This document shows, piece by piece, positions 1 to 64,000 of a stretch of DNA of 64,000 nt. Every line of letters starts with the position of its first letter. Positions within the stretch are counted from its first letter, which is position 1. Source of the DNA: a virus; IMG/VR virus record IMGVR_UViG_3300034073_002585, positions 62,001 to 126,000 of that record, one strand, 5' to 3'. A program made the translations under genes and the position numbers. The notes under the pieces were generated by a model. That model had not been told where the DNA came from. It did not search any database and saw only the letters and a program-made list of their open reading frames with translations.

Positions 1-284
1 TTCAGGCAGAACTGACGACTGATTGGAACTTGGCACGCAAACTTGGCGTTCCACAGACAGCAGTTGTCGCCAGCCAGAATCTCGCAAAGAAAATGGAAAA
101 TGGCGAAACTTCATGGTCGCCACAAATGCGAGAACTACTAGCGTTTCGTGACCTAGCCAAATTGTTTGGGACGAAGTGGGCAGTTCAAAACTTGCTTGCT
201 TCCGCACCAGAGATTGACAGACCAGTCGCTTCTGATGTCTTTACCAGAGTATTCGGAGAGGCGATTCTGCCAGCCAAGATTTAG
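1..284 (+). CDS. C-terminal part of a probable AAA+ (CobS/MoxR-like) ATPase, 5' truncated
   Basis: The reading frame is open from the window edge and ends at 284, so only the last ~94 residues are visible. It is a charged helical region ending in a segment (RDLAKLFGTKWAVQNLL) that resembles the C-terminal lid of CobS/MoxR-type AAA+ ATPases. A TTG at 30 could be read as a start, but the frame continues upstream without a stop, so truncation is more likely. The following gene encodes a VWA/metallopeptidase protein, the usual partner of such ATPases, and this context drives the call. No Walker motif lies in the window, so the assignment is tentative. Confidence 0.45.
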   Translation, partial: QAELTTDWNLARKLGVPQTAVVASQNLAKKMENGETSWSPQMRELLAFRDLAKLFGTKWAVQNLLASAPEIDRPVASDVFTRVFGEAILPAKI

Positions 285-309
285 TGGTAGTTGTGTCCCA
301 CTAAAAAGT

Positions 310-372
310 GGGGAGTGTCAAAAAAGTTTTTTTGGAAATGGACTTGACACTCCCCCAAAATCATGGTTCAAT
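310..372 (+). promoter_or_regulatory. Inverted repeat with overlapping candidate promoter upstream of the VWA gene
   Basis: GGGGAGTGTCA (310-320) is repeated perfectly inverted as TGACACTCCCC (345-355), with an A/T-rich 24-nt loop. A TTGACA (344-349) sits on the right arm and TTCAAT (367-372) follows after 17 bp. This could be a promoter overlapped by an operator, or a terminator for the upstream gene; T-richness inside the loop rather than after the stem argues against a simple terminator. Confidence 0.4.
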
Positions 373-409
373 TAGACATAACAAAAAATGCCAGATGAAA
401 GGGAAGCAA

Positions 410-2263
410 ATGGCACACTACAAAGTAAAAGGGAAGTCAAGACTTACCAGTCGCACAGCGACAACCAACCCAGAGTGGTTGGCAGTATGTTCACAGATTG
501 GTCGCCTAGTCAATGATTGGTCGTGGCGTTCAGACCTAGTTGTCTATGGTGGCGAAGATTCTGCCGAGGGTAGAGCAGTCGCCGCTTTTTATTCAGAGAT
601 TGCCGAGATTGAGATAAACATTCCAAAGGCTTTCGGCGAAGCAACACCAGCAGATTTTGTTGGCGACATGACCCAGAGGGCAACTCACTACGAGTTCCCA
701 ATGGTTACAGGAATCCTATTCCACGAAGCCCTACACGCACGCCACACGAATTGGGACATTCCAAGATTGCTAGAGGCACTTGACCCGACAGAGAGCCAAG
801 CCTTTATGTTGCTAGAGGAATCCCGTATCGAAGCAAAGGGTGTCAAAGAGCGACCAGAGAATCGCCTATTCCTACGCACTTCTGCCCTAGACATGGCACT
901 AGAGGAAGTTACCAGCCAGACCCTAGAGAACTTGGGTAGCGACCTATGGCAGACAGCACACCTAGCAGGGTTGGCTATCGCCAGAGTAGATTCTGGCGTG
1001 TTAGAGGTTGCCGACATTCAAGAGATTTACAACTCGGTGGTTTCGGTTATGGGCAAGGAATTGTTTGACGAACTACGCAAAGTTTGGATTGAGTTTCAGG
1101 CACTAGGCGTTCCACAGATTGAGCGAGCGATTGAGTTGGCTAAGAAGTGGGTTGAGTTGCTACGACAGGCAGACCCAGAGGGCGAGCCTAGTGGTGGTGG
1201 ACACGCTTTTGAGGAATCAGAGGAATCTGACGAGGGCGAGGGCGAGGGCGAATCTGGCGAGGGCAAGTCTGACACCATGAAGCAGATGATTGCCAAGTTG
1301 TCGGAATCTGCCTTGACCACAGAACTAAACGCCAATGATTCTCTCGCAGACCTAGAAACCAAAGAAAAGTGGGACGAGGAATCAAAGGCACGCCAGAGCC
1401 AAGCCAAGCAGACCAACCAGCGCAAGCAACAAGCCAAAGAGGTTTTTCACAAGCAACACAACCAAGAGGGCGGTAATGGTTCAGGTTCAAGAGTGGACAC
1501 TCGCAGACAGCCCACAGGCGCAGAGCGAGCCAGCGCAGTCCAGATTGCCAAGTCACTTGAAAAGGCAAAGTATCGTGAGCGTTCGGTTCACACACGCAAG
1601 ACCCAAGCCCCAATGGGCAAACTGATTATGCGAAACGCAATTCAGAACAAGGCTATGGAAGCACAAGGCAAGCGTGGCGACTTGCCAGCGTGGAAGTCCA
1701 AGACCCGAAAGCACACAGACGACCCAACGCTAAGGCTCGGTGTCATGGTGGACATTTCAGGTTCTATGGGTTCGGCTATGGAATCTATGGGACAGACAGC
1801 GTGGATTATGAGCGAGGCAGGTCGCAGGATTCAGGCAGAAACAGCCATGATTTATTACGGAAGCGGAATCTTCCCGACCTTGAAGCGTGGACAGCGTTTG
1901 AGCGAGGTGACTATCTATACCGCACCAGACGGAACAGAAAAGTTTGGCGAGGCGTTTGAAGCACTTGACGGAGAACTTGGACTGACTTTCGGTGACGGAG
2001 TTCGTATGTTGGTCGTGGTGTCGGACGGAAACTACACGCCGAGCCAGACGGACAGAGCCAAGCAGATTCTCGCAGAGTGCCGACAGAGTGGCGTGGCGGT
2101 TCTATGGATTACACCGAGAGGTTGCTACTCGTATGGTGCGAAAGACATTCTCGGAAGTTCGGCGTGGGGAGTTCACTTGGACGACCTAGACACCGCCGAG
2201 ATTGCGAGGCTTGTCGGCAAGTCGGCGAGCGAAGCGTTAGCAAAGGTTGGTTCGCAGATGTAG
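410..2263 (+). CDS. VWA-domain protein with DUF2201-type putative metallopeptidase region (CobT-like)
   Basis: The ATG at 410 is preceded by AAAGGGA; an in-frame GTG at 308 lies in the inverted repeat and lacks a ribosome site, so I take 410 (617 aa). An HEALH zinc-binding motif is at residues 105-109, followed by an EESR segment typical of the putative metallopeptidase domain fused to VWA domains. A low-complexity Glu/Gly/Ser stretch (~260-300) and a basic linker lead to a C-terminal VWA domain with a MIDAS motif DISGS at 448-452. In this family the VWA protein works with an AAA+ ATPase (CobS/CobT or MoxR/VWA type), probably remodelling a protein target; the upstream partial gene fits as partner. 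The phage role is unknown. Confidence 0.75.
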   Translation: MAHYKVKGKSRLTSRTATTNPEWLAVCSQIGRLVNDWSWRSDLVVYGGEDSAEGRAVAAFYSEIAEIEINIPKAFGEATPADFVGDMTQRATHYEFPMVTGILFHEALHARHTNWDIPRLLEALDPTESQAFMLLEESRIEAKGVKERPENRLFLRTSALDMALEEVTSQTLENLGSDLWQTAHLAGLAIARVDSGVLEVADIQEIYNSVVSVMGKELFDELRKVWIEFQALGVPQIERAIELAKKWVELLRQADPEGEPSGGGHAFEESEESDEGEGEGESGEGKSDTMKQMIAKLSESALTTELNANDSLADLETKEKWDEESKARQSQAKQTNQRKQQAKEVFHKQHNQEGGNGSGSRVDTRRQPTGAERASAVQIAKSLEKAKYRERSVHTRKTQAPMGKLIMRNAIQNKAMEAQGKRGDLPAWKSKTRKHTDDPTLRLGVMVDISGSMGSAMESMGQTAWIMSEAGRRIQAETAMIYYGSGIFPTLKRGQRLSEVTIYTAPDGTEKFGEAFEALDGELGLTFGDGVRMLVVVSDGNYTPSQTDRAKQILAECRQSGVAVLWITPRGCYSYGAKDILGSSAWGVHLDDLDTAEIARLVGKSASEALAKVGSQM

Positions 2264-2355
2264 TCGAGCCACAACGGATTGCCTAACCGAGAGGTTGAGC
2301 GAAAGGTGATTACCCCCCTTTATCACTACTAGTTCCCAAACGGATAGGTAATAGA

Positions 2356-2405
2356 AGCCCCCACAGCCAAGTGCTTCCCCCAGTCTTGGTTCGTGGGGGT
2401 TTCGT
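2356..2405 (+). terminator. Intrinsic terminator after the VWA gene
   Basis: CCCCCAC (2358-2364) pairs with GTGGGGG (2393-2399), with inner GCCAAG/CTTGG pairing, followed by a T-rich tract. A smaller hairpin GTGAT/ATCAC lies at 2306-2326. The remaining 2264-2552 gap holds these hairpins and the promoter region of the next gene. Confidence 0.75.
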
Positions 2406-2438
2406 CTTTTGACCCAGACCATTTTTTGACTGAAGGTG

Positions 2439-2502
2439 TGTATTTATTTTTTGTTACGACTTTTGAAAAAAGACTTGTTTTGTTTGCGAAACCTAGTAGG
2501 AT
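2439..2502 (+). promoter_or_regulatory. 16-bp conserved element (copy 1) and downstream promoter
   Basis: The element TGTATTTATTTTTTGT is at 2439-2454. TTGTTT (2475-2480), 16 bp, TAGGAT (2497-2502) is the best promoter match, 20 bp beyond the element; an alternative -35 TTGCGA starts at 2484 (29 bp). Confidence 0.55.
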
Positions 2503-2552
2503 TGGAGTATCCAATCAGGGACGAAATAGAAGTAGTCCCAAAAAGGGGAGAG

Positions 2553-2891
2553 ATGACGAAAGTCACCAAAGCCCAGCCAGTCGGCTCAAAGACTGACACG
2601 AAGGTAACTCGTAAGTTCGTTACCAAACTCAACGAGTTCGTTGAGGTTCGTTCTCTACAAAACCTCTACAAGAAGTTGGCTGACGAGGGTCGTGCCGAAA
2701 TCTTCAACGAGGTGGGGGAAGCCGAGCAGGTGCTAATCCACAATGGCGTTCGGGTTGCGATTATCAGTAAGGTAACCAAGCCCGACATTGACAAGAAACT
2801 TCTCGCCGAGAAGTATCCAGAGGCTTTTGCCGCTTGCTCAATCACTCGTGACGAGTTCCACATCAAGACAGCAACTCCGACCAAGAGATAA
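2553..2891 (+). CDS. Small phage protein, paralogue of the protein at 10109-10474
   Basis: 112 aa; the ATG at 2553 follows AAAAGGGGAG, which decides the start over further upstream in-frame codons. The C-terminal half (an NGVRV strand, then a DKKLLAEKYPEAF segment and AACS) aligns by eye with the protein at 10109, which has HGVDV, DEEKLAKDFPEAYEAC. Both look like helical N-termini with a conserved C-terminal module ending in the K-L-x-x-x-(Y/F)-P-E-A pattern. This type is widespread as a hypothetical phage protein; I do not know its function. It is a single-gene unit between its own promoter and terminator. Confidence 0.75.
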   Translation: MTKVTKAQPVGSKTDTKVTRKFVTKLNEFVEVRSLQNLYKKLADEGRAEIFNEVGEAEQVLIHNGVRVAIISKVTKPDIDKKLLAEKYPEAFAACSITRDEFHIKTATPTKR

Positions 2892-2899
2892 CCAGAGAG

Positions 2900-2928
2900 G
2901 GGGTTGGGCGAAAGCCCAGCCCCTTTTC
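2900..2928 (+). terminator. Intrinsic terminator
   Basis: GGGGTTGGGC, GAAA loop, GCCCAGCCCC, then TTTT: a strong 10-bp stem with a tetraloop directly after the stop codon. Confidence 0.85.
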
Positions 2929-2940
2929 TCAAAATGCCGT

Positions 2941-2992
2941 TGTATTTATTTTTTGTATGACTTTTGACTCGCCGAGGCGTGCCGTAGAAAAT
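2941..2992 (+). promoter_or_regulatory. 16-bp conserved element (copy 2) and possible promoter
   Basis: TGTATTTATTTTTTGT at 2941-2956. TTGACT (2964-2969), 17 bp, GAAAAT (2987-2992) is a possible promoter only 7 bp beyond the element, so the usual spacing is not kept here. Confidence 0.45.
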
Positions 2993-3040
2993 GTCAGAGG
3001 TTAGTAGTAAATTGGTAGTAACAAGAAAGGGGGTTCTCAA

Positions 3041-3382
3041 ATGAGAGAGCCAGTAGCACTAGACCCAGTAGGCGTGGCAGGACTTAGCCTCACCATGATT
3101 GGAGTTCTCGTTGAGCAGTATGTAAGAGAGGGTTACGCCGACCCAACCATGTATCGGGCATTGAAAGGGGCAGGCGAACTAGCGGAACACCTACGGGAGT
3201 GGGTTATGTCAGAAGCACCAGACGAAACGGAACTGCTTGACGGCGTGACCGACTTACTTATGAACCTAGAACTTACCGCTATGGAGTGTGGCGAGGTCGT
3301 AAACCGAATCATTGACGAACACGGCTTGCCTGTTGATAAAAAGTCGTGGACACGGCTTGACATTGACGGCACGCAGGACTAA
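3041..3382 (+). CDS. Hypothetical acidic protein
   Basis: 113 aa; ATG at 3041 follows AAGAAAGGGGG. Predominantly helical, acidic, with a hydrophobic N-terminal stretch (VGVAGLSLTMIGVLVEQYV) that may pack rather than span a membrane. It shares its transcription unit with the ClgR-like regulator that begins 11 bp after its stop. No family recognised. Confidence 0.7.
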   Translation: MREPVALDPVGVAGLSLTMIGVLVEQYVREGYADPTMYRALKGAGELAEHLREWVMSEAPDETELLDGVTDLLMNLELTAMECGEVVNRIIDEHGLPVDKKSWTRLDIDGTQD

Positions 3383-3392
3383 GGTGGTAGGT

Positions 3393-3686
3393 ATGAAGTT
3401 CTATCAAGCACTCGGCGAGGTAATCAGAGAGCAACGGCTTGCCAAAGAGATGACCCTTCGTGATGTAGCCCAGACGGGTTATGTTTCTATGGGACACCTG
3501 TCAGATGTGGAGTGTGGACGGAAAGAGGGTTCTTCCCAGTTCATTCACGCAGTTGCTAACGGCATAGGCATAGAGCCTCACGAACTAATTTTGAAGGCAG
3601 GTTTCAGAATGGCAGACCTGACCATTCCAGATACACCAGAAAAACTTTTATTGGGCGATTCGCAATTCGAGACAGCCAGACTCTAG
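3393..3686 (+). CDS. XRE-family regulator resembling ClgR (Clp gene regulator)
   Basis: 97 aa; start ATG 3393 after AAGGTGG, not the further upstream in-frame codons that would overlap the preceding gene. The helix-turn-helix spans about residues 5-60: TLRDVAQTGYVSMG, then HLSDVECGRKEGSSQ. The SxGYLSEVERGxKExSSE signature is characteristic of ClgR regulators, which in Actinobacteria activate clpP/clpC and related proteostasis genes. Known ClgR proteins carry an alanine/valine-rich C-terminal degradation tail; this one ends ETARL, so it may be more stable. It could act on host clp promoters or on phage promoters; the sequence cannot separate these. Confidence 0.7.
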   Translation: MKFYQALGEVIREQRLAKEMTLRDVAQTGYVSMGHLSDVECGRKEGSSQFIHAVANGIGIEPHELILKAGFRMADLTIPDTPEKLLLGDSQFETARL

Positions 3687-3703
3687 AAGTCTGAAACCCA
3701 AAG

Positions 3704-3735
3704 ACCCTAGCGAGTGGAAACGCTAGGGTTTTTGC
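3704..3735 (+). terminator. Intrinsic terminator
   Basis: ACCCTAGCG (3704-3712) pairs with CGCTAGGGT (3721-3729), followed by a T tract. Confidence 0.85.
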
Positions 3736-3759
3736 ATTTCCAAATTTTCTTGTTTGGCG

Positions 3760-3775
3760 TGTATTTATTTTTTGT
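3760..3775 (+). repeat. 16-bp conserved element (copy 3)
   Basis: Exact TGTATTTATTTTTTGT upstream of the DUF3846 gene. A weak promoter (TTGATG at 3793, TAGAGT at 3819-3824) follows, but spacing is poor. Confidence 0.7.
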
Positions 3776-3873
3776 TTGGCTTCCAATCGCTTTTGATGAA
3801 AATGTCTGCCAATCCTGATAGAGTTTTCTTGTTGGGAGTTCCAAGTGTGAACTACAACAGAAAGGGGTAGCAG

Positions 3874-4221
3874 ATGAGCAAGTCTGCTTTTTTGATTCGA
3901 GAGGATTTTTCTTTCGAGCGTTTGGAGTTAGAGGGCAACACCTTGAAGGTGTTACAGAGTGCCGTTGATGGCTTGATTCAACCTGTTGATTTGAGCGACA
4001 GCCTGACTGTCTGGGTAAATGAAGAGGGGCTATTCAGAAATGATTTTGATGTGAACCTTTTTGCTACTGCTATTTATCACCAAGCATTTCCGACTGCGGA
4101 TAACCCACTTGTAGGCCCTGCCGTCTTTACAGGTGGTTCTGATGATGAGGGCAACACCCTCGGATTGAGCGAGCAGATGATTGCCAACCTAGCGACATGG
4201 GCTCTGGCTCTCGCCAAGTAA
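3874..4221 (+). CDS. DUF3846 family protein
   Basis: 115 aa; ATG after AAAGGGG. Contains the DUF3846 pattern: LKVLQSAVDGLIQPVDL, then VWVNEEGL, a helical segment, and a GPAVFTGGSDDEG turn. DUF3846 proteins are small, common in actinobacterial phages and plasmids, and of unknown function. Single-gene unit between an element and a terminator. Confidence 0.8.
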   Translation: MSKSAFLIREDFSFERLELEGNTLKVLQSAVDGLIQPVDLSDSLTVWVNEEGLFRNDFDVNLFATAIYHQAFPTADNPLVGPAVFTGGSDDEGNTLGLSEQMIANLATWALALAK

Positions 4222-4237
4222 CACAGAGGTAAGACTG

Positions 4238-4264
4238 CCCCCGCTTCGGCGGGGGTTTTCTTTT
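4238..4264 (+). terminator. Intrinsic terminator
   Basis: CCCCCG, loop CTTCGG, CGGGGG then TTTTC and a T-rich run. Confidence 0.85.
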
Positions 4265-4287
4265 TTCCGTTTTTTGTGCGGGTAGCG

Positions 4288-4363
4288 TGTATTTATTTTT
4301 TGTATGAAGTTTTTATGAAATGCCGACAATAAACTTGATAATGTCAGAGTGCCGTGCTTTACT
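4288..4363 (+). promoter_or_regulatory. 16-bp conserved element (copy 4) and promoter
   Basis: Element at 4288-4303; TTGATA (4335-4340), 17 bp, TTTACT (4358-4363). There are 31 bp between element and -35. A GCCGACA box lies at 4322-4328. Confidence 0.55.
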
Positions 4364-4389
4364 AGAGGTATCCAAGAAAAGGAGAGGGA

Positions 4390-4632
4390 ATGTTCAGTAA
4401 CTATCCAGAGGGTTCAATGCGAGGCTCGGGTATCTATTCGGTTGAGGTGTCTTATGACGCTTTCGATTGCGAGAACGAGGAGTGCGGACAGCACAACGAG
4501 GCTGGCGATACTGCGACTGATGACTGGGGACACTACACGATTGAGTGCGAGTTCTGCGGAGTGACCTACACAGAGAGCAGTCTGGCACAGGACAAAGATG
4601 ATTACTACGCCGACTATTCCGAGGACAGGTAG
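4390..4632 (+). CDS. Small zinc-ribbon-like protein
   Basis: 80 aa, very acidic. Cysteines occur as CxxxxC (CENEEC) and CEFC, consistent with one zinc site. ATG at 4390 after AAGGAGAGGG. First of three consecutive small cysteine-rich genes. Possibly an adaptor or inhibitor of a host protein, but no family is recognised. Confidence 0.7.
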   Translation: MFSNYPEGSMRGSGIYSVEVSYDAFDCENEECGQHNEAGDTATDDWGHYTIECEFCGVTYTESSLAQDKDDYYADYSEDR

Positions 4633-4640
4633 GGGCTAAA

Positions 4641-4781
4641 ATGGCAACGCAATACGAATACGAATGTCGCTCTTGTGGAAGTGCGGTTTGGCTAGACCAA
4701 GAACAGCACGACCACTACGAGAGCAACAAAGAAAAGGGAAGCGGGTTCACAATGCCAAAGTGCGCCGACTGCTGGAAATAG
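4641..4781 (+). CDS. 46-aa CxxC/CxxC mini-protein
   Basis: A short open frame from ATG 4641 with CRSC near the N-terminus and CADC at the C-terminus (CADCWK stop), separated by a His/Glu-rich stretch: the spacing of a single small zinc ribbon. It starts 8 bp after the preceding stop with AGGGGCTAAA as ribosome site. Coding is supported by the paired CxxC motifs and tight gene spacing. Confidence 0.65.
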   Translation: MATQYEYECRSCGSAVWLDQEQHDHYESNKEKGSGFTMPKCADCWK

Positions 4782-4792
4782 GGAGAGGAAAA

Positions 4793-4993
4793 ATGACAAC
4801 AACGACCCGCTACTGCTGGAACTGCGAGGAAGAACTAAACGCCGAGAACACAGGTTCTTATGGTGGGTTCGATTCAAGCAACCACTACTATTCAAGTATC
4901 TATGGCGGAGATGGCGACACAGCGCCGTTCACAAAGTGCGACTCTTGTTTTGATGCCGACAACGACAGATATCTAGAGAGCCTTTACGAGTAG
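4793..4993 (+). CDS. Small zinc-ribbon-like protein
   Basis: 66 aa; ATG 4793 follows GGGAGAGGAAAA, chosen over an upstream in-frame codon that would overlap the preceding mini-gene. CWNC near the N-terminus and CDSC near the C-terminus form a likely zinc site around a Gly/Ser/Tyr-rich centre. Third member of a small cysteine-rich operon. Confidence 0.7.
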   Translation: MTTTTRYCWNCEEELNAENTGSYGGFDSSNHYYSSIYGGDGDTAPFTKCDSCFDADNDRYLESLYE

Positions 4994-5009
4994 GCAATAC
5001 CAAAGATTT

Positions 5010-5055
5010 ACTGCCCAATAATTCTGTGCGGGACACAGAGTTGGGCAGTTTTTTA
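5010..5055 (+). terminator. Intrinsic terminator
   Basis: ACTGCCCAA (5010-5018) pairs with TTGGGCAGT (5041-5049), followed by TTTTTTATT. Confidence 0.8.
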
Positions 5056-5091
5056 TTGCCGATTTTTGGCGACTATTTTTTGTTCTTCGAG

Positions 5092-5166
5092 TGTATTTAT
5101 TTTTTGTTCCAGGCTGCCGAAACTTTTTACTAATGATTTGACTTCGCCGACCAAACCTAGTATCTT
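5092..5166 (+). promoter_or_regulatory. 16-bp conserved element (copy 5) and promoter
   Basis: Element 5092-5107; TTGACT (5138-5143), 17 bp, TATCTT (5161-5166). Thirty bp separate element and -35. One of the clearest promoters in the series. Confidence 0.65.
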
Positions 5167-5206
5167 TGTAAGTGTCAGAAAGACACAGAGTGAAAGGAAT
5201 CCAGAA

Positions 5207-5476
5207 ATGGAAACGACAAAAGAAGTAATCAAGGCTAGACTCATGGAGATTGAGGAGCGCCAAAAAGAACTGGCACAGAGTCGCCGAGAGATGGCACTAG
5301 ACATGGCTGTTGAAGTTGGGACAGACGAGCTAGTTGGTATCAACCTTGACTCACTATCAAAGTGGGCAAGAAGAATTAGGAAAGTCAATACAGAGATGAA
5401 AGTTTTGGCAGACGAGCGCCGTTGGTTGAGAGAGAGCAGACGCCGACTCAACCCTTGCGAGTGCGACTGCCACTAA
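5207..5476 (+). CDS. Coiled-coil protein with Cys-rich C-terminus
   Basis: 89 aa; the start at 5207 (GAAAGGAATCC upstream) is preferred because longer forms would overlap the promoter. Two basic/acidic heptad helices (about 10-35 and 50-80) are joined by a short hydrophobic turn, and the protein ends CECDCH, a possible metal-binding tip. No family recognised. Confidence 0.7.
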   Translation: METTKEVIKARLMEIEERQKELAQSRREMALDMAVEVGTDELVGINLDSLSKWARRIRKVNTEMKVLADERRWLRESRRRLNPCECDCH

Positions 5477-5496
5477 GGTTAGTCCCCCCTAACCCC

Positions 5497-5535
5497 CGCC
5501 CCCGTCAGAGAAATCTGGCGGGGGTTTTCTTTTTG
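5497..5535 (+). terminator. Intrinsic terminator
   Basis: CCCCCGTCAG / CTGGCGGGGG stem with an AGAAAT loop, followed by TTTTC and more T. Confidence 0.8.
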
Positions 5536-5565
5536 TCGTTCGTTGAATTTTTCATTGAGAGCTGT

Positions 5566-5581
5566 ACAAAAAATAAATACA
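5566..5581 (-). repeat. 16-bp conserved element (copy 6, inverted)
   Basis: ACAAAAAATAAATACA is the exact reverse complement of the element. The next gene is still rightward; its likely -10 TATACT is at 5641-5646 and the -35 region about 36 bp beyond the element. No leftward gene is visible. Confidence 0.7.
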
Positions 5582-5672
5582 AGTAGGTAGCACAATAATT
5601 TTTGCTGCCGTGTTTCTTTTGTTTTTCTTCTTTTTACTGCTATACTTGATGTAATCAAGAAAGGGGGACACA

Positions 5673-5972
5673 ATGTCCACAAGCACCACCACCGCCCGCA
5701 ACGAGTTTCTTTCCGCCGTATGCGAGCCACTACGCACCATCACTAGCGAGAACCTCACCAAGAGCGCATGGGTAGCTGGAGTTGAAATCATTGCTCTGGC
5801 AAATCGCCTTGCCGACCTTGAGGTTTCCGTAGAGCTTCTAGAGAACGAAATCAAGCTAGGCAACCTCCACTTCGCCGTTGATGGTCACAACTGGAGCGAC
5901 TACGCAAAGGTTTACAACAACAACTTTGTGGAACTGTGCCAGTTGCTACGAGCAAGAAGGCTTGCTAAGTAG
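5673..5972 (+). CDS. Hypothetical helical protein
   Basis: 99 aa; ATG follows AAGAAAGGGGG. A Ser/Thr-rich N-terminus then helices (EIIALANRLADLEVSVELLENEI). No family recognised; single-gene unit. Confidence 0.7.
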   Translation: MSTSTTTARNEFLSAVCEPLRTITSENLTKSAWVAGVEIIALANRLADLEVSVELLENEIKLGNLHFAVDGHNWSDYAKVYNNNFVELCQLLRARRLAK

Positions 5973-5986
5973 TATCCAAAACACCA

Positions 5987-6017
5987 AGCCCCCTGTTTCG
6001 GCAGGGGGTTTCTTTTT
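5987..6017 (+). terminator. Intrinsic terminator
   Basis: CCCCCTG, loop, CAGGGGGT followed by TTCTTTTT. Confidence 0.85.
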
Positions 6018-6048
6018 GCCGTGACGAGAAAGTCTCCCTCTTTCTGTG

Positions 6049-6122
6049 TGTATTTATTTTTTGTCCAGGACTTCAACATGCCGACAACTTTTTGTCAAAA
6101 TGTCTCTTATGGGTGCTATGCT
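6049..6122 (+). promoter_or_regulatory. 16-bp conserved element (copy 7) and promoter
   Basis: Element 6049-6064; TTGTCA (6092-6097), 19 bp, TATGCT (6117-6122). A GCCGACA box is at 6080-6086. Confidence 0.5.
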
Positions 6123-6151
6123 CTAAGTAACCAAAGAAAGGGGACAACCAA

Positions 6152-6328
6152 ATGGTTGGAGTAGGGCAGCTACTAAGTAGCTTGAATTTGAATGTGATTG
6201 CGAGCGCCGTAGAAGGCGAGACAACAGTTCCTTGGACTCTTTTGTTAGAAGATGAGGAATTCCTAAAGATAGCAAAATACGCCAACACCTTACAAGAGGT
6301 TGTTGACTGGGTAAACGAGAACTACTAG
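6152..6328 (+). CDS. 58-aa hypothetical acidic protein
   Basis: A short frame from ATG 6152 directly after GAAAGGGGACAACC, ending 7 bp before the next gene. The product is acidic with two predicted helices (about residues 5-18 and 32-55). The strong ribosome site and operon spacing support it. Function unknown. Confidence 0.65.
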   Translation: MVGVGQLLSSLNLNVIASAVEGETTVPWTLLLEDEEFLKIAKYANTLQEVVDWVNENY

Positions 6329-6335
6329 GGGGTGA

Positions 6336-6539
6336 ATGATGAGCGTAAAGTATCCAGAGATTGAAGTTCAACTTTCGGGAAATGATGGAAATGCTTATGC
6401 GATTATGGGGGCGATACAGAAAGCCCTACGCCGAGCAGAGGTTCCACAACACGAAATTGAGCAATACCTAAACCAATCCATGAGCGGAGACTATGACAAC
6501 CTTTTGCGGGTTGCCATGAATTGGGTGACAGTTCACTAA
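6336..6539 (+). CDS. Conserved small phage protein (VKYPEIEVQLSGxDGNA type)
   Basis: 66-67 aa; ATG at 6336 or 6339, with GGGGGTGA upstream favouring 6339. The sequence pattern, YPEIEVQLSGNDGNAYAIMG, RRAEVPQHEIEQY, SGDYDNLLRVAMNWV, matches a small protein found throughout bacteria and phages, usually annotated hypothetical. Probably alpha/beta with one helix hairpin. Function unknown. Confidence 0.75.
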   Translation: MMSVKYPEIEVQLSGNDGNAYAIMGAIQKALRRAEVPQHEIEQYLNQSMSGDYDNLLRVAMNWVTVH

Positions 6540-6555
6540 TCAAACCAAAGACAAA

Positions 6556-6585
6556 CCCTCGCAAAGTTGCGGGGGTTTTTCTTTT
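6556..6585 (+). terminator. Intrinsic terminator
   Basis: CCCTCGCAA / TTGCGGGGG stem followed by TTTTTC and further T. Confidence 0.8.
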
Positions 6586-6613
6586 TCCCGTGATAATTTC
6601 GGCGCTCGCCGTA

Positions 6614-6679
6614 TGTATTTATTTTTTGTCTAGCTCATCAGCAACAGATTTGCGGTTTATGTGTGTGCCGTGTTAGGGT
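6614..6679 (+). promoter_or_regulatory. 16-bp conserved element (copy 8) and promoter
   Basis: Element 6614-6629; TTGCGG (6650-6655), 18 bp, TAGGGT (6674-6679). Twenty bp separate element and -35, about one helical turn less than most copies. Confidence 0.5.
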
Positions 6680-6704
6680 ATGAGTATCAAGAAAGGAGTT
6701 CCCT

Positions 6705-7091
6705 ATGGGAGCAAGAACAGTTTGGGAGATTCGGACTTATTCCGACAGGCCCTCTATTTATCTATACAGCCACTGGGGTGGCGACACTAAGTGGATTGAC
6801 ACAGTTCAAGCCTTAGAGCAAGCTAGATTCCGCTGGGATGACCCGAGTTATGGAGCAAGGATTTTCATTAGCCAGATTGTTGGAAGCCAATGGGACCTAG
6901 AAACAGGATTCGGTATCACTGCTGGAGATTCTGGAGAAGTTCCATTCGAGGAGAGCTATTTCAATGCGGTAATAGATTTCTCATCAAAGACAGTGACCCT
7001 AGGAGAGCACCTATACACTTTCGAGGAGTTTGTGTCCGCCGATGACATTACTGAACAGCTTGGCAATGAGTTCTGGGAGGTTAGCGCCTAA
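6705..7091 (+). CDS. Conserved hypothetical phage protein
   Basis: 128 aa; ATG after AAGAAAGGAG. Begins RTVWEIRTYSDRPSIYLYSHWGGD and has the ARIFISQIVG and FEESYFNAVIDF segments, a pattern I associate with a recurrent phage hypothetical protein. Likely an alpha/beta fold with aromatic strands. Its stop overlaps the next start by 1 bp, so the two are translationally coupled. Confidence 0.7.
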   Translation: MGARTVWEIRTYSDRPSIYLYSHWGGDTKWIDTVQALEQARFRWDDPSYGARIFISQIVGSQWDLETGFGITAGDSGEVPFEESYFNAVIDFSSKTVTLGEHLYTFEEFVSADDITEQLGNEFWEVSA

Positions 7092-7375
7092 TGGGTAATC
7101 TACAAGCTCAAGAAATGGCGGCGCTCACTGACCTTGACATAGCGCTAACTTGGCACCTGCGGTCGAACCACTATCCACCCGTGCCGTTGACAATGCTTGA
7201 ACCATGTAAACAAGCGATTGACGCTTACTGGGAAGATGACCTAGATAGGCAGATTGACTTGAATGGAAGTTTCTACAGGGGCGAACCTTTTGCCCCTGCT
7301 AGAGAGATTATTATCGCTCATCACCTAGACGCTTGGTGTGAGGGCGAGGAAGAGGAGTTCGACGATGCCGATTAA
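7091..7375 (+). CDS. Hypothetical protein
   Basis: 94 aa; ATG overlaps the preceding TAA (TAATG). Strongly acidic C-terminus (EGEEEEFDDAD). No family recognised. The following gene starts inside its last codons. Confidence 0.65.
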   Translation: MGNLQAQEMAALTDLDIALTWHLRSNHYPPVPLTMLEPCKQAIDAYWEDDLDRQIDLNGSFYRGEPFAPAREIIIAHHLDAWCEGEEEEFDDAD

Positions 7376-7763
7376 GGATAAGGAGAAATACAATGCTTAC
7401 ATGCGGGAATACAACAACAGAACCTATGCCCTTAGGTGTGACAAGTTCCGAGCCCAATTAGGCAACAAGTGCACAAAGTGCGAGAGCACAGATAGCCTAA
7501 ATTTCAGTGGCACCACCCCGCTAGGTAAGTCTTTTGATTTGTCGCGCCGAATGACTAGTGCACCAATGAAAGACTTGCAAGAGCTTTTTGACAACAGCAA
7601 CTACACGCTATTGTGCAACAAGTGCCTAGCAAAGCAAACCAAAGGCGTAGAGCATGGAGGAGGTATTTCTGGCGTGCGGAATTGTAAGTGCGATTTGTGT
7701 AAAGCTAAGAAAGCCGAATACATGCGGAGCTACATGAAGAAGAAACGAGCTACAATAGACTAG
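7365..7763 (+). CDS. HNH-endonuclease-like zinc protein lacking the catalytic histidines
   Basis: 132 aa; ATG 7365 follows GAGGAG and overlaps the previous gene by 11 bp. A basic MREY helix precedes CTKC (zinc pair 1), then LNFSGTTPLGKSFDLSRRMTSAPM, then CNKC (zinc pair 2); this order is that of small phage HNH nucleases, where LELDHIDP and CxxCH are expected. Here the DH pair is replaced by NFSG and the last CxxCH by CNKCLA, so cleavage is unlikely. A third CDLC motif and basic tail (RSYMKKKR) follow. Inferred role: DNA binding without cutting, or a decayed homing nuclease. Confidence 0.7.
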   Translation: MPIKDKEKYNAYMREYNNRTYALRCDKFRAQLGNKCTKCESTDSLNFSGTTPLGKSFDLSRRMTSAPMKDLQELFDNSNYTLLCNKCLAKQTKGVEHGGGISGVRNCKCDLCKAKKAEYMRSYMKKKRATID

Positions 7764-7821
7764 CCAAAGCAATGTCGCTTGGCTATTGCTAGAGATTTTG
7801 TCCCCCCTTTCTCTCTAGCAT

Positions 7822-7866
7822 GCGGGTTACAACTTTCCCCCCTTTAGTTGTAACCCGCTTTTTCTT
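7822..7866 (+). terminator. Intrinsic terminator
   Basis: GCGGGTTACAACT (7822-7834) pairs with AGTTGTAACCCGC (7846-7858), followed by TTTTTC. A 13-bp stem, one of the strongest here. Confidence 0.9.
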
Positions 7867-7897
7867 TTTTGTCGCCTGCTTTTTCTCTTCCGTTGAG

Positions 7898-7972
7898 TGT
7901 ATTTATTTTTTGTTCAACTTTAGCCACGCCGTCAAATAAAGTGCTTGACTAATTTGACAGGACTGGTAGGCT
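7898..7972 (+). promoter_or_regulatory. 16-bp conserved element (copy 9) and promoter
   Basis: Element 7898-7913; TTGACT (7945-7950), 16 bp, TAGGCT (7967-7972), then TATTACATCAG. The same TAGGCTTATTACATCAG sequence occurs at 9444. Confidence 0.65.
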
Positions 7973-8014
7973 TATTACATCAGCCAAAAGGTTGGTAAAA
8001 GGAAAGGGGACAAA

Positions 8015-8230
8015 ATGTTCACACTAAGAAGGTTCGCAGGTGCAGTAATCACCATGCCAATCGTGTTCGGTATCTATGCGGTTATCTACTTTGGTCTAGG
8101 TCTAGTAGCAAACAGCTACATGAGTATTGGACTATTCACCCAAAACCTATACGCCGTTGGATTCGGCTGGGTGATTGCGGTTACATTCGCTAAGCAGTTC
8201 TTCAACCTAATCGAAAAGCTAGGAGAGTAA
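8015..8230 (+). CDS. Small membrane protein, two transmembrane helices
   Basis: 71 aa; ATG after AAAGGGGACAA. Hydrophobic segments at about 8-32 and 40-58 flanked by basic residues. First of two consecutive membrane proteins in one unit. Early-region membrane proteins may alter the host envelope or exclude other phages; that is inference. Confidence 0.7.
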   Translation: MFTLRRFAGAVITMPIVFGIYAVIYFGLGLVANSYMSIGLFTQNLYAVGFGWVIAVTFAKQFFNLIEKLGE

Positions 8231-8232
8231 TA

Positions 8233-8385
8233 ATGGAAAACATCATTGAAGCAGTGCTACTAATCGGAGTAGCGTTCATTCCAGTAGGAGCGTTCTTGCT
8301 AGGGTTCGTAGTCGCCAAGATTTCTAATGGTGGTGGTAACCCGAAGGGTCGTCACGCCAAAGGTCGTGGCAGACACGCCAAGTAA
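8233..8385 (+). CDS. 50-aa single-pass membrane protein
   Basis: Short frame from ATG 8233, two bases after the previous stop, with GGAGAG as ribosome site. One hydrophobic helix (about residues 3-29) followed by a Gly/Lys/Arg/His-rich tail (NPKGRHAKGRGRHAK). Coding supported by tight coupling and clear TM-plus-basic-tail composition. Confidence 0.65.
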   Translation: MENIIEAVLLIGVAFIPVGAFLLGFVVAKISNGGGNPKGRHAKGRGRHAK

Positions 8386-8397
8386 GTTCCACCGAAG

Positions 8398-8429
8398 CCC
8401 CTCGCAGAAATGTGGGGGGTTTCTTTTTT
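8398..8429 (+). terminator. Intrinsic terminator
   Basis: CCCCTCGCA / TGTGGGGGG stem with a GAAA loop, then TTTCTTTTTTT. Confidence 0.75.
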
Positions 8430-8462
8430 TGCGGGCAGCCTCTTATTTTTTTGTTTTTAGGT

Positions 8463-8536
8463 TGTATTTATTTTTTGTCTAACTTCAGACACACCTGCCG
8501 ACTTGATTTGCGATTACGGGTAGGAGGCTCTAAGCT
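8463..8536 (+). promoter_or_regulatory. 16-bp conserved element (copy 10) and promoter
   Basis: Element 8463-8478; TTGCGA (8508-8513), 17 bp, TAAGCT (8531-8536). Twenty-nine bp separate element and -35. Confidence 0.55.
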
Positions 8537-8566
8537 ATTACTAAGAACAAACAGGGAGGGGCAGAA

Positions 8567-8815
8567 ATGCTAAACAGACCAGACCAAGAGGCAGAGCTAA
8601 TCTTCGCTATGGTGATGAAGCTAGGCGGAGAGCACAACTACTCAGAGCACACCAAGGCTACGATTTGGGCAGAGTGTAATCGTAACCCTAAGCTACGCAA
8701 CCTAGCGTTGCAGTATCTAGCTGGGTCAAGCAACAGGGCAGACCTAAACCTGCACCGACTACACACCGAAATTGTGGAAGTATTCTTCCCTGAAGTAAAG
8801 GAGTTGATTGGCTAA
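8567..8815 (+). CDS. Hypothetical helical protein
   Basis: 82 aa; ATG after GGGAGGGGCAG. All-helical pattern. The stop codon overlaps the ATG of the next gene (TAATG). No family recognised. Confidence 0.65.
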   Translation: MLNRPDQEAELIFAMVMKLGGEHNYSEHTKATIWAECNRNPKLRNLALQYLAGSSNRADLNLHRLHTEIVEVFFPEVKELIG

Positions 8816-8961
8816 TGGCTATCACGATTACAGAACTTACGACTTGCTACCAATGCGAGCGACCAATTATGGCACCGAAAGATTCAGTTCACCCGCTATG
8901 CGAAATTTGTGACCAGGGTTTTGACGAGTGGTTCACTAAGCAGTTAGGTATGTTCAAGTGA
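8815..8961 (+). CDS. 48-aa zinc-ribbon mini-protein
   Basis: Starts in the TAATG overlap with the preceding gene. Contains CYQC and CEIC, a classic two-CxxC zinc knuckle, with a short acidic helix at the end. Overlaps the next GTG by 4 bp (GTGA). Fourth small zinc-binding protein in the left arm. Confidence 0.65.
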   Translation: MAITITELTTCYQCERPIMAPKDSVHPLCEICDQGFDEWFTKQLGMFK

Positions 8962-9272
8962 TTGAGTTTGAGCAGAAGTATTCAACGCCGAGAGCACAAA
9001 GGCAGTATGAGCTTGAAACTCTAATCAAGCACTATGAAGTTGAGCGTGCCGAGAACATTAGGCGACTATTGTTTTCGATTGGAGTTGGTTTTGCTTATGT
9101 TCTACTTATGGGAGGAGTTATAGGTTATGGAACTTTTGCTGGAGGCTATGCCGTATTAGGTTGGCTGTCAGTAATTACAGTTGGGCTATTCATAGCTGGC
9201 GAGTTTGTGAAAGTCAATGCCGAGCTTAGTCGCCCAAACCTCAACCACCCAGAAAGATTTATACAGAGTTAG
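8958..9272 (+). CDS. Membrane protein with two transmembrane helices
   Basis: 104 aa from GTG 8958, which overlaps the preceding TGA. A charged N-terminal helix (to about 36) leads to two hydrophobic helices (about 40-60 and 66-84). No family recognised. Confidence 0.65.
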   Translation: MIEFEQKYSTPRAQRQYELETLIKHYEVERAENIRRLLFSIGVGFAYVLLMGGVIGYGTFAGGYAVLGWLSVITVGLFIAGEFVKVNAELSRPNLNHPERFIQS

Positions 9273-9294
9273 TCCCCCCTAACACCCCCCCACG

Positions 9295-9338
9295 CCCCCG
9301 CTAGGTTTCTGAACCTTTCCTAGCGGGGGTTTTCTTTT
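9295..9338 (+). terminator. Intrinsic terminator
   Basis: CCCCCGCTAGG (9295-9305) pairs with CCTAGCGGGGG (9319-9329), then TTTTCTTTT. Confidence 0.9.
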
Positions 9339-9373
9339 ACCTCGAAAGCACCTCGAATTTTTTTGCGGGAGGG

Positions 9374-9449
9374 TGTATTTATTTTTTGTCTAGTTGTTGC
9401 CGACACGATTGGTAAAAGGATTTGACAAATCTAAATAAGGTGCTAGGCT
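9374..9449 (+). promoter_or_regulatory. 16-bp conserved element (copy 11) and promoter
   Basis: Element 9374-9389; GCCGACA at 9399-9405; TTGACA (9422-9427), 16 bp, TAGGCT (9444-9449). Thirty-two bp separate element and -35. Confidence 0.7.
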
Positions 9450-9494
9450 TATTACATCAGCCAAGGTGGTTGATACAAAGAAAAGGGGTAAAAA

Positions 9495-9791
9495 GTGAAC
9501 AGCAGGACTTACGAGAACATTCAGGGGATTGGAAGCTGGGTAGCTTTCCTAGCTACTGGAGTGGCTTTCCCATTCAGCTTGGAGTATGCGGGATTGATTG
9601 ACGCAATGAGCGCAGACCTATACACCGAGGGTAGGGCGATGATGTTCCTAATCATTGTGGTCAGCATTTCAATTCTGGCAGTAACCCTAGCGGTCAAGGC
9701 TGGACTATCTTGGGCAGAATACAAGTGGTATTACCGCCAAGACCTAGCACAGAAGCTACACCGCCTAGCAGACAGGATTGCCAAGCGATGA
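9495..9791 (+). CDS. Membrane protein with two transmembrane helices
   Basis: 98 aa from GTG 9495 after AAAAGGGG. Hydrophobic helices at about 12-32 and 48-70; basic C-terminal amphipathic helix. Overlaps the next gene by 4 bp (ATGA). Similar organisation to the gene at 8958. Confidence 0.65.
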   Translation: MNSRTYENIQGIGSWVAFLATGVAFPFSLEYAGLIDAMSADLYTEGRAMMFLIIVVSISILAVTLAVKAGLSWAEYKWYYRQDLAQKLHRLADRIAKR

Positions 9792-9898
9792 AGCAACTAG
9801 CCAAGAGGGTTGAACCCTTGGTGCTGGAAGTTCTGGCAGTTGTCGTCTTGCCGAGGATTGCTGGAGCAGTAGCCAAGAGGTTAGCCAAAACTAAATAA
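9788..9898 (+). CDS. 36-aa basic amphipathic peptide
   Basis: ATG 9788 overlaps the previous TGA (ATGA), the usual coupling here. The peptide is an amphipathic or membrane-seeking helix with Lys/Arg at both ends. Short, so coding rests on the overlap and composition. Confidence 0.5.
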   Translation: MKQLAKRVEPLVLEVLAVVVLPRIAGAVAKRLAKTK

Positions 9899-9908
9899 GA
9901 AGTGAGGA

Positions 9909-9938
9909 AGCCCCCGCCAAGTGCGGGGGTTTTTCTTT
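9909..9938 (+). terminator. Intrinsic terminator
   Basis: GCCCCCGC / GCGGGGGT stem followed by TTTTCTTTT. Confidence 0.85.
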
Positions 9939-9970
9939 TGCTTGCCGTTGTGATTTTTGCTGTTGTTGGG

Positions 9971-10045
9971 TGTATTTATTTTTTGTTCAAACTTTCAACA
10001 CGATTTTGAAATAGATTTGACAACTACTAATCCACCCCCTAGACT
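9971..10045 (+). promoter_or_regulatory. 16-bp conserved element (copy 12) and promoter
   Basis: Element 9971-9986; TTGACA (10017-10022), 17 bp, TAGACT (10040-10045), then GATTACATCAG as at the two similar promoters. Thirty bp separate element and -35. Confidence 0.7.
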
Positions 10046-10108
10046 GATTACATCAGTTCAGAAGTAGAGCTGATAACCGAAACTAGATAACTACAAAGGG
10101 GAGACGAA

Positions 10109-10474
10109 ATGTCCACAATTACTAAAGCAGTAGCAAAGGCTGAGCAGGCACAGGTTGCCGAAGGCAAAGCCACCAAGCGAATCGTAGATGCGGTCAAGGA
10201 GCTAGTAGAGCTTAGGGCTGAAATCGCAGAGCTTGAGAAGCGTAAGAACTCACTTACCGCAGAGCTAGAGCAGGTGTTCGGTGTAGACAAAGAAGCCAAG
10301 ACTTCAAAGCACACCACACTTACCTACCACGGTGTAGATGTTGTTCGCTACGAATGGCGCAAGCGTAAAGGGATTGACGAGGAGAAACTAGCCAAGGACT
10401 TCCCAGAAGCTTACGAAGCTTGCTACAAGGCAGACAAGACCGTATACGGCTTGATAGTGTCACTGTTCAAGTAA
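10109..10474 (+). CDS. Coiled-coil small phage protein, paralogue of 2553-2891
   Basis: 121 aa; ATG after AAAGGGGAGACG. The N-terminal 70 residues form a long helix with heptads (VKELVELRAEIAELEKRK). The C-terminal module, HGVDVVRYEWRKRKGIDEEKLAKDFPEAYEAC, parallels the protein at 2553. Such coiled-coil plus K-L-P-E-A-Y proteins recur in phages without known function. Confidence 0.75.
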   Translation: MSTITKAVAKAEQAQVAEGKATKRIVDAVKELVELRAEIAELEKRKNSLTAELEQVFGVDKEAKTSKHTTLTYHGVDVVRYEWRKRKGIDEEKLAKDFPEAYEACYKADKTVYGLIVSLFK

Positions 10475-10482
10475 ACCGAAAG

Positions 10483-10514
10483 ACCCCTAGTCAGAAATGG
10501 CTAGGGGTTTTTTC
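10483..10514 (+). terminator. Intrinsic terminator closing the small-gene region
   Basis: ACCCCTAG (10483-10490) pairs with CTAGGGGT (10501-10508), then TTTTTT. Confidence 0.85.
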
Positions 10515-10550
10515 ATTTCTGGCACAGTGCCGTAGTTAGTTAGAGGCTAT

Positions 10551-10566
10551 ACAAAAAATAAATACA
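10551..10566 (-). repeat. 16-bp conserved element (copy 13, inverted)
   Basis: Exact reverse complement ACAAAAAATAAATACA, at the right border of the small-gene array. No leftward gene starts beside it. Confidence 0.7.
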
Positions 10567-10958
10567 GGTATGCCGTTCGAGTATTCTGCCGTGATTGCTC
10601 ATTGAGTCAGGTGAAGTTGTTATGCCGTAGATGGTTATACCCCCATAGCCCTAACCATTGAGGGGGGTGTAGCTGTCCCCTACAAGCCTTAGAGCCCGTA
10701 GCAGACCCACTCCCCAGACATAAGTAGGGCAAAGTCTCTAACCCACCACCTAAGTCTGTCTGCCGTAAAGCTGATAAATGCCCCTAAGAAGTCATAGAAG
10801 CTCTTTAAAGGGCATTGGCACTCTTATCTATGTCCCAGACAGGTAAAAGCTTTCTAGGAGCAACCTAGACCCTTATAGCTACAACTTATGAACTCACTCT
10901 TATTCGATGTCATAGCTAGACCTTGACTAGAAGCATTAGCTAGTTGTCTAGGCACTCT

Positions 10959-10988
10959 TTGACAGGTTTTTTCAATACCCCCTAGACA
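10959..10988 (+). promoter_or_regulatory. Candidate sigma70-type promoter
   Basis: TTGACA, 18 bp, TAGACA, with a C-run before the -10 as in the promoter at 10017. Transcripts would run toward the two-HTH gene at 11244. Confidence 0.5.
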
Positions 10989-11210
10989 AGACAAGGAGTT
11001 TGTCACGACATTCTTGGCAGGCATACCCCCTAGGGTATGGAAACAATCTGGAAGGCACCATTTCACAACCGCTGCCCTCTCACCCGCCAAAAGCAGTCAA
11101 CGCTAAGGTACTAAATCTTCCGCTACGGACACCCCCTCTTTTTTGAAAAACTACCCCACCCCCCTTTCTAAAATGCCCTAAAAATTTCCAAAAATTTTTT
11201 AAAAAAATAA

Positions 11211-11236
11211 ACGCCCCTATTTTTACCCCTTAAAAT
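11211..11236 (+). promoter_or_regulatory. Repeated ACGCCCCTATT site upstream of a leaderless promoter
   Basis: ACGCCCCTATT (11211-11221) lies just upstream of TAAAAT (11231-11236), which is 7 bp before the ATG at 11244. The same 11-mer recurs at 11455-11465 and 11768-11778. Confidence 0.5.
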
Positions 11237-11243
11237 AGAATCC

Positions 11244-11741
11244 ATGTCTCGAAGAACAGCACGTGGACAACAGCTTCCTCCTCACGAGGTCGAGCTCTTG
11301 AACACACTAAAAGGCGAGCAGCGCATTGAGCGCGTAGCGGCGTTATTTAACGCGGGATGGTCACTTCAGACCATTGGGGATTCACTACTGCCAAAGCACC
11401 CACGCTCCACTGTACGCTCTTGGGTTCTTCGAGCTAGCGGGCTCAACACACTAGACGCCCCTATTCCAACACCAAAATTAAAAACACCAGAAGGCGGATA
11501 CCAAAAGGTAAAACCCGAGTCTCCAGGAATCCCGCAAGGCGACCTTGAGCAAATCCGCTACCTGGCTCCTCTGGCGAGAACGTACCGTTCACGTATGTCC
11601 TCAACGTCAGCATACGCCGTTGCCAACCAGCGTCTAACCGACCTGTGCAAGCGGCTCCATGAAAATAATGTCTCAGTGCGTGAACTGGCTGAGGCTGCGG
11701 GCGTAACATACCGAGCTATGTACAAGAGGCTCTTCCTCTAG
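11244..11741 (+). CDS. DNA-binding protein with two predicted helix-turn-helix regions
   Basis: 165 aa. No ribosome site precedes ATG 11244 and the -10 box ends 7 bp upstream, suggesting a leaderless mRNA. An N-terminal HTH (about 28-58, NAGWSLQTIGDSLLPKHPRSTVRSWV) is followed by a Pro/Lys linker and a C-terminal HTH (about 140-165, VSVRELAEAAGVTYRAMYKRL). It shares architecture with the protein at 13362. The 11-mer ACGCCCCTATT lies before, inside and after the gene, so autoregulation and control of the lysis genes are plausible. A small-terminase role is an alternative because terL lies downstream. Confidence 0.65.
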   Translation: MSRRTARGQQLPPHEVELLNTLKGEQRIERVAALFNAGWSLQTIGDSLLPKHPRSTVRSWVLRASGLNTLDAPIPTPKLKTPEGGYQKVKPESPGIPQGDLEQIRYLAPLARTYRSRMSSTSAYAVANQRLTDLCKRLHENNVSVRELAEAAGVTYRAMYKRLFL

Positions 11742-11753
11742 CTCCCCGTCAAC

Positions 11754-11784
11754 TTGACAAGTAATAGACGCCCCTATTACCATA
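11754..11784 (+). promoter_or_regulatory. Candidate promoter of the lysis cassette with embedded ACGCCCCTATT
   Basis: TTGACA (11754-11759) and TACCAT (11779-11784) are 19 bp apart; the third copy of ACGCCCCTATT (11768-11778) fills the spacer, as expected for a repressor site. Confidence 0.45.
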
Positions 11785-11834
11785 CCCTCAACAACTAAAT
11801 AAGACCAAGTACTAACGCAAGGAAAGGTAGGTCG

Positions 11835-12515
11835 ATGTTAGCCAACACCAAACACCAAAAAGATAGGATGGTTTTCTCCATCCTCTCGACGCTGCTATTC
11901 ATAACGGCGTCCAGCGCAATCTATACAACCCCATCCGCCAACGCCGTTCAAGAAAAGGCATTGGAGGCAAAACTAATAACGTACACGGTTCCTGCTCCGC
12001 CAGAGAATCTATTCAACACAATCTCCACGCTTGACAGGTTTACAAACAAAATCTCTGAGCTGGAAGAAACGATTCAACAAAGAGAATCAACTATTTACAT
12101 CGTAAAAACCCGTGCCGAGCAAGACCTTGAGGCACTACGGAACACTTACGTTTCCATGGACCAAGCCCTCATCGAGCTGTCCAGTTACGTAGGCGAAACC
12201 CCCTACGGCTTCGGAGACACCCCCGCACGCTGGGACTGCTCTGGCCTAACTCTCTGGTTCTACCAGACTTACCGAGGCATAACCCTCCCACACTCCGCTA
12301 CAGCTCAAAAGCTTGGCGGTACTGAAGTAGGCGCACCTATTCCAGGTGATTTAGTTGCCTTTAGCTACGGTAACCGTTCTGAGGCGTTCCATATCGGCGT
12401 CTACGTTGGCTCAGGTATGTTTATTCACGCAAAGAACCCAAATGCTGATACAGTGCTAGAAACTTTGGATTCTTTTGTAAAAAATAATATTACAGTTGCA
12501 TATATCCGCTACTAG
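11835..12515 (+). CDS. Secreted NlpC/P60 endopeptidase (lysin)
   Basis: 226 aa; ATG after GGAAAGGTAGG. A basic N-terminus and hydrophobic segment (about 12-37, ending SANA) form a signal peptide; a coiled coil covers about 65-115; the NlpC/P60 domain begins near 118. The catalytic Cys is in RWDCSGLTLW and His in AFHIGVYVG, with a second His in MFIHAKNP. NlpC/P60 enzymes cut D-Glu-diaminopimelate bonds in peptidoglycan, and the coiled coil plus P60 plan resembles actinobacterial RipA/RipC hydrolases. Three small membrane proteins follow directly, which fits a lysis cassette. Confidence 0.8.
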   Translation: MLANTKHQKDRMVFSILSTLLFITASSAIYTTPSANAVQEKALEAKLITYTVPAPPENLFNTISTLDRFTNKISELEETIQQRESTIYIVKTRAEQDLEALRNTYVSMDQALIELSSYVGETPYGFGDTPARWDCSGLTLWFYQTYRGITLPHSATAQKLGGTEVGAPIPGDLVAFSYGNRSEAFHIGVYVGSGMFIHAKNPNADTVLETLDSFVKNNITVAYIRY

Positions 12516-12530
12516 TGCTATGCTAGGAGC

Positions 12531-12725
12531 ATGAATTACGAAAAACTAGTTCCGCTCCTAGCAATGGTGGCTATTACGATTATTATTGCTGCACCAGCAA
12601 TGAAGAGAATCGTTAGCAACATCCTAGAAGCCAGACGTATCCGCCGACACAAGAAAAACCTTCCTGGTCCACTCCTTGGTGTCGTATACCCTCCCCACAA
12701 GACAACCGACAAAGAGACAGACTAA
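12531..12725 (+). CDS. Small membrane protein, holin candidate
   Basis: 64 aa; ATG after AGGAGC. One transmembrane helix (about 6-26) followed by a basic segment (ARRIRRHKKN). Placed directly after the lysin and before two more membrane proteins. Holin role is inferred from position only. Confidence 0.6.
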   Translation: MNYEKLVPLLAMVAITIIIAAPAMKRIVSNILEARRIRRHKKNLPGPLLGVVYPPHKTTDKETD

Positions 12726-12727
12726 CC

Positions 12728-12895
12728 ATGAAGCTATACCTGTTTTTACGTTCCATCATTTGGACCGCCGTTTTTTCAGTACTAGCCGCCGTTCTGACAT
12801 TAATATCGGCGTTTACCGCACCAACCCTAGCTATCCCGCTAGGACTAATCTCCGTTTCCCTAGCAATTCTTTCTCCTAGAAGGAGCGACTACTAA
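12728..12895 (+). CDS. 55-aa membrane protein, holin candidate
   Basis: Short frame from ATG 12728, two bases after the previous stop, ending in the TAATG overlap with the next gene. Two hydrophobic segments (about 8-28 and 30-47) and a charged C-terminus (SPRRSDY): the topology of a class II holin. Confidence 0.6.
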   Translation: MKLYLFLRSIIWTAVFSVLAAVLTLISAFTAPTLAIPLGLISVSLAILSPRRSDY

Positions 12896-13065
12896 TGTTC
12901 GAGCCTTCCTCTGAAGCAATTATTTGGATTCTAGGTATTATTACAACTTTTCTAGCCGTTATTGTTTTGGTTACGGTTATTGCAGTAATATTTACCTTCA
13001 CGGGACCGCCACACGACATTCATGACGTAGAAATTGACGGAACCCCTAAGAAAAGAGATAAATGA
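12895..13065 (+). CDS. 56-aa single-pass membrane protein
   Basis: ATG overlaps the preceding TAA; the stop overlaps the following ATG (ATGA). One strong transmembrane helix (about 8-36) and an acidic then basic C-terminal tail. Part of the lysis-adjacent membrane set; could be a holin partner or a spanin-like factor. Confidence 0.6.
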   Translation: MFEPSSEAIIWILGIITTFLAVIVLVTVIAVIFTFTGPPHDIHDVEIDGTPKKRDK

Positions 13066-13346
13066 AAATGGCCTACACAAAGATAATTTCTGTAAGCACC
13101 TATGACGACTTTAGAGAAATGCTGCCAAGTAGTGGCGTCTTTGATATGACTGACTGCTCCATACAGATTTGGTGCCCGCAGGAGTCAGACACTAAAGAAG
13201 TGGAACGAATGGTTCATTTAGTTGAATCAATGGTTCACGTAACCGATGTTCAAATAGGTTCAAGGATAGAAGATATGGCTGAAGATAAGTACAGCGTAGT
13301 TATCACTGAAATTCAGAACAATATCCGAAATAAATACTTGAGCTAG
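13062..13346 (+). CDS. Hypothetical protein
   Basis: 94 aa; starts in a 4-bp overlap (ATGA); the internal ATG at 13068 is an alternative. Alternating strands and helices, no clear motif. No family recognised. Confidence 0.65.
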   Translation: MKMAYTKIISVSTYDDFREMLPSSGVFDMTDCSIQIWCPQESDTKEVERMVHLVESMVHVTDVQIGSRIEDMAEDKYSVVITEIQNNIRNKYLS

Positions 13347-13361
13347 AGAGTAGGAAAATAA

Positions 13362-13940
13362 ATGACAACCGACGATAAGAAATACATCAAGAAGAATCAG
13401 CAGCTTCCTACAGAGATAAAGCTCGAGTTTGACAAACTCTCTGGGAATAATGCCATGAGAGATATCCTGATTAAGAATCTAGTTGACGCTAACTGGACTT
13501 ACGAGGCAATCTCAAATGCGAGTGGACTCACTAGAGAGCGAGTTCGTCAGATTGCAAATGCTGTAGAGCGTCTGGCAGACGAGTTTCAGTATGACTTAAA
13601 TATTGAAATTCCAGAGCCGCCAGTTAAGCCTGAAAGGCCTAAAGCGCAGTACGTGGAGCCAAGTCCAGAGACTCTCAAGCGCCTACTGGAACTTCAGCCT
13701 TACGCTCAGCTAGTTAGAGCAAATGGACAGAAGTATCGCAAAGAGGCAGAAGAATACACCGCTCTGCTTAACCACGCTCACACGGTTGAGGGAGTTACCC
13801 TCTACCGACTAGCTAAGCGTCTAGGAGTTACCCACGGTGCTCTACGCTTCAGACTTGTACGTTACGGTTACAAGAAACCAGTTACTGCAACCAGTAAGGT
13901 CTACCAACCAATCATCAAAGACAACAGAGTGACGAACTAA
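13362..13940 (+). CDS. DNA-binding protein with two predicted helix-turn-helix regions (paralogue of 11244)
   Basis: 192 aa. N-terminal HTH (about 38-70, ANWTYEAISNASGLTRERVRQIA, sigma-region-4-like), a Pro-rich linker (IPEPPVKPERPK), a helical segment with PYAQLVRANGQKYRKEA, and a C-terminal HTH (about 148-172, VTLYRLAKRLGVTHGALRFRL). Same layout as the protein at 11244: two HTHs flanking a linker. Likely a phage transcription regulator or a small-terminase-like DNA-recognition protein. Confidence 0.65.
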   Translation: MTTDDKKYIKKNQQLPTEIKLEFDKLSGNNAMRDILIKNLVDANWTYEAISNASGLTRERVRQIANAVERLADEFQYDLNIEIPEPPVKPERPKAQYVEPSPETLKRLLELQPYAQLVRANGQKYRKEAEEYTALLNHAHTVEGVTLYRLAKRLGVTHGALRFRLVRYGYKKPVTATSKVYQPIIKDNRVTN

Positions 13941-13942
13941 CA

Positions 13943-14170
13943 ATGCAAACAATTGAAGAGCTATATCACAAGGACATTCATCAGGAAAGATTTGCTATGC
14001 TTGTTGCTGCAAGGGTAAACGAAATCCTGTCTGGAACTGCCGCTGTTTTGGAATTTCCAAAGGCTGGTGGCGTGTTTAACACTCCAGAGGAAGAAGTCCT
14101 ACTATTCGCAGATGTAATCGCAAGAGTAGTCTGCGCAAACCTAAACCAAGGAGAGGAAATCGTTGAGTAA
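13943..14170 (+). CDS. Hypothetical protein coupled to katG
   Basis: 75 aa, acidic, helical. Its last codons overlap the TTG start of katG by 8 bp, so translation of the two is probably coupled. No family recognised. Confidence 0.6.
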
Positions 14171-16352
14171 CTACGACGTAAACGACAGCTCTGCTGCCAA
14201 GTGCCCAGTTCCGCATGGAACTGCAGGAGGAGCGTCCGCAGAGATGGGAACAACTAACAATGACTGGTGGCCAAACCAGATTAGTGTTGACCCGCTACTA
14301 AAGGGTAACCCAAAGAGTGACCCGTACGAAGATGACTTCGACTACGTTGAGGAGTTTAACTCCCTGAACTTAGACGAGCTTAAGGCAGACATTGTTGCCT
14401 GCATGAAGGACAGCCAGCCTTGGTGGCCAGCAGATTACGGACACTATGGTCCGCTATTCATTCGCATGGCTTGGCACTCAGCTGGAACCTACCGCGTAAG
14501 CGACGGCCGTGGCGGTGGAGGCGAAGGTCTACAGCGTTTCGCTCCGCTTAACAGCTGGCCAGACAACGTAAACCTAGATAAGGCTCGCCGTCTACTATGG
14601 CCAGTCAAGAAGAAGTACGGCCGCAAGATTAGCTGGGCTGACCTAATGATTCTCGCTGGTAACGTTGCTCTTGAGGACATGGGCTTCCCAACCTTCGGGT
14701 TTGCTGGTGGACGTGCAGACGTCTGGGAGCCAGACAACACTTACTGGGGCAACGAGACCGAGTGGCTAGCCAACAAGCGTTACGAGCCAGGCCGCGAAGC
14801 TGACTCTCTAGAGGACCCGCTAGCTGCTGTACAGATGGGTCTTATCTACGTAAACCCAGAGGGTCCAGATGGCAACCCAGACTTCAAGCTGGCTGCTGCT
14901 GACATTCGCACCACCTTTGCCCGCATGGCCATGAACGACGAGGAGACTGTTGCTCTGATTGCTGGTGGTCACGCCTTCGGTAAGACTCACGGTGCTGGAC
15001 CTGCAGACCAGGTTGGCCCAGAGCCAGAGGCTAACGACAAGCTAGAATCTGTTGGCCTTGGCTGGGAGAACTCTCAGGGCACTGGACATGGCGCTGACAC
15101 AATCTCCTCTGGTCTAGAGGTTACCTGGACTCCTAACCCGACCCGCTGGGACAACGACTACCTACGCCTCATCTACAAGTACGAGTGGGAGCTAGAAGAG
15201 TCTCCTGCTGGTGCAAAACAGTGGCGTCCAGTAAATGACGAAGTATATCCAGAGGACGTGGCTCCACACGCCCACAACGAGGGTGAAATCGTCATCCCTC
15301 GCATGCTGACTACTGACCTTGCTCTCCGCTTCGGAGACGAGGAGTACGACCGCATCAGCCGTAAGTTCCTAGAGGACTTCGACTACTTCACTGACGTCTT
15401 CGCTCGTGCGTGGTTCAAGTTGACCCACCGCGACATGGGACCACGTGCACGCTACCACGGTCCAGAGGTTCCTCAGGAAGTTCTACTGTGGCAGGACCCA
15501 GTTCCATCTAGCGTTGCTCCAACTGTTCTACAGAAGCAAATGACTCGCATCAAGCTAGACGAGGCTGGTCTAACAATTCCAGCACTTGTTCGAGCTGCAT
15601 GGGCGGCTGCATCAACCTACCGCAACACTGACAAGCGCGGTGGAGCGAACGGTGCACGCATCGCTCTAGAGCCACAGCGTAGCTGGCCAATTAACGCTCA
15701 GGTTAATGGCATTATCGACGAGCTAAAGAAGATTCAGCCAGAGTCTGGCATGTCTCTTGCTGACATCATCGTGTTTGCTGGTGGCGACGCAATTGAGCGT
15801 GCTGCAAAGAACGCTGGAGTTCCAGTTGTGGTTGACTTCCTTGGAGGTCGCGGTGACGCAACTCAGGAGCAGACTGACGTTGAGTCCTTCAACCACTTGT
15901 ACCCAGTTGCAGATGCATTTGTTAACTGGAGCCACAAGAAGTATGCAGACTCGCTAGACCGTCTACTAATCGACAAGGCAACCCTTCTAGGGCTGACCCC
16001 TCCAGAGATGGTTGCTCTGTATGGTGGACTACGCGCACTAGGTGTTTCAACCAACGACCACGGCGTACTTACAGACCGTAAGGGCGTCCTCTCTAATGAC
16101 TTCTTTGTCAACATTCTTGACATGGACATCGAGTGGAACCCAGTACTAGATAACCTGTATCAGGGACGCGACCGCAGGACTCAGGAAGTCAAGTGGGTTG
16201 CATCTCGTGCAGACCTAGTATTTGCATCTAACTCAATTCTCCGTGCTTACTCAGAGGTTTACGCTTCTGACGACGGCCTAGAGAAGTTCGTGACTGACTT
16301 TGTCTCTGCATGGACCAAGGTCATGAACAACGACAGGTTCGATGTAAGATAG
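14163..16352 (+). CDS. katG: Catalase-peroxidase KatG
   Basis: 729 aa from TTG 14163, with GGAGAGG 6 bp upstream; normal full length (about 720-740 aa). Class I heme peroxidase with two related domains. The distal site is RMAWH (Arg101, Trp104, His105); the cross-linked adduct partners Tyr229 ([10 protein letters not shown]) and Met255 (FARMAMND) and the proximal His270 ([10 protein letters not shown]) are all present, so it should have both catalase and peroxidase activity. It removes hydrogen peroxide in the cytoplasm and needs heme. Preferred codons look more even and GC-rich than in neighbouring small genes, which may reflect transfer from a host. Heme oxygenase follows after a terminator. 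Confidence 0.97.
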
Positions 16353-16360
16353 ATTTAGAG

Positions 16361-16432
16361 GCACGAACGGCTATCGCTATTGCAGTGACAGGTCGTAACT
16401 CTCTAAAAGGCAAACCGCCAACTAACTCGTGC
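16361..16432 (+). other. Possible structured RNA between katG and the heme oxygenase gene
   Basis: GCACGA (16361-16366) pairs perfectly with TCGTGC (16427-16432), closing a ~60-nt region with a possible inner GGC/GCC pair and CGA/TCG pair. The length is tRNA-like, but no T-loop or anticodon arm is visible. It may be a 3' stabiliser, a degenerate tRNA or chance. Confidence 0.3.
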
Positions 16433-16447
16433 GGGTAGCCTAAGAGG

Positions 16448-16494
16448 CGCGGGCTTTGGATTGGGAATTCCCGATTGGGCCCGCGTCTTTTCTA
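16448..16494 (+). terminator. Terminator between katG and heme oxygenase
   Basis: CGCGGGC (16448-16454) pairs with GCCCGCG (16479-16485), enclosing the palindrome GGGAATTCCC; T-rich TCTTTTCT follows. Confidence 0.7.
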
Positions 16495-16500
16495 TTATGT

Positions 16501-16506
16501 TAAAAT
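16501..16506 (+). promoter_or_regulatory. -10-like TAAAAT before heme oxygenase
   Basis: TAAAAT lies 25 bp before the TTG start, right after the terminator. No TTGACA-like -35; the same hexamer precedes several virion genes. Confidence 0.4.
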
Positions 16507-16531
16507 ATTTACCCAACCAGTAAGGAGAACC

Positions 16532-17128
16532 TTGCTATCAGAATTAGTAAGAGAAGAGACAAAGGAAGCGCACAACGCTGCCGAACGTAGTCCGTTTATT
16601 GCTGCCCTTATGAAGGGCGAACTACCCTCTGCTGCATACTTTGACTATCTTGGGCAGCTGGCTCCAATATATGAAGCAATAGAGAAATGGGAAGGTAATC
16701 TTCCATTCTTTGACCGACGCCTCGACCGATTCGACAGAATTATTTCCGACCTTGAGTATCACGGCACTGTTCTTATCTTGGATGAAACTGTTGCTTATGC
16801 TAGACATTTACAAGAGATTGTAAAGAATAAGGAACAAATTAAGATTCTTGCTCACCACTATGTTCGCTATCTCGGTGACCTAAGTGGAGGTCAGGCTATT
16901 GGTGCCCTAATTGCGCGTAATCTGTCCATCCCACCGAACTTCCTATCTTTTTACGAGTTTGATGATATTGGTGACCGCGTTCGCTACAAAGAAACTTACA
17001 GAGAAAATTTAGACACGCTAATCTCTGAAGAGAGCTACGAAGAGTTCATTGAAGAGGCAAAGCTTGCTTTCGAATACACCAGAAAAATTTTCTTCGCTTT
17101 AGGCGAAAAGTGGGACACTAATTTCTAA
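16532..17128 (+). CDS. Heme oxygenase (HO-1 family)
   Basis: 198 aa from TTG 16532, with TAAGGAG 6 bp upstream. An in-frame ATG at 16475 lies in the terminator stem, so the TTG is preferred; it also gives the usual family N-terminus. Proximal heme ligand His14 is in TKEAHNAAE; the distal-helix glycine motif is G115-DLSGGQ121. The enzyme opens heme to biliverdin, releasing iron and CO, using reduced ferredoxin or similar. No bilin reductase is visible, so iron release or heme control is more likely than pigment synthesis. It has its own promoter apart from katG. Confidence 0.93.
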   Translation: MLSELVREETKEAHNAAERSPFIAALMKGELPSAAYFDYLGQLAPIYEAIEKWEGNLPFFDRRLDRFDRIISDLEYHGTVLILDETVAYARHLQEIVKNKEQIKILAHHYVRYLGDLSGGQAIGALIARNLSIPPNFLSFYEFDDIGDRVRYKETYRENLDTLISEESYEEFIEEAKLAFEYTRKIFFALGEKWDTNF

Positions 17129-17400
17129 ATCTGTGTTACTATATTTCCAACAGCAATCCGACGGGAGAGCTGGAGTATGGCGGAACACCTCCAAAGCCAA
17201 ATGGGGGGGGCAACGCACAGGTGGCTCTTAGCAGAGTGGTTAGCGACCGAACATCTGGTCTGTCCAAAATGGGTACTACAGAACCGCATTGGCTTGACAG
17301 TGGTAGTAAAAGCAACCCTACCTACTCACCATAACACCCTCGTAGAGATACGGGGGTGTTATACTTTTTACAACCCCGCCAGCCTTAAGGGGTTGGCCCT
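17129..17400 (+). other. Intergenic region with structured DNA and a terminator
   Basis: About 270 bp with GC-rich, partly self-complementary sequence (GGAG/CTCC near 17168-17194, a run of eight G at 17203-17210). A frame from 17177 to 17410 runs across the terminator and into the tRNA, so I do not call it a gene. A sequence at 17218-17290 looks faintly tRNA-like (AGCAGAGTGGTTAGCG) but has no T-loop. Confidence 0.4.
17331..17370 (+). terminator. Intrinsic terminator upstream of tRNA-Asn
   Basis: ATAACACCCTCG (17331-17342) pairs with CGGGGGTGTTAT (17351-17362), followed by ACTTTTT. Confidence 0.85.
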
Positions 17401-17472
17401 TCCTCTCTAGCTCAATGGCAGAGCAACGAGCTGTTAACTCGTCGGTTCGTGGTTCGAATCCACGGAGGGGAG
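17401..17472 (+). tRNA. tRNA-Asn (GTT)
   Basis: Cloverleaf: acceptor TCCTCTC / GAGGGGA (one G-T pair), D-arm AGCTCAATGGCAGAGC, anticodon loop CTGTTAA with GTT, T-arm CGTGG-TTCGAAT-CCACG, discriminator G. No encoded CCA. It sits directly before terL. Confidence 0.93.
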
Positions 17473-17481
17473 CAATACAGG

Positions 17482-17487
17482 TAGAAT
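17482..17487 (+). promoter_or_regulatory. -10-like TAGAAT before terL
   Basis: TAGAAT ends 9 bp before the ATG of terL with no clear ribosome site between, suggesting a leaderless or nearly leaderless transcript starting inside the tRNA-terL junction. Confidence 0.4.
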
Positions 17488-17496
17488 AGAACTCCT

Positions 17497-18924
17497 ATGG
17501 GTAAAAGCATTATGGAGCAGCTCGCGCAGCTGCCAGAAGAAGAACGCAATGCGATTCTAGCGGGCATGGACCCAGAGTCTCTTGTGTGGGACTGGTCCGT
17601 CTGGGGGCGTCCAGAGCAGTTTGCACCAGAGGGTGATGACTGGAACGTCTGGCTAGTTCTCGCTGGTCGTGGTTTTGGTAAGACCCGTTTAGCTTCCGAG
17701 TGGGTACGTGAGCAAGCTAAATACACCAACGAAGGCCAACGTCGCTTTGCTCTCGTTGCTCGTACCGCAGCTGACGTACGTGACGTTATTGTTGAAGGTG
17801 AATCTGGGATTATTAATATTTCCCCTCCTTCTGAGAAACCACACTACGAGCCTTCGAAGCGTCGTCTGACTTGGCCTAACGGAAATACCGCAACACTCTT
17901 TACCGCGGATGAGCCTGACTCTCTTCGTGGTCCTCAGTTCACCCACGCCTGGGGCGATGAGATTGCAGCTTGGCGTCAGACTCCAGATGCTGCGGGTATG
18001 ACCGCCTTCGACAACCTCCGAGTTGGTACTCGTCTCGGTAGAAATCCAAAGCTTATTTGTACCACTACACCTAAGCGTGTTCCACTTCTTTACAAGCTAA
18101 TTGAAGAGTCAAGAACAGATAAGCCTGGTGGTGCTAAGGTGGTAGTTACCAGAGGTTCTACCTTGGATAACGCTGGTAACTTGTCTCAGGCATATCTGGA
18201 CACAATTACTGGCGTTTACGAGGGCACATCACTAGCTCGTCAGGAGCTTTATGGTGAAATGCTTGACGACGTTGAAGGAGCTCTTTGGAATGAAGAGATG
18301 GTTGAGAGCGCCAGAGAGATGGCTTACCCGCCTATTACTCCGCTTCGTGTTATCGGCGTGGACCCTTCGGTTGCTGAAAATCCCCGTGACGAGTGTGGAA
18401 TTGTGGTATGTGCGTCGACTGCCGACCATGACCTCTATAAGAGAAACGCTTGGGTTCTTGAGGACGCTTCAATTCATGGTTCCCCAGACACCTGGGCCCG
18501 TAGGGTTGTGGAGATGGCTCGTAAGTGGGGTTGTCCCGTTGTTGCCGAGGTTAATCAAGGAGGCGCTTTGGTTAAAAATGCCATCCTCTCGATTGACCCG
18601 ACGGTCAAAGTATTAGAAGTTCACTCCAAATACGGAAAGCAGCTACGTGCAGAGCCAGTAGTGCTTGCTTACGAACAGCAGCGTGTCCACCATGTTGGCT
18701 ACCACACAGACCTAGAGTCTCAGATGTACTCTTGGATTCCAGAAAGTGCATCTAAATCCCCAGACCGCGTCGACGCACTAGTCCACGCACTAACTGCACT
18801 GCTAATTAAGCCGCCTCCAGGATTCTCTGGCGGAAAAATACGTGCCAAGAGCTTTGCTGACCGCAAACTGGGAGTTACAAACCCAAACAACCGACCTGGT
18901 GGAAGAATTTTTAGGGTAAGATAG
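17497..18924 (+). CDS. terL: Terminase large subunit
   Basis: 475 aa. ATPase domain: Walker A GRGFGKT at 57-63, Walker B with acidic pair D154-E155 (HAWGDEIAAW). RNase H-like nuclease domain: first aspartate D289 (VIGVDPSVAE), a middle Glu in VVAEVNQGG, last Asp near 426 (SPDRVDAL). It cleaves concatemeric DNA and drives packaging through the portal. A small terminase subunit is not obvious; the two-HTH proteins upstream are candidates. Confidence 0.95.
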   Translation: MGKSIMEQLAQLPEEERNAILAGMDPESLVWDWSVWGRPEQFAPEGDDWNVWLVLAGRGFGKTRLASEWVREQAKYTNEGQRRFALVARTAADVRDVIVEGESGIINISPPSEKPHYEPSKRRLTWPNGNTATLFTADEPDSLRGPQFTHAWGDEIAAWRQTPDAAGMTAFDNLRVGTRLGRNPKLICTTTPKRVPLLYKLIEESRTDKPGGAKVVVTRGSTLDNAGNLSQAYLDTITGVYEGTSLARQELYGEMLDDVEGALWNEEMVESAREMAYPPITPLRVIGVDPSVAENPRDECGIVVCASTADHDLYKRNAWVLEDASIHGSPDTWARRVVEMARKWGCPVVAEVNQGGALVKNAILSIDPTVKVLEVHSKYGKQLRAEPVVLAYEQQRVHHVGYHTDLESQMYSWIPESASKSPDRVDALVHALTALLIKPPPGFSGGKIRAKSFADRKLGVTNPNNRPGGRIFRVR

Positions 18925-19286
18925 TGGCAAAGATACTTGTGGATAGGTTTCCCTGTAACCTGGTGGCCGTGCCTTCAGGATTTACAGATGACATGACTAC
19001 TCTATGTAGTCAGCCTCCCACCCAAAAAGCAAACTACTTAGACGTTACGAGGGTGATTGTTACTGATGAGCACATATTGGTCGCTAAAGACAGCCCCCAG
19101 GGGCCGCAAATCGTATTTCGAGAGACATATGAAACGTTCGTGGGCTCTCAAGACGCTGGTGAAGACTCTTATGTCACCACTTCGTCGGGAAAAATGCTAG
19201 CCTTCAGGAAAGATAGAGGCTGCGGATGTGGTTCTAGGCTTAGAGGCTGGAATCCGTACAACACAATAAACTCAATTAAAGACTAA
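18924..19286 (+). CDS. Hypothetical protein with CGCGSRLRGW C-terminal motif
   Basis: 120 aa from GTG 18924, overlapping the terL stop by one base. N-terminal beta-rich part; the end carries GCGCGSRLRGWNPY, a cysteine-turn motif I have seen in small phage proteins encoded near terminase. Possibly a packaging accessory. Confidence 0.65.
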   Translation: MAKILVDRFPCNLVAVPSGFTDDMTTLCSQPPTQKANYLDVTRVIVTDEHILVAKDSPQGPQIVFRETYETFVGSQDAGEDSYVTTSSGKMLAFRKDRGCGCGSRLRGWNPYNTINSIKD

Positions 19287-20269
19287 TGATTAGCCAAGAC
19301 ACAATTTTTGTTAGTGTCCCTGCTTTCAACGAGGTCGATAGAGTTGTGCAGACAATAACTAATGCCATAGAGATGGCTGATAGCCCAGAAAATTTATTTT
19401 TTGGTGTAGTACTGCATGAATCAGTCGAGATGTCTGAAATACCTGAACTGCCTCAAACTAAAATCATCAGAGTACTCTTCCCCTCTGGACTCGGAAGTGG
19501 CCTGACGAGGCTAATGACGCACACTATGTATAACAAACAAAAGTATTTCTTAGCTGTGGATTGTCACACGCTATTTGCTCGTTCCTGGGATAAAAAATTA
19601 GTATCTCAGTACGAAGAAATTAGACAAAACGAGAGCCTAGAGAAAGCTGTGATAACACATCCAGGAATAGTCTGGTGGCAAGAATCAGACGGAACTGTCG
19701 TTAACTATCCGATTAACGGGGAACCTGACCCAAAGATGCTTCATGGGGCTCCACAAATCTATAAAATCGATAAAAAGTATGTCCGTAAAGATTTCCCAGA
19801 GACTGACGGAGATTACACATTAAGAATTAATCACGACTACTCGAAAAAATATACTGAAAACCTTACGATGTCTTGGAATTTCTGCTTCGGGATGCCTGAA
19901 TTTTTTATGTATGACATTCCTGTTCAGCCATACTCCTACTACAAAGGTGACCAGGAGCTAGTTGCATTAAGAGCGTGGACTAGAGGGTATAAATTCTATT
20001 CAATTAATACTCCGATAGTCTGGTCTTTAGATAAAGGGAAAGACAAACTGCTTTCGCGGTACGATAGACACACTGAAGTAGAATCTACACCAAGCGAATA
20101 TTTAGATTTAAAAAGAAACAATAGCTGGCTAGGCATAGAAGAAGGTTTAAAGTATTTCTGGGGCGACAAATTCGGGTTTTATGGCGCTCCTGACAAAGAA
20201 TCTTGGGAAAACTACATGAATAGGCTAGGATATCTAGAACTAATTAATCAGAAGAAAGTAGAAGACTAA
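19286..20269 (+). CDS. Glycosyltransferase resembling the GlcNAc-transferase family (PF11397-like)
   Basis: 327 aa; ATG overlaps the previous stop. GT-A fold start (IFVSVPAFNE), then FLAVDCHTLFARSWDKKL, which parallels the DSH-xxF-xxGWD signature, and YKGDQELVALRAWTRGYKFY near 220-240, which parallels the GEE-xxxAxRxWTxGY signature of this family. Such enzymes transfer GlcNAc or similar to hydroxylated residues. In a phage packaging region it may glycosylate virion proteins; that is inference. Confidence 0.65.
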   Translation: MISQDTIFVSVPAFNEVDRVVQTITNAIEMADSPENLFFGVVLHESVEMSEIPELPQTKIIRVLFPSGLGSGLTRLMTHTMYNKQKYFLAVDCHTLFARSWDKKLVSQYEEIRQNESLEKAVITHPGIVWWQESDGTVVNYPINGEPDPKMLHGAPQIYKIDKKYVRKDFPETDGDYTLRINHDYSKKYTENLTMSWNFCFGMPEFFMYDIPVQPYSYYKGDQELVALRAWTRGYKFYSINTPIVWSLDKGKDKLLSRYDRHTEVESTPSEYLDLKRNNSWLGIEEGLKYFWGDKFGFYGAPDKESWENYMNRLGYLELINQKKVED

Positions 20270-20273
20270 TCTG

Positions 20274-20564
20274 ATGGAAATTACAGCTGTAAATTTTATA
20301 ATTCTGGCTCTTGGAGCTTTTAGATTGACTCATTTGATTACGACAGACGCGATTGCTGACGGTTTCCGTACCTGGGTGTGGTCAAAATACTCCCCGATGA
20401 CCAAAATCGGGTACCTAATCACCTGTAATTGGTGTACAGGGTTCTGGGTTTCACTACTTTTCGTAATTGGAGTCTCAATTTTACCCCAAGTTACCTTTGT
20501 GGTATCATTAATCTTGGCTATTTCTGCTGCAATCGGGCTACTTTCAGCCTGGATTGAGCGATAG
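20274..20564 (+). CDS. DUF1360 family membrane protein
   Basis: 96 aa. FRLTHLITTDAIADGFRTWV then a hydrophobic region with ITCNWCTGFWVSLL: the CxWCxGFW motif is the DUF1360 signature. Two transmembrane helices at the C-terminal half. Common in phages and Actinobacteria, function unknown. Confidence 0.8.
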   Translation: MEITAVNFIILALGAFRLTHLITTDAIADGFRTWVWSKYSPMTKIGYLITCNWCTGFWVSLLFVIGVSILPQVTFVVSLILAISAAIGLLSAWIER

Positions 20565-20583
20565 GAACAGGTAGGAGCCAAAC

Positions 20584-22326
20584 TTGGCAATTTTTAAGAA
20601 AGATAACGCGAACAAGGGCAATGCCCGTCAAAATGTACGCGCTGCTGCTCCGAAGAACGCTACTCGTGTTGCTCCAGGTGTTTCTATCGATTCTTTTGGT
20701 GTTGTTTACGCAGAACCACAGGTATTTAACACACCTAGACCACTTACAGCTGCAGCTGCTCAGGTAAACCTACAAGACAAAGGTGAAGCAGAGCTATTTA
20801 AAGCTCGTCGCCAGTCCGCCTCTACCTCTTGGCAAAGCGAAGCCTGGGAGTACTACGACTCCATTGGCGAAATCAAGTACGCATTTAACTTAGTTGCGTC
20901 TGTTGTATCTCGTATTCGCCTCTATGCAGCTGCAATCAACAACCCAAATGAAGCTCCATCCCCCATCGACAGCGTGGAGCAGGTAGACCCTAGACTTTCA
21001 GCTGCAGCTCAGAGGGCACTTGACCGTCTAAGCTCTGCATTTGGGGGACAGGCGGGTCTTTTGAAGGATGCAGCCCTAAACCTTCAGGTTACAGGTGAGT
21101 GTTACCTGGTTCAGGTTCCAGAGCGAGTTGGCTCTGGACTACCAGAATCCTGGGACATCCGCTCTGTAGACGAACTTCAAGTTGACGCTAAGGGCAACTA
21201 CATCATTAATCCCCGCCGTGAGATTGGCGGTGGTACTGCATCTTTTATGTCTCAGGGCAATAAAGAAGCGATTGCACTACCTAGAAGCGCATTTGTTGGT
21301 CGTATCTGGCGCTCACACCCTCGCTACACCCAAGAAGCTGATTCTTCTATACGAGGACTTTTGGACCTCTGCGCTGAACTACTCTTGCTCAACCGCACAT
21401 TCCGTGCCACCGCACGCTCGCGTCTCAACGCTGGTGCCTTATACCTACCTGACGGTCTGTCGGTTGCAGCAAGTCCTGACCCTGACTATCCTTATGATGA
21501 AGACGGGGAATACAACGAGCAGTTCAACCCAGACGAAGCAGCAGACGAGTTTGAAGACCAGCTCATTGATGCAATGACCACCCCAATTAAGGACGAGGAC
21601 TCTGCTTCCGCAGTTGTTCCTCTAATTATTCGTGGTCCTGCTGAACTTGGTGACAAGATTAAGCAGTTCAAGTTCGAGCGTTCATTCGACCCAGCTCTTG
21701 CTCAGCGTGCAGACCGTGTACTAGAGCGTATCATGCAGGGCCTAGACGTCCCTAAGGACGTTGTGACGGGTCTAGCCAACGTTAAGTACTCTAACGCTCT
21801 TCAGATTGATGAAGCCCTCTACAAGGCCCACATCGAGCCTCTGATGCTACTTATCGTTGACGCACTGACTGTCATGTACTTGCGTCCATATCTAGTTGCC
21901 AACGGCTACCCCGCTGAAGAAGTAAAGAACGTCTGCATTTGGTATGACCCAAGCCTAGTTGCAACCCGCAATGACCGCGCTGCAGACGCAGACATGGGCT
22001 TCGACAAGATGGCTGTATCTTACGATGCGTGGCGTCGCGCTCATGGATTCTCCGAAGCAGATGCACCAGACCCTAAAGAATTTGCTCTTAGGTTAGTTCT
22101 AAGCAAGGGAATGGTAACGCCTGAATTGACTGAAGCTATGCTACAAGCAGTAGCGCCAGAAATCATGGGCCAAATCAGAAAACAAGCAATGGAGCAGAGC
22201 GGAGCTGGCATTCCACCAGAGGTAGACCAGCTGCTACAAAATGAAGCTCCCGTTGCCGAGCCAGAAGAACAGCCTGAAGGTGGAGACACCGATTCAGCTC
22301 CACCACTAGCGGAACCAGAGGCATAA
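20584..22326 (+). CDS. Portal protein
   Basis: 580 aa from TTG 20584 after AGGAGCC. Position after terL, length and features support a phage portal: SWQSEAWEYYDSIGEIKYAFNLVASVVSR near 80-105 and a C-terminal helical barrel with GLDVPKDVVTGLANVKYSNALQ. The C-terminus is acidic and low in complexity (EPEEQPEGGDTDSAPP). Forms the dodecameric ring through which DNA passes. Confidence 0.85.
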   Translation: MAIFKKDNANKGNARQNVRAAAPKNATRVAPGVSIDSFGVVYAEPQVFNTPRPLTAAAAQVNLQDKGEAELFKARRQSASTSWQSEAWEYYDSIGEIKYAFNLVASVVSRIRLYAAAINNPNEAPSPIDSVEQVDPRLSAAAQRALDRLSSAFGGQAGLLKDAALNLQVTGECYLVQVPERVGSGLPESWDIRSVDELQVDAKGNYIINPRREIGGGTASFMSQGNKEAIALPRSAFVGRIWRSHPRYTQEADSSIRGLLDLCAELLLLNRTFRATARSRLNAGALYLPDGLSVAASPDPDYPYDEDGEYNEQFNPDEAADEFEDQLIDAMTTPIKDEDSASAVVPLIIRGPAELGDKIKQFKFERSFDPALAQRADRVLERIMQGLDVPKDVVTGLANVKYSNALQIDEALYKAHIEPLMLLIVDALTVMYLRPYLVANGYPAEEVKNVCIWYDPSLVATRNDRAADADMGFDKMAVSYDAWRRAHGFSEADAPDPKEFALRLVLSKGMVTPELTEAMLQAVAPEIMGQIRKQAMEQSGAGIPPEVDQLLQNEAPVAEPEEQPEGGDTDSAPPLAEPEA

Positions 22327-22327
22327 C

Positions 22328-22783
22328 ATGCACCACCCAAACCCTGAAGTTGCTAAAAAGCTTGCAGTTCTACTTTCTGATGTAGTTACTGCAAAGTTTG
22401 TATTGCACGGCTACCATTGGAACGCCCTAGGACCAGACTTTGGAGAGATGCATGACTTCTTCTCCATGCTGTACGAAGATGTTGCAGATTCTATTGACCC
22501 GCTGGCAGAGAACATTCTTAAGGTTGGCTTCCCTGCTCCTTACCTTCTAGCAGATTACGTTGAGATGTCCTGCATCAAGGAAGAGCGTCAGGACGGGACG
22601 TCCACCAAGTTCATGCTCGACTCGGCACTACGAGTTATGGAGCACCTATATGACTGCCACACCGAAGCCCTGCATCTTGCAGAGTCCTGTGACCTTCAAG
22701 GTCTTATGGATTTCCTAGCTGGACGTATTGACATGTACGCGAAGTGGAAGTGGCAGATTAAGGCCTACCTAGGAGTTCGTTAA
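22328..22783 (+). CDS. Dps-like ferritin (DNA-protecting, iron-storing)
   Basis: 151 aa; ATG two bases after the portal stop. The Dps ferroxidase motif is complete: His30 (HGYHWNALGPDF), His42 (MHDFF), Asp57 and Glu61 (DVADSIDPLAE), with exactly the spacings of Escherichia coli Dps. Dps assembles into 12-mer shells that oxidise Fe(II) with hydrogen peroxide and store iron, limiting hydroxyl radicals. Its place inside the head gene run suggests late expression and possibly packaging in or on the virion. It complements the KatG and heme oxygenase upstream. Confidence 0.88.
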   Translation: MHHPNPEVAKKLAVLLSDVVTAKFVLHGYHWNALGPDFGEMHDFFSMLYEDVADSIDPLAENILKVGFPAPYLLADYVEMSCIKEERQDGTSTKFMLDSALRVMEHLYDCHTEALHLAESCDLQGLMDFLAGRIDMYAKWKWQIKAYLGVR

Positions 22784-23575
22784 ATGTCATACCTTGAGAA
22801 CGTTCTTAGAGCTACTGGAGGGCATGCCGCTCCAGAAGAAGTTGTTTATCTTGAGGAAGAGCAAGAAAAAGAAGAAGAGAATCTTTCTTCATACGTAGAC
22901 TCTGTTGTTGCAACTGCTGGCTCTAAGCCAGCACCTAAGAAGGACCAAATTAAGGGTTCGAGCAAGAACGCAAAGGGCTCTGCTTCAGGTGGAAAGACTA
23001 TTACTTTCAGTAAAAATGTAGAGAATTCTTTAAAAGAAAAAGTAGAGTCTCACAACAAAAAGTATGGCGACAATGCTTCTAAAAAGACATCTTTGAAGAC
23101 CCTCAAGGCTGTTTATCGTAGAGGTGCGGGGGCATTCTCCACTTCTCATCGTCCAGACCAGAATCGTAACTCATGGGCGATGGCTCGTGTAAATGCTTTT
23201 CTTCACCTTCTAAGAACTGGAAGCCCGAAAAATAGTAAGTACACAACGGACAATGACCTGCTACCAGCAACCCACCCTAAGTCTTCTAAAAAGAACGCAT
23301 CTTCTTTGACCGCAGCTGCTATGGTGGTGGCTGATACCGTATCTCAGTCTTCCGTTGTAGAACTTTTTAGCTACGAAGATTACGAATCAGACGAGCACGC
23401 AATCTTTTCTTTAGCCGAATACTCTGACTTAGGGTACGAGGCCATCCCTAGCATTAAGGCATCTTGGATTAGGGCACTAGAAGCTGGTGAAGATGCATTC
23501 TCTAGAGCGGCAGATTTGGCCATCAATCTGTATGATAGTAGAGACGCCGACCTACTACCTAAAAAGGAAGCATAA
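22784..23575 (+). CDS. Head-region protein with phage VRRGAGAF-type domain
   Basis: 263 aa. A Glu/Lys-rich N-terminus and Ser/Lys linker precede a conserved domain (about 75-165): HNKKYGDNASKKTSLKTLKAVYRRGAGAF, SWAMARVNAFLHLL, NDLLPATHP. This domain recurs in phage head proteins; a related WALWGGDAAWRWA block occurs in the protein at 30088. The C-terminal 90 residues are helical. Probably a minor head component. Confidence 0.65.
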   Translation: MSYLENVLRATGGHAAPEEVVYLEEEQEKEEENLSSYVDSVVATAGSKPAPKKDQIKGSSKNAKGSASGGKTITFSKNVENSLKEKVESHNKKYGDNASKKTSLKTLKAVYRRGAGAFSTSHRPDQNRNSWAMARVNAFLHLLRTGSPKNSKYTTDNDLLPATHPKSSKKNASSLTAAAMVVADTVSQSSVVELFSYEDYESDEHAIFSLAEYSDLGYEAIPSIKASWIRALEAGEDAFSRAADLAINLYDSRDADLLPKKEA

Positions 23576-24072
23576 TGAACACATGGGACTCATTGATTCA
23601 TCCCGAAGAGATTGCCGACACTGTTAGCTTCTATAACGAAAAAGTCGGAGATTCTAGGCATGTCACTGCTGAAACTGCAATTAAGGTAGTGTCCCAGGCT
23701 TTCAACTACTACGACTATCTAGAAGATGAAGAGCGGGCTGACGCAATTAGATATGATTTGCAGAGCTTCTGCGAATATGCAACCACAGCTTTTAACTCAG
23801 AAGATGATTTAAGTTTTTCCGACAGATACTCCAGTCTTTTGGCATCAGGTCACCCGTATGCACCAAAAGTAGACAGACTAGCATTAGCTGATTGGATTGC
23901 TGGTGCTCCAGAGCTTACTTACGCTGGGAAGTCTGCAATTGTTGCAGCTTTAAACCCATATACCGACCTAGAAGTAGTTAGACATGCCAATATTCGTCTG
24001 ACTATTATGGCTCAAAACTCGGAGCTTTCTGTAAACACAATGTATCTACTAGAAGAAGCACTTCGCTCCTAA
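23575..24072 (+). CDS. Hypothetical head-region protein
   Basis: 165 aa; ATG overlaps the preceding stop (TAATG). Acidic, all-helical. Function unknown; operon position suggests a virion or assembly role. Confidence 0.65.
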   Translation: MNTWDSLIHPEEIADTVSFYNEKVGDSRHVTAETAIKVVSQAFNYYDYLEDEERADAIRYDLQSFCEYATTAFNSEDDLSFSDRYSSLLASGHPYAPKVDRLALADWIAGAPELTYAGKSAIVAALNPYTDLEVVRHANIRLTIMAQNSELSVNTMYLLEEALRS

Positions 24073-24094
24073 CTCGGTATATAACACATTAGGG

Positions 24095-24100
24095 TAGAAT
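24095..24100 (+). promoter_or_regulatory. -10-like TAGAAT
   Basis: TAGAAT in a 64-bp gap before the large head polyprotein, without a TTGACA -35. Confidence 0.35.
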
Positions 24101-24136
24101 TATAGGGAGTTTCTACCTTTATATAGAGGATATTTC

Positions 24137-26992
24137 ATGACTGAAAACCTAGCCCTACTTTCGGATGGCAATTCTTCTGCTGCTCGACGTGCTCGTGTAA
24201 AGCTTCAGCCCCGCGATAAGAAAGGTCGCTGGATTCCTACTGGCGCTTCCTTGTTCGCTATGATTCGCGGCCTCGGCGGCGAGGTAAAGAAGTATCTACT
24301 TAAAGCTATTGGTGGAACTGCAACTAAGAAGGGTGAAAAGAATTACATTAGAGCACTCCTTACTGAGGATGCTCCAGAGCTAGGTCTAAAGAAAAATACC
24401 GTCCTTGAGATTGACCCTAAAAACGGTGAACTAGACACGGGGGTTAAACTAAGTAAAGACTTCCTTCGTAGAAAAGGCATTGACCCAGACCTACAGCACA
24501 CACTACCAAAATCTTTGGCAGAGCAGCCACAGGACGTAAAAGACTTAAACCCACAAGCGGCTGATGACCTAGACATAGAGCTAGCTAATGGAGAGCTTAC
24601 TGACGAAGAAGACAAAGATTTCCGTGCAGAGCGTGATGCAGAGCCACTAGCAAAACTTCCTCCAGGAATGGAGGAGCTAGACCAGAAAGAGGTTGACGCT
24701 CTTCTTGATGGCACCACCGAAGAAGCTCCTAGCCCTTCTGCTGACACTAAAAAATCTCCTTCAGACATGACTATGGATGAACTAAAGAGGGAAATTGAAA
24801 CTCCTGTTGACCCAGCATCTCCAGGGACTTTCGAGCGCTACAACGAAGTTGCTACCGAATTTTATAAGAGAGGCGGATACTCTGTATCGCCTGGACCATC
24901 TGATAGGGCAGTGGATGAAGCTCTAGCTGAAGCTTTCTACAATGGTGAAGTTCCAAATATTGACCAGCTGGTTGATAAGGCTAAGGCTCCTGCCCCTAAG
25001 TCTACTCCTGTAACGGTAGCTAACCTAAAGCCTGGAGATATCGTAAAGGTTAAAGGCGCGGAATATCCTGTTGTGTCCACTAAGCAGCGTAATAGTGGTG
25101 GCTGGGATGTTTTCGTTGACGATAACGGAAGAAATGCCAATATCGCTGCTCTAAAAGATTCAAACGGAAATCCTCTATTCCCAAGCGGTATCCCTGGGAC
25201 CGCTACTCTAGAGAAGACTGGAACTGTCAGTAAGCCAAAGGCTCCTGACGCTACCCCCGACGTAACCCCTGACGCTACCCCGTCGGCTCCAACTAAGAAG
25301 AAAGTCTCTCCTCCTAAGCCAAAGCCTACAAAGAAGCCTCCTAAAGCTTCTACCCCGAAGAAACCGCCTGTTATTCCTCAGGGGCGCGAGGATGATGGAG
25401 AAGATATTTCTCCAAACATCAAACCTCTAGAAGACATGCAAAATGTTAAGGTTGCCAATCTAATTGACCCTAACACTGGAAAGCCAGTTAAGGGGGACAA
25501 TGGAAAGCCTATTGAAGACCCTAATGCTATTTACAATGCCCTACTAGAGCAGAACCCTCAAGCAAAGGTCAGCAAGAGCGGGCACATAATTTTAGAGCGT
25601 CAAGACTTTACTGACAATGACGGTAGGGTTTGGAAGTATGAAGTTGCAGTAGCAAGAACCCATGGAAATAAGTACATGGAGAGGTATACCTTCACCGACG
25701 ATAAAGGTGAAAGCAAGACTTTCTACCACTACGACTACAAAGACTCCTTTGCTGCTATTTATGGCGACAAGAATGGTGTTTATGTTTTCCGTGACCAACT
25801 ACTTGGTAGGGCTATTCCTGGAAAGCAGCCACCTACTAGAAATACTCTGAACTACTTTGGAGAAAAGAAGACACTAAACGACAGAATTAGGTTCTTCAGG
25901 GGGATGACAAAAGAGGGCTTCAAGCCTACCCCCGACGACTTGGCAACAAAGAGTTCGTTTAAACTACTTACTCCCGAAGAAGTAGTATCTAAGTGGCTAA
26001 ACGGGCGCGCCGAGAAATATAACAAGTCTGGCCAAGCTAGGGGTACGGTTCTACAGAACTTTGTTGGCTCAGCATGGGAAGCCATCGAAGCAGATGACCT
26101 TCCTACGTTTGAAGCTAGAATCCAGCAACTACTGGGACGCCTACCAGACGATGAGTCTTCTCGTGAACTTTTGATGAAGGCTCTTCGTGACGGTATCAAA
26201 GAAAAATTCAATGGAACTCCTTTGGGTAGAAAAGTTGCTCCTCTGGCAAACAACCTTGAGAAGAAAATTCTTACCGAAGGCCTCGACATTAGAGACCTAC
26301 AGCGCCGACCATTCTCCGCAAAAGATGGCAAGACTATCGTGGAAAAGGGAAATAAGGTTCGCTACTGGAACAACGTCGGCGAGTGGTCTATTGGTGAAGT
26401 CCTTGCTCAGTTGCCACCAAGAACTAGCACTGGAGGCAAGAATACCTACGATGACGTAGTGGCAGTAAGATTCGGTGATGGAAGCATCCACCTACTGCGT
26501 TCAAACAGAATGGATGTACTTGGTGATGAGCTTGATTTTGACCTGAATCTCCACGACAAAGACTCTGATGCCACAGATTTCAAGCCAAACCTAAAGGGAC
26601 AAGCACTTAGAGATGCCAGAGGTTATGGTTTTGATTTTGGCGAAGAGGAGCGTAGGGACGACGACAATGCAGATGCAGACACAGACGATGTCGTTAACAC
26701 CGCAGACACGGACGCGGCTGCTCCTTACCTAGGCTCAGACGGAGTCGATGCCGACGAACCAGCTGCTGACGATACTGAGGATGCAACTGCCCCAGAAGGA
26801 AACATTGCTGGCTTCGAGGCAGGAGACGTCTGGCCAGACGAGAACGGTGACCGTATGGGAACCTTCGTTGAAGCACAGAAGGTGTCAGACCCAGAGACTG
26901 GTGCCGAAGCATGGGCGGTTATTTGGTTGGACGATGATGGCGACGAGCAATTAGAGATTATTCCTCTAGATTCGAGCCGCGTCCCAAAATAG
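24137..26992 (+). CDS. Large head-associated multidomain protein, zero-frame part
   Basis: 951 aa. The N-terminus has KLQPRDKKGRWIPTG, a short motif common in phage polyvalent proteins. Next come acidic helical regions, a first SH3-like segment (about 290-350), a Pro/Lys/Thr-rich linker (about 360-420, PPKPKPTKKPPK), an alpha/beta region and a second SH3-like segment near 740-790 (GNKVRYWNNVGEWSIG). Before the stop it is acidic. The frame ends CCA AAA TAG, where C-CCA-AAA is a canonical slip site followed by a short hairpin; a long open -1 frame without a start codon follows. A -1 frameshift would extend the product to about 1,670 aa. Confidence 0.75.
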   Translation: MTENLALLSDGNSSAARRARVKLQPRDKKGRWIPTGASLFAMIRGLGGEVKKYLLKAIGGTATKKGEKNYIRALLTEDAPELGLKKNTVLEIDPKNGELDTGVKLSKDFLRRKGIDPDLQHTLPKSLAEQPQDVKDLNPQAADDLDIELANGELTDEEDKDFRAERDAEPLAKLPPGMEELDQKEVDALLDGTTEEAPSPSADTKKSPSDMTMDELKREIETPVDPASPGTFERYNEVATEFYKRGGYSVSPGPSDRAVDEALAEAFYNGEVPNIDQLVDKAKAPAPKSTPVTVANLKPGDIVKVKGAEYPVVSTKQRNSGGWDVFVDDNGRNANIAALKDSNGNPLFPSGIPGTATLEKTGTVSKPKAPDATPDVTPDATPSAPTKKKVSPPKPKPTKKPPKASTPKKPPVIPQGREDDGEDISPNIKPLEDMQNVKVANLIDPNTGKPVKGDNGKPIEDPNAIYNALLEQNPQAKVSKSGHIILERQDFTDNDGRVWKYEVAVARTHGNKYMERYTFTDDKGESKTFYHYDYKDSFAAIYGDKNGVYVFRDQLLGRAIPGKQPPTRNTLNYFGEKKTLNDRIRFFRGMTKEGFKPTPDDLATKSSFKLLTPEEVVSKWLNGRAEKYNKSGQARGTVLQNFVGSAWEAIEADDLPTFEARIQQLLGRLPDDESSRELLMKALRDGIKEKFNGTPLGRKVAPLANNLEKKILTEGLDIRDLQRRPFSAKDGKTIVEKGNKVRYWNNVGEWSIGEVLAQLPPRTSTGGKNTYDDVVAVRFGDGSIHLLRSNRMDVLGDELDFDLNLHDKDSDATDFKPNLKGQALRDARGYGFDFGEEERRDDDNADADTDDVVNTADTDAAAPYLGSDGVDADEPAADDTEDATAPEGNIAGFEAGDVWPDENGDRMGTFVEAQKVSDPETGAEAWAVIWLDDDGDEQLEIIPLDSSRVPK

Positions 26993-27014
26993 ATAGGGCT
27001 GCTTCTGGCCCTTC
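26983..27014 (+). promoter_or_regulatory. Candidate -1 programmed ribosomal frameshift site
   Basis: Slip heptamer CCCAAAA at 26983-26989 (zero frame C CCA AAA) is followed at once by TAG. AGGGC (26995-26999) can pair with GCCCT downstream to form a hairpin 5 nt after the heptamer. The tail chaperone uses CCCAAAT. Confidence 0.7.
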
Positions 27015-29154
27015 TGACGAGGGTTCGGATTCAGCCCCTAAGCCAAAAGTAGCTAAAAGCTTAGCTGGTAATAACTTTGACCTATCGAAGGTTCGCACCC
27101 TAAATAAGTCAGCTAAGCCTGGTCCAGGTAGACCCAGAACTCGTCCGATTGACCCCAATTGGAATGACCTTAAGGCTATAGAGAGTGAAATTTTCGCTAC
27201 TATACCTGCAGACGTAGACCTAGACGAGTTAAACGATAAAATTTCAGCTGTTCGAGAGGCCAGGGCCTCTGACGATGCTAAGCAATATGCAGCCGCATTG
27301 AGAGATTTAATTGTTTTCCACCAAGACAGTTTTAAAGCTGACGAGTCCTACTCCCCTAGAGACCTAGATGCTGCTGTAAAAGCTGACGAACTGCTTTCCT
27401 CTGACCCTAGGGCCATAGCTGTAGTTAGAGGTGTCTTACACGTAGGAGCTAGGGACGGTAAATCGCCTAAAACCCTAACACAGCTGCTGGATGACGCTAA
27501 GCAGAATTTTAAAGACAATAGAGCAGATGTTAGACCGCATCTTGCAGCTTTAGGTGGCGACTGGGAGACAAAGGGTGCCATCCAACTTGCTGATGACATG
27601 CAGGTCGAATTTGAGGCCGAGTTTATCAGGCAAGGCGCTCACCCTGGCGAAGCGGTGTTTAGGGCGAAACGTAGGGTAGCTCAAGTCTTAAATGACATGG
27701 CAACAGACCACAAGAAGTCCTACATAGTTTTGACATCTAAACAAGATAATGCATCCATAAAACTATTCATGGGCTCCAAGTCAGGAACGATGGTACCTGT
27801 AGCTGCTCCCGATGAGGTTGCCCAGATTCGTGTTGGTATAACTGCTGCAAGAGCTAACAAGTTCAATAAAGACCCTATAAATGTAAATGTTATGGCTAAT
27901 GACAGCACTTCAGCTATGCCTACAGCTGTCTCGTCTCAGCTGGATGATGGTGATTTGGCCTTCACATACTTTGGCGGGGATGGAGTATTTATCTACCCTC
28001 AAAGGGTAAGCAAGATGTTGGCAGATGGAGTCGACTCTAACTGGTTCTCTACCAATATTAAAGACTCTAAAGACCTATACAAGCACCTAATTGTTCATGA
28101 AACTGGTCACCTACAGATGTATAAACTGTGGGGACAAGGTAAAGGTTCTGGTAGAGCAGAGCTAGAGAAAGATTTCACTAACTTTAACGTTTCTAAAGAT
28201 GGAACTAGTGACTATGGTAGCGAGAGTATTTCTGAAAGTTTTGCCGAACAGTACGCTAAGTATTTGTTGACTGGAAATGCTTCGCAAGAATTTATAGACC
28301 TGCTTAGCTCTAAGGGCTTAACTAAGGCTCAGCTAAATAAAAAGTGGCGAGAAAACCACAAGAGTCTATTTAGCTCTGGATATGATATCTTCTTCAAATT
28401 CCTCGATGGTGTTATGGTTGATGACCAGCAGGGAGTTACTCCAGAGTACAATGGACCAGAAGCTAGGGAGTACTCAGATGGCGGAAAATACGGCGCTGGC
28501 ATCGTCCACAGACTCGGTCGTATATTAGGATTTACTAGCAATAAGCCTGACAAAGTTGACTCTATAAAAAATGATAAATATGTCATTTATAGGGGCCTAC
28601 AATCTGCTAACAATAGAACTCCTATTGATATGCATGCTCAGTTTATGTATGCTGATATGCCATACTATGGATACGGCATCCACGGGGATGGCCAGTACTC
28701 AAGTACTAATCGTCGTACTGCTCGCGGTTATGCAGGATATACAGACGACGGGGTAGTAAAAATGCGAGTCAAGCCCACTGCAAAAGTCTATTCAGAAGGT
28801 GGCCGAGGCTCTGACAATCTGTTTGACCCTGCTGTATCTAATGATGGTATCGATATTAGGGACGTCTACGCTAAGCTCTTTGACTCAGATGGAATTTTGG
28901 CTCAAATAGTTCTCAATGAAATTGACCCTGACTTGTCTGGATACGAGTTGCAAGCTCAAATAGACCTTCTAGCTAGAAAATTAGGAATTATTAATGGCAA
29001 CTATATGGGAAGCAAGTCTCACCTAGCTGCCCTTCTAGGCTTTCAAGGTATTGAAATAAATCAAGGTGGAGAGTCTTTTGTAGTTATACTTGATAGGAGT
29101 ATGCTAGAGATGCAAGACCCGAATGCCCAGATAACGCAAGGATTAAACTCATAA
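26989..29154 (+). CDS. -1 frame extension: zincin metallopeptidase and ADP-ribosyltransferase-like region
   Basis: 721 residues if reached by -1 slippage. The frame is open from 26938, but no ATG, GTG or TTG occurs before TTG 27298, and that codon has no ribosome site, so separate initiation would discard about 100 coding codons. HETGH at 28096-28110 with a later ESFAEQY glutamate is a zincin metallopeptidase signature. The C-terminal 200 residues resemble an ADP-ribosyltransferase fold: IYRGL, then GDGQYSSTNRRTARGYAGY, and a late GGESFVV segment. ADP-ribosyltransferase domains on virion proteins are known from other phages as injected effectors. A sequencing frameshift is the alternative. 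Confidence 0.65.
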   Translation: MDRAASGPSDEGSDSAPKPKVAKSLAGNNFDLSKVRTLNKSAKPGPGRPRTRPIDPNWNDLKAIESEIFATIPADVDLDELNDKISAVREARASDDAKQYAAALRDLIVFHQDSFKADESYSPRDLDAAVKADELLSSDPRAIAVVRGVLHVGARDGKSPKTLTQLLDDAKQNFKDNRADVRPHLAALGGDWETKGAIQLADDMQVEFEAEFIRQGAHPGEAVFRAKRRVAQVLNDMATDHKKSYIVLTSKQDNASIKLFMGSKSGTMVPVAAPDEVAQIRVGITAARANKFNKDPINVNVMANDSTSAMPTAVSSQLDDGDLAFTYFGGDGVFIYPQRVSKMLADGVDSNWFSTNIKDSKDLYKHLIVHETGHLQMYKLWGQGKGSGRAELEKDFTNFNVSKDGTSDYGSESISESFAEQYAKYLLTGNASQEFIDLLSSKGLTKAQLNKKWRENHKSLFSSGYDIFFKFLDGVMVDDQQGVTPEYNGPEAREYSDGGKYGAGIVHRLGRILGFTSNKPDKVDSIKNDKYVIYRGLQSANNRTPIDMHAQFMYADMPYYGYGIHGDGQYSSTNRRTARGYAGYTDDGVVKMRVKPTAKVYSEGGRGSDNLFDPAVSNDGIDIRDVYAKLFDSDGILAQIVLNEIDPDLSGYELQAQIDLLARKLGIINGNYMGSKSHLAALLGFQGIEINQGGESFVVILDRSMLEMQDPNAQITQGLNS

Positions 29155-29456
29155 TGGCTGATGAAGAAAACAGAGAAATGGAAGAGAGAGCCATAGAATA
29201 CTCTCGACTATTTGCTAGAGCAATGGGGCAGGCTACAGATTCTGATTATTTCAGTAGTGACGGTAAGTCATGGGATGAAGCTGCAGATTGGATAAAAGAC
29301 AATAATTATGTGCCCAAATCTCGTGAGTTCCGAAAACTAATTATCGATGAGATTTACCAGATATTAGAGACTAAACCCCTCCCACCTAAAGAGAGCTTCT
29401 CTGGGGAGCTACAAAAGTTCTTGGATAGATATGAAGAAAGGCGTAAAAATGGATAA
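29154..29456 (+). CDS. Hypothetical acidic protein after the putative effector
   Basis: 100 aa; ATG overlaps the preceding stop (TAATG). All-helical, acidic. Translational coupling to a protein with an ADP-ribosyltransferase-like end raises the possibility of an immunity or chaperone role, with no direct sequence evidence. Confidence 0.65.
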   Translation: MADEENREMEERAIEYSRLFARAMGQATDSDYFSSDGKSWDEAADWIKDNNYVPKSREFRKLIIDEIYQILETKPLPPKESFSGELQKFLDRYEERRKNG

Positions 29457-29637
29457 ACCAAAACGCGACTTCAACACCAAAGTAACTTACTACCTAGAAG
29501 ACTTTTCTGGCAAAAAAGCACCAAAAGAGGTAGTGGTTGACTTATCTGAACTACCGAACGAAGAGCTAGACCAGCTCCTATTCCACGTACCAGAGGCAAC
29601 ATCTGAAATCGTATATCGTGAATTATACGGTCAATAG
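29449..29637 (+). CDS. Small hypothetical protein
   Basis: 62 aa; ATG 29449 after AAGAAAGGCG, overlapping the previous gene by 8 bp. N-terminal strand then KAPKEVVVDLSELPNEELDQLLF. No family recognised. Confidence 0.6.
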   Translation: MDKPKRDFNTKVTYYLEDFSGKKAPKEVVVDLSELPNEELDQLLFHVPEATSEIVYRELYGQ

Positions 29638-29660
29638 AATAAGAACACAAAAAATCAGTG

Positions 29661-29692
29661 TAAAATAGACAGTAGCCAAACACTGGTCTATT
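29661..29692 (+). promoter_or_regulatory. TAAAAT -10 box and overlapping hairpin
   Basis: TAAAAT (29661-29666) overlaps an imperfect hairpin AATAGACAGT / ACTGGTCTATT. Could be a late promoter with a structured leader. Confidence 0.4.
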
Positions 29693-29714
29693 TTCCGCGG
29701 TTAGAGAGTTATAA

Positions 29715-30086
29715 ATGGCAAAAAGCAGCATCGTAGATGTCTGGTTCTATGTAGACCCACAATCAGAGAGTATTGACTCGGTTGTTTGCTGGTTCCCTAT
29801 GGGCATGTCTGTCCGCGAAGGCGGAGACTGGGAAATTTCAAGCAAAGAGGAAGCTGGAATCAACGACAAGCTTTCTAAGCATGATGTCTATCAATTGGAC
29901 TGGGATACAGACCCTCTAGTAATTGATGATTCTTACGATTTCGACGACCCAGAGAACGAACACGCTGCTATAAAAATGTACGACAAGGGAGAGCTTACCT
30001 TGGAAAGTTTGATGGAGTACTCAGAAAAAATTATGAGTGCACCAGAGGACGCCTCTGAATACGACGACTTGGAAGTCGAGGACTAA
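29715..30086 (+). CDS. Hypothetical acidic protein
   Basis: 123 aa, strongly acidic, with many Asp/Glu toward the C-terminus. Its frame ends 1 bp before the next gene's start. No family recognised. Confidence 0.65.
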   Translation: MAKSSIVDVWFYVDPQSESIDSVVCWFPMGMSVREGGDWEISSKEEAGINDKLSKHDVYQLDWDTDPLVIDDSYDFDDPENEHAAIKMYDKGELTLESLMEYSEKIMSAPEDASEYDDLEVED

Positions 30087-30087
30087 A

Positions 30088-33000
30088 TTGCTCAAGTTTG
30101 TTGGCGCTACTGACGAACTGGCTTTTTTTGAAAAAGATGGCCAGTATGCTGCTATTTACATTGACACTAATTTAATTGCTGATTTTTCAGAGTACGAAAT
30201 AGCAGACCACCTGCAGAAGCTTCCATCTACTCCATCAACTAAGGTTTTCTCTAACTCAGCTATAGAGCTAGTATCTGCCGCACTAACCTCATTAGACCCA
30301 GTTGTAGCTTCAGGAGACAGGATGTATACAATTCCTGAGGGTGCTACTTCTGAAGCTAAAAAAGCACTAGAGTGGCGTAAAGAGCACAAGCGTGGTGGTA
30401 CCCCTGTTGGTATGAATACTGCTCGTACTCTTGCTAAAGGCGGGCAGATTGGCATCAAGAAGGTTCGCCATATCGCAAAGTATTTCCCTCGTCACGAAGT
30501 TGACAAGAAGGGCAAAGGCTGGGCACCTGGAGAAGACAACTTCCCATCAAACGGCCGCATTGCCTGGGCGCTTTGGGGCGGCGATGCTGCATGGCGCTGG
30601 GCTCGTGCAATCGTAGAGCGCGAAGATAGAAAAGCAAAGACTGCTAGTGGATATGCATTCTCCAATTATGAAGAAGATTTAGACACATACGGCTACACCG
30701 ACGGTTATGGTTCTGATTTAGATGCTTTTAAAGCAGCTCATTACATGGACGAAAACGCTGGCCCCGAATTTATGGCACGCGTCAGGACCGATGGCTCTGG
30801 AATTGACAGACTATATAAAATTGAAATAGACGGAAGTGTATTTGTCTGGGATGACTGCGGATGGGATAACCTAGGTCACGTAGATGGAGATGTTTATTTT
30901 TACGACCGAGAATTGGATGACGAGCTCGATTTAGTTGATGTAGAGCACGTAATGATTGACCCGTCGTCTGCGGTTATCGTTTCTGCATTCCTGCAAGAAC
31001 GCCCTTTCCAGCCAGTAAAACTAGATGAGATTGACCCAGAAGAGACAGCTATTATGGCTGAAGGTCTTTATGAAGAAGACTTCACCATGATTGACAGGGT
31101 AATTACTGCAGCAGGTGAAACTCCTATTAGCGGTAAGACTTCTAAGGCAGACCAGGATGGCGACGGAAAACTAGATACCCAGTTTTTGTCTGACAAGGCC
31201 AAATCACAGCCTAGAGATAAAGACGGTCTTTTTGTCAGCGTTGGCTCTCGCACTGTCGTGGGTGGAGACAAAGAGCGTGGTTCTGGAGAGATTACCCGTA
31301 TTGATTATGACCGAAATCGGGTTGTTGTTAGACTAGACAATGGTAAAACCATTTCTGTTGACCCTAAGTACACTCAGGCTGAAGACAAATTTGATGGCCC
31401 TATGCAGATGCCTAGCGCTGTCCCTCCTGTAGATTTTTCAGGAATTTTAGGAGAGCCAAGAAGTCCTAGGGGTGCTATAGCAACTCTTCCTGGAACAATG
31501 GCACCTCTAACCGCTAAAGACGTTCAACTTCTTTTAAACGACTACCCTAAATATGTCCAAAAGATGCGTGACTCCTACAAGCTCTATGAGGACAACCCTA
31601 AGGGTCTTAGGGATTATGACAAGAAGTATATGGAAAAGCGGTATGGACTTAAGGCTGCTGGAGAGAAAGAGTCTGATGCAATCAACTCTCCTAAAGAGTC
31701 TGACGTACCAGCTAAGTACCTAGCTATCGTTTCCCCAGAAGACAAGACCGCAGTTATGGACGTTGTCGCCATTGTGCCAGCGTCCAAGACATCTACCGAA
31801 CCTACTATTTACGAGCGTCGCGAAGGTAAGTGGACTAAGAATGACCAGATTCTAAATGACCTTAAGTCTTCTACCCCTCCTCCAGTAATTCCTCTAGACG
31901 AGAAGGAAGTTCTAAACGACGTCCTTAAGCAAGCAGACGAGGCTACAATGCAGGCCTCGGCTTACGACTTTAATCAGTTCTGGTACGGCGTAGTCGAGCC
32001 GCTACTAGCTAAAGGTGGAGTAGACCGTAACCGAGGAAATGCAGAAAAGCTTCGTCGTTATTGGACTCGTGGTAAGGGTGCTCTCAAGATTCGCTGGGGA
32101 ACCCCTGGCGACTGGACCCGTTGTGTCCGACTACTGTCTAAGTACATGGGCCCACGTGCAAAGGGCTACTGCCAGCTTCGCCACAAGGAAGTTACTGGTG
32201 TCTACACTGGTAGCAAATACAACGTAGGCAAGAAGAGAGGCCGTAAAGCTTCTGGTTACCTATTTGCAACTGAGGCAGAGTTTGAAAAAGCAATGATTTC
32301 TAAGTCAGAACTTATTGCTAAGGCTCAGGATGCTAGAGAAAAAATTAGCTTAATTGCGTCGGCTGCTGGTCAAGGCTCTAAGTTCTTAATTCCTATGCTT
32401 GTACCAGAAGAAGTGGAATCTGGAGACGGACGCAAGTTTAAGTCTGGTGCAATTAGTGTTCGCGATTTACCAGTTCCTCTACTATGGCAGATTAAAACTG
32501 GTGCAGGCCACGACGGCTCTGTTGTAGTTGGTCGCATTGACTACATCGAGCGCGTTGAGGGTGGTATGGGTAATGCATACGGTGTCTTTGACAACGGACC
32601 ATATGGCCGTGAAGCAGAGCGTCTAGTTCGTCATGGCTTCCTACGCGGCGTTTCTGTAGACCTCGACCAGTTCGAGGCAAAAGAGGAAAAGAAGCCAAAA
32701 GAAGAAATGTCCGAGGAAGATGGCGATTCGATTGGTAAGGATAAACTTACCATAAATAAGGCCAGAATAATGGCTGCTACAATTGTAGCTAAGCCAGCAT
32801 TCCAAGAATGCTCTATTGAATTGCAAAACGAGGGGGACCAGGAGGAAACCGTGACCCCAGAAGACGGCGTTTACGAGGAGTCGATGGAAGACTTCGCTGA
32901 CCTCGAACCTATCGCAGCCTCTGGCTTCTTGAAGCAGGAAGTCCCAATGACTCCTCCTTCAGATTGGTTCAAGCACCCAGGCCTGACTAAGCCAACCCCG

Positions 33001-34698
33001 CTCACTGTGGACGAGAATGGTCGTATTTACGGCCACATTGCAGCATGGAATGTAAACCACATCGGTTTGCCTCGTGCAACCAAGCCGCCACGTTCTCGCA
33101 GCAAGTACGCCTACTTCCACACTGGTGTTCTCCGTTGCGACGACGGTACTGATGTTCCAGTTGGTCAGCTAACTCTTGCTGGAGGACACGCTCCTCTAAA
33201 TGCAGATGCAGCTTCGGCCGCTAAGCACTACGATGACACCGCTTCCGCTGTTGCAGATATTCACTGTGGTGAAGACGAGTACGGTATATGGTGTGCAGGT
33301 TCAATCCGCCCTGGGCTAGATGAAATGCAGATTCGCGCACTTCGTGCTTCTGCTCCTTCTGGAGACTGGCGACCTATTAACGGCTCACTCGAGCTTGTTG
33401 CTATCTGCCAGGTTAACGTTCCTGGATTCCCGACTGCTCGTGCAATGATTGCATCTGGCAAGGTTTTGGCTCTGGTTGCTGCTGGAGCAAGCTACATGGC
33501 CGCTATGAAGTGTTCTGGGGCTGCATGCTCTCTCAACACCAAGGCAGAACTGCTAGGACAGCTTGCCGCAAGTGCACCAGACCTAAAGGGCCGTGTCAGG
33601 GAAGCAAAGAAGGCGCTACGTGCTGCCAACTTGCAGGCTATAACTGCAAGTGCAGCAGAGTTCCGCGAGAAGGCTCTAGTTGCAGCTGCTGTAGCTGAGC
33701 TTGCCAAGATTTCTGAAGATGAGCGCATGGAGCTTGCCAAAGAAGGTAAGGCAATGCCAGATGGGGCTTACCCAATTCGTAATGTGGAAGACCTTAAGAA
33801 TGCTATTCAGGCTTATGGTCGCGCAAAGGCTTCAGAGCGACGTGCAGTTCGCAAGCACATTATGAATCAGGCTCGTAAGCTCAAGCAATGGGCTTTAGTG
33901 CCAGAGCACTGGAAGAATGCTGATTCTATGGAAGCAGCTCAGCGGGTTGCATCCATGCGTGCAGCAATTACTGCCGCCGCTAACAAAGACTGCGGCTGCG
34001 AGTTGGATGGAAAGTCGGTGGTGGCTGCTGGCCCAAAAGACGAGGAGATTTCTGATTCAGACCTAAAAAAATTGCGTGACGCTAAAGAAGAAGCTGACAA
34101 GCAAACTGAAGAAGAAATCGCTGAAGCCGAAAAAGTTAAAGCTGGAAAGACTAGCGTAGAAGACAAGTATGACGACGAAGGTCGTCAGAAATACGTTTCT
34201 GGCGTAAACCAGCCTCGTGACGCTAAAGGTAAGTATCGCACCGTGTTGGCTCGCCTAAAGCAGAACCTCGGGGTAGCTGGTTTAGCAAAAGCCCTTAAAA
34301 AGGCTGAAGATGCAGAAAATCTTGACTTTGCTGGTGACTACAGCGCTTCAGCTGCGGCTAGCTCAGAGCTGTTAGGCATGATTGACAGACTCGACAGTGG
34401 AGCACTAAATGCAGAAGCACTGGAAAATGTTAAGGGAACTGCAGCTGAATTAGGTAAGGTAATTTCAAATCTGCCTCTACCATTCGGTGAAGAAGCCCAA
34501 AAAGTTAGATTTAGCGATTTGCCAGCGGGATTGAAGGACCTCATTGAGGGAATGATTGACCGCGTTGAAAGCAAAATCGGTAAAAAGGACGCAGATATTG
34601 CTACGCAAAACCTGAAGTCCTACATGTCAGGAGCAGATGTTTACTCTCAGGGAGAGGTTCAATCTGAGATGAGCAAGCTACTCCGACTACTTACCTAA
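30088..34698 (+). CDS. Capsid maturation protease fused to several head domains
   Basis: 1,536 aa from TTG 30088, right after the previous stop. Domains in order: a WKxEH to WALWGGDAAWRWA block (about 85-195); an SH3-like segment (about 380-430); the RRYWTRGKGALKIRWGTPGDWTRC block (about 655-720); a prohead-protease domain with catalytic His808 (GAGHDGSVVVGRI) and Ser856 (LRGVSVDLDQF) in the S78/HK97 protease pattern; then a large domain with DWFKHPGLTKPTPL and GHIAAWNVNHIG, and a basic and helical C-terminus. The protease matures the prohead, and the attached domains may be cleaved off. Multidomain fusions of this kind occur in actinophages. Confidence 0.8.
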   Translation: MLKFVGATDELAFFEKDGQYAAIYIDTNLIADFSEYEIADHLQKLPSTPSTKVFSNSAIELVSAALTSLDPVVASGDRMYTIPEGATSEAKKALEWRKEHKRGGTPVGMNTARTLAKGGQIGIKKVRHIAKYFPRHEVDKKGKGWAPGEDNFPSNGRIAWALWGGDAAWRWARAIVEREDRKAKTASGYAFSNYEEDLDTYGYTDGYGSDLDAFKAAHYMDENAGPEFMARVRTDGSGIDRLYKIEIDGSVFVWDDCGWDNLGHVDGDVYFYDRELDDELDLVDVEHVMIDPSSAVIVSAFLQERPFQPVKLDEIDPEETAIMAEGLYEEDFTMIDRVITAAGETPISGKTSKADQDGDGKLDTQFLSDKAKSQPRDKDGLFVSVGSRTVVGGDKERGSGEITRIDYDRNRVVVRLDNGKTISVDPKYTQAEDKFDGPMQMPSAVPPVDFSGILGEPRSPRGAIATLPGTMAPLTAKDVQLLLNDYPKYVQKMRDSYKLYEDNPKGLRDYDKKYMEKRYGLKAAGEKESDAINSPKESDVPAKYLAIVSPEDKTAVMDVVAIVPASKTSTEPTIYERREGKWTKNDQILNDLKSSTPPPVIPLDEKEVLNDVLKQADEATMQASAYDFNQFWYGVVEPLLAKGGVDRNRGNAEKLRRYWTRGKGALKIRWGTPGDWTRCVRLLSKYMGPRAKGYCQLRHKEVTGVYTGSKYNVGKKRGRKASGYLFATEAEFEKAMISKSELIAKAQDAREKISLIASAAGQGSKFLIPMLVPEEVESGDGRKFKSGAISVRDLPVPLLWQIKTGAGHDGSVVVGRIDYIERVEGGMGNAYGVFDNGPYGREAERLVRHGFLRGVSVDLDQFEAKEEKKPKEEMSEEDGDSIGKDKLTINKARIMAATIVAKPAFQECSIELQNEGDQEETVTPEDGVYEESMEDFADLEPIAASGFLKQEVPMTPPSDWFKHPGLTKPTPLTVDENGRIYGHIAAWNVNHIGLPRATKPPRSRSKYAYFHTGVLRCDDGTDVPVGQLTLAGGHAPLNADAASAAKHYDDTASAVADIHCGEDEYGIWCAGSIRPGLDEMQIRALRASAPSGDWRPINGSLELVAICQVNVPGFPTARAMIASGKVLALVAAGASYMAAMKCSGAACSLNTKAELLGQLAASAPDLKGRVREAKKALRAANLQAITASAAEFREKALVAAAVAELAKISEDERMELAKEGKAMPDGAYPIRNVEDLKNAIQAYGRAKASERRAVRKHIMNQARKLKQWALVPEHWKNADSMEAAQRVASMRAAITAAANKDCGCELDGKSVVAAGPKDEEISDSDLKKLRDAKEEADKQTEEEIAEAEKVKAGKTSVEDKYDDEGRQKYVSGVNQPRDAKGKYRTVLARLKQNLGVAGLAKALKKAEDAENLDFAGDYSASAAASSELLGMIDRLDSGALNAEALENVKGTAAELGKVISNLPLPFGEEAQKVRFSDLPAGLKDLIEGMIDRVESKIGKKDADIATQNLKSYMSGADVYSQGEVQSEMSKLLRLLT

Positions 34699-34707
34699 AA
34701 AATAAGG

Positions 34708-34791
34708 TAAAATTATCGTAGGTTTAAGCGCCTCGCGCTCTGTGCGCCGAGTCCCTTAGCCTTGACTGTAAATAGGATGTAAGTCACATCC
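34708..34791 (+). promoter_or_regulatory. TAAAAT -10 box and capsid leader hairpin
   Basis: TAAAAT (34708-34713) begins a ~100-nt leader containing GGATGT / ACATCC (34775-34791), before AGGAGGTACA and the GTG of the capsid gene: a good site for strong late expression. Confidence 0.45.
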
Positions 34792-34816
34792 ACAACTAAC
34801 TGGCCTAGGAGGTACA

Positions 34817-36997
34817 GTGTACGACCAAATCAAGACTCAGCTTGACACTATCACTGAGCTAAGCGATGAACAACTCGCAGAGCTTCAGGCAGATATTGTC
34901 AGCCAGTTTGAAATGGTTGAGGGTGAAGACCCGACTCCTGAGACAGTTGATGCTATGACGTCACTAGCTGACTCTCTTGACATCGTTCGCGGCGAGCTAT
35001 CTAACCGCGAGGCTATGGCCGCTGAGCTTGCTCAGCGTGCCGCTGAGGCTACCGCCCGTGTCAAGGGACAGGTTGCTGACGAGGGAGAAGAAATGGCTAT
35101 GACCGAAGACGAGCCTATGGAGGAAGCTCCTGCAGAAGAGGCACCAGCCGAGGAGGAAACTCCAGAAGCTGAGACCCCTGAAGAGGAAGCTCCAGAAAGC
35201 ACCGAGGATGAGGCCAAGGAAGAAGACAACAAGGAGGAAGAAATGTCTGTAGATGAGACCATCGCAGCATCCGCTTCTGAGCAAGAGTCTGCGCCTGAGG
35301 CAATCACCGAGGCCGCTACTGTCGAGACCGCTGAGGTCTCTGCTCCAGAAGCAGAGCTTTCTACCGAAGAGGTAGAAGCTCCAGCTGAAGAGGCTGTAGC
35401 TGAGGCTCCAGTCGAGGCAGAGGCATCAGTCGAAGAGACTGTTGTCGAGGCCGCAGAGGCAACCGAGGCATCCGTAGAGGGTACCGAGGAGACCGTAGCT
35501 GAGACCCCTGAGGTCGCAGAAGCATCAACCGCTCAGGAAGACGGTTCTGAACTATCAACCGAGACAGAGGAAGCAACCGAGCTTTCAACCGAGGAAACTG
35601 CCGAGGCAGTTGCTGAAGTTGAGACTGCTGCCGAGCTCTCTTCTGAAGAAACTATCGAAACATCAACCGCTCTTGTAGAAGAGCAGAAGGAGCAGGCAGT
35701 GACCGCTGCAGCTGAACAGCCTTTCGAGGCCCCAGCCGACCGTCAGCCTGTAGTTCAGGTAACCGAGGCTCCAGTAGCAATCACTGCTGGCGCTGACATC
35801 CCTGGCTACAGCGCGGGAAGCGAAATTAAGGACATGAATGAGGTTGCTACTCTTATGGAGAAGCGCCTTCACTCGCTACGCCGTGTAAACGGTGGCGACG
35901 GAGAGCAGCACATTGTTGCATCGTTCTCCACCCAGTACCCAGAGGCCAGATTCCTGGGCTCTGACGCCGAAGCAAACGCTGCAAAGATTGAGGGCGTTGT
36001 TGGTCGTGAGGCACTTGTTGCTTCTGGTGGCCACGCTGCTCCAGTCGAGACCAAGTACGACATTTTCGGCCTTGGTTCAACCACCGTTCGCCCAGTTCGC
36101 GATGCACTGCCTCGCTTCCAGGCTGACCGTGGCGGTATCCGCTTCGTAACCCCACCAAGCTTTGCTTCTGGTGACTACGCAGACGCAGTTGGCATCTGGA
36201 CCGCTGCAAACGACTCCGCTGAGACCCCTTCTCCTTCGAGCAAGACCTCGCTGACCGTTTCAGCTGCTGCAGAGAACACTGCTGTAACTGACGCTGTAAC
36301 CCTACAGCTACAGTTCGGTAACCTAATGACTCGCGCTTACCCAGAGTTGATTGCTCGCCACAACGAGCTAGCTCTAGTACAGCACGCACGCGAGGCTGAG
36401 GTTAACTTGCTAACCAAGATTGGTGAGGCATCCACTGCTGTTACCTCTGGAACCCTAATTGGTTTCGGTCGTGACTTCCTTGTGACCCTTCGCAAGGCAG
36501 CTGTTGCTTACCGCTCACGTCACCGTATTGCTCCGACCACTCAGCTAAAGGCTATCATTCCTGACTGGGTATTCGACGCAATGGCAGCTGACCTAGCTAT
36601 CGCAATGCCTGGCGACAACACCATCGCTGTTGGTCGCTCCGAGATTGAGGGCTACCTCGCTCAGAGCAACGTAACTCTAGTTGCAACCCCTGACCAGAAC
36701 TATTTTGGTGCACAGGGTGCTGCAGCTCTTCTAGAGTTCCCAGACAGCTTCGTATGGTACATGTTCGCAGAGGGCACCTTCCTATTCTTGGATGGCGGCA
36801 CTCTAGACCTAGGTATCATCCGCGACAGCTCCCTAGTTGGAACCAACGACTACAAGATGTTCGTTGAGACCTTCGAGGGTCTAGCCAAGGTTGGTATCGA
36901 GTCTCTAAAGGTAACCCAGACCGTTAACATCAACGGTGTGGCTGCTGCTCTACGCGACACCACTGGTGGCGCAACTGCAGCTGCTATCGAGCTCTAA
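34817..36997 (+). CDS. Major capsid protein with fused acidic scaffold domain
   Basis: 726 aa from GTG 34817 with a perfect AGGAGG. The first ~330 residues are a helical start and a long Glu/Ala/Pro/Thr repeat region (EEAPAEEAPAEEETPEAE), typical of an internal scaffolding (delta) domain removed by the protease. From about 340 the HK97-fold capsid follows, with features such as DRGGIRFVTPPSFASG, SRHRIAPTTQLKAIIPDWVF and NTIAVGRSEIEGYL. It assembles the icosahedral head. Confidence 0.85.
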   Translation: MYDQIKTQLDTITELSDEQLAELQADIVSQFEMVEGEDPTPETVDAMTSLADSLDIVRGELSNREAMAAELAQRAAEATARVKGQVADEGEEMAMTEDEPMEEAPAEEAPAEEETPEAETPEEEAPESTEDEAKEEDNKEEEMSVDETIAASASEQESAPEAITEAATVETAEVSAPEAELSTEEVEAPAEEAVAEAPVEAEASVEETVVEAAEATEASVEGTEETVAETPEVAEASTAQEDGSELSTETEEATELSTEETAEAVAEVETAAELSSEETIETSTALVEEQKEQAVTAAAEQPFEAPADRQPVVQVTEAPVAITAGADIPGYSAGSEIKDMNEVATLMEKRLHSLRRVNGGDGEQHIVASFSTQYPEARFLGSDAEANAAKIEGVVGREALVASGGHAAPVETKYDIFGLGSTTVRPVRDALPRFQADRGGIRFVTPPSFASGDYADAVGIWTAANDSAETPSPSSKTSLTVSAAAENTAVTDAVTLQLQFGNLMTRAYPELIARHNELALVQHAREAEVNLLTKIGEASTAVTSGTLIGFGRDFLVTLRKAAVAYRSRHRIAPTTQLKAIIPDWVFDAMAADLAIAMPGDNTIAVGRSEIEGYLAQSNVTLVATPDQNYFGAQGAAALLEFPDSFVWYMFAEGTFLFLDGGTLDLGIIRDSSLVGTNDYKMFVETFEGLAKVGIESLKVTQTVNINGVAAALRDTTGGATAAAIEL

Positions 36998-37025
36998 ACA
37001 TAACTGAAAATAAATAGGGTTGCTC

Positions 37026-37060
37026 CCTGGCCTTCGGGCCAGGGGGCTCCCGCCCCCTAA
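37026..37060 (+). terminator. UUCG-capped hairpin after the capsid gene
   Basis: CCCTGGCC-TTCG-GGCCAGGG, an 8-bp stem with a UUCG tetraloop, then a GC-rich stretch and no good T run until later. Likely a partial terminator or RNA end stabiliser that keeps capsid mRNA abundant. Confidence 0.65.
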
Positions 37061-37084
37061 AAGATTTTAAATTAAGGATTTTAA

Positions 37085-37957
37085 ATGGCTTTCTCAAAGA
37101 CAGGCGTCGTATCAGCTCCCGCTATTGTGCCGTCAGCATTTGGCCTGCTCTCAGTAGCCAAGCCAGAGAACGCGCCAAACGAAGACCAGTGGATTCGTGG
37201 ATTTTCTCAAGAATGGGAAACCACCCTACAGTCCCTAACTAACTGGGATGACACTGACAGCACTTCTGAAGAACTTGTTTCTTCCCTAATTACTTACTAC
37301 ACCGACATTAAGCCTTTCTTCATTGAACTCGCCGAAACTCGCTCTGGCCTAAGCTTCAATGCAATTGACAGAATTGCCCGACTTACTCGTCAGTTAGATG
37401 GCGCTACCCAGAAGGCCATGGAAGCAGAGCTCTGGGATGGAGCTATTCGTAAGGGAGCGTCCCACAACAACAAGGCACTTTCTGACGCAGACGCAACACT
37501 AGTAAATAGCGGCACTGCACTTTCTGCACAGAAGGCTCTCGCTCAGCTTGAGTTCGCTATCTCTGAAATGTCTCACGCTGGAGAAAACGGAGTCATACAC
37601 ATGACCCGCGACGTTGCAGCTCTACTTTCTACTACTGGTCAGGTATTCCTTCACGAAGAAGGTAAGCCTCATCTTCAGACTTTGTCTGGTACTCCAGTTG
37701 TAATCGGTTCTGGATATTCTGGAAACGGACCGACTGGTGTATCTGGTGCAACCGCATCAGCTACCAACAAATGGATGTACGGCAGTGGTGTTGTTAAGAC
37801 CTATCTTGGCAACATTGATGTCGTAAACGACAATCTAGCGCAAGCATACGATGTGTCGGGAAACGCAAATGACATGAGTATCAAAGCAATCCGCCCTGCT
37901 GCGGTTTACTTTGACACATCCATCCACCTAGCCGCAAGAGTTGACCTCTCGGCTTAA
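37085..37957 (+). CDS. Capsid-like or minor head structural protein
   Basis: 290 aa; A/T-rich leader with AAGGATTTTAA. Follows the capsid gene. Helical N-terminus, then EAELWDGAIRK and a beta-rich C-terminus with VIHMTRDVAALLS and TPVVIGSGYSG segments, consistent with an HK97-like or decoration fold. A second capsid-fold protein is possible. Confidence 0.55.
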   Translation: MAFSKTGVVSAPAIVPSAFGLLSVAKPENAPNEDQWIRGFSQEWETTLQSLTNWDDTDSTSEELVSSLITYYTDIKPFFIELAETRSGLSFNAIDRIARLTRQLDGATQKAMEAELWDGAIRKGASHNNKALSDADATLVNSGTALSAQKALAQLEFAISEMSHAGENGVIHMTRDVAALLSTTGQVFLHEEGKPHLQTLSGTPVVIGSGYSGNGPTGVSGATASATNKWMYGSGVVKTYLGNIDVVNDNLAQAYDVSGNANDMSIKAIRPAAVYFDTSIHLAARVDLSA

Positions 37958-37982
37958 ACAAGAAACTAAGGAGAATAGCTAG

Positions 37983-39089
37983 ATGGCTACTCAAGAATAT
38001 GCAGCCAGCATTCAGGGTGTGTCAATCCGTGTCACCCGCCTAGATGCTGCTGGTAACCTTATGGGCGGAGCTGGTGACTCATACACCACCTCTGCTTTTA
38101 TGCGTGTTTCATTCACCCCTGAATATGAAGAGGGCGATGAAATCACGGAGAAGGGTGCCAACGGTGTTGTATGTGTAACATACAAGGCCCCAGACACTCT
38201 AAAGCGTATCACCATGGAGCTCGCAATCTGTGAGCCAGACCCAGAGCTAACCGCTCTGATTTCTGGTGGTCTGCTTCTTCGCAAGAACCTAAACACTGCA
38301 GACAACCCAGACCACAAGTCTGTTGGTTGGGCTGCTCCTGGTGTTGGTGACGACCCAGCTGGTAACGGTGTTGCTCTAGAGGTATGGTCTCACGCGGTTA
38401 AGGACGGAAAGCGTGCAGCTGTTCTTCCTTACTTCCACTGGATTTTCCCATTCGTAAAGATGCGTCAATCTGGTGACCGTGTAATCGAGAATGGCTTAAT
38501 GGCTAACACCTTCGAGGGCTACGGTCTGGGAAACATTAACTTCCAGTCTGGTATCGACGGCCGCTGGGAGTTCCCAGTTGCTGCAGAGCGTCCATACGCA
38601 TATGCACGCAGCGACTGGGCTCCAACTGGTCTAAATGGCTTCTACACCTGGACTGACGAGACTGGCCCAGTCTACTTCACCTCGGCTCTAGCAATTAATG
38701 CAAGCACTCCTGCTCTAGCTAACGTATCAGCCACTCTCTCTGGCACAACCGCTACTCTTATCTTCAATGGTGACCCAAACATCGAAATTGGTGACAGCAT
38801 TAAGGTAGAGAACGTTGGAGCTCCATTCAATGGAACCTTCACTGTTGCTGGTGCTACTGGAAACAACGTAACCTACTCAACCAGCTCGATTACAGCTGAC
38901 ATTGATAGCTACGCAGTTAGCCGCGGTGCCAAGGTTACTGTAGTTAACAGTGCTACCGAGGGCCCTGACTACACTGCAGTCACTGACCTTGGTGCTGGTG
39001 GTGCTACTTACAACGTCCCTGGTAACATCGGCTACAACGCTGACAACACCATTGACAACATCATTGCATCAAACGAAAACCCTAGCTAA
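37983..39089 (+). CDS. Major tail (tube) protein with appended beta domain
   Basis: 368 aa; ATG after AAGGAGAATAG. The N-terminal ~235 residues are beta-rich with EITEKGANGVVCVTYKAPDTLKR, typical of siphovirus tube proteins. A C-terminal module (about 240-305, NVSATLSGTTATLIF, IEIGDSIKVENVGAPFNGTF) is also found in two tip/fibre proteins. It polymerises into the tail tube. Confidence 0.7.
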   Translation: MATQEYAASIQGVSIRVTRLDAAGNLMGGAGDSYTTSAFMRVSFTPEYEEGDEITEKGANGVVCVTYKAPDTLKRITMELAICEPDPELTALISGGLLLRKNLNTADNPDHKSVGWAAPGVGDDPAGNGVALEVWSHAVKDGKRAAVLPYFHWIFPFVKMRQSGDRVIENGLMANTFEGYGLGNINFQSGIDGRWEFPVAAERPYAYARSDWAPTGLNGFYTWTDETGPVYFTSALAINASTPALANVSATLSGTTATLIFNGDPNIEIGDSIKVENVGAPFNGTFTVAGATGNNVTYSTSSITADIDSYAVSRGAKVTVVNSATEGPDYTAVTDLGAGGATYNVPGNIGYNADNTIDNIIASNENPS

Positions 39090-39100
39090 TAACTAGAAAT

Positions 39101-39150
39101 AACGGGTGGTGGCTTGAGCAAATTAGCTTGGGCTACCACCCGTTAAACTT
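39101..39150 (+). terminator. Hairpin after the tail tube gene
   Basis: AACGGGTGGT (39101-39110) pairs with ACCACCCGTT (39135-39144), with a 24-nt loop and weak downstream T content. Confidence 0.6.
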
Positions 39151-39165
39151 ATAAAGAGGTAAAAC

Positions 39166-40287
39166 ATGGCAAGTAACCTATGGATTCTCCCAGAAGAAAT
39201 GGGAGACTATTCATACACTGAGTACACCCTAGAGGCAGCTCAGGTTGCGTCAAACCTACTCTGGGCCATGTCTGGACGTAAGTACACAGGAGAGACAATT
39301 GTCACCGAGCGTTACACATGCACCCTTCGCAACAATAGAATGGGCCCTTCCACTCGCACTAACAGCCCTGTACTATTTGGTGGTGATGTCTATAACATTC
39401 CGTCAGGAGATTACGACGAGTATTCTGAACTTACTTCCGACGGGCTTTCGCCAGAATCGCGCATCAGACTCCGTGGACGACCAGTAACTAGAATTATAAC
39501 CATTAGAAACAGAAATGGCCTAATCCTAGACCCTTCTAGCTACTATCTAGTAGACCACTCCACCATTCAAATTAAAGCTGGTACCCCTTGGACCCCTTGT
39601 AACGTAGAAATTACTTACGCTTACGGTATTCCAGTCCCGACCGCTGGAAAGATGGCAGCTCGTAAACTTGCCATTGAGTTTGCACGACTATGGCAGGGTG
39701 ATGAAAACTGCGAGCTCCCTCAGCGTGTGACCTCTGTTTCACGTCAGGGCGTTTCTTACACCATCCTTGACAACCAAGAATTTATTGACGAGCTTCGTAC
39801 TGGTCTTTACGAGATTGACCTCTTTCTTAAGACAGTCAACCCAGACAATGCCCGCCGAAAGTCAAAGGTTTTCTCTGTAGACACTCCTCGTGCTCGTAAG
39901 TATGTAGCAAAGCCACCAAAGCTAGTTGCCGATGCAGATTTTGATTTAGTTCTAAACGCTACTAGCAACTCTGATTCTATTAGCTGGACTTCCACAGATT
40001 CTGGAACAGATTTAAGTAACTTCTTCCCCCAAAACGCTACCTACAGCCCTAAATTAGTTATTAGAAATTATGGAGAGACTTCTTCAACAATCGTAGATTC
40101 TTCATACATCACTCTAGATTATGACGCTGAAACTTTAGATTTCACTATTCCCTATACTACTGCTCAGTCTGTGTTGGGGATGGTGGACCCAGGAACCTGG
40201 ACACTTTACGCTTCTTCAACCGAAGATGACGTAGAGAGCCTGGTCGAACTTGCATCTGGAAACCTCCAGGTCAAGCTTTACACCTAA
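39166..40287 (+). CDS. Head-tail connector (adaptor) protein with C-terminal extension
   Basis: 373 aa. The N-terminal ~230 residues (RPVTRIITIRNRNG, YLVDHSTIQIKAGTPWTPCNVEITYAYG, KMAARKLAIEFARLWQGD) have the pattern of gp15/gp6-type adaptor proteins. The remaining ~140 residues are beta-rich, probably an extra immunoglobulin-like domain. Bridges portal and tail. Confidence 0.65.
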   Translation: MASNLWILPEEMGDYSYTEYTLEAAQVASNLLWAMSGRKYTGETIVTERYTCTLRNNRMGPSTRTNSPVLFGGDVYNIPSGDYDEYSELTSDGLSPESRIRLRGRPVTRIITIRNRNGLILDPSSYYLVDHSTIQIKAGTPWTPCNVEITYAYGIPVPTAGKMAARKLAIEFARLWQGDENCELPQRVTSVSRQGVSYTILDNQEFIDELRTGLYEIDLFLKTVNPDNARRKSKVFSVDTPRARKYVAKPPKLVADADFDLVLNATSNSDSISWTSTDSGTDLSNFFPQNATYSPKLVIRNYGETSSTIVDSSYITLDYDAETLDFTIPYTTAQSVLGMVDPGTWTLYASSTEDDVESLVELASGNLQVKLYT

Positions 40288-40300
40288 GAAAGAAGGAAAT

Positions 40301-40513
40301 ATGTCTGTTCAGACTAACTTCCGTGCCCAGGACATGCTGGGTGCCGAGAAGCCTGCCCCTAAGAAGGCTGCCCCTGCTCCTCGCGCTGTTTCTGCTCCTG
40401 CTCCAACCCCAGTGGTAGAGCCAGTAGTCGTAGAGCCAGTAGTCGTAGAGCCAGCAGTACTAGAGGAGACCGAAGAGGCTCCTGCTGTTGAGGAGACCTC
40501 CGTAGAGGAGTAA
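40301..40513 (+). CDS. Small Pro/Val/Glu-rich repeat protein
   Basis: 70 aa; ATG 40301 after AAGAAGGAAAT, not an earlier in-frame codon inside the previous gene. Tandem PVVVEPVVVEP repeats and an Ala/Pro linker, acidic end. Disordered; perhaps a linker or decoration protein. Confidence 0.6.
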   Translation: MSVQTNFRAQDMLGAEKPAPKKAAPAPRAVSAPAPTPVVEPVVVEPVVVEPAVLEETEEAPAVEETSVEE

Positions 40514-40516
40514 TCC

Positions 40517-41026
40517 ATGCCAAGCCAAGAACTAGACCTAACTGGTGTCTCTGAGGATGCGGTACACCTCAGAGATATGATGGAAGGTGTACTGGAGAGA
40601 GTACAAGATATCTTTCAGTCATACAACGTAGAGCTGCCAGCTCGTCGCTATTGGACGATGGCAACTCCCGCTGTTGACTGCGAACAGCTAGTAGTCTATT
40701 TCCAGCAAATGTATTTAGGTGCTCCAGGAGCGGAGGTTGGCGAACCGCAGCGTTGCCACGTTCCTAGGAGTGCAACCATAGCAATATCAATCTCTAGACA
40801 AACTGCTATCGTTAGCCAAAATGGAAGGCCCCCTTCTCAGGAGAAAATCACTGAGGCCGCCGAGGTTATGGCTATTGACGCTTGGGTTTTGATGGAGTCT
40901 ATAAACCTTCTAGACCAGTGGGATAACACTGGGTATGGGGTTGGAGTGGTGGCTACTTTAGATGTGACTGCTCCAGAAGGCGGATTTCAGACGACAACGA
41001 TGTTAGTAACGATGGCGGTACCATAA
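40517..41026 (+). CDS. Putative tail terminator or completion protein
   Basis: 169 aa. Mixed alpha/beta, with a central RCHVPRSATIAISISRQTA strand region. Position between adaptor and gp10-like protein, and size, fit a tail terminator. No strong motif. Confidence 0.5.
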   Translation: MPSQELDLTGVSEDAVHLRDMMEGVLERVQDIFQSYNVELPARRYWTMATPAVDCEQLVVYFQQMYLGAPGAEVGEPQRCHVPRSATIAISISRQTAIVSQNGRPPSQEKITEAAEVMAIDAWVLMESINLLDQWDNTGYGVGVVATLDVTAPEGGFQTTTMLVTMAVP

Positions 41027-41027
41027 A

Positions 41028-41537
41028 ATGCCTAAAGGATTACCAGACAGCTTTTTAGCCACAGCGGCCCTTAGAGGAGCCAGACGATTAAATCGCGGTG
41101 GCGGTGGCGGTGGTGGACCTACTTATTACCACATAACTAAGGTAGTCCTATATAAGCCAATCATAAATTTCGAACTTCGAAACATGTATGGCATGGTAGG
41201 AAGATATATCCGAAAAGTTGGCCAAAGAATAGCTTGGAAAGCAAGAGGCCAGGTCGGAGTAAAGACTGGACGACTGAAAGCCAGCATTAGGATGAAAGTC
41301 ATCCGTAATTTGGGTGAAGTTGCTGTAAAAATCGGTGGATACACTGACTATGCACTTCTCCACCACGAAGGCTCTAAGCCTCACATGATTGTTCCTAAAA
41401 AACCTGGTAATCAGTTGGTATTCATGAAGGGCACCAAGCTAATTCGTACTCCTGTAGTGATGCACCCAGGTACCAGGCCTAATAAATATTTAACTAGACA
41501 CCTTCGACCATCAATCCTTAGAGGCATCAAGCCGTAG
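41028..41537 (+). CDS. HK97 gp10-like tail/head-tail joining protein
   Basis: 169 aa. A Gly-rich stretch (RGGGGGGGP) precedes the gp10-like region: GRLKASIRMK and VKIGGYTDYALLHHEGSKPH. This family joins head and tail. Basic overall. Confidence 0.7.
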   Translation: MPKGLPDSFLATAALRGARRLNRGGGGGGGPTYYHITKVVLYKPIINFELRNMYGMVGRYIRKVGQRIAWKARGQVGVKTGRLKASIRMKVIRNLGEVAVKIGGYTDYALLHHEGSKPHMIVPKKPGNQLVFMKGTKLIRTPVVMHPGTRPNKYLTRHLRPSILRGIKP

Positions 41538-41566
41538 TCTCCTTAATAACAACAAAAATACTACGA

Positions 41567-41572
41567 TAAAAT
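41567..41572 (+). promoter_or_regulatory. -10-like TAAAAT before the tail chaperone
   Basis: TAAAAT in the 91-bp gap, A-rich upstream, no TTGACA -35. Same hexamer as at 16501, 29661, 34708 and 46068. Confidence 0.4.
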
Positions 41573-41628
41573 TAACTAGTGGCACCAGCCACAATAAATG
41601 ATGCATATACAGATTGAGGTAATACATA

Positions 41629-41961
41629 ATGGCAAAGTTTAAGGACTTTGGAGCCCCTACCGTAGAAGGTGGAGAGCCAATTTCATTCAAGCTTTTTGAT
41701 GAAGAGTTCCACTGTGTTCCAGCTCTTCCAGGAAAAGTAATTCTTGGGATTGTTGCAAAGTCTAGCTCCAACAACCCTAGTGACCAGGCAGCCATCATTG
41801 ATGACTTTTTTTCTAAGGCACTAGTTAATGAGAGCCTAGAAAGATTTAATGCTCTGATTGAAGATAAAGATAAAGCTATCTCGGCAGAGACATTGGGAGA
41901 GATTACTGGATGGTTAGTAGAGCAGTACGCTGACCGCCCAAATCCGCAGCCAGAGGTCTAG
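41629..41961 (+). CDS. Tail assembly chaperone, zero-frame product
   Basis: 110 aa. Sits directly before the tape-measure gene and ends after a slip site: CCCAAAT at 41937-41943 (zero frame C CCA AAT). The -1 frame is open from 41934 and continues in the next entry, the classical G/GT arrangement that fixes tail length. Confidence 0.8.
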   Translation: MAKFKDFGAPTVEGGEPISFKLFDEEFHCVPALPGKVILGIVAKSSSNNPSDQAAIIDDFFSKALVNESLERFNALIEDKDKAISAETLGEITGWLVEQYADRPNPQPEV

Positions 41962-42308
41962 CACTTTGGGCCGTGGACCTCTGGCCATACGTAAACGGTA
42001 AGGCCATAACCCTAGGGTTGAACTTAGGAGAAATGGAAATGAGTCAAATGCTTGACGTAATCCACTATCTCTTCGAAGAAGACTCTAGGTATACAACCGC
42101 TGAAGAGGCAGAGGCTTTGAGCGAAATGCGTACTGCACTGTATGGAGTTCTTTACGGAACAACATACAACTACAGAGTAAAAGTAGATAAGTCTGGAAAT
42201 TCGTCTGGAATGCCAGGAAATGCTACAAAGCCGTACATACCACCTACGGATTTTGATGCAGATTCTCCGCTACCATTCGGCTCTCTCCTAGACTCTCCAC
42301 TAGGTTAA
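41943..42308 (+). CDS. Tail assembly chaperone, -1 frameshift extension
   Basis: 121 residues read after slippage at CCCAAAT, giving a ~226-aa fusion with the preceding gene. It continues AARGLALWAVDLWPYVNGK. A GTG at 41973 would allow independent start, but it lacks a ribosome site. In siphoviruses this extended form binds the tape measure. Confidence 0.75.
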   Translation, partial: SAARGLALWAVDLWPYVNGKAITLGLNLGEMEMSQMLDVIHYLFEEDSRYTTAEEAEALSEMRTALYGVLYGTTYNYRVKVDKSGNSSGMPGNATKPYIPPTDFDADSPLPFGSLLDSPLG

Positions 42309-42317
42309 GGCACATAG

Positions 42318-45104
42318 ATGATTATAGGTCAAGCAGAAGTTATCGTAAGTCCGATAACTCGCGGATTCGAGCGCAAGCTTCGCAACGACCTTAAATCTAT
42401 GGGCGGAGTCGTAGGCGCTCAAGCAGGTAAATCTTTAGGACAGAAACTTGCTTCTGGGTTCCAGGCTTCTACTGGAAATATTTTTGACAAGCTCTCTGGT
42501 GCCCTAGAAAATGTACAGGGAGAAGCTGAAGCTGCTAGAGAAAAATTTCAAGGTTTAACCAGAGCTGGTTATGTACTTCAGGCTGTAGTTGGACCACTTG
42601 TTGGCGGCCTATCTTCTTTAGTAGTTTCTATTGGAACGTTAGTTGGTGTAGTAGGCAAAGCTGCACCTGCAGTAGCTGCTCTTGGAACAGCCTTTTTAAC
42701 CCTAAAGGTTGCTATGGCTGTTGCCAAGGCTGGATTTGGTAACATATTTGCTGCTGTAAAACAAGCTACAGACCCGACTAAAGCTTTAGGTAAATCTATT
42801 GCTGAAATCAGGGAAGAGTTTCAGCAACTTCAGTTTGATGCGGAGCAGGCAACTCTATCAGAATCTAGGGCTGCCTTAAATCTTGAGGATGCTTTAAATA
42901 ACCTACGTAGGGTTCAGGACCTTCCCCCTAACTCTCGTGCACGTCGTGAAGCTCAGTTGGCTTACGAAGAAGCAGAGCTTGCCTTCCGTAGAGCTAAAGA
43001 CCGTGCTGCTGATTTAAATGAAGAAGTTGCTAAAGGCCCTGAAGCACTGAAAGACAAGTCTGGCTCTGACCCCTTTGCTGGACTAAATGCTTATCAAAGA
43101 GATTTTGCTCAGTACTTAGCCACTGAGATTATGCCTCTAATTAAAGAATTAGAGCTTGAGCTATCTAAAGCACTTTTGCCTCCTCTCAAGGGAGCGGTTG
43201 AGATTCTTAGAATGGAGCTCTATCCGCTTCTAAAAAGAAGACTTCCCGAAGTAGCAGAAAAAGTAGGTCTAGCCTTCCAGGACATCGTTATTGATGTTAC
43301 TGCTCAGGAAAACCTAGAGAAGATGGATTCTATACTTCTCGAAATGCAACCAAACATTGAGCTAATGGGCGACTTGTTTGGCAACATCTTAGACGTAATC
43401 CTATCTATAGTAGATGCAACAGGCCCACTAGTTACAGACTTTTTAACGTGGGCGGTAGACCTAACCAGCCAGTGGTCGGAAAATCTAACCACACTGAATA
43501 AAGACGGAAGACTGGACCAGTTCTTTGCCGATGCGGGGAAGTATGCTGAGGATTTAGGCGAAATTATTGGCAACGTCTTTGACGGAATCGGCAACTTGAT
43601 TGGGCTAACTACTGGCCCTGGCAGTGCTGGCGAAGACATGATTCAGTGGATGAAAGACGGCACTGAGACCTTTGCCAATATGTTTGCTGAGGACCCTGCG
43701 GGTGGTAAGCAGTTCTTCAAAGATGCTTTTGCAAATGCTCAGTCAGTAATGAGCTCTATTGGTGCCCTAATTGGGGAAATATTAGGACTTGCAGACAACC
43801 CTAATATTAAGACTACATTTGACACTCTAAAAGAGGGGGCCCCTGCCCTAGGAGAAGCCCTAGGCAAGATGGTAGATGCTGGCCCATCATTTGCAAATTT
43901 AGTAGTTACCATTACTGAAATAGTAAACAAGCTTACGGATTCAGAACAAATATCAGCCTTCTTCGACACCTTAAATATCGGAGCTGAGAAATTCAGTGCA
44001 TTCTTGGACACTGACATAGCAAAAACATTGCTCGCCAATTTAGGTCCTATATTTGCAACATTCAGTGCAATAGGTGTAATTTTTGACGTAATTAAGTTTG
44101 CATTCTTAACTATCGTTGGATATTTTGCTGCGTTCTTTACATTTAAAAAAGGCATAATGCCACTGTTCGACGGGATGGCTAAGGGCCTAGGCAAGATTAA
44201 ATTCTTAGGTCCTATATTTACTAAGCTCGGTGGCGGTGGACTTTTTGCTATTTTTGTTCTTCTGGTTCAGAAAGCCGTAGAGTTCTACAACACTATTGAC
44301 GGCTTTAAGACCATGGTGGATAACGTATTCAAAACCATTGGTGATTCTTTTGGCGAGCTTTTTGCTGAAATAGAAAGAACTTTTGCTCTGATTTTCGGAG
44401 GCGAAGACGGTGGAGGGTTGTTCTCTGTCCTTGACCCGATAATTCAAGTTATTCTAGAAGTATTAATACCAGCATTAGGATTCCTACTGTCTACGTTTAT
44501 AGATGTAGTTACTATGATTCTCAGCTGGGTCAACAACCTCATAGAGGGAGTAATCCCAGGATTCCAGACAATTGTCGATGGAATTATGCTGCTATTCAGC
44601 GGCGATTTGATGGGCGGCCTGGGTAAAATTGGCGAGGGGATTGGAAAACTCATAGGCGGGATATTCCAGTTTGTAGTCAACAGCATTATTGATTTAATTA
44701 ACTTTGGTATTAAAGCAGTAAACAACCTAATAAGTATTGCTACAGACTCCGAGTTCGGTAAGTGGCTAGGGGATGTCCTAGGCGTTAACATGAAGTCTTT
44801 CCAAATAGGACTAATACCTCGTGTAGATTTCTTCTCTGGCGGACCGCTCCCTAGCCAAGTTGCCGCCGCTGGTGGCGCAGACAGGGCCCTAATAAATAGA
44901 TTCAACAACTCTAACGCTTATACTCAGTTCAACAACCAGAGGAACGCTGCAATAAATGCTCCTACACAGAGCCCTGGTGCTAGCGAGGCTAACCGAGGAG
45001 ATATCAATATTACTGTAAACCCTGCACCTGGCATGGATGTTAACGAGCTAGCCAATGCAGTTGGTAACCGAGTTGCACTTGGAATTAGGAAGGGCACCCT
45101 ATAA
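42318..45104 (+). CDS. Tape measure protein
   Basis: 928 aa, the second-longest tail gene, directly after the chaperones. Long helical and coiled-coil regions, hydrophobic stretches (about 90-150, 590-670 and 730-800) and a Gly/Asn-rich end. Its length sets the tail length. Start overlaps no other gene; the next gene's ATG overlaps its stop. Confidence 0.85.
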   Translation: MIIGQAEVIVSPITRGFERKLRNDLKSMGGVVGAQAGKSLGQKLASGFQASTGNIFDKLSGALENVQGEAEAAREKFQGLTRAGYVLQAVVGPLVGGLSSLVVSIGTLVGVVGKAAPAVAALGTAFLTLKVAMAVAKAGFGNIFAAVKQATDPTKALGKSIAEIREEFQQLQFDAEQATLSESRAALNLEDALNNLRRVQDLPPNSRARREAQLAYEEAELAFRRAKDRAADLNEEVAKGPEALKDKSGSDPFAGLNAYQRDFAQYLATEIMPLIKELELELSKALLPPLKGAVEILRMELYPLLKRRLPEVAEKVGLAFQDIVIDVTAQENLEKMDSILLEMQPNIELMGDLFGNILDVILSIVDATGPLVTDFLTWAVDLTSQWSENLTTLNKDGRLDQFFADAGKYAEDLGEIIGNVFDGIGNLIGLTTGPGSAGEDMIQWMKDGTETFANMFAEDPAGGKQFFKDAFANAQSVMSSIGALIGEILGLADNPNIKTTFDTLKEGAPALGEALGKMVDAGPSFANLVVTITEIVNKLTDSEQISAFFDTLNIGAEKFSAFLDTDIAKTLLANLGPIFATFSAIGVIFDVIKFAFLTIVGYFAAFFTFKKGIMPLFDGMAKGLGKIKFLGPIFTKLGGGGLFAIFVLLVQKAVEFYNTIDGFKTMVDNVFKTIGDSFGELFAEIERTFALIFGGEDGGGLFSVLDPIIQVILEVLIPALGFLLSTFIDVVTMILSWVNNLIEGVIPGFQTIVDGIMLLFSGDLMGGLGKIGEGIGKLIGGIFQFVVNSIIDLINFGIKAVNNLISIATDSEFGKWLGDVLGVNMKSFQIGLIPRVDFFSGGPLPSQVAAAGGADRALINRFNNSNAYTQFNNQRNAAINAPTQSPGASEANRGDINITVNPAPGMDVNELANAVGNRVALGIRKGTL

Positions 45105-46063
45105 TGTCAGAATACTATGACTACGCTCCCGCTGGAGATGCCAAACTTCAGTCTGAAGAAAATAAGTTAGTCAACACAGCTCTCACTAAATACCCAGAGC
45201 CATATCTGTCGGGACTCAAGTTAAATGCTGACATAGAGTTCAATGGTTTAACCCTGAATACAATAGACGAGAATAACGTACTCTGGGTAGTCTCTGACAT
45301 CGAAGGTTGGTGGACTCTACCTGAGTCAGAGCTCCCTGACCTACCTCGCGGTTGGGGGGACGGTTCTTACGAGGCAGTCGGTAGATGGTCAAATAGAGTA
45401 ATAAATCTAAACGGGTCATTCTTACCTCAGAGGCCAGAGGATGCTCCCGCCGCTCGAAATGCACTGATTCAGGCTGCAAACTTAATTAAGACTGGCGGAT
45501 GGCTTAAAGTAAACGAAGATGACTACGTGCGAGCTGCGTATGTTCGTTTGAGTGGTGCCCCCATCATCACTAGCGTGAATGCTAGGGGTAGACACGATTT
45601 TACCATTGCACTTAAGGCCAATGACCCATACAAGTACGAATATGTAGATGGCCAAGGAGATGGCTATAACTATGTCGAGATATCTAATGGTGCTACTGCA
45701 AATGTAATAAATAATGGAAATATTGCTACTCCAGTAGTTTTCTCTATCACTGGTGGCTTAAGTTCTAATTCTGAAGATTCAGCGTTTATTTTAAATAATA
45801 CGACTGGTGAAGAAATAAAAATTATAGGTGCAGCTACAACATCTCAGGCACTAGAGATTGACACCAAAAATAGAGAAGTTCTCTTAGTAACCAACCCAGG
45901 GCAAGAGGATGAGGTAGTCGAAAACGGTAGAGCGAAAGTCTCTGTTCTATTGGATTGGATGTATCTACAACCAGGAACAAACAATATAGAATTTTACGAC
46001 TCTGCGGCACCTTCAGCTAGTTCTGTCTGCACCGTTTATTGGCGGTCTGCCTGGATTGGCTAA
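45104..46063 (+). CDS. Distal tail (Dit-like) protein
   Basis: 319 aa; ATG overlaps the tape-measure stop (TAATG). Contains WWTLPESELPDLPRGWGDGSYEAVGRWSNRVI and NARGRHDFTIALKANDPYKY, the pattern of siphovirus distal tail components. Forms the hub linking tube and tip. Confidence 0.7.
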   Translation: MSEYYDYAPAGDAKLQSEENKLVNTALTKYPEPYLSGLKLNADIEFNGLTLNTIDENNVLWVVSDIEGWWTLPESELPDLPRGWGDGSYEAVGRWSNRVINLNGSFLPQRPEDAPAARNALIQAANLIKTGGWLKVNEDDYVRAAYVRLSGAPIITSVNARGRHDFTIALKANDPYKYEYVDGQGDGYNYVEISNGATANVINNGNIATPVVFSITGGLSSNSEDSAFILNNTTGEEIKIIGAATTSQALEIDTKNREVLLVTNPGQEDEVVENGRAKVSVLLDWMYLQPGTNNIEFYDSAAPSASSVCTVYWRSAWIG

Positions 46064-46067
46064 GTGC

Positions 46068-46073
46068 TAAAAT
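46068..46073 (+). promoter_or_regulatory. -10-like TAAAAT before the tail-tip gene
   Basis: TAAAAT in a 37-bp gap, 28 bp before ATG 46101. Confidence 0.35.
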
Positions 46074-46100
46074 AATATTAAAGACAATTAAGGACAAAAG

Positions 46101-48212
46101 ATGCCAGTAGCAACATCTGCAACTAACGGTGCAGTAGAGTACCGCTACTTTGTCTGCGACTTGATGACTAACGAGCTTCTAGCTGAAATCCCCTTCAGGG
46201 GAGTCTCGTACACTCGCTCGCTAACTGAGGCTGGAACATTCACTGGTGACATTGCTGTTACTGATGACACCTACAACTTGAGCCTATATGAAAATACTCT
46301 TCCAGCCAAAACTGCCCTATATGTGCTTCGAGACGGCGTTTGCGTTTGGGGAGGAATAATTTGGAGCCGAACCTACAGCTTAATAGATAAAGTTTTGTCG
46401 GTAACAGCGGCAGAATTCACTAGCTATTTGGCACACAGAGTGTTGTGGAAAACCTGGAATACTTCATATGAAGCTACTGCTGAAATTTCAGGCAACACTA
46501 TGACCGCCACTCTCACTGGCGGGCTTTATGATTTTTATGTTGGGGAGCCAGTATACATATACTGGAATGAGGGGTACTCGATATACAACGGCTATTTTGA
46601 AATCTTGACTGTAGACACTACAGAAGATAATCGTTCCATAATAACCGTGCCAGCCGAGTATATTGATGCAAAAACTGGCAACAAAAAAGATATACCTACC
46701 CTCTCAGTGGGTGAAGATAATCCGATAACAATAGAAACAAGACAGGATACGTATAATTACGTTAAATCCTTGCTTACAGAGCTAGAGGCTGATTTATTTA
46801 ATTTTGACTTTGCAAATGACGAAATCAGGCCAGGCATAGATTTATTTAATGAAGTAGCTACTATTTCTAGGTCATCTAATGTTGCAACGATTACTACATC
46901 TAAAAAGCATGAACTAGTTCCAGGACAAAAAGTTAAAGTCTCTGATGTTCAAGCCGACGGAGACTTTGACAATGAAGAAGCAGTAGTTTTAGATGTATTG
47001 AGCGACTACATTTTTACCTATAGCAATGAGGGAAGCAACGTTAGTACAACTTCTGAGGGGCCCTTAGAAGTTACTATAAGTAGCTTCGCTAGGTCAGCCA
47101 ACGTCGCAACTTTTGAGACGGTTGGCCCGCACGGTCTATCTGAGGGCAACATAGTTTACATGGAAAATGTCAGTCAAACTTTCGATGGGTATGGGATAGT
47201 TTATGGTACTCCTTCATCCACTACATCTTTTCAGGTAGTTCAAATCGGGTCAAACATTGCAAAAAGCTACACTGAAACTGACAATGTAGATTTTCGACCT
47301 CAATTTAAGAGGATTGCCTCTGTCAGGTATGGGACATTTGGAGAGTTCTCAACTCTAGGTGACATTGGTTTTGATTTATCGCAGAGTCCAGATTATAGCT
47401 ACTACTTACAAGCTAATCCAATCGTACGAGGGTTCGAGCTAAAAACAGTTGCAGAGATTTTAGATGAATACTCTACAAAGCCAGACGGCTTCGAGTACAG
47501 AGTAGACTGCGTATACGATGAAACTACTAATACATTTAAGAAGTATTTTAAAGTATTACCACTAATCCCCACTAGCCTAGTCGAATATATCGAGTCTCAG
47601 CCAGACGGTTGGACGGGGGAAATTCCTGCAGATGCGTACGGCGCTGAGCAGCTAGTATTTGAGTTCCCTGGAAACGTACTAGAAGCACAGTTTGAAGAAA
47701 ATGCAGATGAAGCAGCCACTAGATTTTTTGTTCAGGGTAAAGATTCTAGACTCAGCTCGGAGGCCAGTCAGCCGTATTCAGCAGCAGCTAACCACAAGCT
47801 GCTTCGACAGGGTTGGCCAATTTTAGATGCAGTAGATGACTTAGACTCTGATAACGAAACTATTTTATATAAGCAAGCTGCTAGACTACTAGAAGAAGCT
47901 GTTCCTCCAATTAGTACTTTCACTATTTCAGTAAACGGCTCGGCTAGACCATTCGTCGGAACTTACAGTCCTGGAGACTGGTGTTCAGTTAAGCTTAACG
48001 ACCAGTTCGTGGCTCTTAGGGCTCAGAGCTATTTGGAGCAAGACTATGGCACAGACAATGGCGTTCTAGTTAGAAAAATAATATCTTTTAGTGTTACGGT
48101 TCCAGACACTCCAAGTTACCCTGAAGGGGTAGAGCTAGAACTAGTGACGGAGCCGTCCATCCCAATAAGCGGAGTAACTATTATTGACGGAAAGGCCTTC
48201 CTTGGGAATTAG
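46101..48212 (+). CDS. Tail-associated (Tal-like, ReqiPepy6 gp37-like) protein
   Basis: 703 aa. N-terminal hub domain with TRSLTEAGTFTGDIAV and WGGIIWSRTYSLIDKVLSVTA. Three beta modules follow: about 126-195, 254-325 and 328-400 (each with a VATxT strand, then H-x-L-x-x-G and an FDG turn), matching the module in the tail tube protein. The C-terminal part has YSPGDWCSVKLND. Acts at the tail tip, probably in host contact and DNA entry. Confidence 0.75.
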   Translation: MPVATSATNGAVEYRYFVCDLMTNELLAEIPFRGVSYTRSLTEAGTFTGDIAVTDDTYNLSLYENTLPAKTALYVLRDGVCVWGGIIWSRTYSLIDKVLSVTAAEFTSYLAHRVLWKTWNTSYEATAEISGNTMTATLTGGLYDFYVGEPVYIYWNEGYSIYNGYFEILTVDTTEDNRSIITVPAEYIDAKTGNKKDIPTLSVGEDNPITIETRQDTYNYVKSLLTELEADLFNFDFANDEIRPGIDLFNEVATISRSSNVATITTSKKHELVPGQKVKVSDVQADGDFDNEEAVVLDVLSDYIFTYSNEGSNVSTTSEGPLEVTISSFARSANVATFETVGPHGLSEGNIVYMENVSQTFDGYGIVYGTPSSTTSFQVVQIGSNIAKSYTETDNVDFRPQFKRIASVRYGTFGEFSTLGDIGFDLSQSPDYSYYLQANPIVRGFELKTVAEILDEYSTKPDGFEYRVDCVYDETTNTFKKYFKVLPLIPTSLVEYIESQPDGWTGEIPADAYGAEQLVFEFPGNVLEAQFEENADEAATRFFVQGKDSRLSSEASQPYSAAANHKLLRQGWPILDAVDDLDSDNETILYKQAARLLEEAVPPISTFTISVNGSARPFVGTYSPGDWCSVKLNDQFVALRAQSYLEQDYGTDNGVLVRKIISFSVTVPDTPSYPEGVELELVTEPSIPISGVTIIDGKAFLGN

Positions 48213-51200
48213 AAAGCGTAGAAGAAGACTAACGTCTTTAATGAGTCGATTAGAGCAAAGAGTTAGGTCTGTTGAACTTAGGTCTACAAACTTGCTCACT
48301 AGTAGCGAGATTGCAGCTGCAGTAGAAATAGGTGTCCCATCTGATGGACCAGAAACTGTTGTCAGTGCTTCTGCTCCCTATCAATTTAAGAAAATTCAAG
48401 ATGCATACGTTTACCCTAAAGCTTTAACTGGGCTCTCGTCTGACAGAGTAGAAATCTATTTAGAAGTAGATACTGGAGCCGCAGTCGGAGACAGGATAGA
48501 GATATCTGGTATCCACTGGGCAACTAGTAGCCCAATCGATGTAACTAGTGATAACTTTACTGTTCTAGCAACTGACACCCCGCCGTGGGATGGCAGAAAA
48601 TCCTACATGCATGACCCTACTGAAGACCAGCTGAGTGGGGTAACAATAAGCAATACTTACTACTTTCAGCCCGAGACGGCTGCACCCCAGACTTGGTCAA
48701 CCAGACGAAGACTTCAAACCAGACGATTAGTTGATTCTTTTTCTGTAACAGACACCACTGTTACTTTGACTATGAATGCCACTCACCATTTTGAGGTGGG
48801 AGACGTTATATATGTAGACATATATTCTGAAGATTCTAGAGCTTATGGTGTAGATGGCCTATTTAGGGTCACTGCCGTAGACTCTACTGTAATAGAATAC
48901 GAATTAGATGCAGGAGTAGATACTCCTACTGGAGACATAACTCCTGTCACTCCAGTCTACGTTTTTCCCGTAGCCAGAGAATGGGCTCAGGACGGTTCAA
49001 TTTGGGTAGACAGTTCAAGCAATAAAACCTATTACTGGGATGGTCTTCGCTGGACTGAGTACACCCCAAGTACGCAGGTTGAAGCAGACGGTGACCCACC
49101 AGCACCTCCAACATCTTTAAGTGTTTCCAGTACCGCAACTCTAGTTGGAGCAACTTATACCCCTAGAGCAGAAGTAACTTTGTCGTGGACTGCCCCCACT
49201 CAAACAGCTGCTGGGGAAGAGTTGACAGACCTGGCTGGATACAAGATTAGGTGGAGGAGAGGTTCATCTGAAGATTGGCGTTCTGTATCAGTATTTGATT
49301 CCACAATCTCTTCATACACTTTTGCTGAAGATGTTTCTTTCCAACAAAATACTGCTTACAGTTTTCAGCTATATGCTTTTGATTCTGGACTCCAAGACTC
49401 CACTGCTGCCACAGCCTCTCATACGACAGCAAAGTCGGCGGGGGACCACTCCATCTACAAGCCTACTCTTCCTGTAGTCACTAGTAGGCTAGGTACTATA
49501 ACTGTCACATGGGACGGTAAATTAGATACTGGTAGCGGAGAAATAACTGCTCCAAGCAGCATTGTCTCACTAAACATATATATGTCTACCTCGTCTGGCT
49601 TCACGCCGTCCGAAACTAACTTATATAAAAAAGTTCGAGTATTTGGCTCCGATGGTGGATTTGATGTAATTACTGACCTCACTTATAACACCACCTACTA
49701 TTTCATAATCAGCGTTTCCGATACGGCTGGTGTAGAGAGCCCTTACTCGTCACCCCAGGTAGCGGCTCAGATTTCACCACTAGTAGACACTGACATTATC
49801 TATTCAACTCTGAATAACTGGCCCTTTGCTGACGGTCTAGTCTCCGCTAGTGCTTTGGCTGATGGTTCAGTGTCTGCAGCTAAGCTTCTAGACGGCGCAG
49901 TGGAGGCCAACAAACTCAAGGCAAATGCAGTAACTTCTTTAGCTATAGCAGCAAATGCGGTAACTGCAGCGTCAATTGCCGCTAACGCAGTAACTGGTCC
50001 TGCTATTGCTTCCTCTGCAATTACTGCAGGTAAGATTGCCGCTGGCGCTGTGACTGCTACAACCATCGCTTCAGGTGCAATAACATCAGACAAGATAACT
50101 GCAGGGGCCATTGGGGCTACTCAGATAGCAGCCGATGCAATTACTGCAGATAAAATATCTGCTGGGGCTATTGGTGCGGACGAGATAGCTGCGGGCGCGA
50201 TTATTGCTGGAAAGATTGGTGCTGATGCTGTCACTGCAGCAACAATTGCTGCTGGTGCAATTACAGCTGGAAAAATTTCAACAAATGCTATTACTGCAGA
50301 CAAAATTGAAGCAGGAGCCATTACCGCAGTAAAAATTTCTTCTAGCGCAATTACAGCAGATAAAATTGAAGCAGGAGCCATTACCGCAGCAAAAATTGCC
50401 GCTGAAGCAATCACGGCTGAAAAACTTCAAGCTGATTTAGTTTTGACAAGCTTAATAAAAACTGGACCTGCAGGGACCGCAAGAATAGAAATTAGAGGGT
50501 CTAACATAGCCAATCCTGGCATTGTTTCTTTCAAGGGCGATGGAAGTACTGCATTCAGATTGTACTCTAACGGAATATCCTATCTTGACGACATAATTGT
50601 AGATACGGCTTCAGTGTCTGGAACTATAACTGGTGGAACAATTAGAACGGCAGCTAGCGGCCAAAGAGTTCAGATGCAGGGGTCCACTAATAGCCTTAGA
50701 TTCTATAACTCTAGCGGAGCCATAGCTGGCGAAATTGAAGGACAAACTCTAGGAGCAAGATTCGATAGCTCTCTTGGTGCATTCATTCAGGTTGGTGGTG
50801 GCGTTACCATGGGCTCTGGTTCCACTACAGCGACATCCGTAAACTCTAGCGGACTAGTTTTGCTAGTTGCCCCTACCACAACATTTGCAGCAAATCTAAG
50901 AAGGCCAGATGCTGGTAACGTAATTCAGGTAGTTTCTTCTGACCTAAGAATTAAGGAAAATGTTTTTAGTATTACAGACGGAATATCTGTAGTAAATCAA
51001 TTAAATCCTGTGACATTCAACAGCAAAGTAGATGGAACTGACAAGGTTGTCTCTGGGTTCTTGGCTCAGGATGTTGCTAATATCCTACCTGTTGAAACAT
51101 ATACTGCTGTTACAGAAGTAGAGGGGACTATTCCAGACTTTGACGGGGTAAATCCCGAGGATTTTGAGGAAAGCCCGCTGTTATCTCTTAACCATATAGA

Positions 51201-51297
51201 GCTTCTACCATATTTAACTAAAGCTATTCAAGAGCTAATACAGAAAAACTCTGACCTAGAAAACAGGATAGCTACCCTAGAAAGTTCGGGTGAGTAG
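48202..51297 (+). CDS. Tail fibre with FN3 domains and S74 chaperone domain
   Basis: 1,031 aa from TTG 48202 (GGAAAGG upstream, overlapping the previous gene by 11 bp). Basic N-terminus (IRKRRRRL), the same beta module near 175-245, two fibronectin type III-like domains (about 300-410 and 415-510), then tandem ~10-residue repeats of the AITADKIEAGAIT kind (about 550-745), which form a trimeric beta-helix shaft. The C-terminus has SDLRIKENVF and GFLAQDV, the S74 intramolecular chaperone that trims itself after trimerisation, followed by a coiled coil. Likely receptor-binding fibre. Confidence 0.88.
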   Translation: MGIRKRRRRLTSLMSRLEQRVRSVELRSTNLLTSSEIAAAVEIGVPSDGPETVVSASAPYQFKKIQDAYVYPKALTGLSSDRVEIYLEVDTGAAVGDRIEISGIHWATSSPIDVTSDNFTVLATDTPPWDGRKSYMHDPTEDQLSGVTISNTYYFQPETAAPQTWSTRRRLQTRRLVDSFSVTDTTVTLTMNATHHFEVGDVIYVDIYSEDSRAYGVDGLFRVTAVDSTVIEYELDAGVDTPTGDITPVTPVYVFPVAREWAQDGSIWVDSSSNKTYYWDGLRWTEYTPSTQVEADGDPPAPPTSLSVSSTATLVGATYTPRAEVTLSWTAPTQTAAGEELTDLAGYKIRWRRGSSEDWRSVSVFDSTISSYTFAEDVSFQQNTAYSFQLYAFDSGLQDSTAATASHTTAKSAGDHSIYKPTLPVVTSRLGTITVTWDGKLDTGSGEITAPSSIVSLNIYMSTSSGFTPSETNLYKKVRVFGSDGGFDVITDLTYNTTYYFIISVSDTAGVESPYSSPQVAAQISPLVDTDIIYSTLNNWPFADGLVSASALADGSVSAAKLLDGAVEANKLKANAVTSLAIAANAVTAASIAANAVTGPAIASSAITAGKIAAGAVTATTIASGAITSDKITAGAIGATQIAADAITADKISAGAIGADEIAAGAIIAGKIGADAVTAATIAAGAITAGKISTNAITADKIEAGAITAVKISSSAITADKIEAGAITAAKIAAEAITAEKLQADLVLTSLIKTGPAGTARIEIRGSNIANPGIVSFKGDGSTAFRLYSNGISYLDDIIVDTASVSGTITGGTIRTAASGQRVQMQGSTNSLRFYNSSGAIAGEIEGQTLGARFDSSLGAFIQVGGGVTMGSGSTTATSVNSSGLVLLVAPTTTFAANLRRPDAGNVIQVVSSDLRIKENVFSITDGISVVNQLNPVTFNSKVDGTDKVVSGFLAQDVANILPVETYTAVTEVEGTIPDFDGVNPEDFEESPLLSLNHIELLPYLTKAIQELIQKNSDLENRIATLESSGE

Positions 51298-51767
51298 TGT
51301 TTTCAGTAAAAGACGGAGATAGGACACTCCAATTCAACGGTACTCTACTCGCCAAGTCCACATCGGAACGCAGAGGGGCTCACCGCTGGATTGAGTTCGA
51401 GCTATATAAAACAGAAAGCGGCTCTTACATTATGTCTAGAGTTGGCGTCTCACTCATGTTCCACGGAGCTGCCTGCTCTTTAGTGTCTAAATATAAACTT
51501 ACCGAATCCCTTGCCTACGACCTTCCTCGTAGAGCGGTGCCCTGCGAGGAGTGTCAGCCAGATGACAGCTTAGACTTGGTTTTCCCAGAAAAGTACAGAT
51601 ACTGGGCATTAGTGAGTAACCAAGCTCAGGCGGTACTAGATGCTCTATATAAGTATGACGACAATGGTTCTTACTATTTGACGAGTGTTGCTCAGCGTTT
51701 ATTGCAACAAGCTGCTAAGGTGGACAAAGACATTGCAGATGTGTACAATGTCGAAGTAATACCTTAG
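51297..51767 (+). CDS. Hypothetical protein between fibre and polymerase
   Basis: 156 aa from GTG 51297, overlapping the fibre stop by one base. Begins with antiparallel strands and includes RRAVPCEECQPDD, a possible metal pair. No family recognised; could belong to either module. Confidence 0.6.
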   Translation: MFSVKDGDRTLQFNGTLLAKSTSERRGAHRWIEFELYKTESGSYIMSRVGVSLMFHGAACSLVSKYKLTESLAYDLPRRAVPCEECQPDDSLDLVFPEKYRYWALVSNQAQAVLDALYKYDDNGSYYLTSVAQRLLQQAAKVDKDIADVYNVEVIP

Positions 51768-51780
51768 AGAAAGACGCTAA

Positions 51781-53601
51781 ATGACAAAAGGACTTGACGG
51801 AGTTCAACTCCATCTAGTCGACTCGATTGAGAAAGCTAGCGAGTTTATTCACTGGCTCGGAGAACGTCGTCCACTCAATGCAATCGCTATTGACACTGAA
51901 ACTGGTGAACTTCCTGGTAATCCACGTAAGGATGCCTTATCCCCTTGGCATGGTCGTCTACGTCTAGTTCAGGTTGGCGATGCTAGACAGGGGTGGGCCA
52001 TTCCCTGGGACACTTGGAAGGGCGTCTTTTATGAAGCAATGGAAAAGTTTGATGGTCCAATAGTTTGCCACAATATTGCCTTCGAGGCTAAATGGTTTGA
52101 CCAGCAGTCAACGTGGAAGATGCCCTGGCATCGTGCCCATGACACAATGCTTATGGCAAAGCTTATTGACCCACTGGGCACTGGAGCTCTAAAGAAGCTA
52201 ACAGAGCAACTTGTTGACCCCACAGCGGCGGCACTTCAATCTGTTCTAGACGCAAAGCTTATAGAGAATGGTTGGACATGGGGAACTGTTCCAGTTAACT
52301 TTGAACCGTACTGGTCATATGGCGCACTAGATACCGTGCTGACTATGAAACTTTTTGAGCAATTCTGGGAAGACACTGCTCCAGGCAAAAGATTCTCTAT
52401 CCCTTACGAGCTAGAAATGAATACGCGCCGTATAACTACTCAAATGGAGTTAAATGGGGCAAGGCTAGATTTAGAGTACTCAAACGCAAAGTATGAAGAG
52501 CTAATAAACTATAGCAGCTCAGTCTCATCTTGGGCAAAAAGCAGCTACGGGATAGGAATAGGAAGCAACCAACAGTTAGTAGCTCAGTTTGAAAAACTAG
52601 GGTTTGATATAACAGAAAAGACCGAAAAGGGTCAGAAGTCTGCCAATGCTGACCAGCTAAAAATGATTGTTCGAGATGGCAATGCTGAAGCCAAACAGTT
52701 AGCAGAAGCTACTCTGAACTATAGAAAATCACTAAAATTAGCAAACACCTATTTTGCTAACTTCATTAATGACAATACTGATGGCTTTGTCCACCCGTCT
52801 ATCAACACGATGGGTGCTCGTACTGGTCGTATGTCTATTCAGAACCCTGCACTACAGACCTTGCCTAAGGGTGATGACATTGTCCGCCGTGCATTCTTGC
52901 CTAAAGATGATGACCACGTAATTGTTACATCGGACCTTGACCAGGTCGAATTCCGCATGTTTGCTTCTCTGTCAAGAGACCCTAACCTTATTCAGCTGTT
53001 CTTGCGTTCAGACGCAACTGGCTCTGACCCATTCACAGAGATTGGCCGCGAGGTTTACAATGACCCGTCCATGGTTAAATCTGACAAGCGTCGTGCTCTC
53101 ATTAAGGGAGTTGTGTATGGCCGTCTATATGGTGCAGGTGTTGCAAAGCAGGCGCTTACTGCAGGCGTACCAGAAGAGCAGATGCGTGCAGTGTCTAACG
53201 CGTTCGATGAGCGGTATCCTGGCATGCAACGATTCCAAAAGTATGTAGAACAGACTGGCATGACCCGCCTTGAGACCGAAGGCCTTGGATATGTCAACAC
53301 CTGGACGGGACGCCGTCTTCCTTGTGACGAGGACCGTGTATACACACTAGTTAACTATTTGATTCAGGGTGGAGCTGCTGAGGTCTTTAAGTCCAACCTA
53401 GTAAAATTAGACCAAGCTGACTTGACTGACTTGCTAATTGTTCCAGTTCATGATGAAATTGTTCTAAACGCGCCTCGTAAGGATGCTGAAGAAATTAAGC
53501 AGCTTGTACGTAAGTGCATGACAACAACAGAAAATTGGTCAGTGCCGTTGACTGCAGACGTTGATGGTCCTCTAGAGAATTGGGGCGCAAAGTATGCCTA
53601 A
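51781..53601 (+). CDS. DNA polymerase, family A
   Basis: 606 aa. N-terminal 3'-5' exonuclease: Asp38 and Glu40 (AIDTETGE), and HNIAFEAKWF. Polymerase motif A has Asp385 (TSDLDQVEFRMF), motif B RRALIKGVVYGRLYG, motif C His557-Asp558-Glu559 (VPVHDEIVL). No 5'-3' exonuclease domain, as usual in phages. Replicates the phage genome. Overlaps the following resolvase by 8 bp. Confidence 0.95.
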   Translation: MTKGLDGVQLHLVDSIEKASEFIHWLGERRPLNAIAIDTETGELPGNPRKDALSPWHGRLRLVQVGDARQGWAIPWDTWKGVFYEAMEKFDGPIVCHNIAFEAKWFDQQSTWKMPWHRAHDTMLMAKLIDPLGTGALKKLTEQLVDPTAAALQSVLDAKLIENGWTWGTVPVNFEPYWSYGALDTVLTMKLFEQFWEDTAPGKRFSIPYELEMNTRRITTQMELNGARLDLEYSNAKYEELINYSSSVSSWAKSSYGIGIGSNQQLVAQFEKLGFDITEKTEKGQKSANADQLKMIVRDGNAEAKQLAEATLNYRKSLKLANTYFANFINDNTDGFVHPSINTMGARTGRMSIQNPALQTLPKGDDIVRRAFLPKDDDHVIVTSDLDQVEFRMFASLSRDPNLIQLFLRSDATGSDPFTEIGREVYNDPSMVKSDKRRALIKGVVYGRLYGAGVAKQALTAGVPEEQMRAVSNAFDERYPGMQRFQKYVEQTGMTRLETEGLGYVNTWTGRRLPCDEDRVYTLVNYLIQGGAAEVFKSNLVKLDQADLTDLLIVPVHDEIVLNAPRKDAEEIKQLVRKCMTTTENWSVPLTADVDGPLENWGAKYA

Positions 53602-54061
53602 ATATGTTTTGTCAGTAGACCCAGGAAAAATTACTGGAATGGCACTATTCAGTTACGAATATGGTTCGGAGCCAGTAATGGAGTGGTCTAAAGAGCTAGA
53701 ACAAGATGAAGTAGCAGATATTGTTCGTAATACCATTTGGACTCCAACAATCAGATACAACATAGACGTGGTCTGCGAAAGATTTGTTATTAATGCCCAA
53801 ACCGTAAGAAACTCTCAAGCTCCCTATTCCCTAGAAGTAATTGGTATCGTGAAGCAGTGTCTTAAAGATAACGGCAGGGCCATGGATGACATCTACTTTC
53901 AGACACCAGCTGATGCGATGACAATGTTTGACAATAAAAAACTAAAAAAACTTGACTATTGGCACGTTGGTGGTGGCGGCCACGCGCTGGATGCAATCCG
54001 ACACGCCCTTCTCAGATTAGTAAAAACTGGCTGGAAGCCTGTAAAATTGCTAGAAAATTAG
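53594..54061 (+). CDS. RuvC-like Holliday-junction resolvase
   Basis: 155 aa. RNase H-like fold with Asp9 (SVDPGKITGMA), Glu62 (VVCERFVI) and a C-terminal HALDAIRHAL acidic site. Such enzymes resolve recombination branches before packaging. Coupled to the polymerase by the overlap. Confidence 0.8.
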   Translation: MPKYVLSVDPGKITGMALFSYEYGSEPVMEWSKELEQDEVADIVRNTIWTPTIRYNIDVVCERFVINAQTVRNSQAPYSLEVIGIVKQCLKDNGRAMDDIYFQTPADAMTMFDNKKLKKLDYWHVGGGGHALDAIRHALLRLVKTGWKPVKLLEN

Positions 54062-54107
54062 TTATTATCAAAAAATACGTGCAAACGTAAATTTTTTATG
54101 ATAATAT
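54062..54107 (+). promoter_or_regulatory. Inverted repeat and -10-like box before the helicase
   Basis: ATTATCAAAAAAT and ATTTTTTATGATAAT form a near-perfect A/T-rich inverted repeat around ACGTGCAAACGT; TATGAT/TAATAT boxes overlap its right arm. Promoter with operator, or a terminator. Confidence 0.4.
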
Positions 54108-54122
54108 AGACATAGTGACGAA

Positions 54123-55961
54123 ATGGAGGCCCAATTGGGCGTTTTTGTAGAGCTTGAGAATGACCACATCATTATCAATGCCGAGTGGCGACTAAAAGAA
54201 GTCTGCCGTGCTTTGCCTGGTTCGAAGTGGGACTCAGATAGAAACGTTTGGCGTATCCCCGTCTCCTGGACTGGCTGTCTATCTCTTCGCTCGACTTTTG
54301 GTCAGCAACTAGAGATTGGACCAAAACTTTCCCAGTGGGCTAAAGAGGAAAAGGCAAGCAGAATTGACCCGAGTAATCTTTTAAGAGAGATAGAAGTAAG
54401 CGAGGACGGAGATGAAGACCTATTCCCCCACCAGCGAGCTGGCGTCGAGTTCCTATCTACGGCCCGTAGAGCCCTTCTAGCGGACGAACCAGGTCTGGGG
54501 AAGACAGCGCAGGCTATCAGGTCTCTAAAGCGCCTACATGACCGCGGAGAGCAGGTTTTCCCTGCCCTAATCGTCTGCCCAAACACACTTAAGACCAACT
54601 GGGAACGTGAGTTTGACCGTTGGTGGCCTGGCATTGATGTTCAGGTTATTAAAGGTACCGCGACTCAGCGGCGTAAGGCATTTGACCACGAAGCTCAGGT
54701 TTATGTAATCAACTGGGAATCCCTCAGGACTCACTCGCGTTTGGTGTCCTATGGCTCTATAGCCCTAGCTCGCTGCACCGAGTGCGGGGGGCATGACTCT
54801 AAAATTACAGTATCAAGATGTGAAGTTCACCAAAGGGAACTAAACACTATACCTTTTAAATCAGTTATTGCAGACGAAATTCACCGCTCTAAAGACCCTA
54901 AATCAAAGCAAACAAGAGCTCTTTGGGCAGCCTCTGGTGCAGCAGACATCAGGTATGCACTAACTGGTACACCTATCGCAAACGATGTTGTTGACCTATG
55001 GCCAATTCTCCACTGGCTAGACGAGAAAGAGTGGCCTAGTAAGACAAAGTGGATTGACCGTTACGTCAATACCTTTCCTAATGCATTCGGGGCTCTTATG
55101 GTTCTTGGCCTAAAGCCAGCTATGGAGTCAGAATTCTTTGCGGGCATCAATCCTCGTATGCGTCGAATGCTAAAGCAAAAAGTACTTCCTTGGCTACCTG
55201 AGGTCATCAATGACCGTAGGGATGTCGAGATGGGTGCTAAGCAAGAGAAGGCGTATAAGCAAATGCTTGAAAATATGATGGCTATGCTTGAGACTACCCC
55301 CAGCGAATATATGGAGAATGCCGAACTAGATGCAGGCGCGTTCTCTGGCGACATGGTGGTTGCGACTAATCCCATGGTGCAGATGGGTAGACTGATTCAA
55401 TTTGCTAGCGCTTACGGGCAGATTGAGTTGACAGAGACTGGCGAAAAAATGATTTTGTCAGACCCTTCCTGTAAAGTCGATGCTCTTATGGATGATATCG
55501 AGAACGGTGACTTTGGAGATGACTCTGTAGCAGTCTGTGCTGTTTCGAGGCAGCTAATCGAGCTGTTAAGTGCTCGTATGACTAAAGAAGGTATTAGGCA
55601 CGGACTAATTACTGGTGCTCAGAATGAAATGGAGCGTCAGCAGGCAATTGACGATTTCCAGTCTGGACGTACAAAGTGGATTCTGTTCACTGCCCAGGCT
55701 GGCGGTGTTGGTGTCACCTTGACAGCAGCACGCCGACTTGTTATGCTTCAGAGGCCATGGTCTCTTGTTGACTACAAGCAGGCTCTGGACCGCGTTCACA
55801 GAATTGGTTCTGAGATTCACGACTCGATTCTCATCACTGATTACGTGACCGAGGGGACTGTAGAGGAAAAAGTAATTGACACTTTGGGTGCTAAGGATTA
55901 CAATTTCCAACAAGTAGTTAAGGACAAAGAGCAACTGCTCAGAATGCTGAGAGACAAATGA
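54123..55961 (+). CDS. SNF2-family DNA helicase
   Basis: 612 aa. An N-terminal ~100-residue accessory region precedes the helicase core: Walker A GLGKT at 124-128 (LLADEPGLGKTAQA), DEIH at 251-254, and the SNF2 motif QALDRVHRIGS near 550. A cysteine/histidine insert (CTECGGHDSKITVSRCEVH) lies in the core and may bind zinc. Unwinds or remodels DNA in replication or recombination. Confidence 0.88.
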   Translation: MEAQLGVFVELENDHIIINAEWRLKEVCRALPGSKWDSDRNVWRIPVSWTGCLSLRSTFGQQLEIGPKLSQWAKEEKASRIDPSNLLREIEVSEDGDEDLFPHQRAGVEFLSTARRALLADEPGLGKTAQAIRSLKRLHDRGEQVFPALIVCPNTLKTNWEREFDRWWPGIDVQVIKGTATQRRKAFDHEAQVYVINWESLRTHSRLVSYGSIALARCTECGGHDSKITVSRCEVHQRELNTIPFKSVIADEIHRSKDPKSKQTRALWAASGAADIRYALTGTPIANDVVDLWPILHWLDEKEWPSKTKWIDRYVNTFPNAFGALMVLGLKPAMESEFFAGINPRMRRMLKQKVLPWLPEVINDRRDVEMGAKQEKAYKQMLENMMAMLETTPSEYMENAELDAGAFSGDMVVATNPMVQMGRLIQFASAYGQIELTETGEKMILSDPSCKVDALMDDIENGDFGDDSVAVCAVSRQLIELLSARMTKEGIRHGLITGAQNEMERQQAIDDFQSGRTKWILFTAQAGGVGVTLTAARRLVMLQRPWSLVDYKQALDRVHRIGSEIHDSILITDYVTEGTVEEKVIDTLGAKDYNFQQVVKDKEQLLRMLRDK

Positions 55962-56887
55962 CAAATCCAGTTAGAATTTCTAACTCAGAGATTCAGACTT
56001 TTAAGGACTGCAGACGCAGATGGTGGTTTACCTACTACCGACGTCTACGTCCGAAGATTGCAGAATTCACTGGTGCTCTAGCTCTAGGTTCTCGTATTCA
56101 CGAGGCCCTAGACAGACACTACTCCACTGGTCAAGACCTTTTAGAAGCCCACGCGGAGCTTGTTAAAGAGGACATGAAGAAGATGAACGATGCATATCGT
56201 GACACGTCTGCCCTTGAGACTGAAGCCGAGCTTGGCCGTGTAATGCTAGAGGGCTACTTAGAGTGGATTGAGCTTAACGGTATTGATGCCGAGCTAGAAA
56301 TGATTTCTACAGAAGAAATTATCGAGCGTCCGATGCTAGATGGGCGTGTAACTCTTCAGGGAAAGATTGACATGCGTGTCCGTCGTAAGATTGATGGCGC
56401 TCGCATGTTCCGTGACTTCAAAACTGTTGGTGGCTCTTTTGCCGACTTCGGTTCTATTGCCCACATGAATGAGCAGGTACTGACATATATGCTCCTAGAA
56501 GAGGCTCAGAACAAAGAAGGCGAGCGAGCTGACGGAGCTATCTTCACGATGCTTCGTAAGGTTAAGCGCGGTGCTTATGCTAAGCCGCCGTTCTATGACC
56601 AGATTGAAGTTAGACATAATAAGTTTGCACTGCGTTCGTTTTACGAGCGTTTGGAAGGCACTCTAGAAGACATGATGCGTGTGCGTGATGCTCTAGATGC
56701 AGGTGAGAGCCACTTCCGCCACGTGTACCCTAAACCAAGCAGGGACTGCAAGTGGAAGTGCCAATTCTTCGCTATTTGCCCGTTAGTTGACGATGGTTCG
56801 GCAGCTGAAGCGGCGATTAGCGATGCGTTTGAGGTCGCCGACCCTTACGGATATTACGGAATCGAAGAGAAGAAGGGAAGTGAGTAA
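55958..56887 (+). CDS. Cas4-like PD-(D/E)XK exonuclease with Fe-S cluster
   Basis: 309 aa, overlapping the helicase stop by 4 bp. RecB/Cas4 signatures: LGSRIHEAL, LQGKIDMRV, and FRDFKTV with Asp153 and Lys155. Cysteines C18, C264, C268 and C274 match the Fe-S cluster ligands of Cas4 enzymes. No CRISPR genes are nearby, so a recombination nuclease role is likely. Confidence 0.85.
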   Translation: MTNPVRISNSEIQTFKDCRRRWWFTYYRRLRPKIAEFTGALALGSRIHEALDRHYSTGQDLLEAHAELVKEDMKKMNDAYRDTSALETEAELGRVMLEGYLEWIELNGIDAELEMISTEEIIERPMLDGRVTLQGKIDMRVRRKIDGARMFRDFKTVGGSFADFGSIAHMNEQVLTYMLLEEAQNKEGERADGAIFTMLRKVKRGAYAKPPFYDQIEVRHNKFALRSFYERLEGTLEDMMRVRDALDAGESHFRHVYPKPSRDCKWKCQFFAICPLVDDGSAAEAAISDAFEVADPYGYYGIEEKKGSE

Positions 56888-57654
56888 TGAGTAATGCAGT
56901 TGACCGCAGTTTAACAATTATGGTTTATGGCGAGTCCAAGGTTGGTAAGTCCAGCTTTGCTGTAACAGCTCCATACCCACGCCTAATGCTCGACGTTGAG
57001 GGAGGCCACCGCTTCCTACCAATCAACATCAAGTATTGGGACCCGCTTACTGAGGAACCGCCACTAGCAGATGGCACCTGGGACACCGTTGTAGTCAAGG
57101 TAAATGACTATGACGTTGTCATGAAGGCCTTCCAGTGGTTGCAGTCAGGAAAGCACCAGTTCAAGTCCTTGATTATTGACTCCATTTCGGAGCTCCAGGT
57201 CAAGTGCATGGACAACATTGCAGGCACAGAGCAGATGAAGATGCAACAGTGGGGCGAGCTACTTCGCCACATGGGAGCACTTCTTCGTGACCTCCGTGAC
57301 CTAACAATGCACCCTACCCAGCCTCTTGAGGCTGTGGTACTGACCGCTATGGCACGTAAGGGTCAGGATGGCGTTTACCGTCCTTACCTTCAGGGCCAGC
57401 TAGCGATTCAGGCCCCATATTTCTATGACATTCTTGGCGCTATTACTGTGGAGACGGAACCAAATCCAGACCCACTACAGCCGCCGTACAAGGTTCGCAA
57501 GATGTATGTCGAGCGTACCCCTGAGTACGAGGCTGGTGAGCGCGTTCAAGGACGTCTAGGCAAGGTAGTACAGCAGGGAGACCTTGGGGTCGAACGCATG
57601 CTGGACATGGTCTTCGGAGAAAAGAAGACACAAACAACAAGTAAAACCAACTAA
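56887..57654 (+). CDS. Sak4-like RecA-fold ATPase
   Basis: 255 aa; ATG overlaps the preceding stop. Walker A GESKVGKS at 15-22, Walker B-like LIIDSIS near 100. This short RecA-like ATPase, next to an exonuclease and an SSB-like protein, is typical of phage Sak4 single-strand annealing modules. Confidence 0.8.
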   Translation: MSNAVDRSLTIMVYGESKVGKSSFAVTAPYPRLMLDVEGGHRFLPINIKYWDPLTEEPPLADGTWDTVVVKVNDYDVVMKAFQWLQSGKHQFKSLIIDSISELQVKCMDNIAGTEQMKMQQWGELLRHMGALLRDLRDLTMHPTQPLEAVVLTAMARKGQDGVYRPYLQGQLAIQAPYFYDILGAITVETEPNPDPLQPPYKVRKMYVERTPEYEAGERVQGRLGKVVQQGDLGVERMLDMVFGEKKTQTTSKTN

Positions 57655-57665
57655 GGAAGGCAGTT

Positions 57666-58199
57666 ATGACTACTGTTAATTTCGCAGAGCTCGTCCAGAA
57701 GGCTGGAGATGCTGCTGCAAGCACTAACTATGAACCACTACCAGAGGGAGACTACGAGCTAAAGATTCTTGACGCTCAGGCTACTCAGACCTCCACTGGT
57801 AAGCTCATGTTCAAGATTACGACTGAGGTCCAGGGCGGTCCGCACGATAAGCGCCGCGTCTGGGACCAGTGGGTAGTTACTCCAGACAATGAGACCGCTA
57901 TGAACATCTTTTTTGCAAAGGGTGCAGCTATCGGTCTAGGCAAGGAGTACTGGCTAGCAAACCCTTCACCTGCACAGGTGGAGCAGGCTCTTCAGGGCCG
58001 TACTTTCCGTGGCAAGATTGCTATCCGCACTTACCAGGGTAAGCAGGGAAACGAGATTAAGAGCTACTACAGCTCTAGAATTGCTTCCCCTTCAGCTTCA
58101 GCTGCTCCAGTAGCTGCAGCCCCTGCTCCAGCCCCAGCGCCTGCACCTGCTCCAGCTCCTGCATCTCCAGTAGCTGGCAGTGAGGACGCACCGTTCTAA
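57666..58199 (+). CDS. SSB-like single-stranded DNA-binding protein
   Basis: 177 aa. An OB-like N-terminal domain (LPEGDYELKILDAQATQTSTG, RRVWDQWVV) is followed by an Ala/Pro repeat linker (about 140-168) and ends SEDAPF. The acidic-hydrophobic tip mimics the DDDIPF tail of bacterial SSB, which recruits repair enzymes. Operon with exonuclease and Sak4-like ATPase supports it. Confidence 0.75.
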   Translation: MTTVNFAELVQKAGDAAASTNYEPLPEGDYELKILDAQATQTSTGKLMFKITTEVQGGPHDKRRVWDQWVVTPDNETAMNIFFAKGAAIGLGKEYWLANPSPAQVEQALQGRTFRGKIAIRTYQGKQGNEIKSYYSSRIASPSASAAPVAAAPAPAPAPAPAPAPASPVAGSEDAPF

Positions 58200-58210
58200 A
58201 CAATATGTAG

Positions 58211-58239
58211 AAGGCAGGGTGGCTCTCGGGTCGCCCTGC
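58211..58239 (+). terminator. Hairpin after the SSB-like gene
   Basis: GGCAGGGTGGC / GTCGCCCTGCC stem; little T run, so perhaps only a weak terminator. Confidence 0.55.
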
Positions 58240-58262
58240 CAACTACTTAATTAGGGAAAATA

Positions 58263-59273
58263 ATGAAAATACTTTTTACTGGCATGGGAACTCACCACTG
58301 CAAAAAGCCAGAAAACGCTAGTTTCTTTTCGCTTTTGTCTGACATGGTAGAAAATTTTTCCCAGGTGGAGTGGAAGTCTCCTGACGTAACGTGGACTAGA
58401 GAGTATCTAGAATCCTACGATGCGATTATATTTGGCATGCTACCTCCAACCGCCCTGAGCGCAAATAAACTATATGGCGGATTAAATGTATTAGGTTTGA
58501 TGTTTGACTCGCCTAAACTAAAGCTAGTAGTAGATAGCCCACAAATTTGGCAATACAAAAACAGTATCTCGGCTGTTGCAAAAGATTATGGGTATTTGTT
58601 AAATAACGCTTATAATAAAAAAGAAGGATACCAGTACGCAAAAAATAACGAGTATATAGTGTCTCGTGCCTGTGCTCATATGTTGGTTTCCGAATGGCCC
58701 AAAATTCTATATCCGTCTTTGCCTTGGAACTCAGACAACAGGGTAGCTCAGGCTTTAAGATTTGTAGACTCTTCAAGCCTCGTTGGACTAAATCTTGACT
58801 CTAAATTAATTTTGCCAGAACCTACGAGGATAGGGAGAGAGGACTACTGGTCAGTAGAAAACCACAAAAATAGTTGGGTTGACTACATATCTAAGTCTAT
58901 GTCTTTCCCTATGAAGGCAACAAAGTCTGGAAAAAAGACAGACGATTTGTATGCAGCCGAGACTATAGAAAATGGAGTCGGGCTTATTGTACCGCCTCAG
59001 GAAAGAAACATGATTACATGGTGGAACTATAGACTAGTTCAAGCCATGAACACCAGTACCCCCGTAGTGACATATTGGACAGATACCAAGGACTTTGACG
59101 CCTCCTGGGCATCACTGGCGTATCAAGTAGAAGATATGTCAGCAGTAAAAAGACAGACACTTGCTTCTAGACAACGCGAGGTCTACTTGGAAAACATAGA
59201 CAGAGAAGAATTTGTAGTCGAAAAGCTACAAAATATTCTGCTAGACTCTAAAAAGGAGAGAAATTATGCCTGA
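58263..59273 (+). CDS. Putative glycosyltransferase-like protein
   Basis: 336 aa. Rossmann-like start (KILFTGMGTHHC), a DAIIFGMLPPTA strand-turn, and a late ENGVGLIVPPQERN segment followed by a WNYRLVQAMNTSTPVV helix, resembling the donor site of GT-B glycosyltransferases. The family is not certain. May modify phage DNA or host surface sugars. Confidence 0.45.
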   Translation: MKILFTGMGTHHCKKPENASFFSLLSDMVENFSQVEWKSPDVTWTREYLESYDAIIFGMLPPTALSANKLYGGLNVLGLMFDSPKLKLVVDSPQIWQYKNSISAVAKDYGYLLNNAYNKKEGYQYAKNNEYIVSRACAHMLVSEWPKILYPSLPWNSDNRVAQALRFVDSSSLVGLNLDSKLILPEPTRIGREDYWSVENHKNSWVDYISKSMSFPMKATKSGKKTDDLYAAETIENGVGLIVPPQERNMITWWNYRLVQAMNTSTPVVTYWTDTKDFDASWASLAYQVEDMSAVKRQTLASRQREVYLENIDREEFVVEKLQNILLDSKKERNYA

Positions 59274-59700
59274 AATAAATCGCGAATGGATTATCGAACA
59301 ACTTCAAGCTGCAAAGGTTAAGGTTGGTTCTGGTAAAGCTATTATGAAGCTTTTAGAAGCCTGGGAAGAGATTCCTGAACTTAGTGACAATATGAAAGAA
59401 GAAGTACTTAAGATTTTCCCTCTTGTTGCTAGAGGAGTGGTTCTTAAGGTAGAGGAAGATGACAATGACTACAAATGGGTCCCACTGCAACCAGGACAAA
59501 TCTCAGTCGGAGATGTCGTCCGTGTTAAAGCAGATGCTTATGAGGACAAGCTCGGACCCATTCACAACGGTCGCCGCGGCACAGTGGTTGCAGTCCGCTA
59601 TGGCGACGTCATCTTCAACGACACCGACGGGAAAAAGCCAGAACTAAAGGGTGCCCACTATTCTCCTTACAAGTTAGAGAAAAGAGTAAGGAAAAACTAA
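59266..59700 (+). CDS. Hypothetical protein with SH3/KOW-like domain
   Basis: 144 aa; overlaps the previous gene by 8 bp. N-terminal helices, then GDVVRVKADAYEDKLGPIHNGRRGTVVAVRYGD, a small beta-barrel like KOW or SH3 domains. Role unknown. Confidence 0.6.
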   Translation: MPEINREWIIEQLQAAKVKVGSGKAIMKLLEAWEEIPELSDNMKEEVLKIFPLVARGVVLKVEEDDNDYKWVPLQPGQISVGDVVRVKADAYEDKLGPIHNGRRGTVVAVRYGDVIFNDTDGKKPELKGAHYSPYKLEKRVRKN

Positions 59701-59954
59701 TGCGTACTTCATTCGAGCTAAAAATTACTGCTAGTAATATTAAAGAAGCTAAAGCCACAGCAATCCAAAAAATATCTTCTTTTCTTTCTATAGAAGAGAG
59801 TAAAGTCTCAGATGAAGTAAATATGGAACTCAAGGTCTCTTATCCAGAGGCTAAGACACTGGCTGAAATTACTCAGGCAGAGGATTCAAATATATTTGTG
59901 GTGACAGTCTACGGTTCAGTGAAACAGAGTGTTGCAAAACCTTTTGGTTTTTAG
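59700..59954 (+). CDS. Small hypothetical protein
   Basis: 84 aa; TAATG overlap with the previous gene. Alternating strand-helix-strand pattern like a small ferredoxin-fold protein. No family recognised. Confidence 0.6.
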   Translation: MRTSFELKITASNIKEAKATAIQKISSFLSIEESKVSDEVNMELKVSYPEAKTLAEITQAEDSNIFVVTVYGSVKQSVAKPFGF

Positions 59955-59983
59955 TTGACAAATAAATAAAATACTGCTAGCTT
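59955..59983 (+). promoter_or_regulatory. Strong promoter, apparently leaderless
   Basis: TTGACA (59955-59960), 17 bp, TAGCTT (59978-59983), then 6 bp to ATG 59990. The transcript should start at or beside the ATG. Confidence 0.7.
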
Positions 59984-59989
59984 GTACCT

Positions 59990-60481
59990 ATGCAAACATT
60001 TGTACCCCTGCTTGGCTCAGCAGATACAGCCAAAGTGTTAGACCGTGCCCGCCTGAATAAGCAAGCTCTTGAAGGTTGGCAAATTCTAATGAACTTAGTT
60101 CAACTAGACCCTCAGGGTAACCACCGTATATCTAAAGGTTGGTCCAACCACCCAGCCGTTAAGATGTGGCGTGGTCACGAAGGCGCTCTCACGGTCTACA
60201 TCGTCAAGATGGTTATGGAATGGGAGAAGCGTGGCTATAAGTCCACTATTGCCAAAAAAGCTGTCACCACATACATCCAAGCCGTCAAGCTAGGTCGTAT
60301 TACTCAGGGCAGTCACCGTCTTCCTGCATGGATGAGAGACAAAGAACTTTTTGACCAGATTGCATCCAGTCACCGTATGGCTTTACTCAACAAAGACTAC
60401 GAGTGGTACAGTCAGTTTGGTTGGCCTGAAGATGCTGGCACTAGACCAGACACGTACGACTACGTTTGGCCAGTACAGTAA
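59990..60481 (+). CDS. MSMEG_6728-like / pyrimidine-dimer DNA glycosylase family protein
   Basis: 163 aa. Begins MQTFVPLLGSADTAKVLDRARLNKQ, then SNHPAVKMWRGHEGAL: the pattern of the family named after MSMEG_6728 and related to pyrimidine-dimer glycosylases. May excise UV-damaged bases from phage DNA, which fits a sunlit environment. Leaderless start from the promoter above. Confidence 0.7.
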   Translation: MQTFVPLLGSADTAKVLDRARLNKQALEGWQILMNLVQLDPQGNHRISKGWSNHPAVKMWRGHEGALTVYIVKMVMEWEKRGYKSTIAKKAVTTYIQAVKLGRITQGSHRLPAWMRDKELFDQIASSHRMALLNKDYEWYSQFGWPEDAGTRPDTYDYVWPVQ

Positions 60482-60530
60482 TTTTGTAATTTACGGTAAG
60501 GTTTACGCATAAGCTACTAAATTTGTAGCT

Positions 60531-60869
60531 ATGAGACGTAAAAAGCAAGTATCTGAGCCTGTTTGGCTTACCTGGGAGGGCGAAGATTTTCCTCGTAAGT
60601 TCCATTCTGACTCGGTAGTTTTTTATATTAGTGAACACATTTATTTGGATGAAGATGTTGTTGCCAAAAAGTCGCTGGCACGTCAGATACAACTAGAGGG
60701 GCTCTCCTACTCCTTGGGAGAATCACTTCGCCTTATAGAAGATTCCTGGGTAACAAAGGCTGGATACTATTTTGAAGATGGCGATGAGGACTATCCTGTC
60801 TACTGTGAAATAGATGATTTAGATATTGAATGGGATGCCACATTCGTGGAGGTTCCAGTTGTTTGTTAA
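60531..60869 (+). CDS. Hypothetical acidic protein
   Basis: 112 aa. A hairpin AGCTAC / GTAGCT directly precedes the ATG and no strong ribosome site is visible. Strongly acidic second half. Overlaps the whiB start by 11 bp. No family recognised. Confidence 0.6.
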   Translation: MRRKKQVSEPVWLTWEGEDFPRKFHSDSVVFYISEHIYLDEDVVAKKSLARQIQLEGLSYSLGESLRLIEDSWVTKAGYYFEDGDEDYPVYCEIDDLDIEWDATFVEVPVVC

Positions 60870-61311
60870 TAGTCCAGACTGGCACGAAGATGCCGAGTGC
60901 GGTAAGGTCGAGCATGCCGACAAAATGGATAACTTTTTTGCAAATAAGCCTTCTCAGCAATGGGAAGCAAAAAAACTATGTAATGTCTGCCCAGTAAGAA
61001 AAGATTGCATTAAGTGGGCACTAGATAATAAGCAGCTCTGGGGTATTTGGGGTGGACTTGATTCCCGGCAGATTAGAAATACCCTCTCAGTTAACTGGGA
61101 CGGTCAAGAGATGCGTTATAAGAGATTCCCGCTCTGCCCTAACTGCAGAGCAAAAACAGATAAACTAAAAACAGCGGTTGTTGATAGACCAGACGGCGGC
61201 AGATGGGCAACTATGCGTATAGTTGGCTGTACCGAGTGTCACTTTACTTGGCAGAGCCGAACCAGTGCAAATGCGGTAGATGCCTATCACGCACAGAAAG
61301 ATAAAAACTAG
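60859..61311 (+). CDS. WhiB-family transcription regulator with C-terminal zinc ribbon
   Basis: 150 aa from TTG 60859 (GGAGG 6 bp upstream, inside the previous gene); this gives a normal WhiB N-terminus. Cys14, Cys41, Cys44 and Cys50 ligate the [4Fe-4S] cluster and GIWGG forms the signature turn. Beyond it a second region has CPNC and CTEC, a probable zinc ribbon not found in typical short WhiB proteins. WhiB proteins are specific to Actinobacteria and their phages and bind sigma factor A region 4, so this may redirect host transcription. Confidence 0.88.
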   Translation: MFVNSPDWHEDAECGKVEHADKMDNFFANKPSQQWEAKKLCNVCPVRKDCIKWALDNKQLWGIWGGLDSRQIRNTLSVNWDGQEMRYKRFPLCPNCRAKTDKLKTAVVDRPDGGRWATMRIVGCTECHFTWQSRTSANAVDAYHAQKDKN

Positions 61312-62390
61312 TCTTTTTGTTCGTAGTATTTCATATTTGCTTTTAAGCGCTCATTTTCTGGGTTTAACCTAAGAGCCTCGGTTCCGTAAATAAAAGCGTC
61401 TTCAACGTTTCCTTCGTAATAACTTGCAATTGCTGCCAAATCCCATGGTAGATATCCCCAGGCGAAAGCTTCACACAAATAATCTAGGGGCTTCTCTACG
61501 ATATCTAGAGCCTTTTTAGCGAAATGCAAGCAACTTGCCCAAGATTGGACAGAATACAGATGCTGAGACATTTCAACCAAAGCTTCCCTACGACCAGGAG
61601 CTTCTTTAATTGCCTGTATCAGCCATTCTTCTCGGTTGTCAGGTTCAATTTTGGCTAGGTACCTCATAGAAGCTGCTCTCTCTGGGGCCCAGACGGCAGT
61701 AGGCAGGCTCAGGTGGCGTTTAAATTGCTTAGCTGCCTCTTCGTATAAGCCATTAAAATAAAGCTCTCTAGCGTAATAATAGGCGTTTCTGTCGTCCTCT
61801 GGTCTTTCATCTACGGCCATTTTTAGGAGGGGAAAATATTGTCCACGCGACTTTGTATTGTCTGGGTGATGGTGAATTTCTAGTCCAATCCAACCCTGGG
61901 TTTCTTTAGTGTCGCCATATGTGCGAAGAACTTCGTGGACTGGGTGAGTCCACCTGTAGCCCCTGCGTGCATGAATCTTATCTCCGCCGTACTGAAGGCT
62001 TGGCACAGTTTCTGCCTCATCCAGCCAATTCCAGGTATATTGATATCTGGGACGTGTCCAGCCACTGGAAAGTGCATCTGTCAAGTGGTCCTTCCAACCA
62101 GGAAGAAGCACTTCATCCATGTCCAGGGCAATACAGTAGTCAATGTCCTCTGGAATGGCTACGAGCGATGCATTGCGAGCGTCATCAAAACGCCAAGGAC
62201 GCACTTTTACGTCAATCACGTTGATTCCAAGCTTAATTGCAGTTTCACGGGTGCCATCTGTACTACCTGTATCTGCAATTAAGAGGTAATCAGCGTCTTT
62301 TGCGCTCTCATACCATCTTTCGACAAATTGCTCCTCGTTGAGGGCAATTGTGTATACGGCTACTTTGGCTCTTTTACTCTTTTTATCCAT
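61308..62390 (-). CDS. Family 2 glycosyltransferase with C-terminal TPR repeats
   Basis: 360 aa on the minus strand, converging with whiB (4-bp overlap at the stops). GT-A core: VYTIALNEEQFVERW, DTGSTDGT, and CIALDMDEV (DxD). After about residue 200, helical TPR-like repeats (NAYYYARELYFNGLYEEAAKQFKRH; DAFIYGTEALRLNP). Such enzymes decorate proteins or surface glycans. Confidence 0.8.
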   Translation of the reverse strand: MDKKSKRAKVAVYTIALNEEQFVERWYESAKDADYLLIADTGSTDGTRETAIKLGINVIDVKVRPWRFDDARNASLVAIPEDIDYCIALDMDEVLLPGWKDHLTDALSSGWTRPRYQYTWNWLDEAETVPSLQYGGDKIHARRGYRWTHPVHEVLRTYGDTKETQGWIGLEIHHHPDNTKSRGQYFPLLKMAVDERPEDDRNAYYYARELYFNGLYEEAAKQFKRHLSLPTAVWAPERAASMRYLAKIEPDNREEWLIQAIKEAPGRREALVEMSQHLYSVQSWASCLHFAKKALDIVEKPLDYLCEAFAWGYLPWDLAAIASYYEGNVEDAFIYGTEALRLNPENERLKANMKYYEQKD

Positions 62391-62995
62391 ATTTGTAGTC
62401 CATTGTCTATAACTTGAAACTCATTAGAATAGCACGCCACAATACCGTCAACAGCTGGCTTTGGGTCTGCCCAGATGCCTTTACCTTGAGTCCATAGGTA
62501 GTCATCAAATGCTACAATCCCGCCTAACCCGACGCGGTGTACTGCATTTATGCCATCTTTTAGTACCTGAGGTGCCTCATGTCCTCCGTCAATATATATG
62601 AAATGAAAACCTCTTTTACCTTCTTCACTTGCAAAAAAGCTGTCGCTGGTGCCTTTGTAAACTTTAAGTCTTCCAGACTTTAATTTTTCAGCGTGTCTTT
62701 CCAGGTAAGTATCTTCTACTGATTTCCAATCTATAGTTTTGTGCTCTGATTCATCTGAACCCTCCCATGTGTCTACATCTAAAAGAGTCGACTCTGGGTG
62801 GGTCAAGACATTATCAAAAAGCCACTGGGTAGCATCTCCAGTGTATGCTCCTATTTGGAGGCACTGGATTGGTTGACCAGCGTACGGCATTAAATTTCTG
62901 AAGAAATAGACATCTGCTTTCCCTCTAATAAACCAGTTGGCGTATTCCATTAATCTACCTTCTTCCCCACTTAACAAAATTCCATCCACGTTCAT
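62360..62995 (-). CDS. Class I SAM-dependent methyltransferase (TylF/Methyltransf_24-like)
   Basis: 211 aa. IQCLQIGAYTGDATQWL matches motif I and FHFIYIDGGHEAPQVLKD the metal/substrate region of this group. Adjacent to the glycosyltransferase (overlap about 30 bp), so it may methylate a sugar or a small molecule. Confidence 0.75.
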   Translation of the reverse strand: MNVDGILLSGEEGRLMEYANWFIRGKADVYFFRNLMPYAGQPIQCLQIGAYTGDATQWLFDNVLTHPESTLLDVDTWEGSDESEHKTIDWKSVEDTYLERHAEKLKSGRLKVYKGTSDSFFASEEGKRGFHFIYIDGGHEAPQVLKDGINAVHRVGLGGIVAFDDYLWTQGKGIWADPKPAVDGIVACYSNEFQVIDNGLQIWIKRVKEPK

Positions 62996-63158
62996 GTAAA
63001 TAATAAAGTACAGTCTTTGTTAAGACTTCCAGTGAAGCTATAGATGCTGCTGCAACTGGTTCTTTAGTTATTAGCCATGCTATTAGAAATGTGTCGGCAG
63101 TTCCTATAGCTCTCCATGAGAGTGCCTTTGCTGCAGACCTAGCTCTAGTTACTTTCAT
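62955..63158 (-). CDS. DUF2061 membrane protein
   Basis: 67 aa. ARSAAKALSWRAIGTADTFLIAWLITKE and KTVLYYLHERGWNFVKWG match DUF2061, which has the terminal YxHERxW motif and two membrane helices. In cells and phages it often neighbours APS kinases, as here. Function unknown. Overlaps its neighbours by a few bases. Confidence 0.85.
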   Translation of the reverse strand: MKVTRARSAAKALSWRAIGTADTFLIAWLITKEPVAAASIASLEVLTKTVLYYLHERGWNFVKWGRR

Positions 63159-63922
63159 ATTCCTAATTCTTTTCGTTTTTGGGTAGCAGATATGGATTGA
63201 AGTTCAGCACTAAGCTCTACTTTCTCAATCCTATATCCAACGTCTCTTCCATAAATAATATTAGTTATATTAGGCAATCTTAATATCACAGTATTACTCT
63301 CACTGCTTTTACTGTTTTGTTTCATATAAACAACAACTTCATCAACACTCAGGGGGTCTTTTTCTGAAGTTAAATGGGTATCCCTAATTCCCACTAAAAC
63401 CTGTTCTGTTCGTAGGTGCGCCTGAGTCTTCAACGCTTCGTGTCCCTCATGCCATGGTTGATATCTTCCAAGCATTAACGTAGTAGGAAGTTTCCAGTCA
63501 ACGAGATTTAATAGGCCCAGGACCGCGTCTTTTTCTTCATCTAGCGTTAGACCGTTTTTTATTTCTAAGCTATAAAAAGTAGATTCTGGTGATTCCCAAA
63601 TAGAGTTGGTGTCCTCGTATCTGCTTTTATCTACTCTATTTATGTAGATTTTAAAGTCTGAATCTCCGAACGCTAGTCTTGTCTGTTTAGTAGGATTTAC
63701 AAAATCCACGAAAACTAACTTACCCTGATTGGAAAGAAGTCTAGCAATTGCCCCCAATCTCCTGGCGTGCTCCACTCTATCCTCTAAAGAAAATCCCAGG
63801 TCCGAGCTCAAGTCAGCTCTAATTTCATCAGCATTTATATGTATAGCATCAGTGTGCTCTAAAAGTTTTTTGCATAAAGATGTTTTTCCAGAACCAGGAA
63901 GCCCGAAAAAAACTACAATCAT
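63155..63922 (-). CDS. APS-kinase-like P-loop kinase fused to a nucleotidyltransferase
   Basis: 255 aa. N-terminal P-loop GLPGSGKT at 7-14, then NADEIRADLSSDLGFSLEDRVEHARRLG, as in CysC adenylylsulfate kinases. From about 147 a second domain starts MLGRYQPWHEGHEAL; the HxGH pair (158-161) and the ISATQKR end (244-250) are nucleotidyltransferase signatures. A kinase-cytidylyltransferase fusion could activate a sugar or other small molecule for the neighbouring transferases. Confidence 0.75.
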   Translation of the reverse strand: MIVVFFGLPGSGKTSLCKKLLEHTDAIHINADEIRADLSSDLGFSLEDRVEHARRLGAIARLLSNQGKLVFVDFVNPTKQTRLAFGDSDFKIYINRVDKSRYEDTNSIWESPESTFYSLEIKNGLTLDEEKDAVLGLLNLVDWKLPTTLMLGRYQPWHEGHEALKTQAHLRTEQVLVGIRDTHLTSEKDPLSVDEVVVYMKQNSKSSESNTVILRLPNITNIIYGRDVGYRIEKVELSAELQSISATQKRKELGI

Positions 63923-63923
63923 T

Positions 63924-64000
63924 TTAATACCTATCTTTTAACTTTTCGTATAAATCTTTAATCTGCAACATTTCCATAGAGTTAGAGTAGCCATAGAGGA
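63924..64000 (-). CDS. Partial leftward gene at the window edge
   Basis: Only the last 24 codons are inside the window (a helical end, DLYEKLKDRY). The gene continues beyond 64000. No identification possible. Confidence 0.5.
   Translation of the reverse strand, partial: LYGYSNSMEMLQIKDLYEKLKDRY

Follow-up and report, generated by a model that had tools for sequence, protein, structure and literature searches.

About 15 promoters of a large virus of actinobacteria are preceded by one and the same 16-letter DNA tag. The analysis is computational throughout, and all promoters and transcription start sites are predicted.

An invariant 16-bp element in an array of short units

The tag, TGTATTTATTTTTTGT, is present in 13 copies in the window (the whole stretch of viral DNA that was analysed, 64,000 bp long). 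As reported in the first-pass annotation, all 13 copies are exact, 11 of them forward and two inverted, and the rest of the window is devoid of the element, the nearest matches outside the array carrying three mismatches. With up to three mismatches allowed, the shuffled window yields 0.9 matches on average and four at most. The window truncates the array. The whole record is 154,192 bp long and contains 16 exact copies, all located in one 13-kb array (record positions 59300–72566) and none elsewhere; the three extra copies lie to the left of the window, at record positions 59300, 59727 and 60430. The features are listed below in window coordinates, with predicted promoters as −35/−10 boxes and element centres relative to the predicted start.

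410..2263, forward: 617-aa protein with a DISGSMGS motif, conserved within the array; assigned as VWA-type from this motif
2439..2454, forward: element, first in the window and fourth in the record, exact match; −35 TTGTTT 2475–2480, −10 TAGGAT 2497–2502 (EM model, posterior 0.65), centre about −62.5
2941..2956, forward: element; uncertain best promoter TTGACT 2964–2969 / GAAAAT 2987–2992
3393..3686, forward: ClgR-like HTH protein, 97 aa, unsupported as binder
3760..3775, forward: element; predicted −10 TAGAGT 3819–3824 (posterior 0.50), centre about −63.5
4237–4256: terminator-like hairpin upstream of element 4288
4288..4303, forward: element; predicted TTGATA 4335–4340 / TTTACT 4358–4363, centre about −74.5
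5092..5107, forward: element; predicted TTGACT 5138–5143 / TATCTT 5161–5166, centre about −73.5
5498–5525: terminator-like hairpin upstream of inverted element 5566
5566..5581, reverse: inverted element preceding the unit that starts at 5673
6049..6064, forward: element; predicted TTGTCA 6092–6097 / TATGCT 6117–6122, centre about −72.5
6614..6629, forward: element; predicted TTGCGG 6650–6655 / TAGGGT 6674–6679, centre about −64.5
7898..7913, forward: element; predicted TTGACT 7945–7950 / TAGGCT 7967–7972, centre about −73.5
8463..8478, forward: element; predicted TTGCGA 8508–8513 / TAAGCT 8531–8536, centre about −72.5
9374..9389, forward: element; predicted TTGACA 9422–9427 / TAGGCT 9444–9449, centre about −74.5
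9971..9986, forward: element; predicted TTGACA 10017–10022 / TAGACT 10040–10045, centre about −73.5
10109..10474, forward: 121-aa coiled-coil protein, with a paralogue at 2553–2891
10551..10566, reverse: inverted element that closes the array downstream; no obvious gene in the next 680 bp or so
13362..13940, forward: two-HTH protein, 192 aa, conserved in phages with and without the element, unsupported as binder

Twelve of the 13 window copies follow the end of a unit and precede the next gene. Terminator-like hairpins were called before six elements (4288, 5566, 6049, 6614, 8463 and 9971), and the terminators before the remaining window elements were read by eye. The order of terminator, element and promoter that had been proposed for each unit holds to this extent, but it breaks off at the copy at 10551–10566, and the individual promoter calls are weak because near-consensus promoters are fewer in the array stretch (four) than expected by chance (9.1). 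The promoter argument therefore draws on many phages, with their sites pooled.

Across the record copies the 16 bases do not vary, and the aligned flanks are nearly uninformative except for a T-tract 13–18 bases upstream, some of which may be terminator sequence. The element is non-palindromic, lacks dyad symmetry and is oriented.

Element spellings across related phages

The bait for relatives was the 617-aa VWA-type protein encoded inside the array, whose DISGSMGS sequence is a VWA metal-site motif. A search with this protein returned five relatives, and its use as an alignment returned 80 loci, 18 of which have a repeated element at the matching place, each in the spelling of its own genome. 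L141 joined the element-bearing set after a closer look, and longer stretches were taken for 21 relatives. There are 341 exact copies in 18 IMG/VR records (window phage counted), 331 of them in one orientation. Every copy in these records is confined to the equivalent array, which spans about 5–27 kb per genome (the 5-kb array of L141 is cut off by the contig end).

The relatives display about ten spellings, among them TGTATTTATTTTTTGT, ATAGTTATTTTTTCTG and GTATCCACTTTTTTACT, which mostly occur in 10–36 copies each. A T-tract of five to six bases is constant in every spelling. Core identity within a genome is 0.95–1.00 and that of the near-random flanks 0.24–0.46. Orthologues of the window units in 15 other phages keep the element of their own phage within 250 bp upstream in 73 of 91 cases, at 68–176 bp from the start codon, which means that a set of sites is respelled as a whole and yet remains at its promoters. 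The search of related phages proposed in the first-pass annotation has thus found genome-specific versions of the 16-mer at orthologous predicted promoters.

Other searches delimit the family. A direct scan of the viral_contigs collection with the 16-mer gave at least 80 stretches, with one match in each among the matches listed, and the first 24 kb used as a query had no DNA match in the phages collection. Actinomycetia phage DSL-LC01 (metagenome-assembled) and Microbacterium phages such as Pumpernickel and A3Wally have the terminase and the VWA-type protein in common with the window phage; no such element is present in the three regions read from these named relatives. The sole Rfam match is a sub-threshold twister-P1 within a gene.

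On the tree of the VWA-type protein, the label 'element' requires five changes. Spelling and tree are not simply congruent: L135 (87% identity) is spelled differently from the window phage, and L162, which is more distant than L135, is spelled the same. Over the start of the array, the DNA of L141 matches that of L137 and L142 at about 95% identity. Its first three elements read GTATTCATTTTTTCT where those of L137 and L142 read GTATCCACTTTTTTACT, and its fourth element retains the older spelling. At sites 2 and 3 the changed patch comprises the element and a few tens of adjoining bases, and site 1 is found within a more divergent stretch. The mixed set of L141 may reflect a switch in progress, recombination or a chimeric assembly. 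Taken together, these spellings tentatively point to a family-wide regulon with 10–36 activator sites per genome, the recognition sequence of which would have been re-coded repeatedly and in concert, with one genome half-switched; we hold this reading to be plausible, somewhat short of probable.

Identical short sequences could also promote the gain, loss and swap of units, the element being a homology block for cassette shuffling. The gene content of the arrays, which varies between relatives, and the replaced patches at the L141 elements are in line with such exchange, but it leaves unexplained both the phasing to the −10 box described below and a genome-wide respelling within near-random flanks, and we consider it very improbable. 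A shuffling block like the start-associated sequences of cluster K mycobacteriophages, raised as an alternative in the first-pass annotation, does not account for the phasing, the distance to the start codon or the respelling of all copies. Shuffling could be a side effect of a functional site.

Promoter geometry and a putative activator

A two-box promoter model was fitted by EM with no position prior to 242 non-redundant sites, and its boxes are a TTG-type −35 and a TAnnnT −10. Measured from a fixed base in the element, the −10 box is most often about 39, 51, 60.5, 71 or 81 bp away. Helical phasing at 10.5 bp amounts to R=0.47 for 193 confident sites, with smoothed nulls at or below 0.23. 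When the 56–65 peak is removed, the remaining 91 sites have the same phase (R=0.42, p<=2e-4 against smoothed nulls). An EM-independent search with a strict promoter pattern yields R=0.52 (n=159) and, off the main peak, R=0.50 (n=69, Rayleigh p of about 5e-8). The control distance, from −10 box to start, is aperiodic (R=0.08), and L136 alone displays no phase (R=0.08, n=7). The element thus precedes predicted promoters of the sigma-A type and favours one face of the helix. Its centres fall at about −62, −72, −83 and −93 from the predicted start, i.e. near −61.5 or whole helical turns further upstream, as is characteristic of class-I sites.

The constant run of five to six T and the helical phasing would also be expected if the T-tract acted intrinsically, as curved DNA or by an UP-element-like contact with alpha, with no dedicated protein. 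Such a tract would not need the same 13–16 bases throughout one genome and others in the next, which makes this explanation hardly credible.

Core promoters are as weak in element-bearing relatives as in element-free ones (−10 matches of 3.83 and 3.82, respectively), so their weakness by itself is no argument for activation; more distant relatives have TATAAT-type boxes. The in-phase placement upstream of the −35 box speaks for activation. A repressor touching the polymerase from upstream is possible, and some repressors, such as GalR, likewise act from helix-phased upstream sites.

Repression could take another form: an immunity-type phage repressor would occupy every site and keep the array silent, either through contact inhibition of RNA polymerase or by stopping read-through, in the manner of cluster A mycobacteriophages. 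The 10–36 asymmetric, oriented sites per genome with a genome-specific consensus match those systems (PMC6550527, PMC9283540). The position of the sites after terminators and upstream of promoters, in helical phase with the −10 box, does not, as a roadblock needs no phase. Among the scanned proteins, none was recognisable as a repressor or an integrase. We regard silencing of this kind as unlikely.

The explanation that we favour, and consider fairly likely, is that the 16-mer is the operator of a phage-specific, probably phage-encoded regulator that acts jointly on the promoters of the short-unit array. This regulator is probably an activator contacting RNA polymerase, and the array would then be under a virus-wide switch by which small uncharacterised genes are probably turned on as a set. 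Once bound, the protein would behave as a class-I activator, touching the RNA polymerase alpha subunit at its C-terminal domain, and would switch the array on at one stage of infection. Since the site is non-palindromic and nearly always points with transcription, its reader may be an asymmetric protein, e.g. a monomer with two different DNA-binding domains, which would read bases on both sides of the constant T-tract. Each genome has one spelling and different spellings are found at the same orthologous promoters, which suggests that the specificity of the protein changes between phages and that the whole set of sites follows. The genome-specific versions at orthologous promoters and the helical phasing to the −10 box lend good support to the original proposal of a phage-specific regulatory site for the whole arm. 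A point against the operator explanation is that two of the 13 window copies are inverted and have no clear promoter spacing.

A second box accompanies the element. Words resembling CGACACGCC are found between the element and the −35 box at 67 of 193 sites (shuffles expect 5.6), mainly in one orientation and most commonly about 43 bp before the −10 box. The word contains GACAC, which is the WhiA consensus (PMC3781837), and the window phage encodes a WhiB. It is also present in element-free relatives and appears to be a separate, shared component.

Candidate regulators and comparison with known systems

Screens of gene content between element-bearing and element-free phages revealed no candidate regulator that tracks the element. 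They yielded two small-protein families linked to the element, one a zinc-ribbon protein and the other a coiled-coil protein of 121 aa, but neither is convincing as a DNA binder. Of 20 element-bearing sets, 17 have the 121-aa family, and none of 10 element-free sets does; the AlphaFold2 model of the protein, a coiled coil plus a hairpin, is of low confidence (pLDDT 71, pTM 0.39). The ClgR-like (97 aa), two-HTH (192 aa) and WhiB proteins, which had been put forward as binders, occur with and without the element, as do an HTH protein of 165 aa and a MerR-like protein of 83 aa, and none of the five is supported as a binder. The recognition helices of the HTH proteins, those of the ClgR-like and two-HTH proteins included, do not go with the spelling; L162, for example, has the element of the window phage but another ClgR-like recognition helix.

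Two proteins of 951 and 618 aa encoded after the portal gene seemed element-linked, but they belong to a variable module of the virion region and do not count as candidates for the regulator. The gene of a 100-aa zinc-ribbon protein just before the array is swapped in L141, yet it is present in all groups and its product is very acidic. No clear candidate emerged when the proteins of the window phage were compared for similarity with those of G001, which has the same spelling, and of G020, which has another. That the sole near-exact copy outside the array (one mismatch, record position 56714) falls in a coding gene speaks against a phage-coded guide RNA.

That these screens of gene content and recognition helices found no phage-coded factor is compatible with a site of a host regulator that the phages exploit, with spellings that differ as hosts differ. 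In a 1.3-Mb MAG labelled Aquiluna, the L308 element (at most one mismatch) is restricted to the phage contig. This is a mild argument against a host regulon, as the bin may not be the host. We deem a host regulator improbable and retain a phage-encoded one as the better explanation.

How a regulator with dozens of sites changes its DNA specificity is an open question in regulatory evolution. The roughly ten spellings provide orthologous promoters to compare and, in L141, a possible intermediate. If the re-coding is true, these phages hold a natural record of a regulator and all of its binding sites changing specificity together. The element and its helical phase give a handle on the promoters of dozens of uncharacterised small phage genes, and the spellings are ready-made specific and non-specific probes for a regulator hunt.

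No description of the element was found in the literature searched, which covers part of the literature only. Cluster O mycobacteriophages carry 17-bp repeats of unknown function in more than 30 invariant copies per genome, many of them intergenic (PMC4351075). Unlike the element, these are dyad-symmetric, have no meaningful orientation and lie inside genes in about one third of cases. The start-associated sequences of cluster K are found beside non-structural genes and, like the element, are asymmetric and mostly in one orientation (PMC3203893), but they sit at the ribosome-binding site, 3–7 bp before start codons, and not at the distance of the element.

The stoperators of cluster A phages (L5, Bxb1, TipsytheTRex) are many short, asymmetric, transcription-oriented sites with a phage-specific consensus (PMC6550527, PMC9283540), and the element sites are alike in all of these respects. 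Stoperators, however, are spread genome-wide in short intergenic gaps and are mostly not promoter-associated, whereas the element is T-rich and occurs in one array only, after terminators and upstream of promoters in register with the −10 box.

Phage activators of host RNA polymerase that act from upstream sites offer a further parallel. C of Mu and Ogr/delta of P2/P4 are phage-coded activators of this kind, and so is p4 of phi29. These proteins serve few promoters, and p4 acts on inverted repeats. p4 reads CTTTTT tracts (PMC3100819). In its spacing, the element is like the sites of class-I activators, with its centre at about −62 or further turns upstream and the phase kept. Class-I activators also act from further helical turns upstream, and CRP sites are palindromic, degenerate and host-serving. 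The CRP motif of E. coli is enriched at −61.5 (PMC5957442); unlike CRP sites, the element is asymmetric, near-invariant and phage-specific.

Regions beyond the array

Past the last inverted copy of the element, the 16-bp repeat that lies upstream of predicted promoters, ~680 bp without an obvious gene (window 10567-11243) lie at the downstream end of the array, and Rfam gave no match there. The large variable proteins encoded after the portal gene (window 24137-26992 and 27298-29154) returned nothing above cut-off in Pfam and no match in PHROGs.

Repeated words in related loci

The element set of L141, a related locus (G019 49231-55110), is mixed and comprises three respelled copies and one in the old spelling, that of its near-identical relatives L137 and L142; the DNA carrying this set is ~95% identical to both. 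In Actinomycetia phage DSL-LC01 (L309), the 30 kb surrounding the VWA-type gene contain another repeated word, TCTAAAGATGTTATA, which differs from the element and is present there roughly 15-17 times, the copies being spaced apart. This word is perhaps an extended -10.

WhiA-like and PhoB-like motifs near the promoters

In the array and in relatives, a GACACG box, which resembles the WhiA consensus, is sited between the element and the -35. It accompanies about one third of element-linked promoters, and is frequent in element-free relatives too. Upstream of some units, PhoB-like direct repeats of the GTTACCAATTTGTTATCAAAC type with 11-bp spacing were read by eye.

Motif examples and the phage-encoded WhiB
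Record 59316-59330, left of the window: GACACG box
Record 11538-11870: phage-encoded WhiB
G000, ~60460-60485, to the left of the window: PhoB-like direct repeats, by eye
L147, a related locus: PhoB-like direct repeats, by eye
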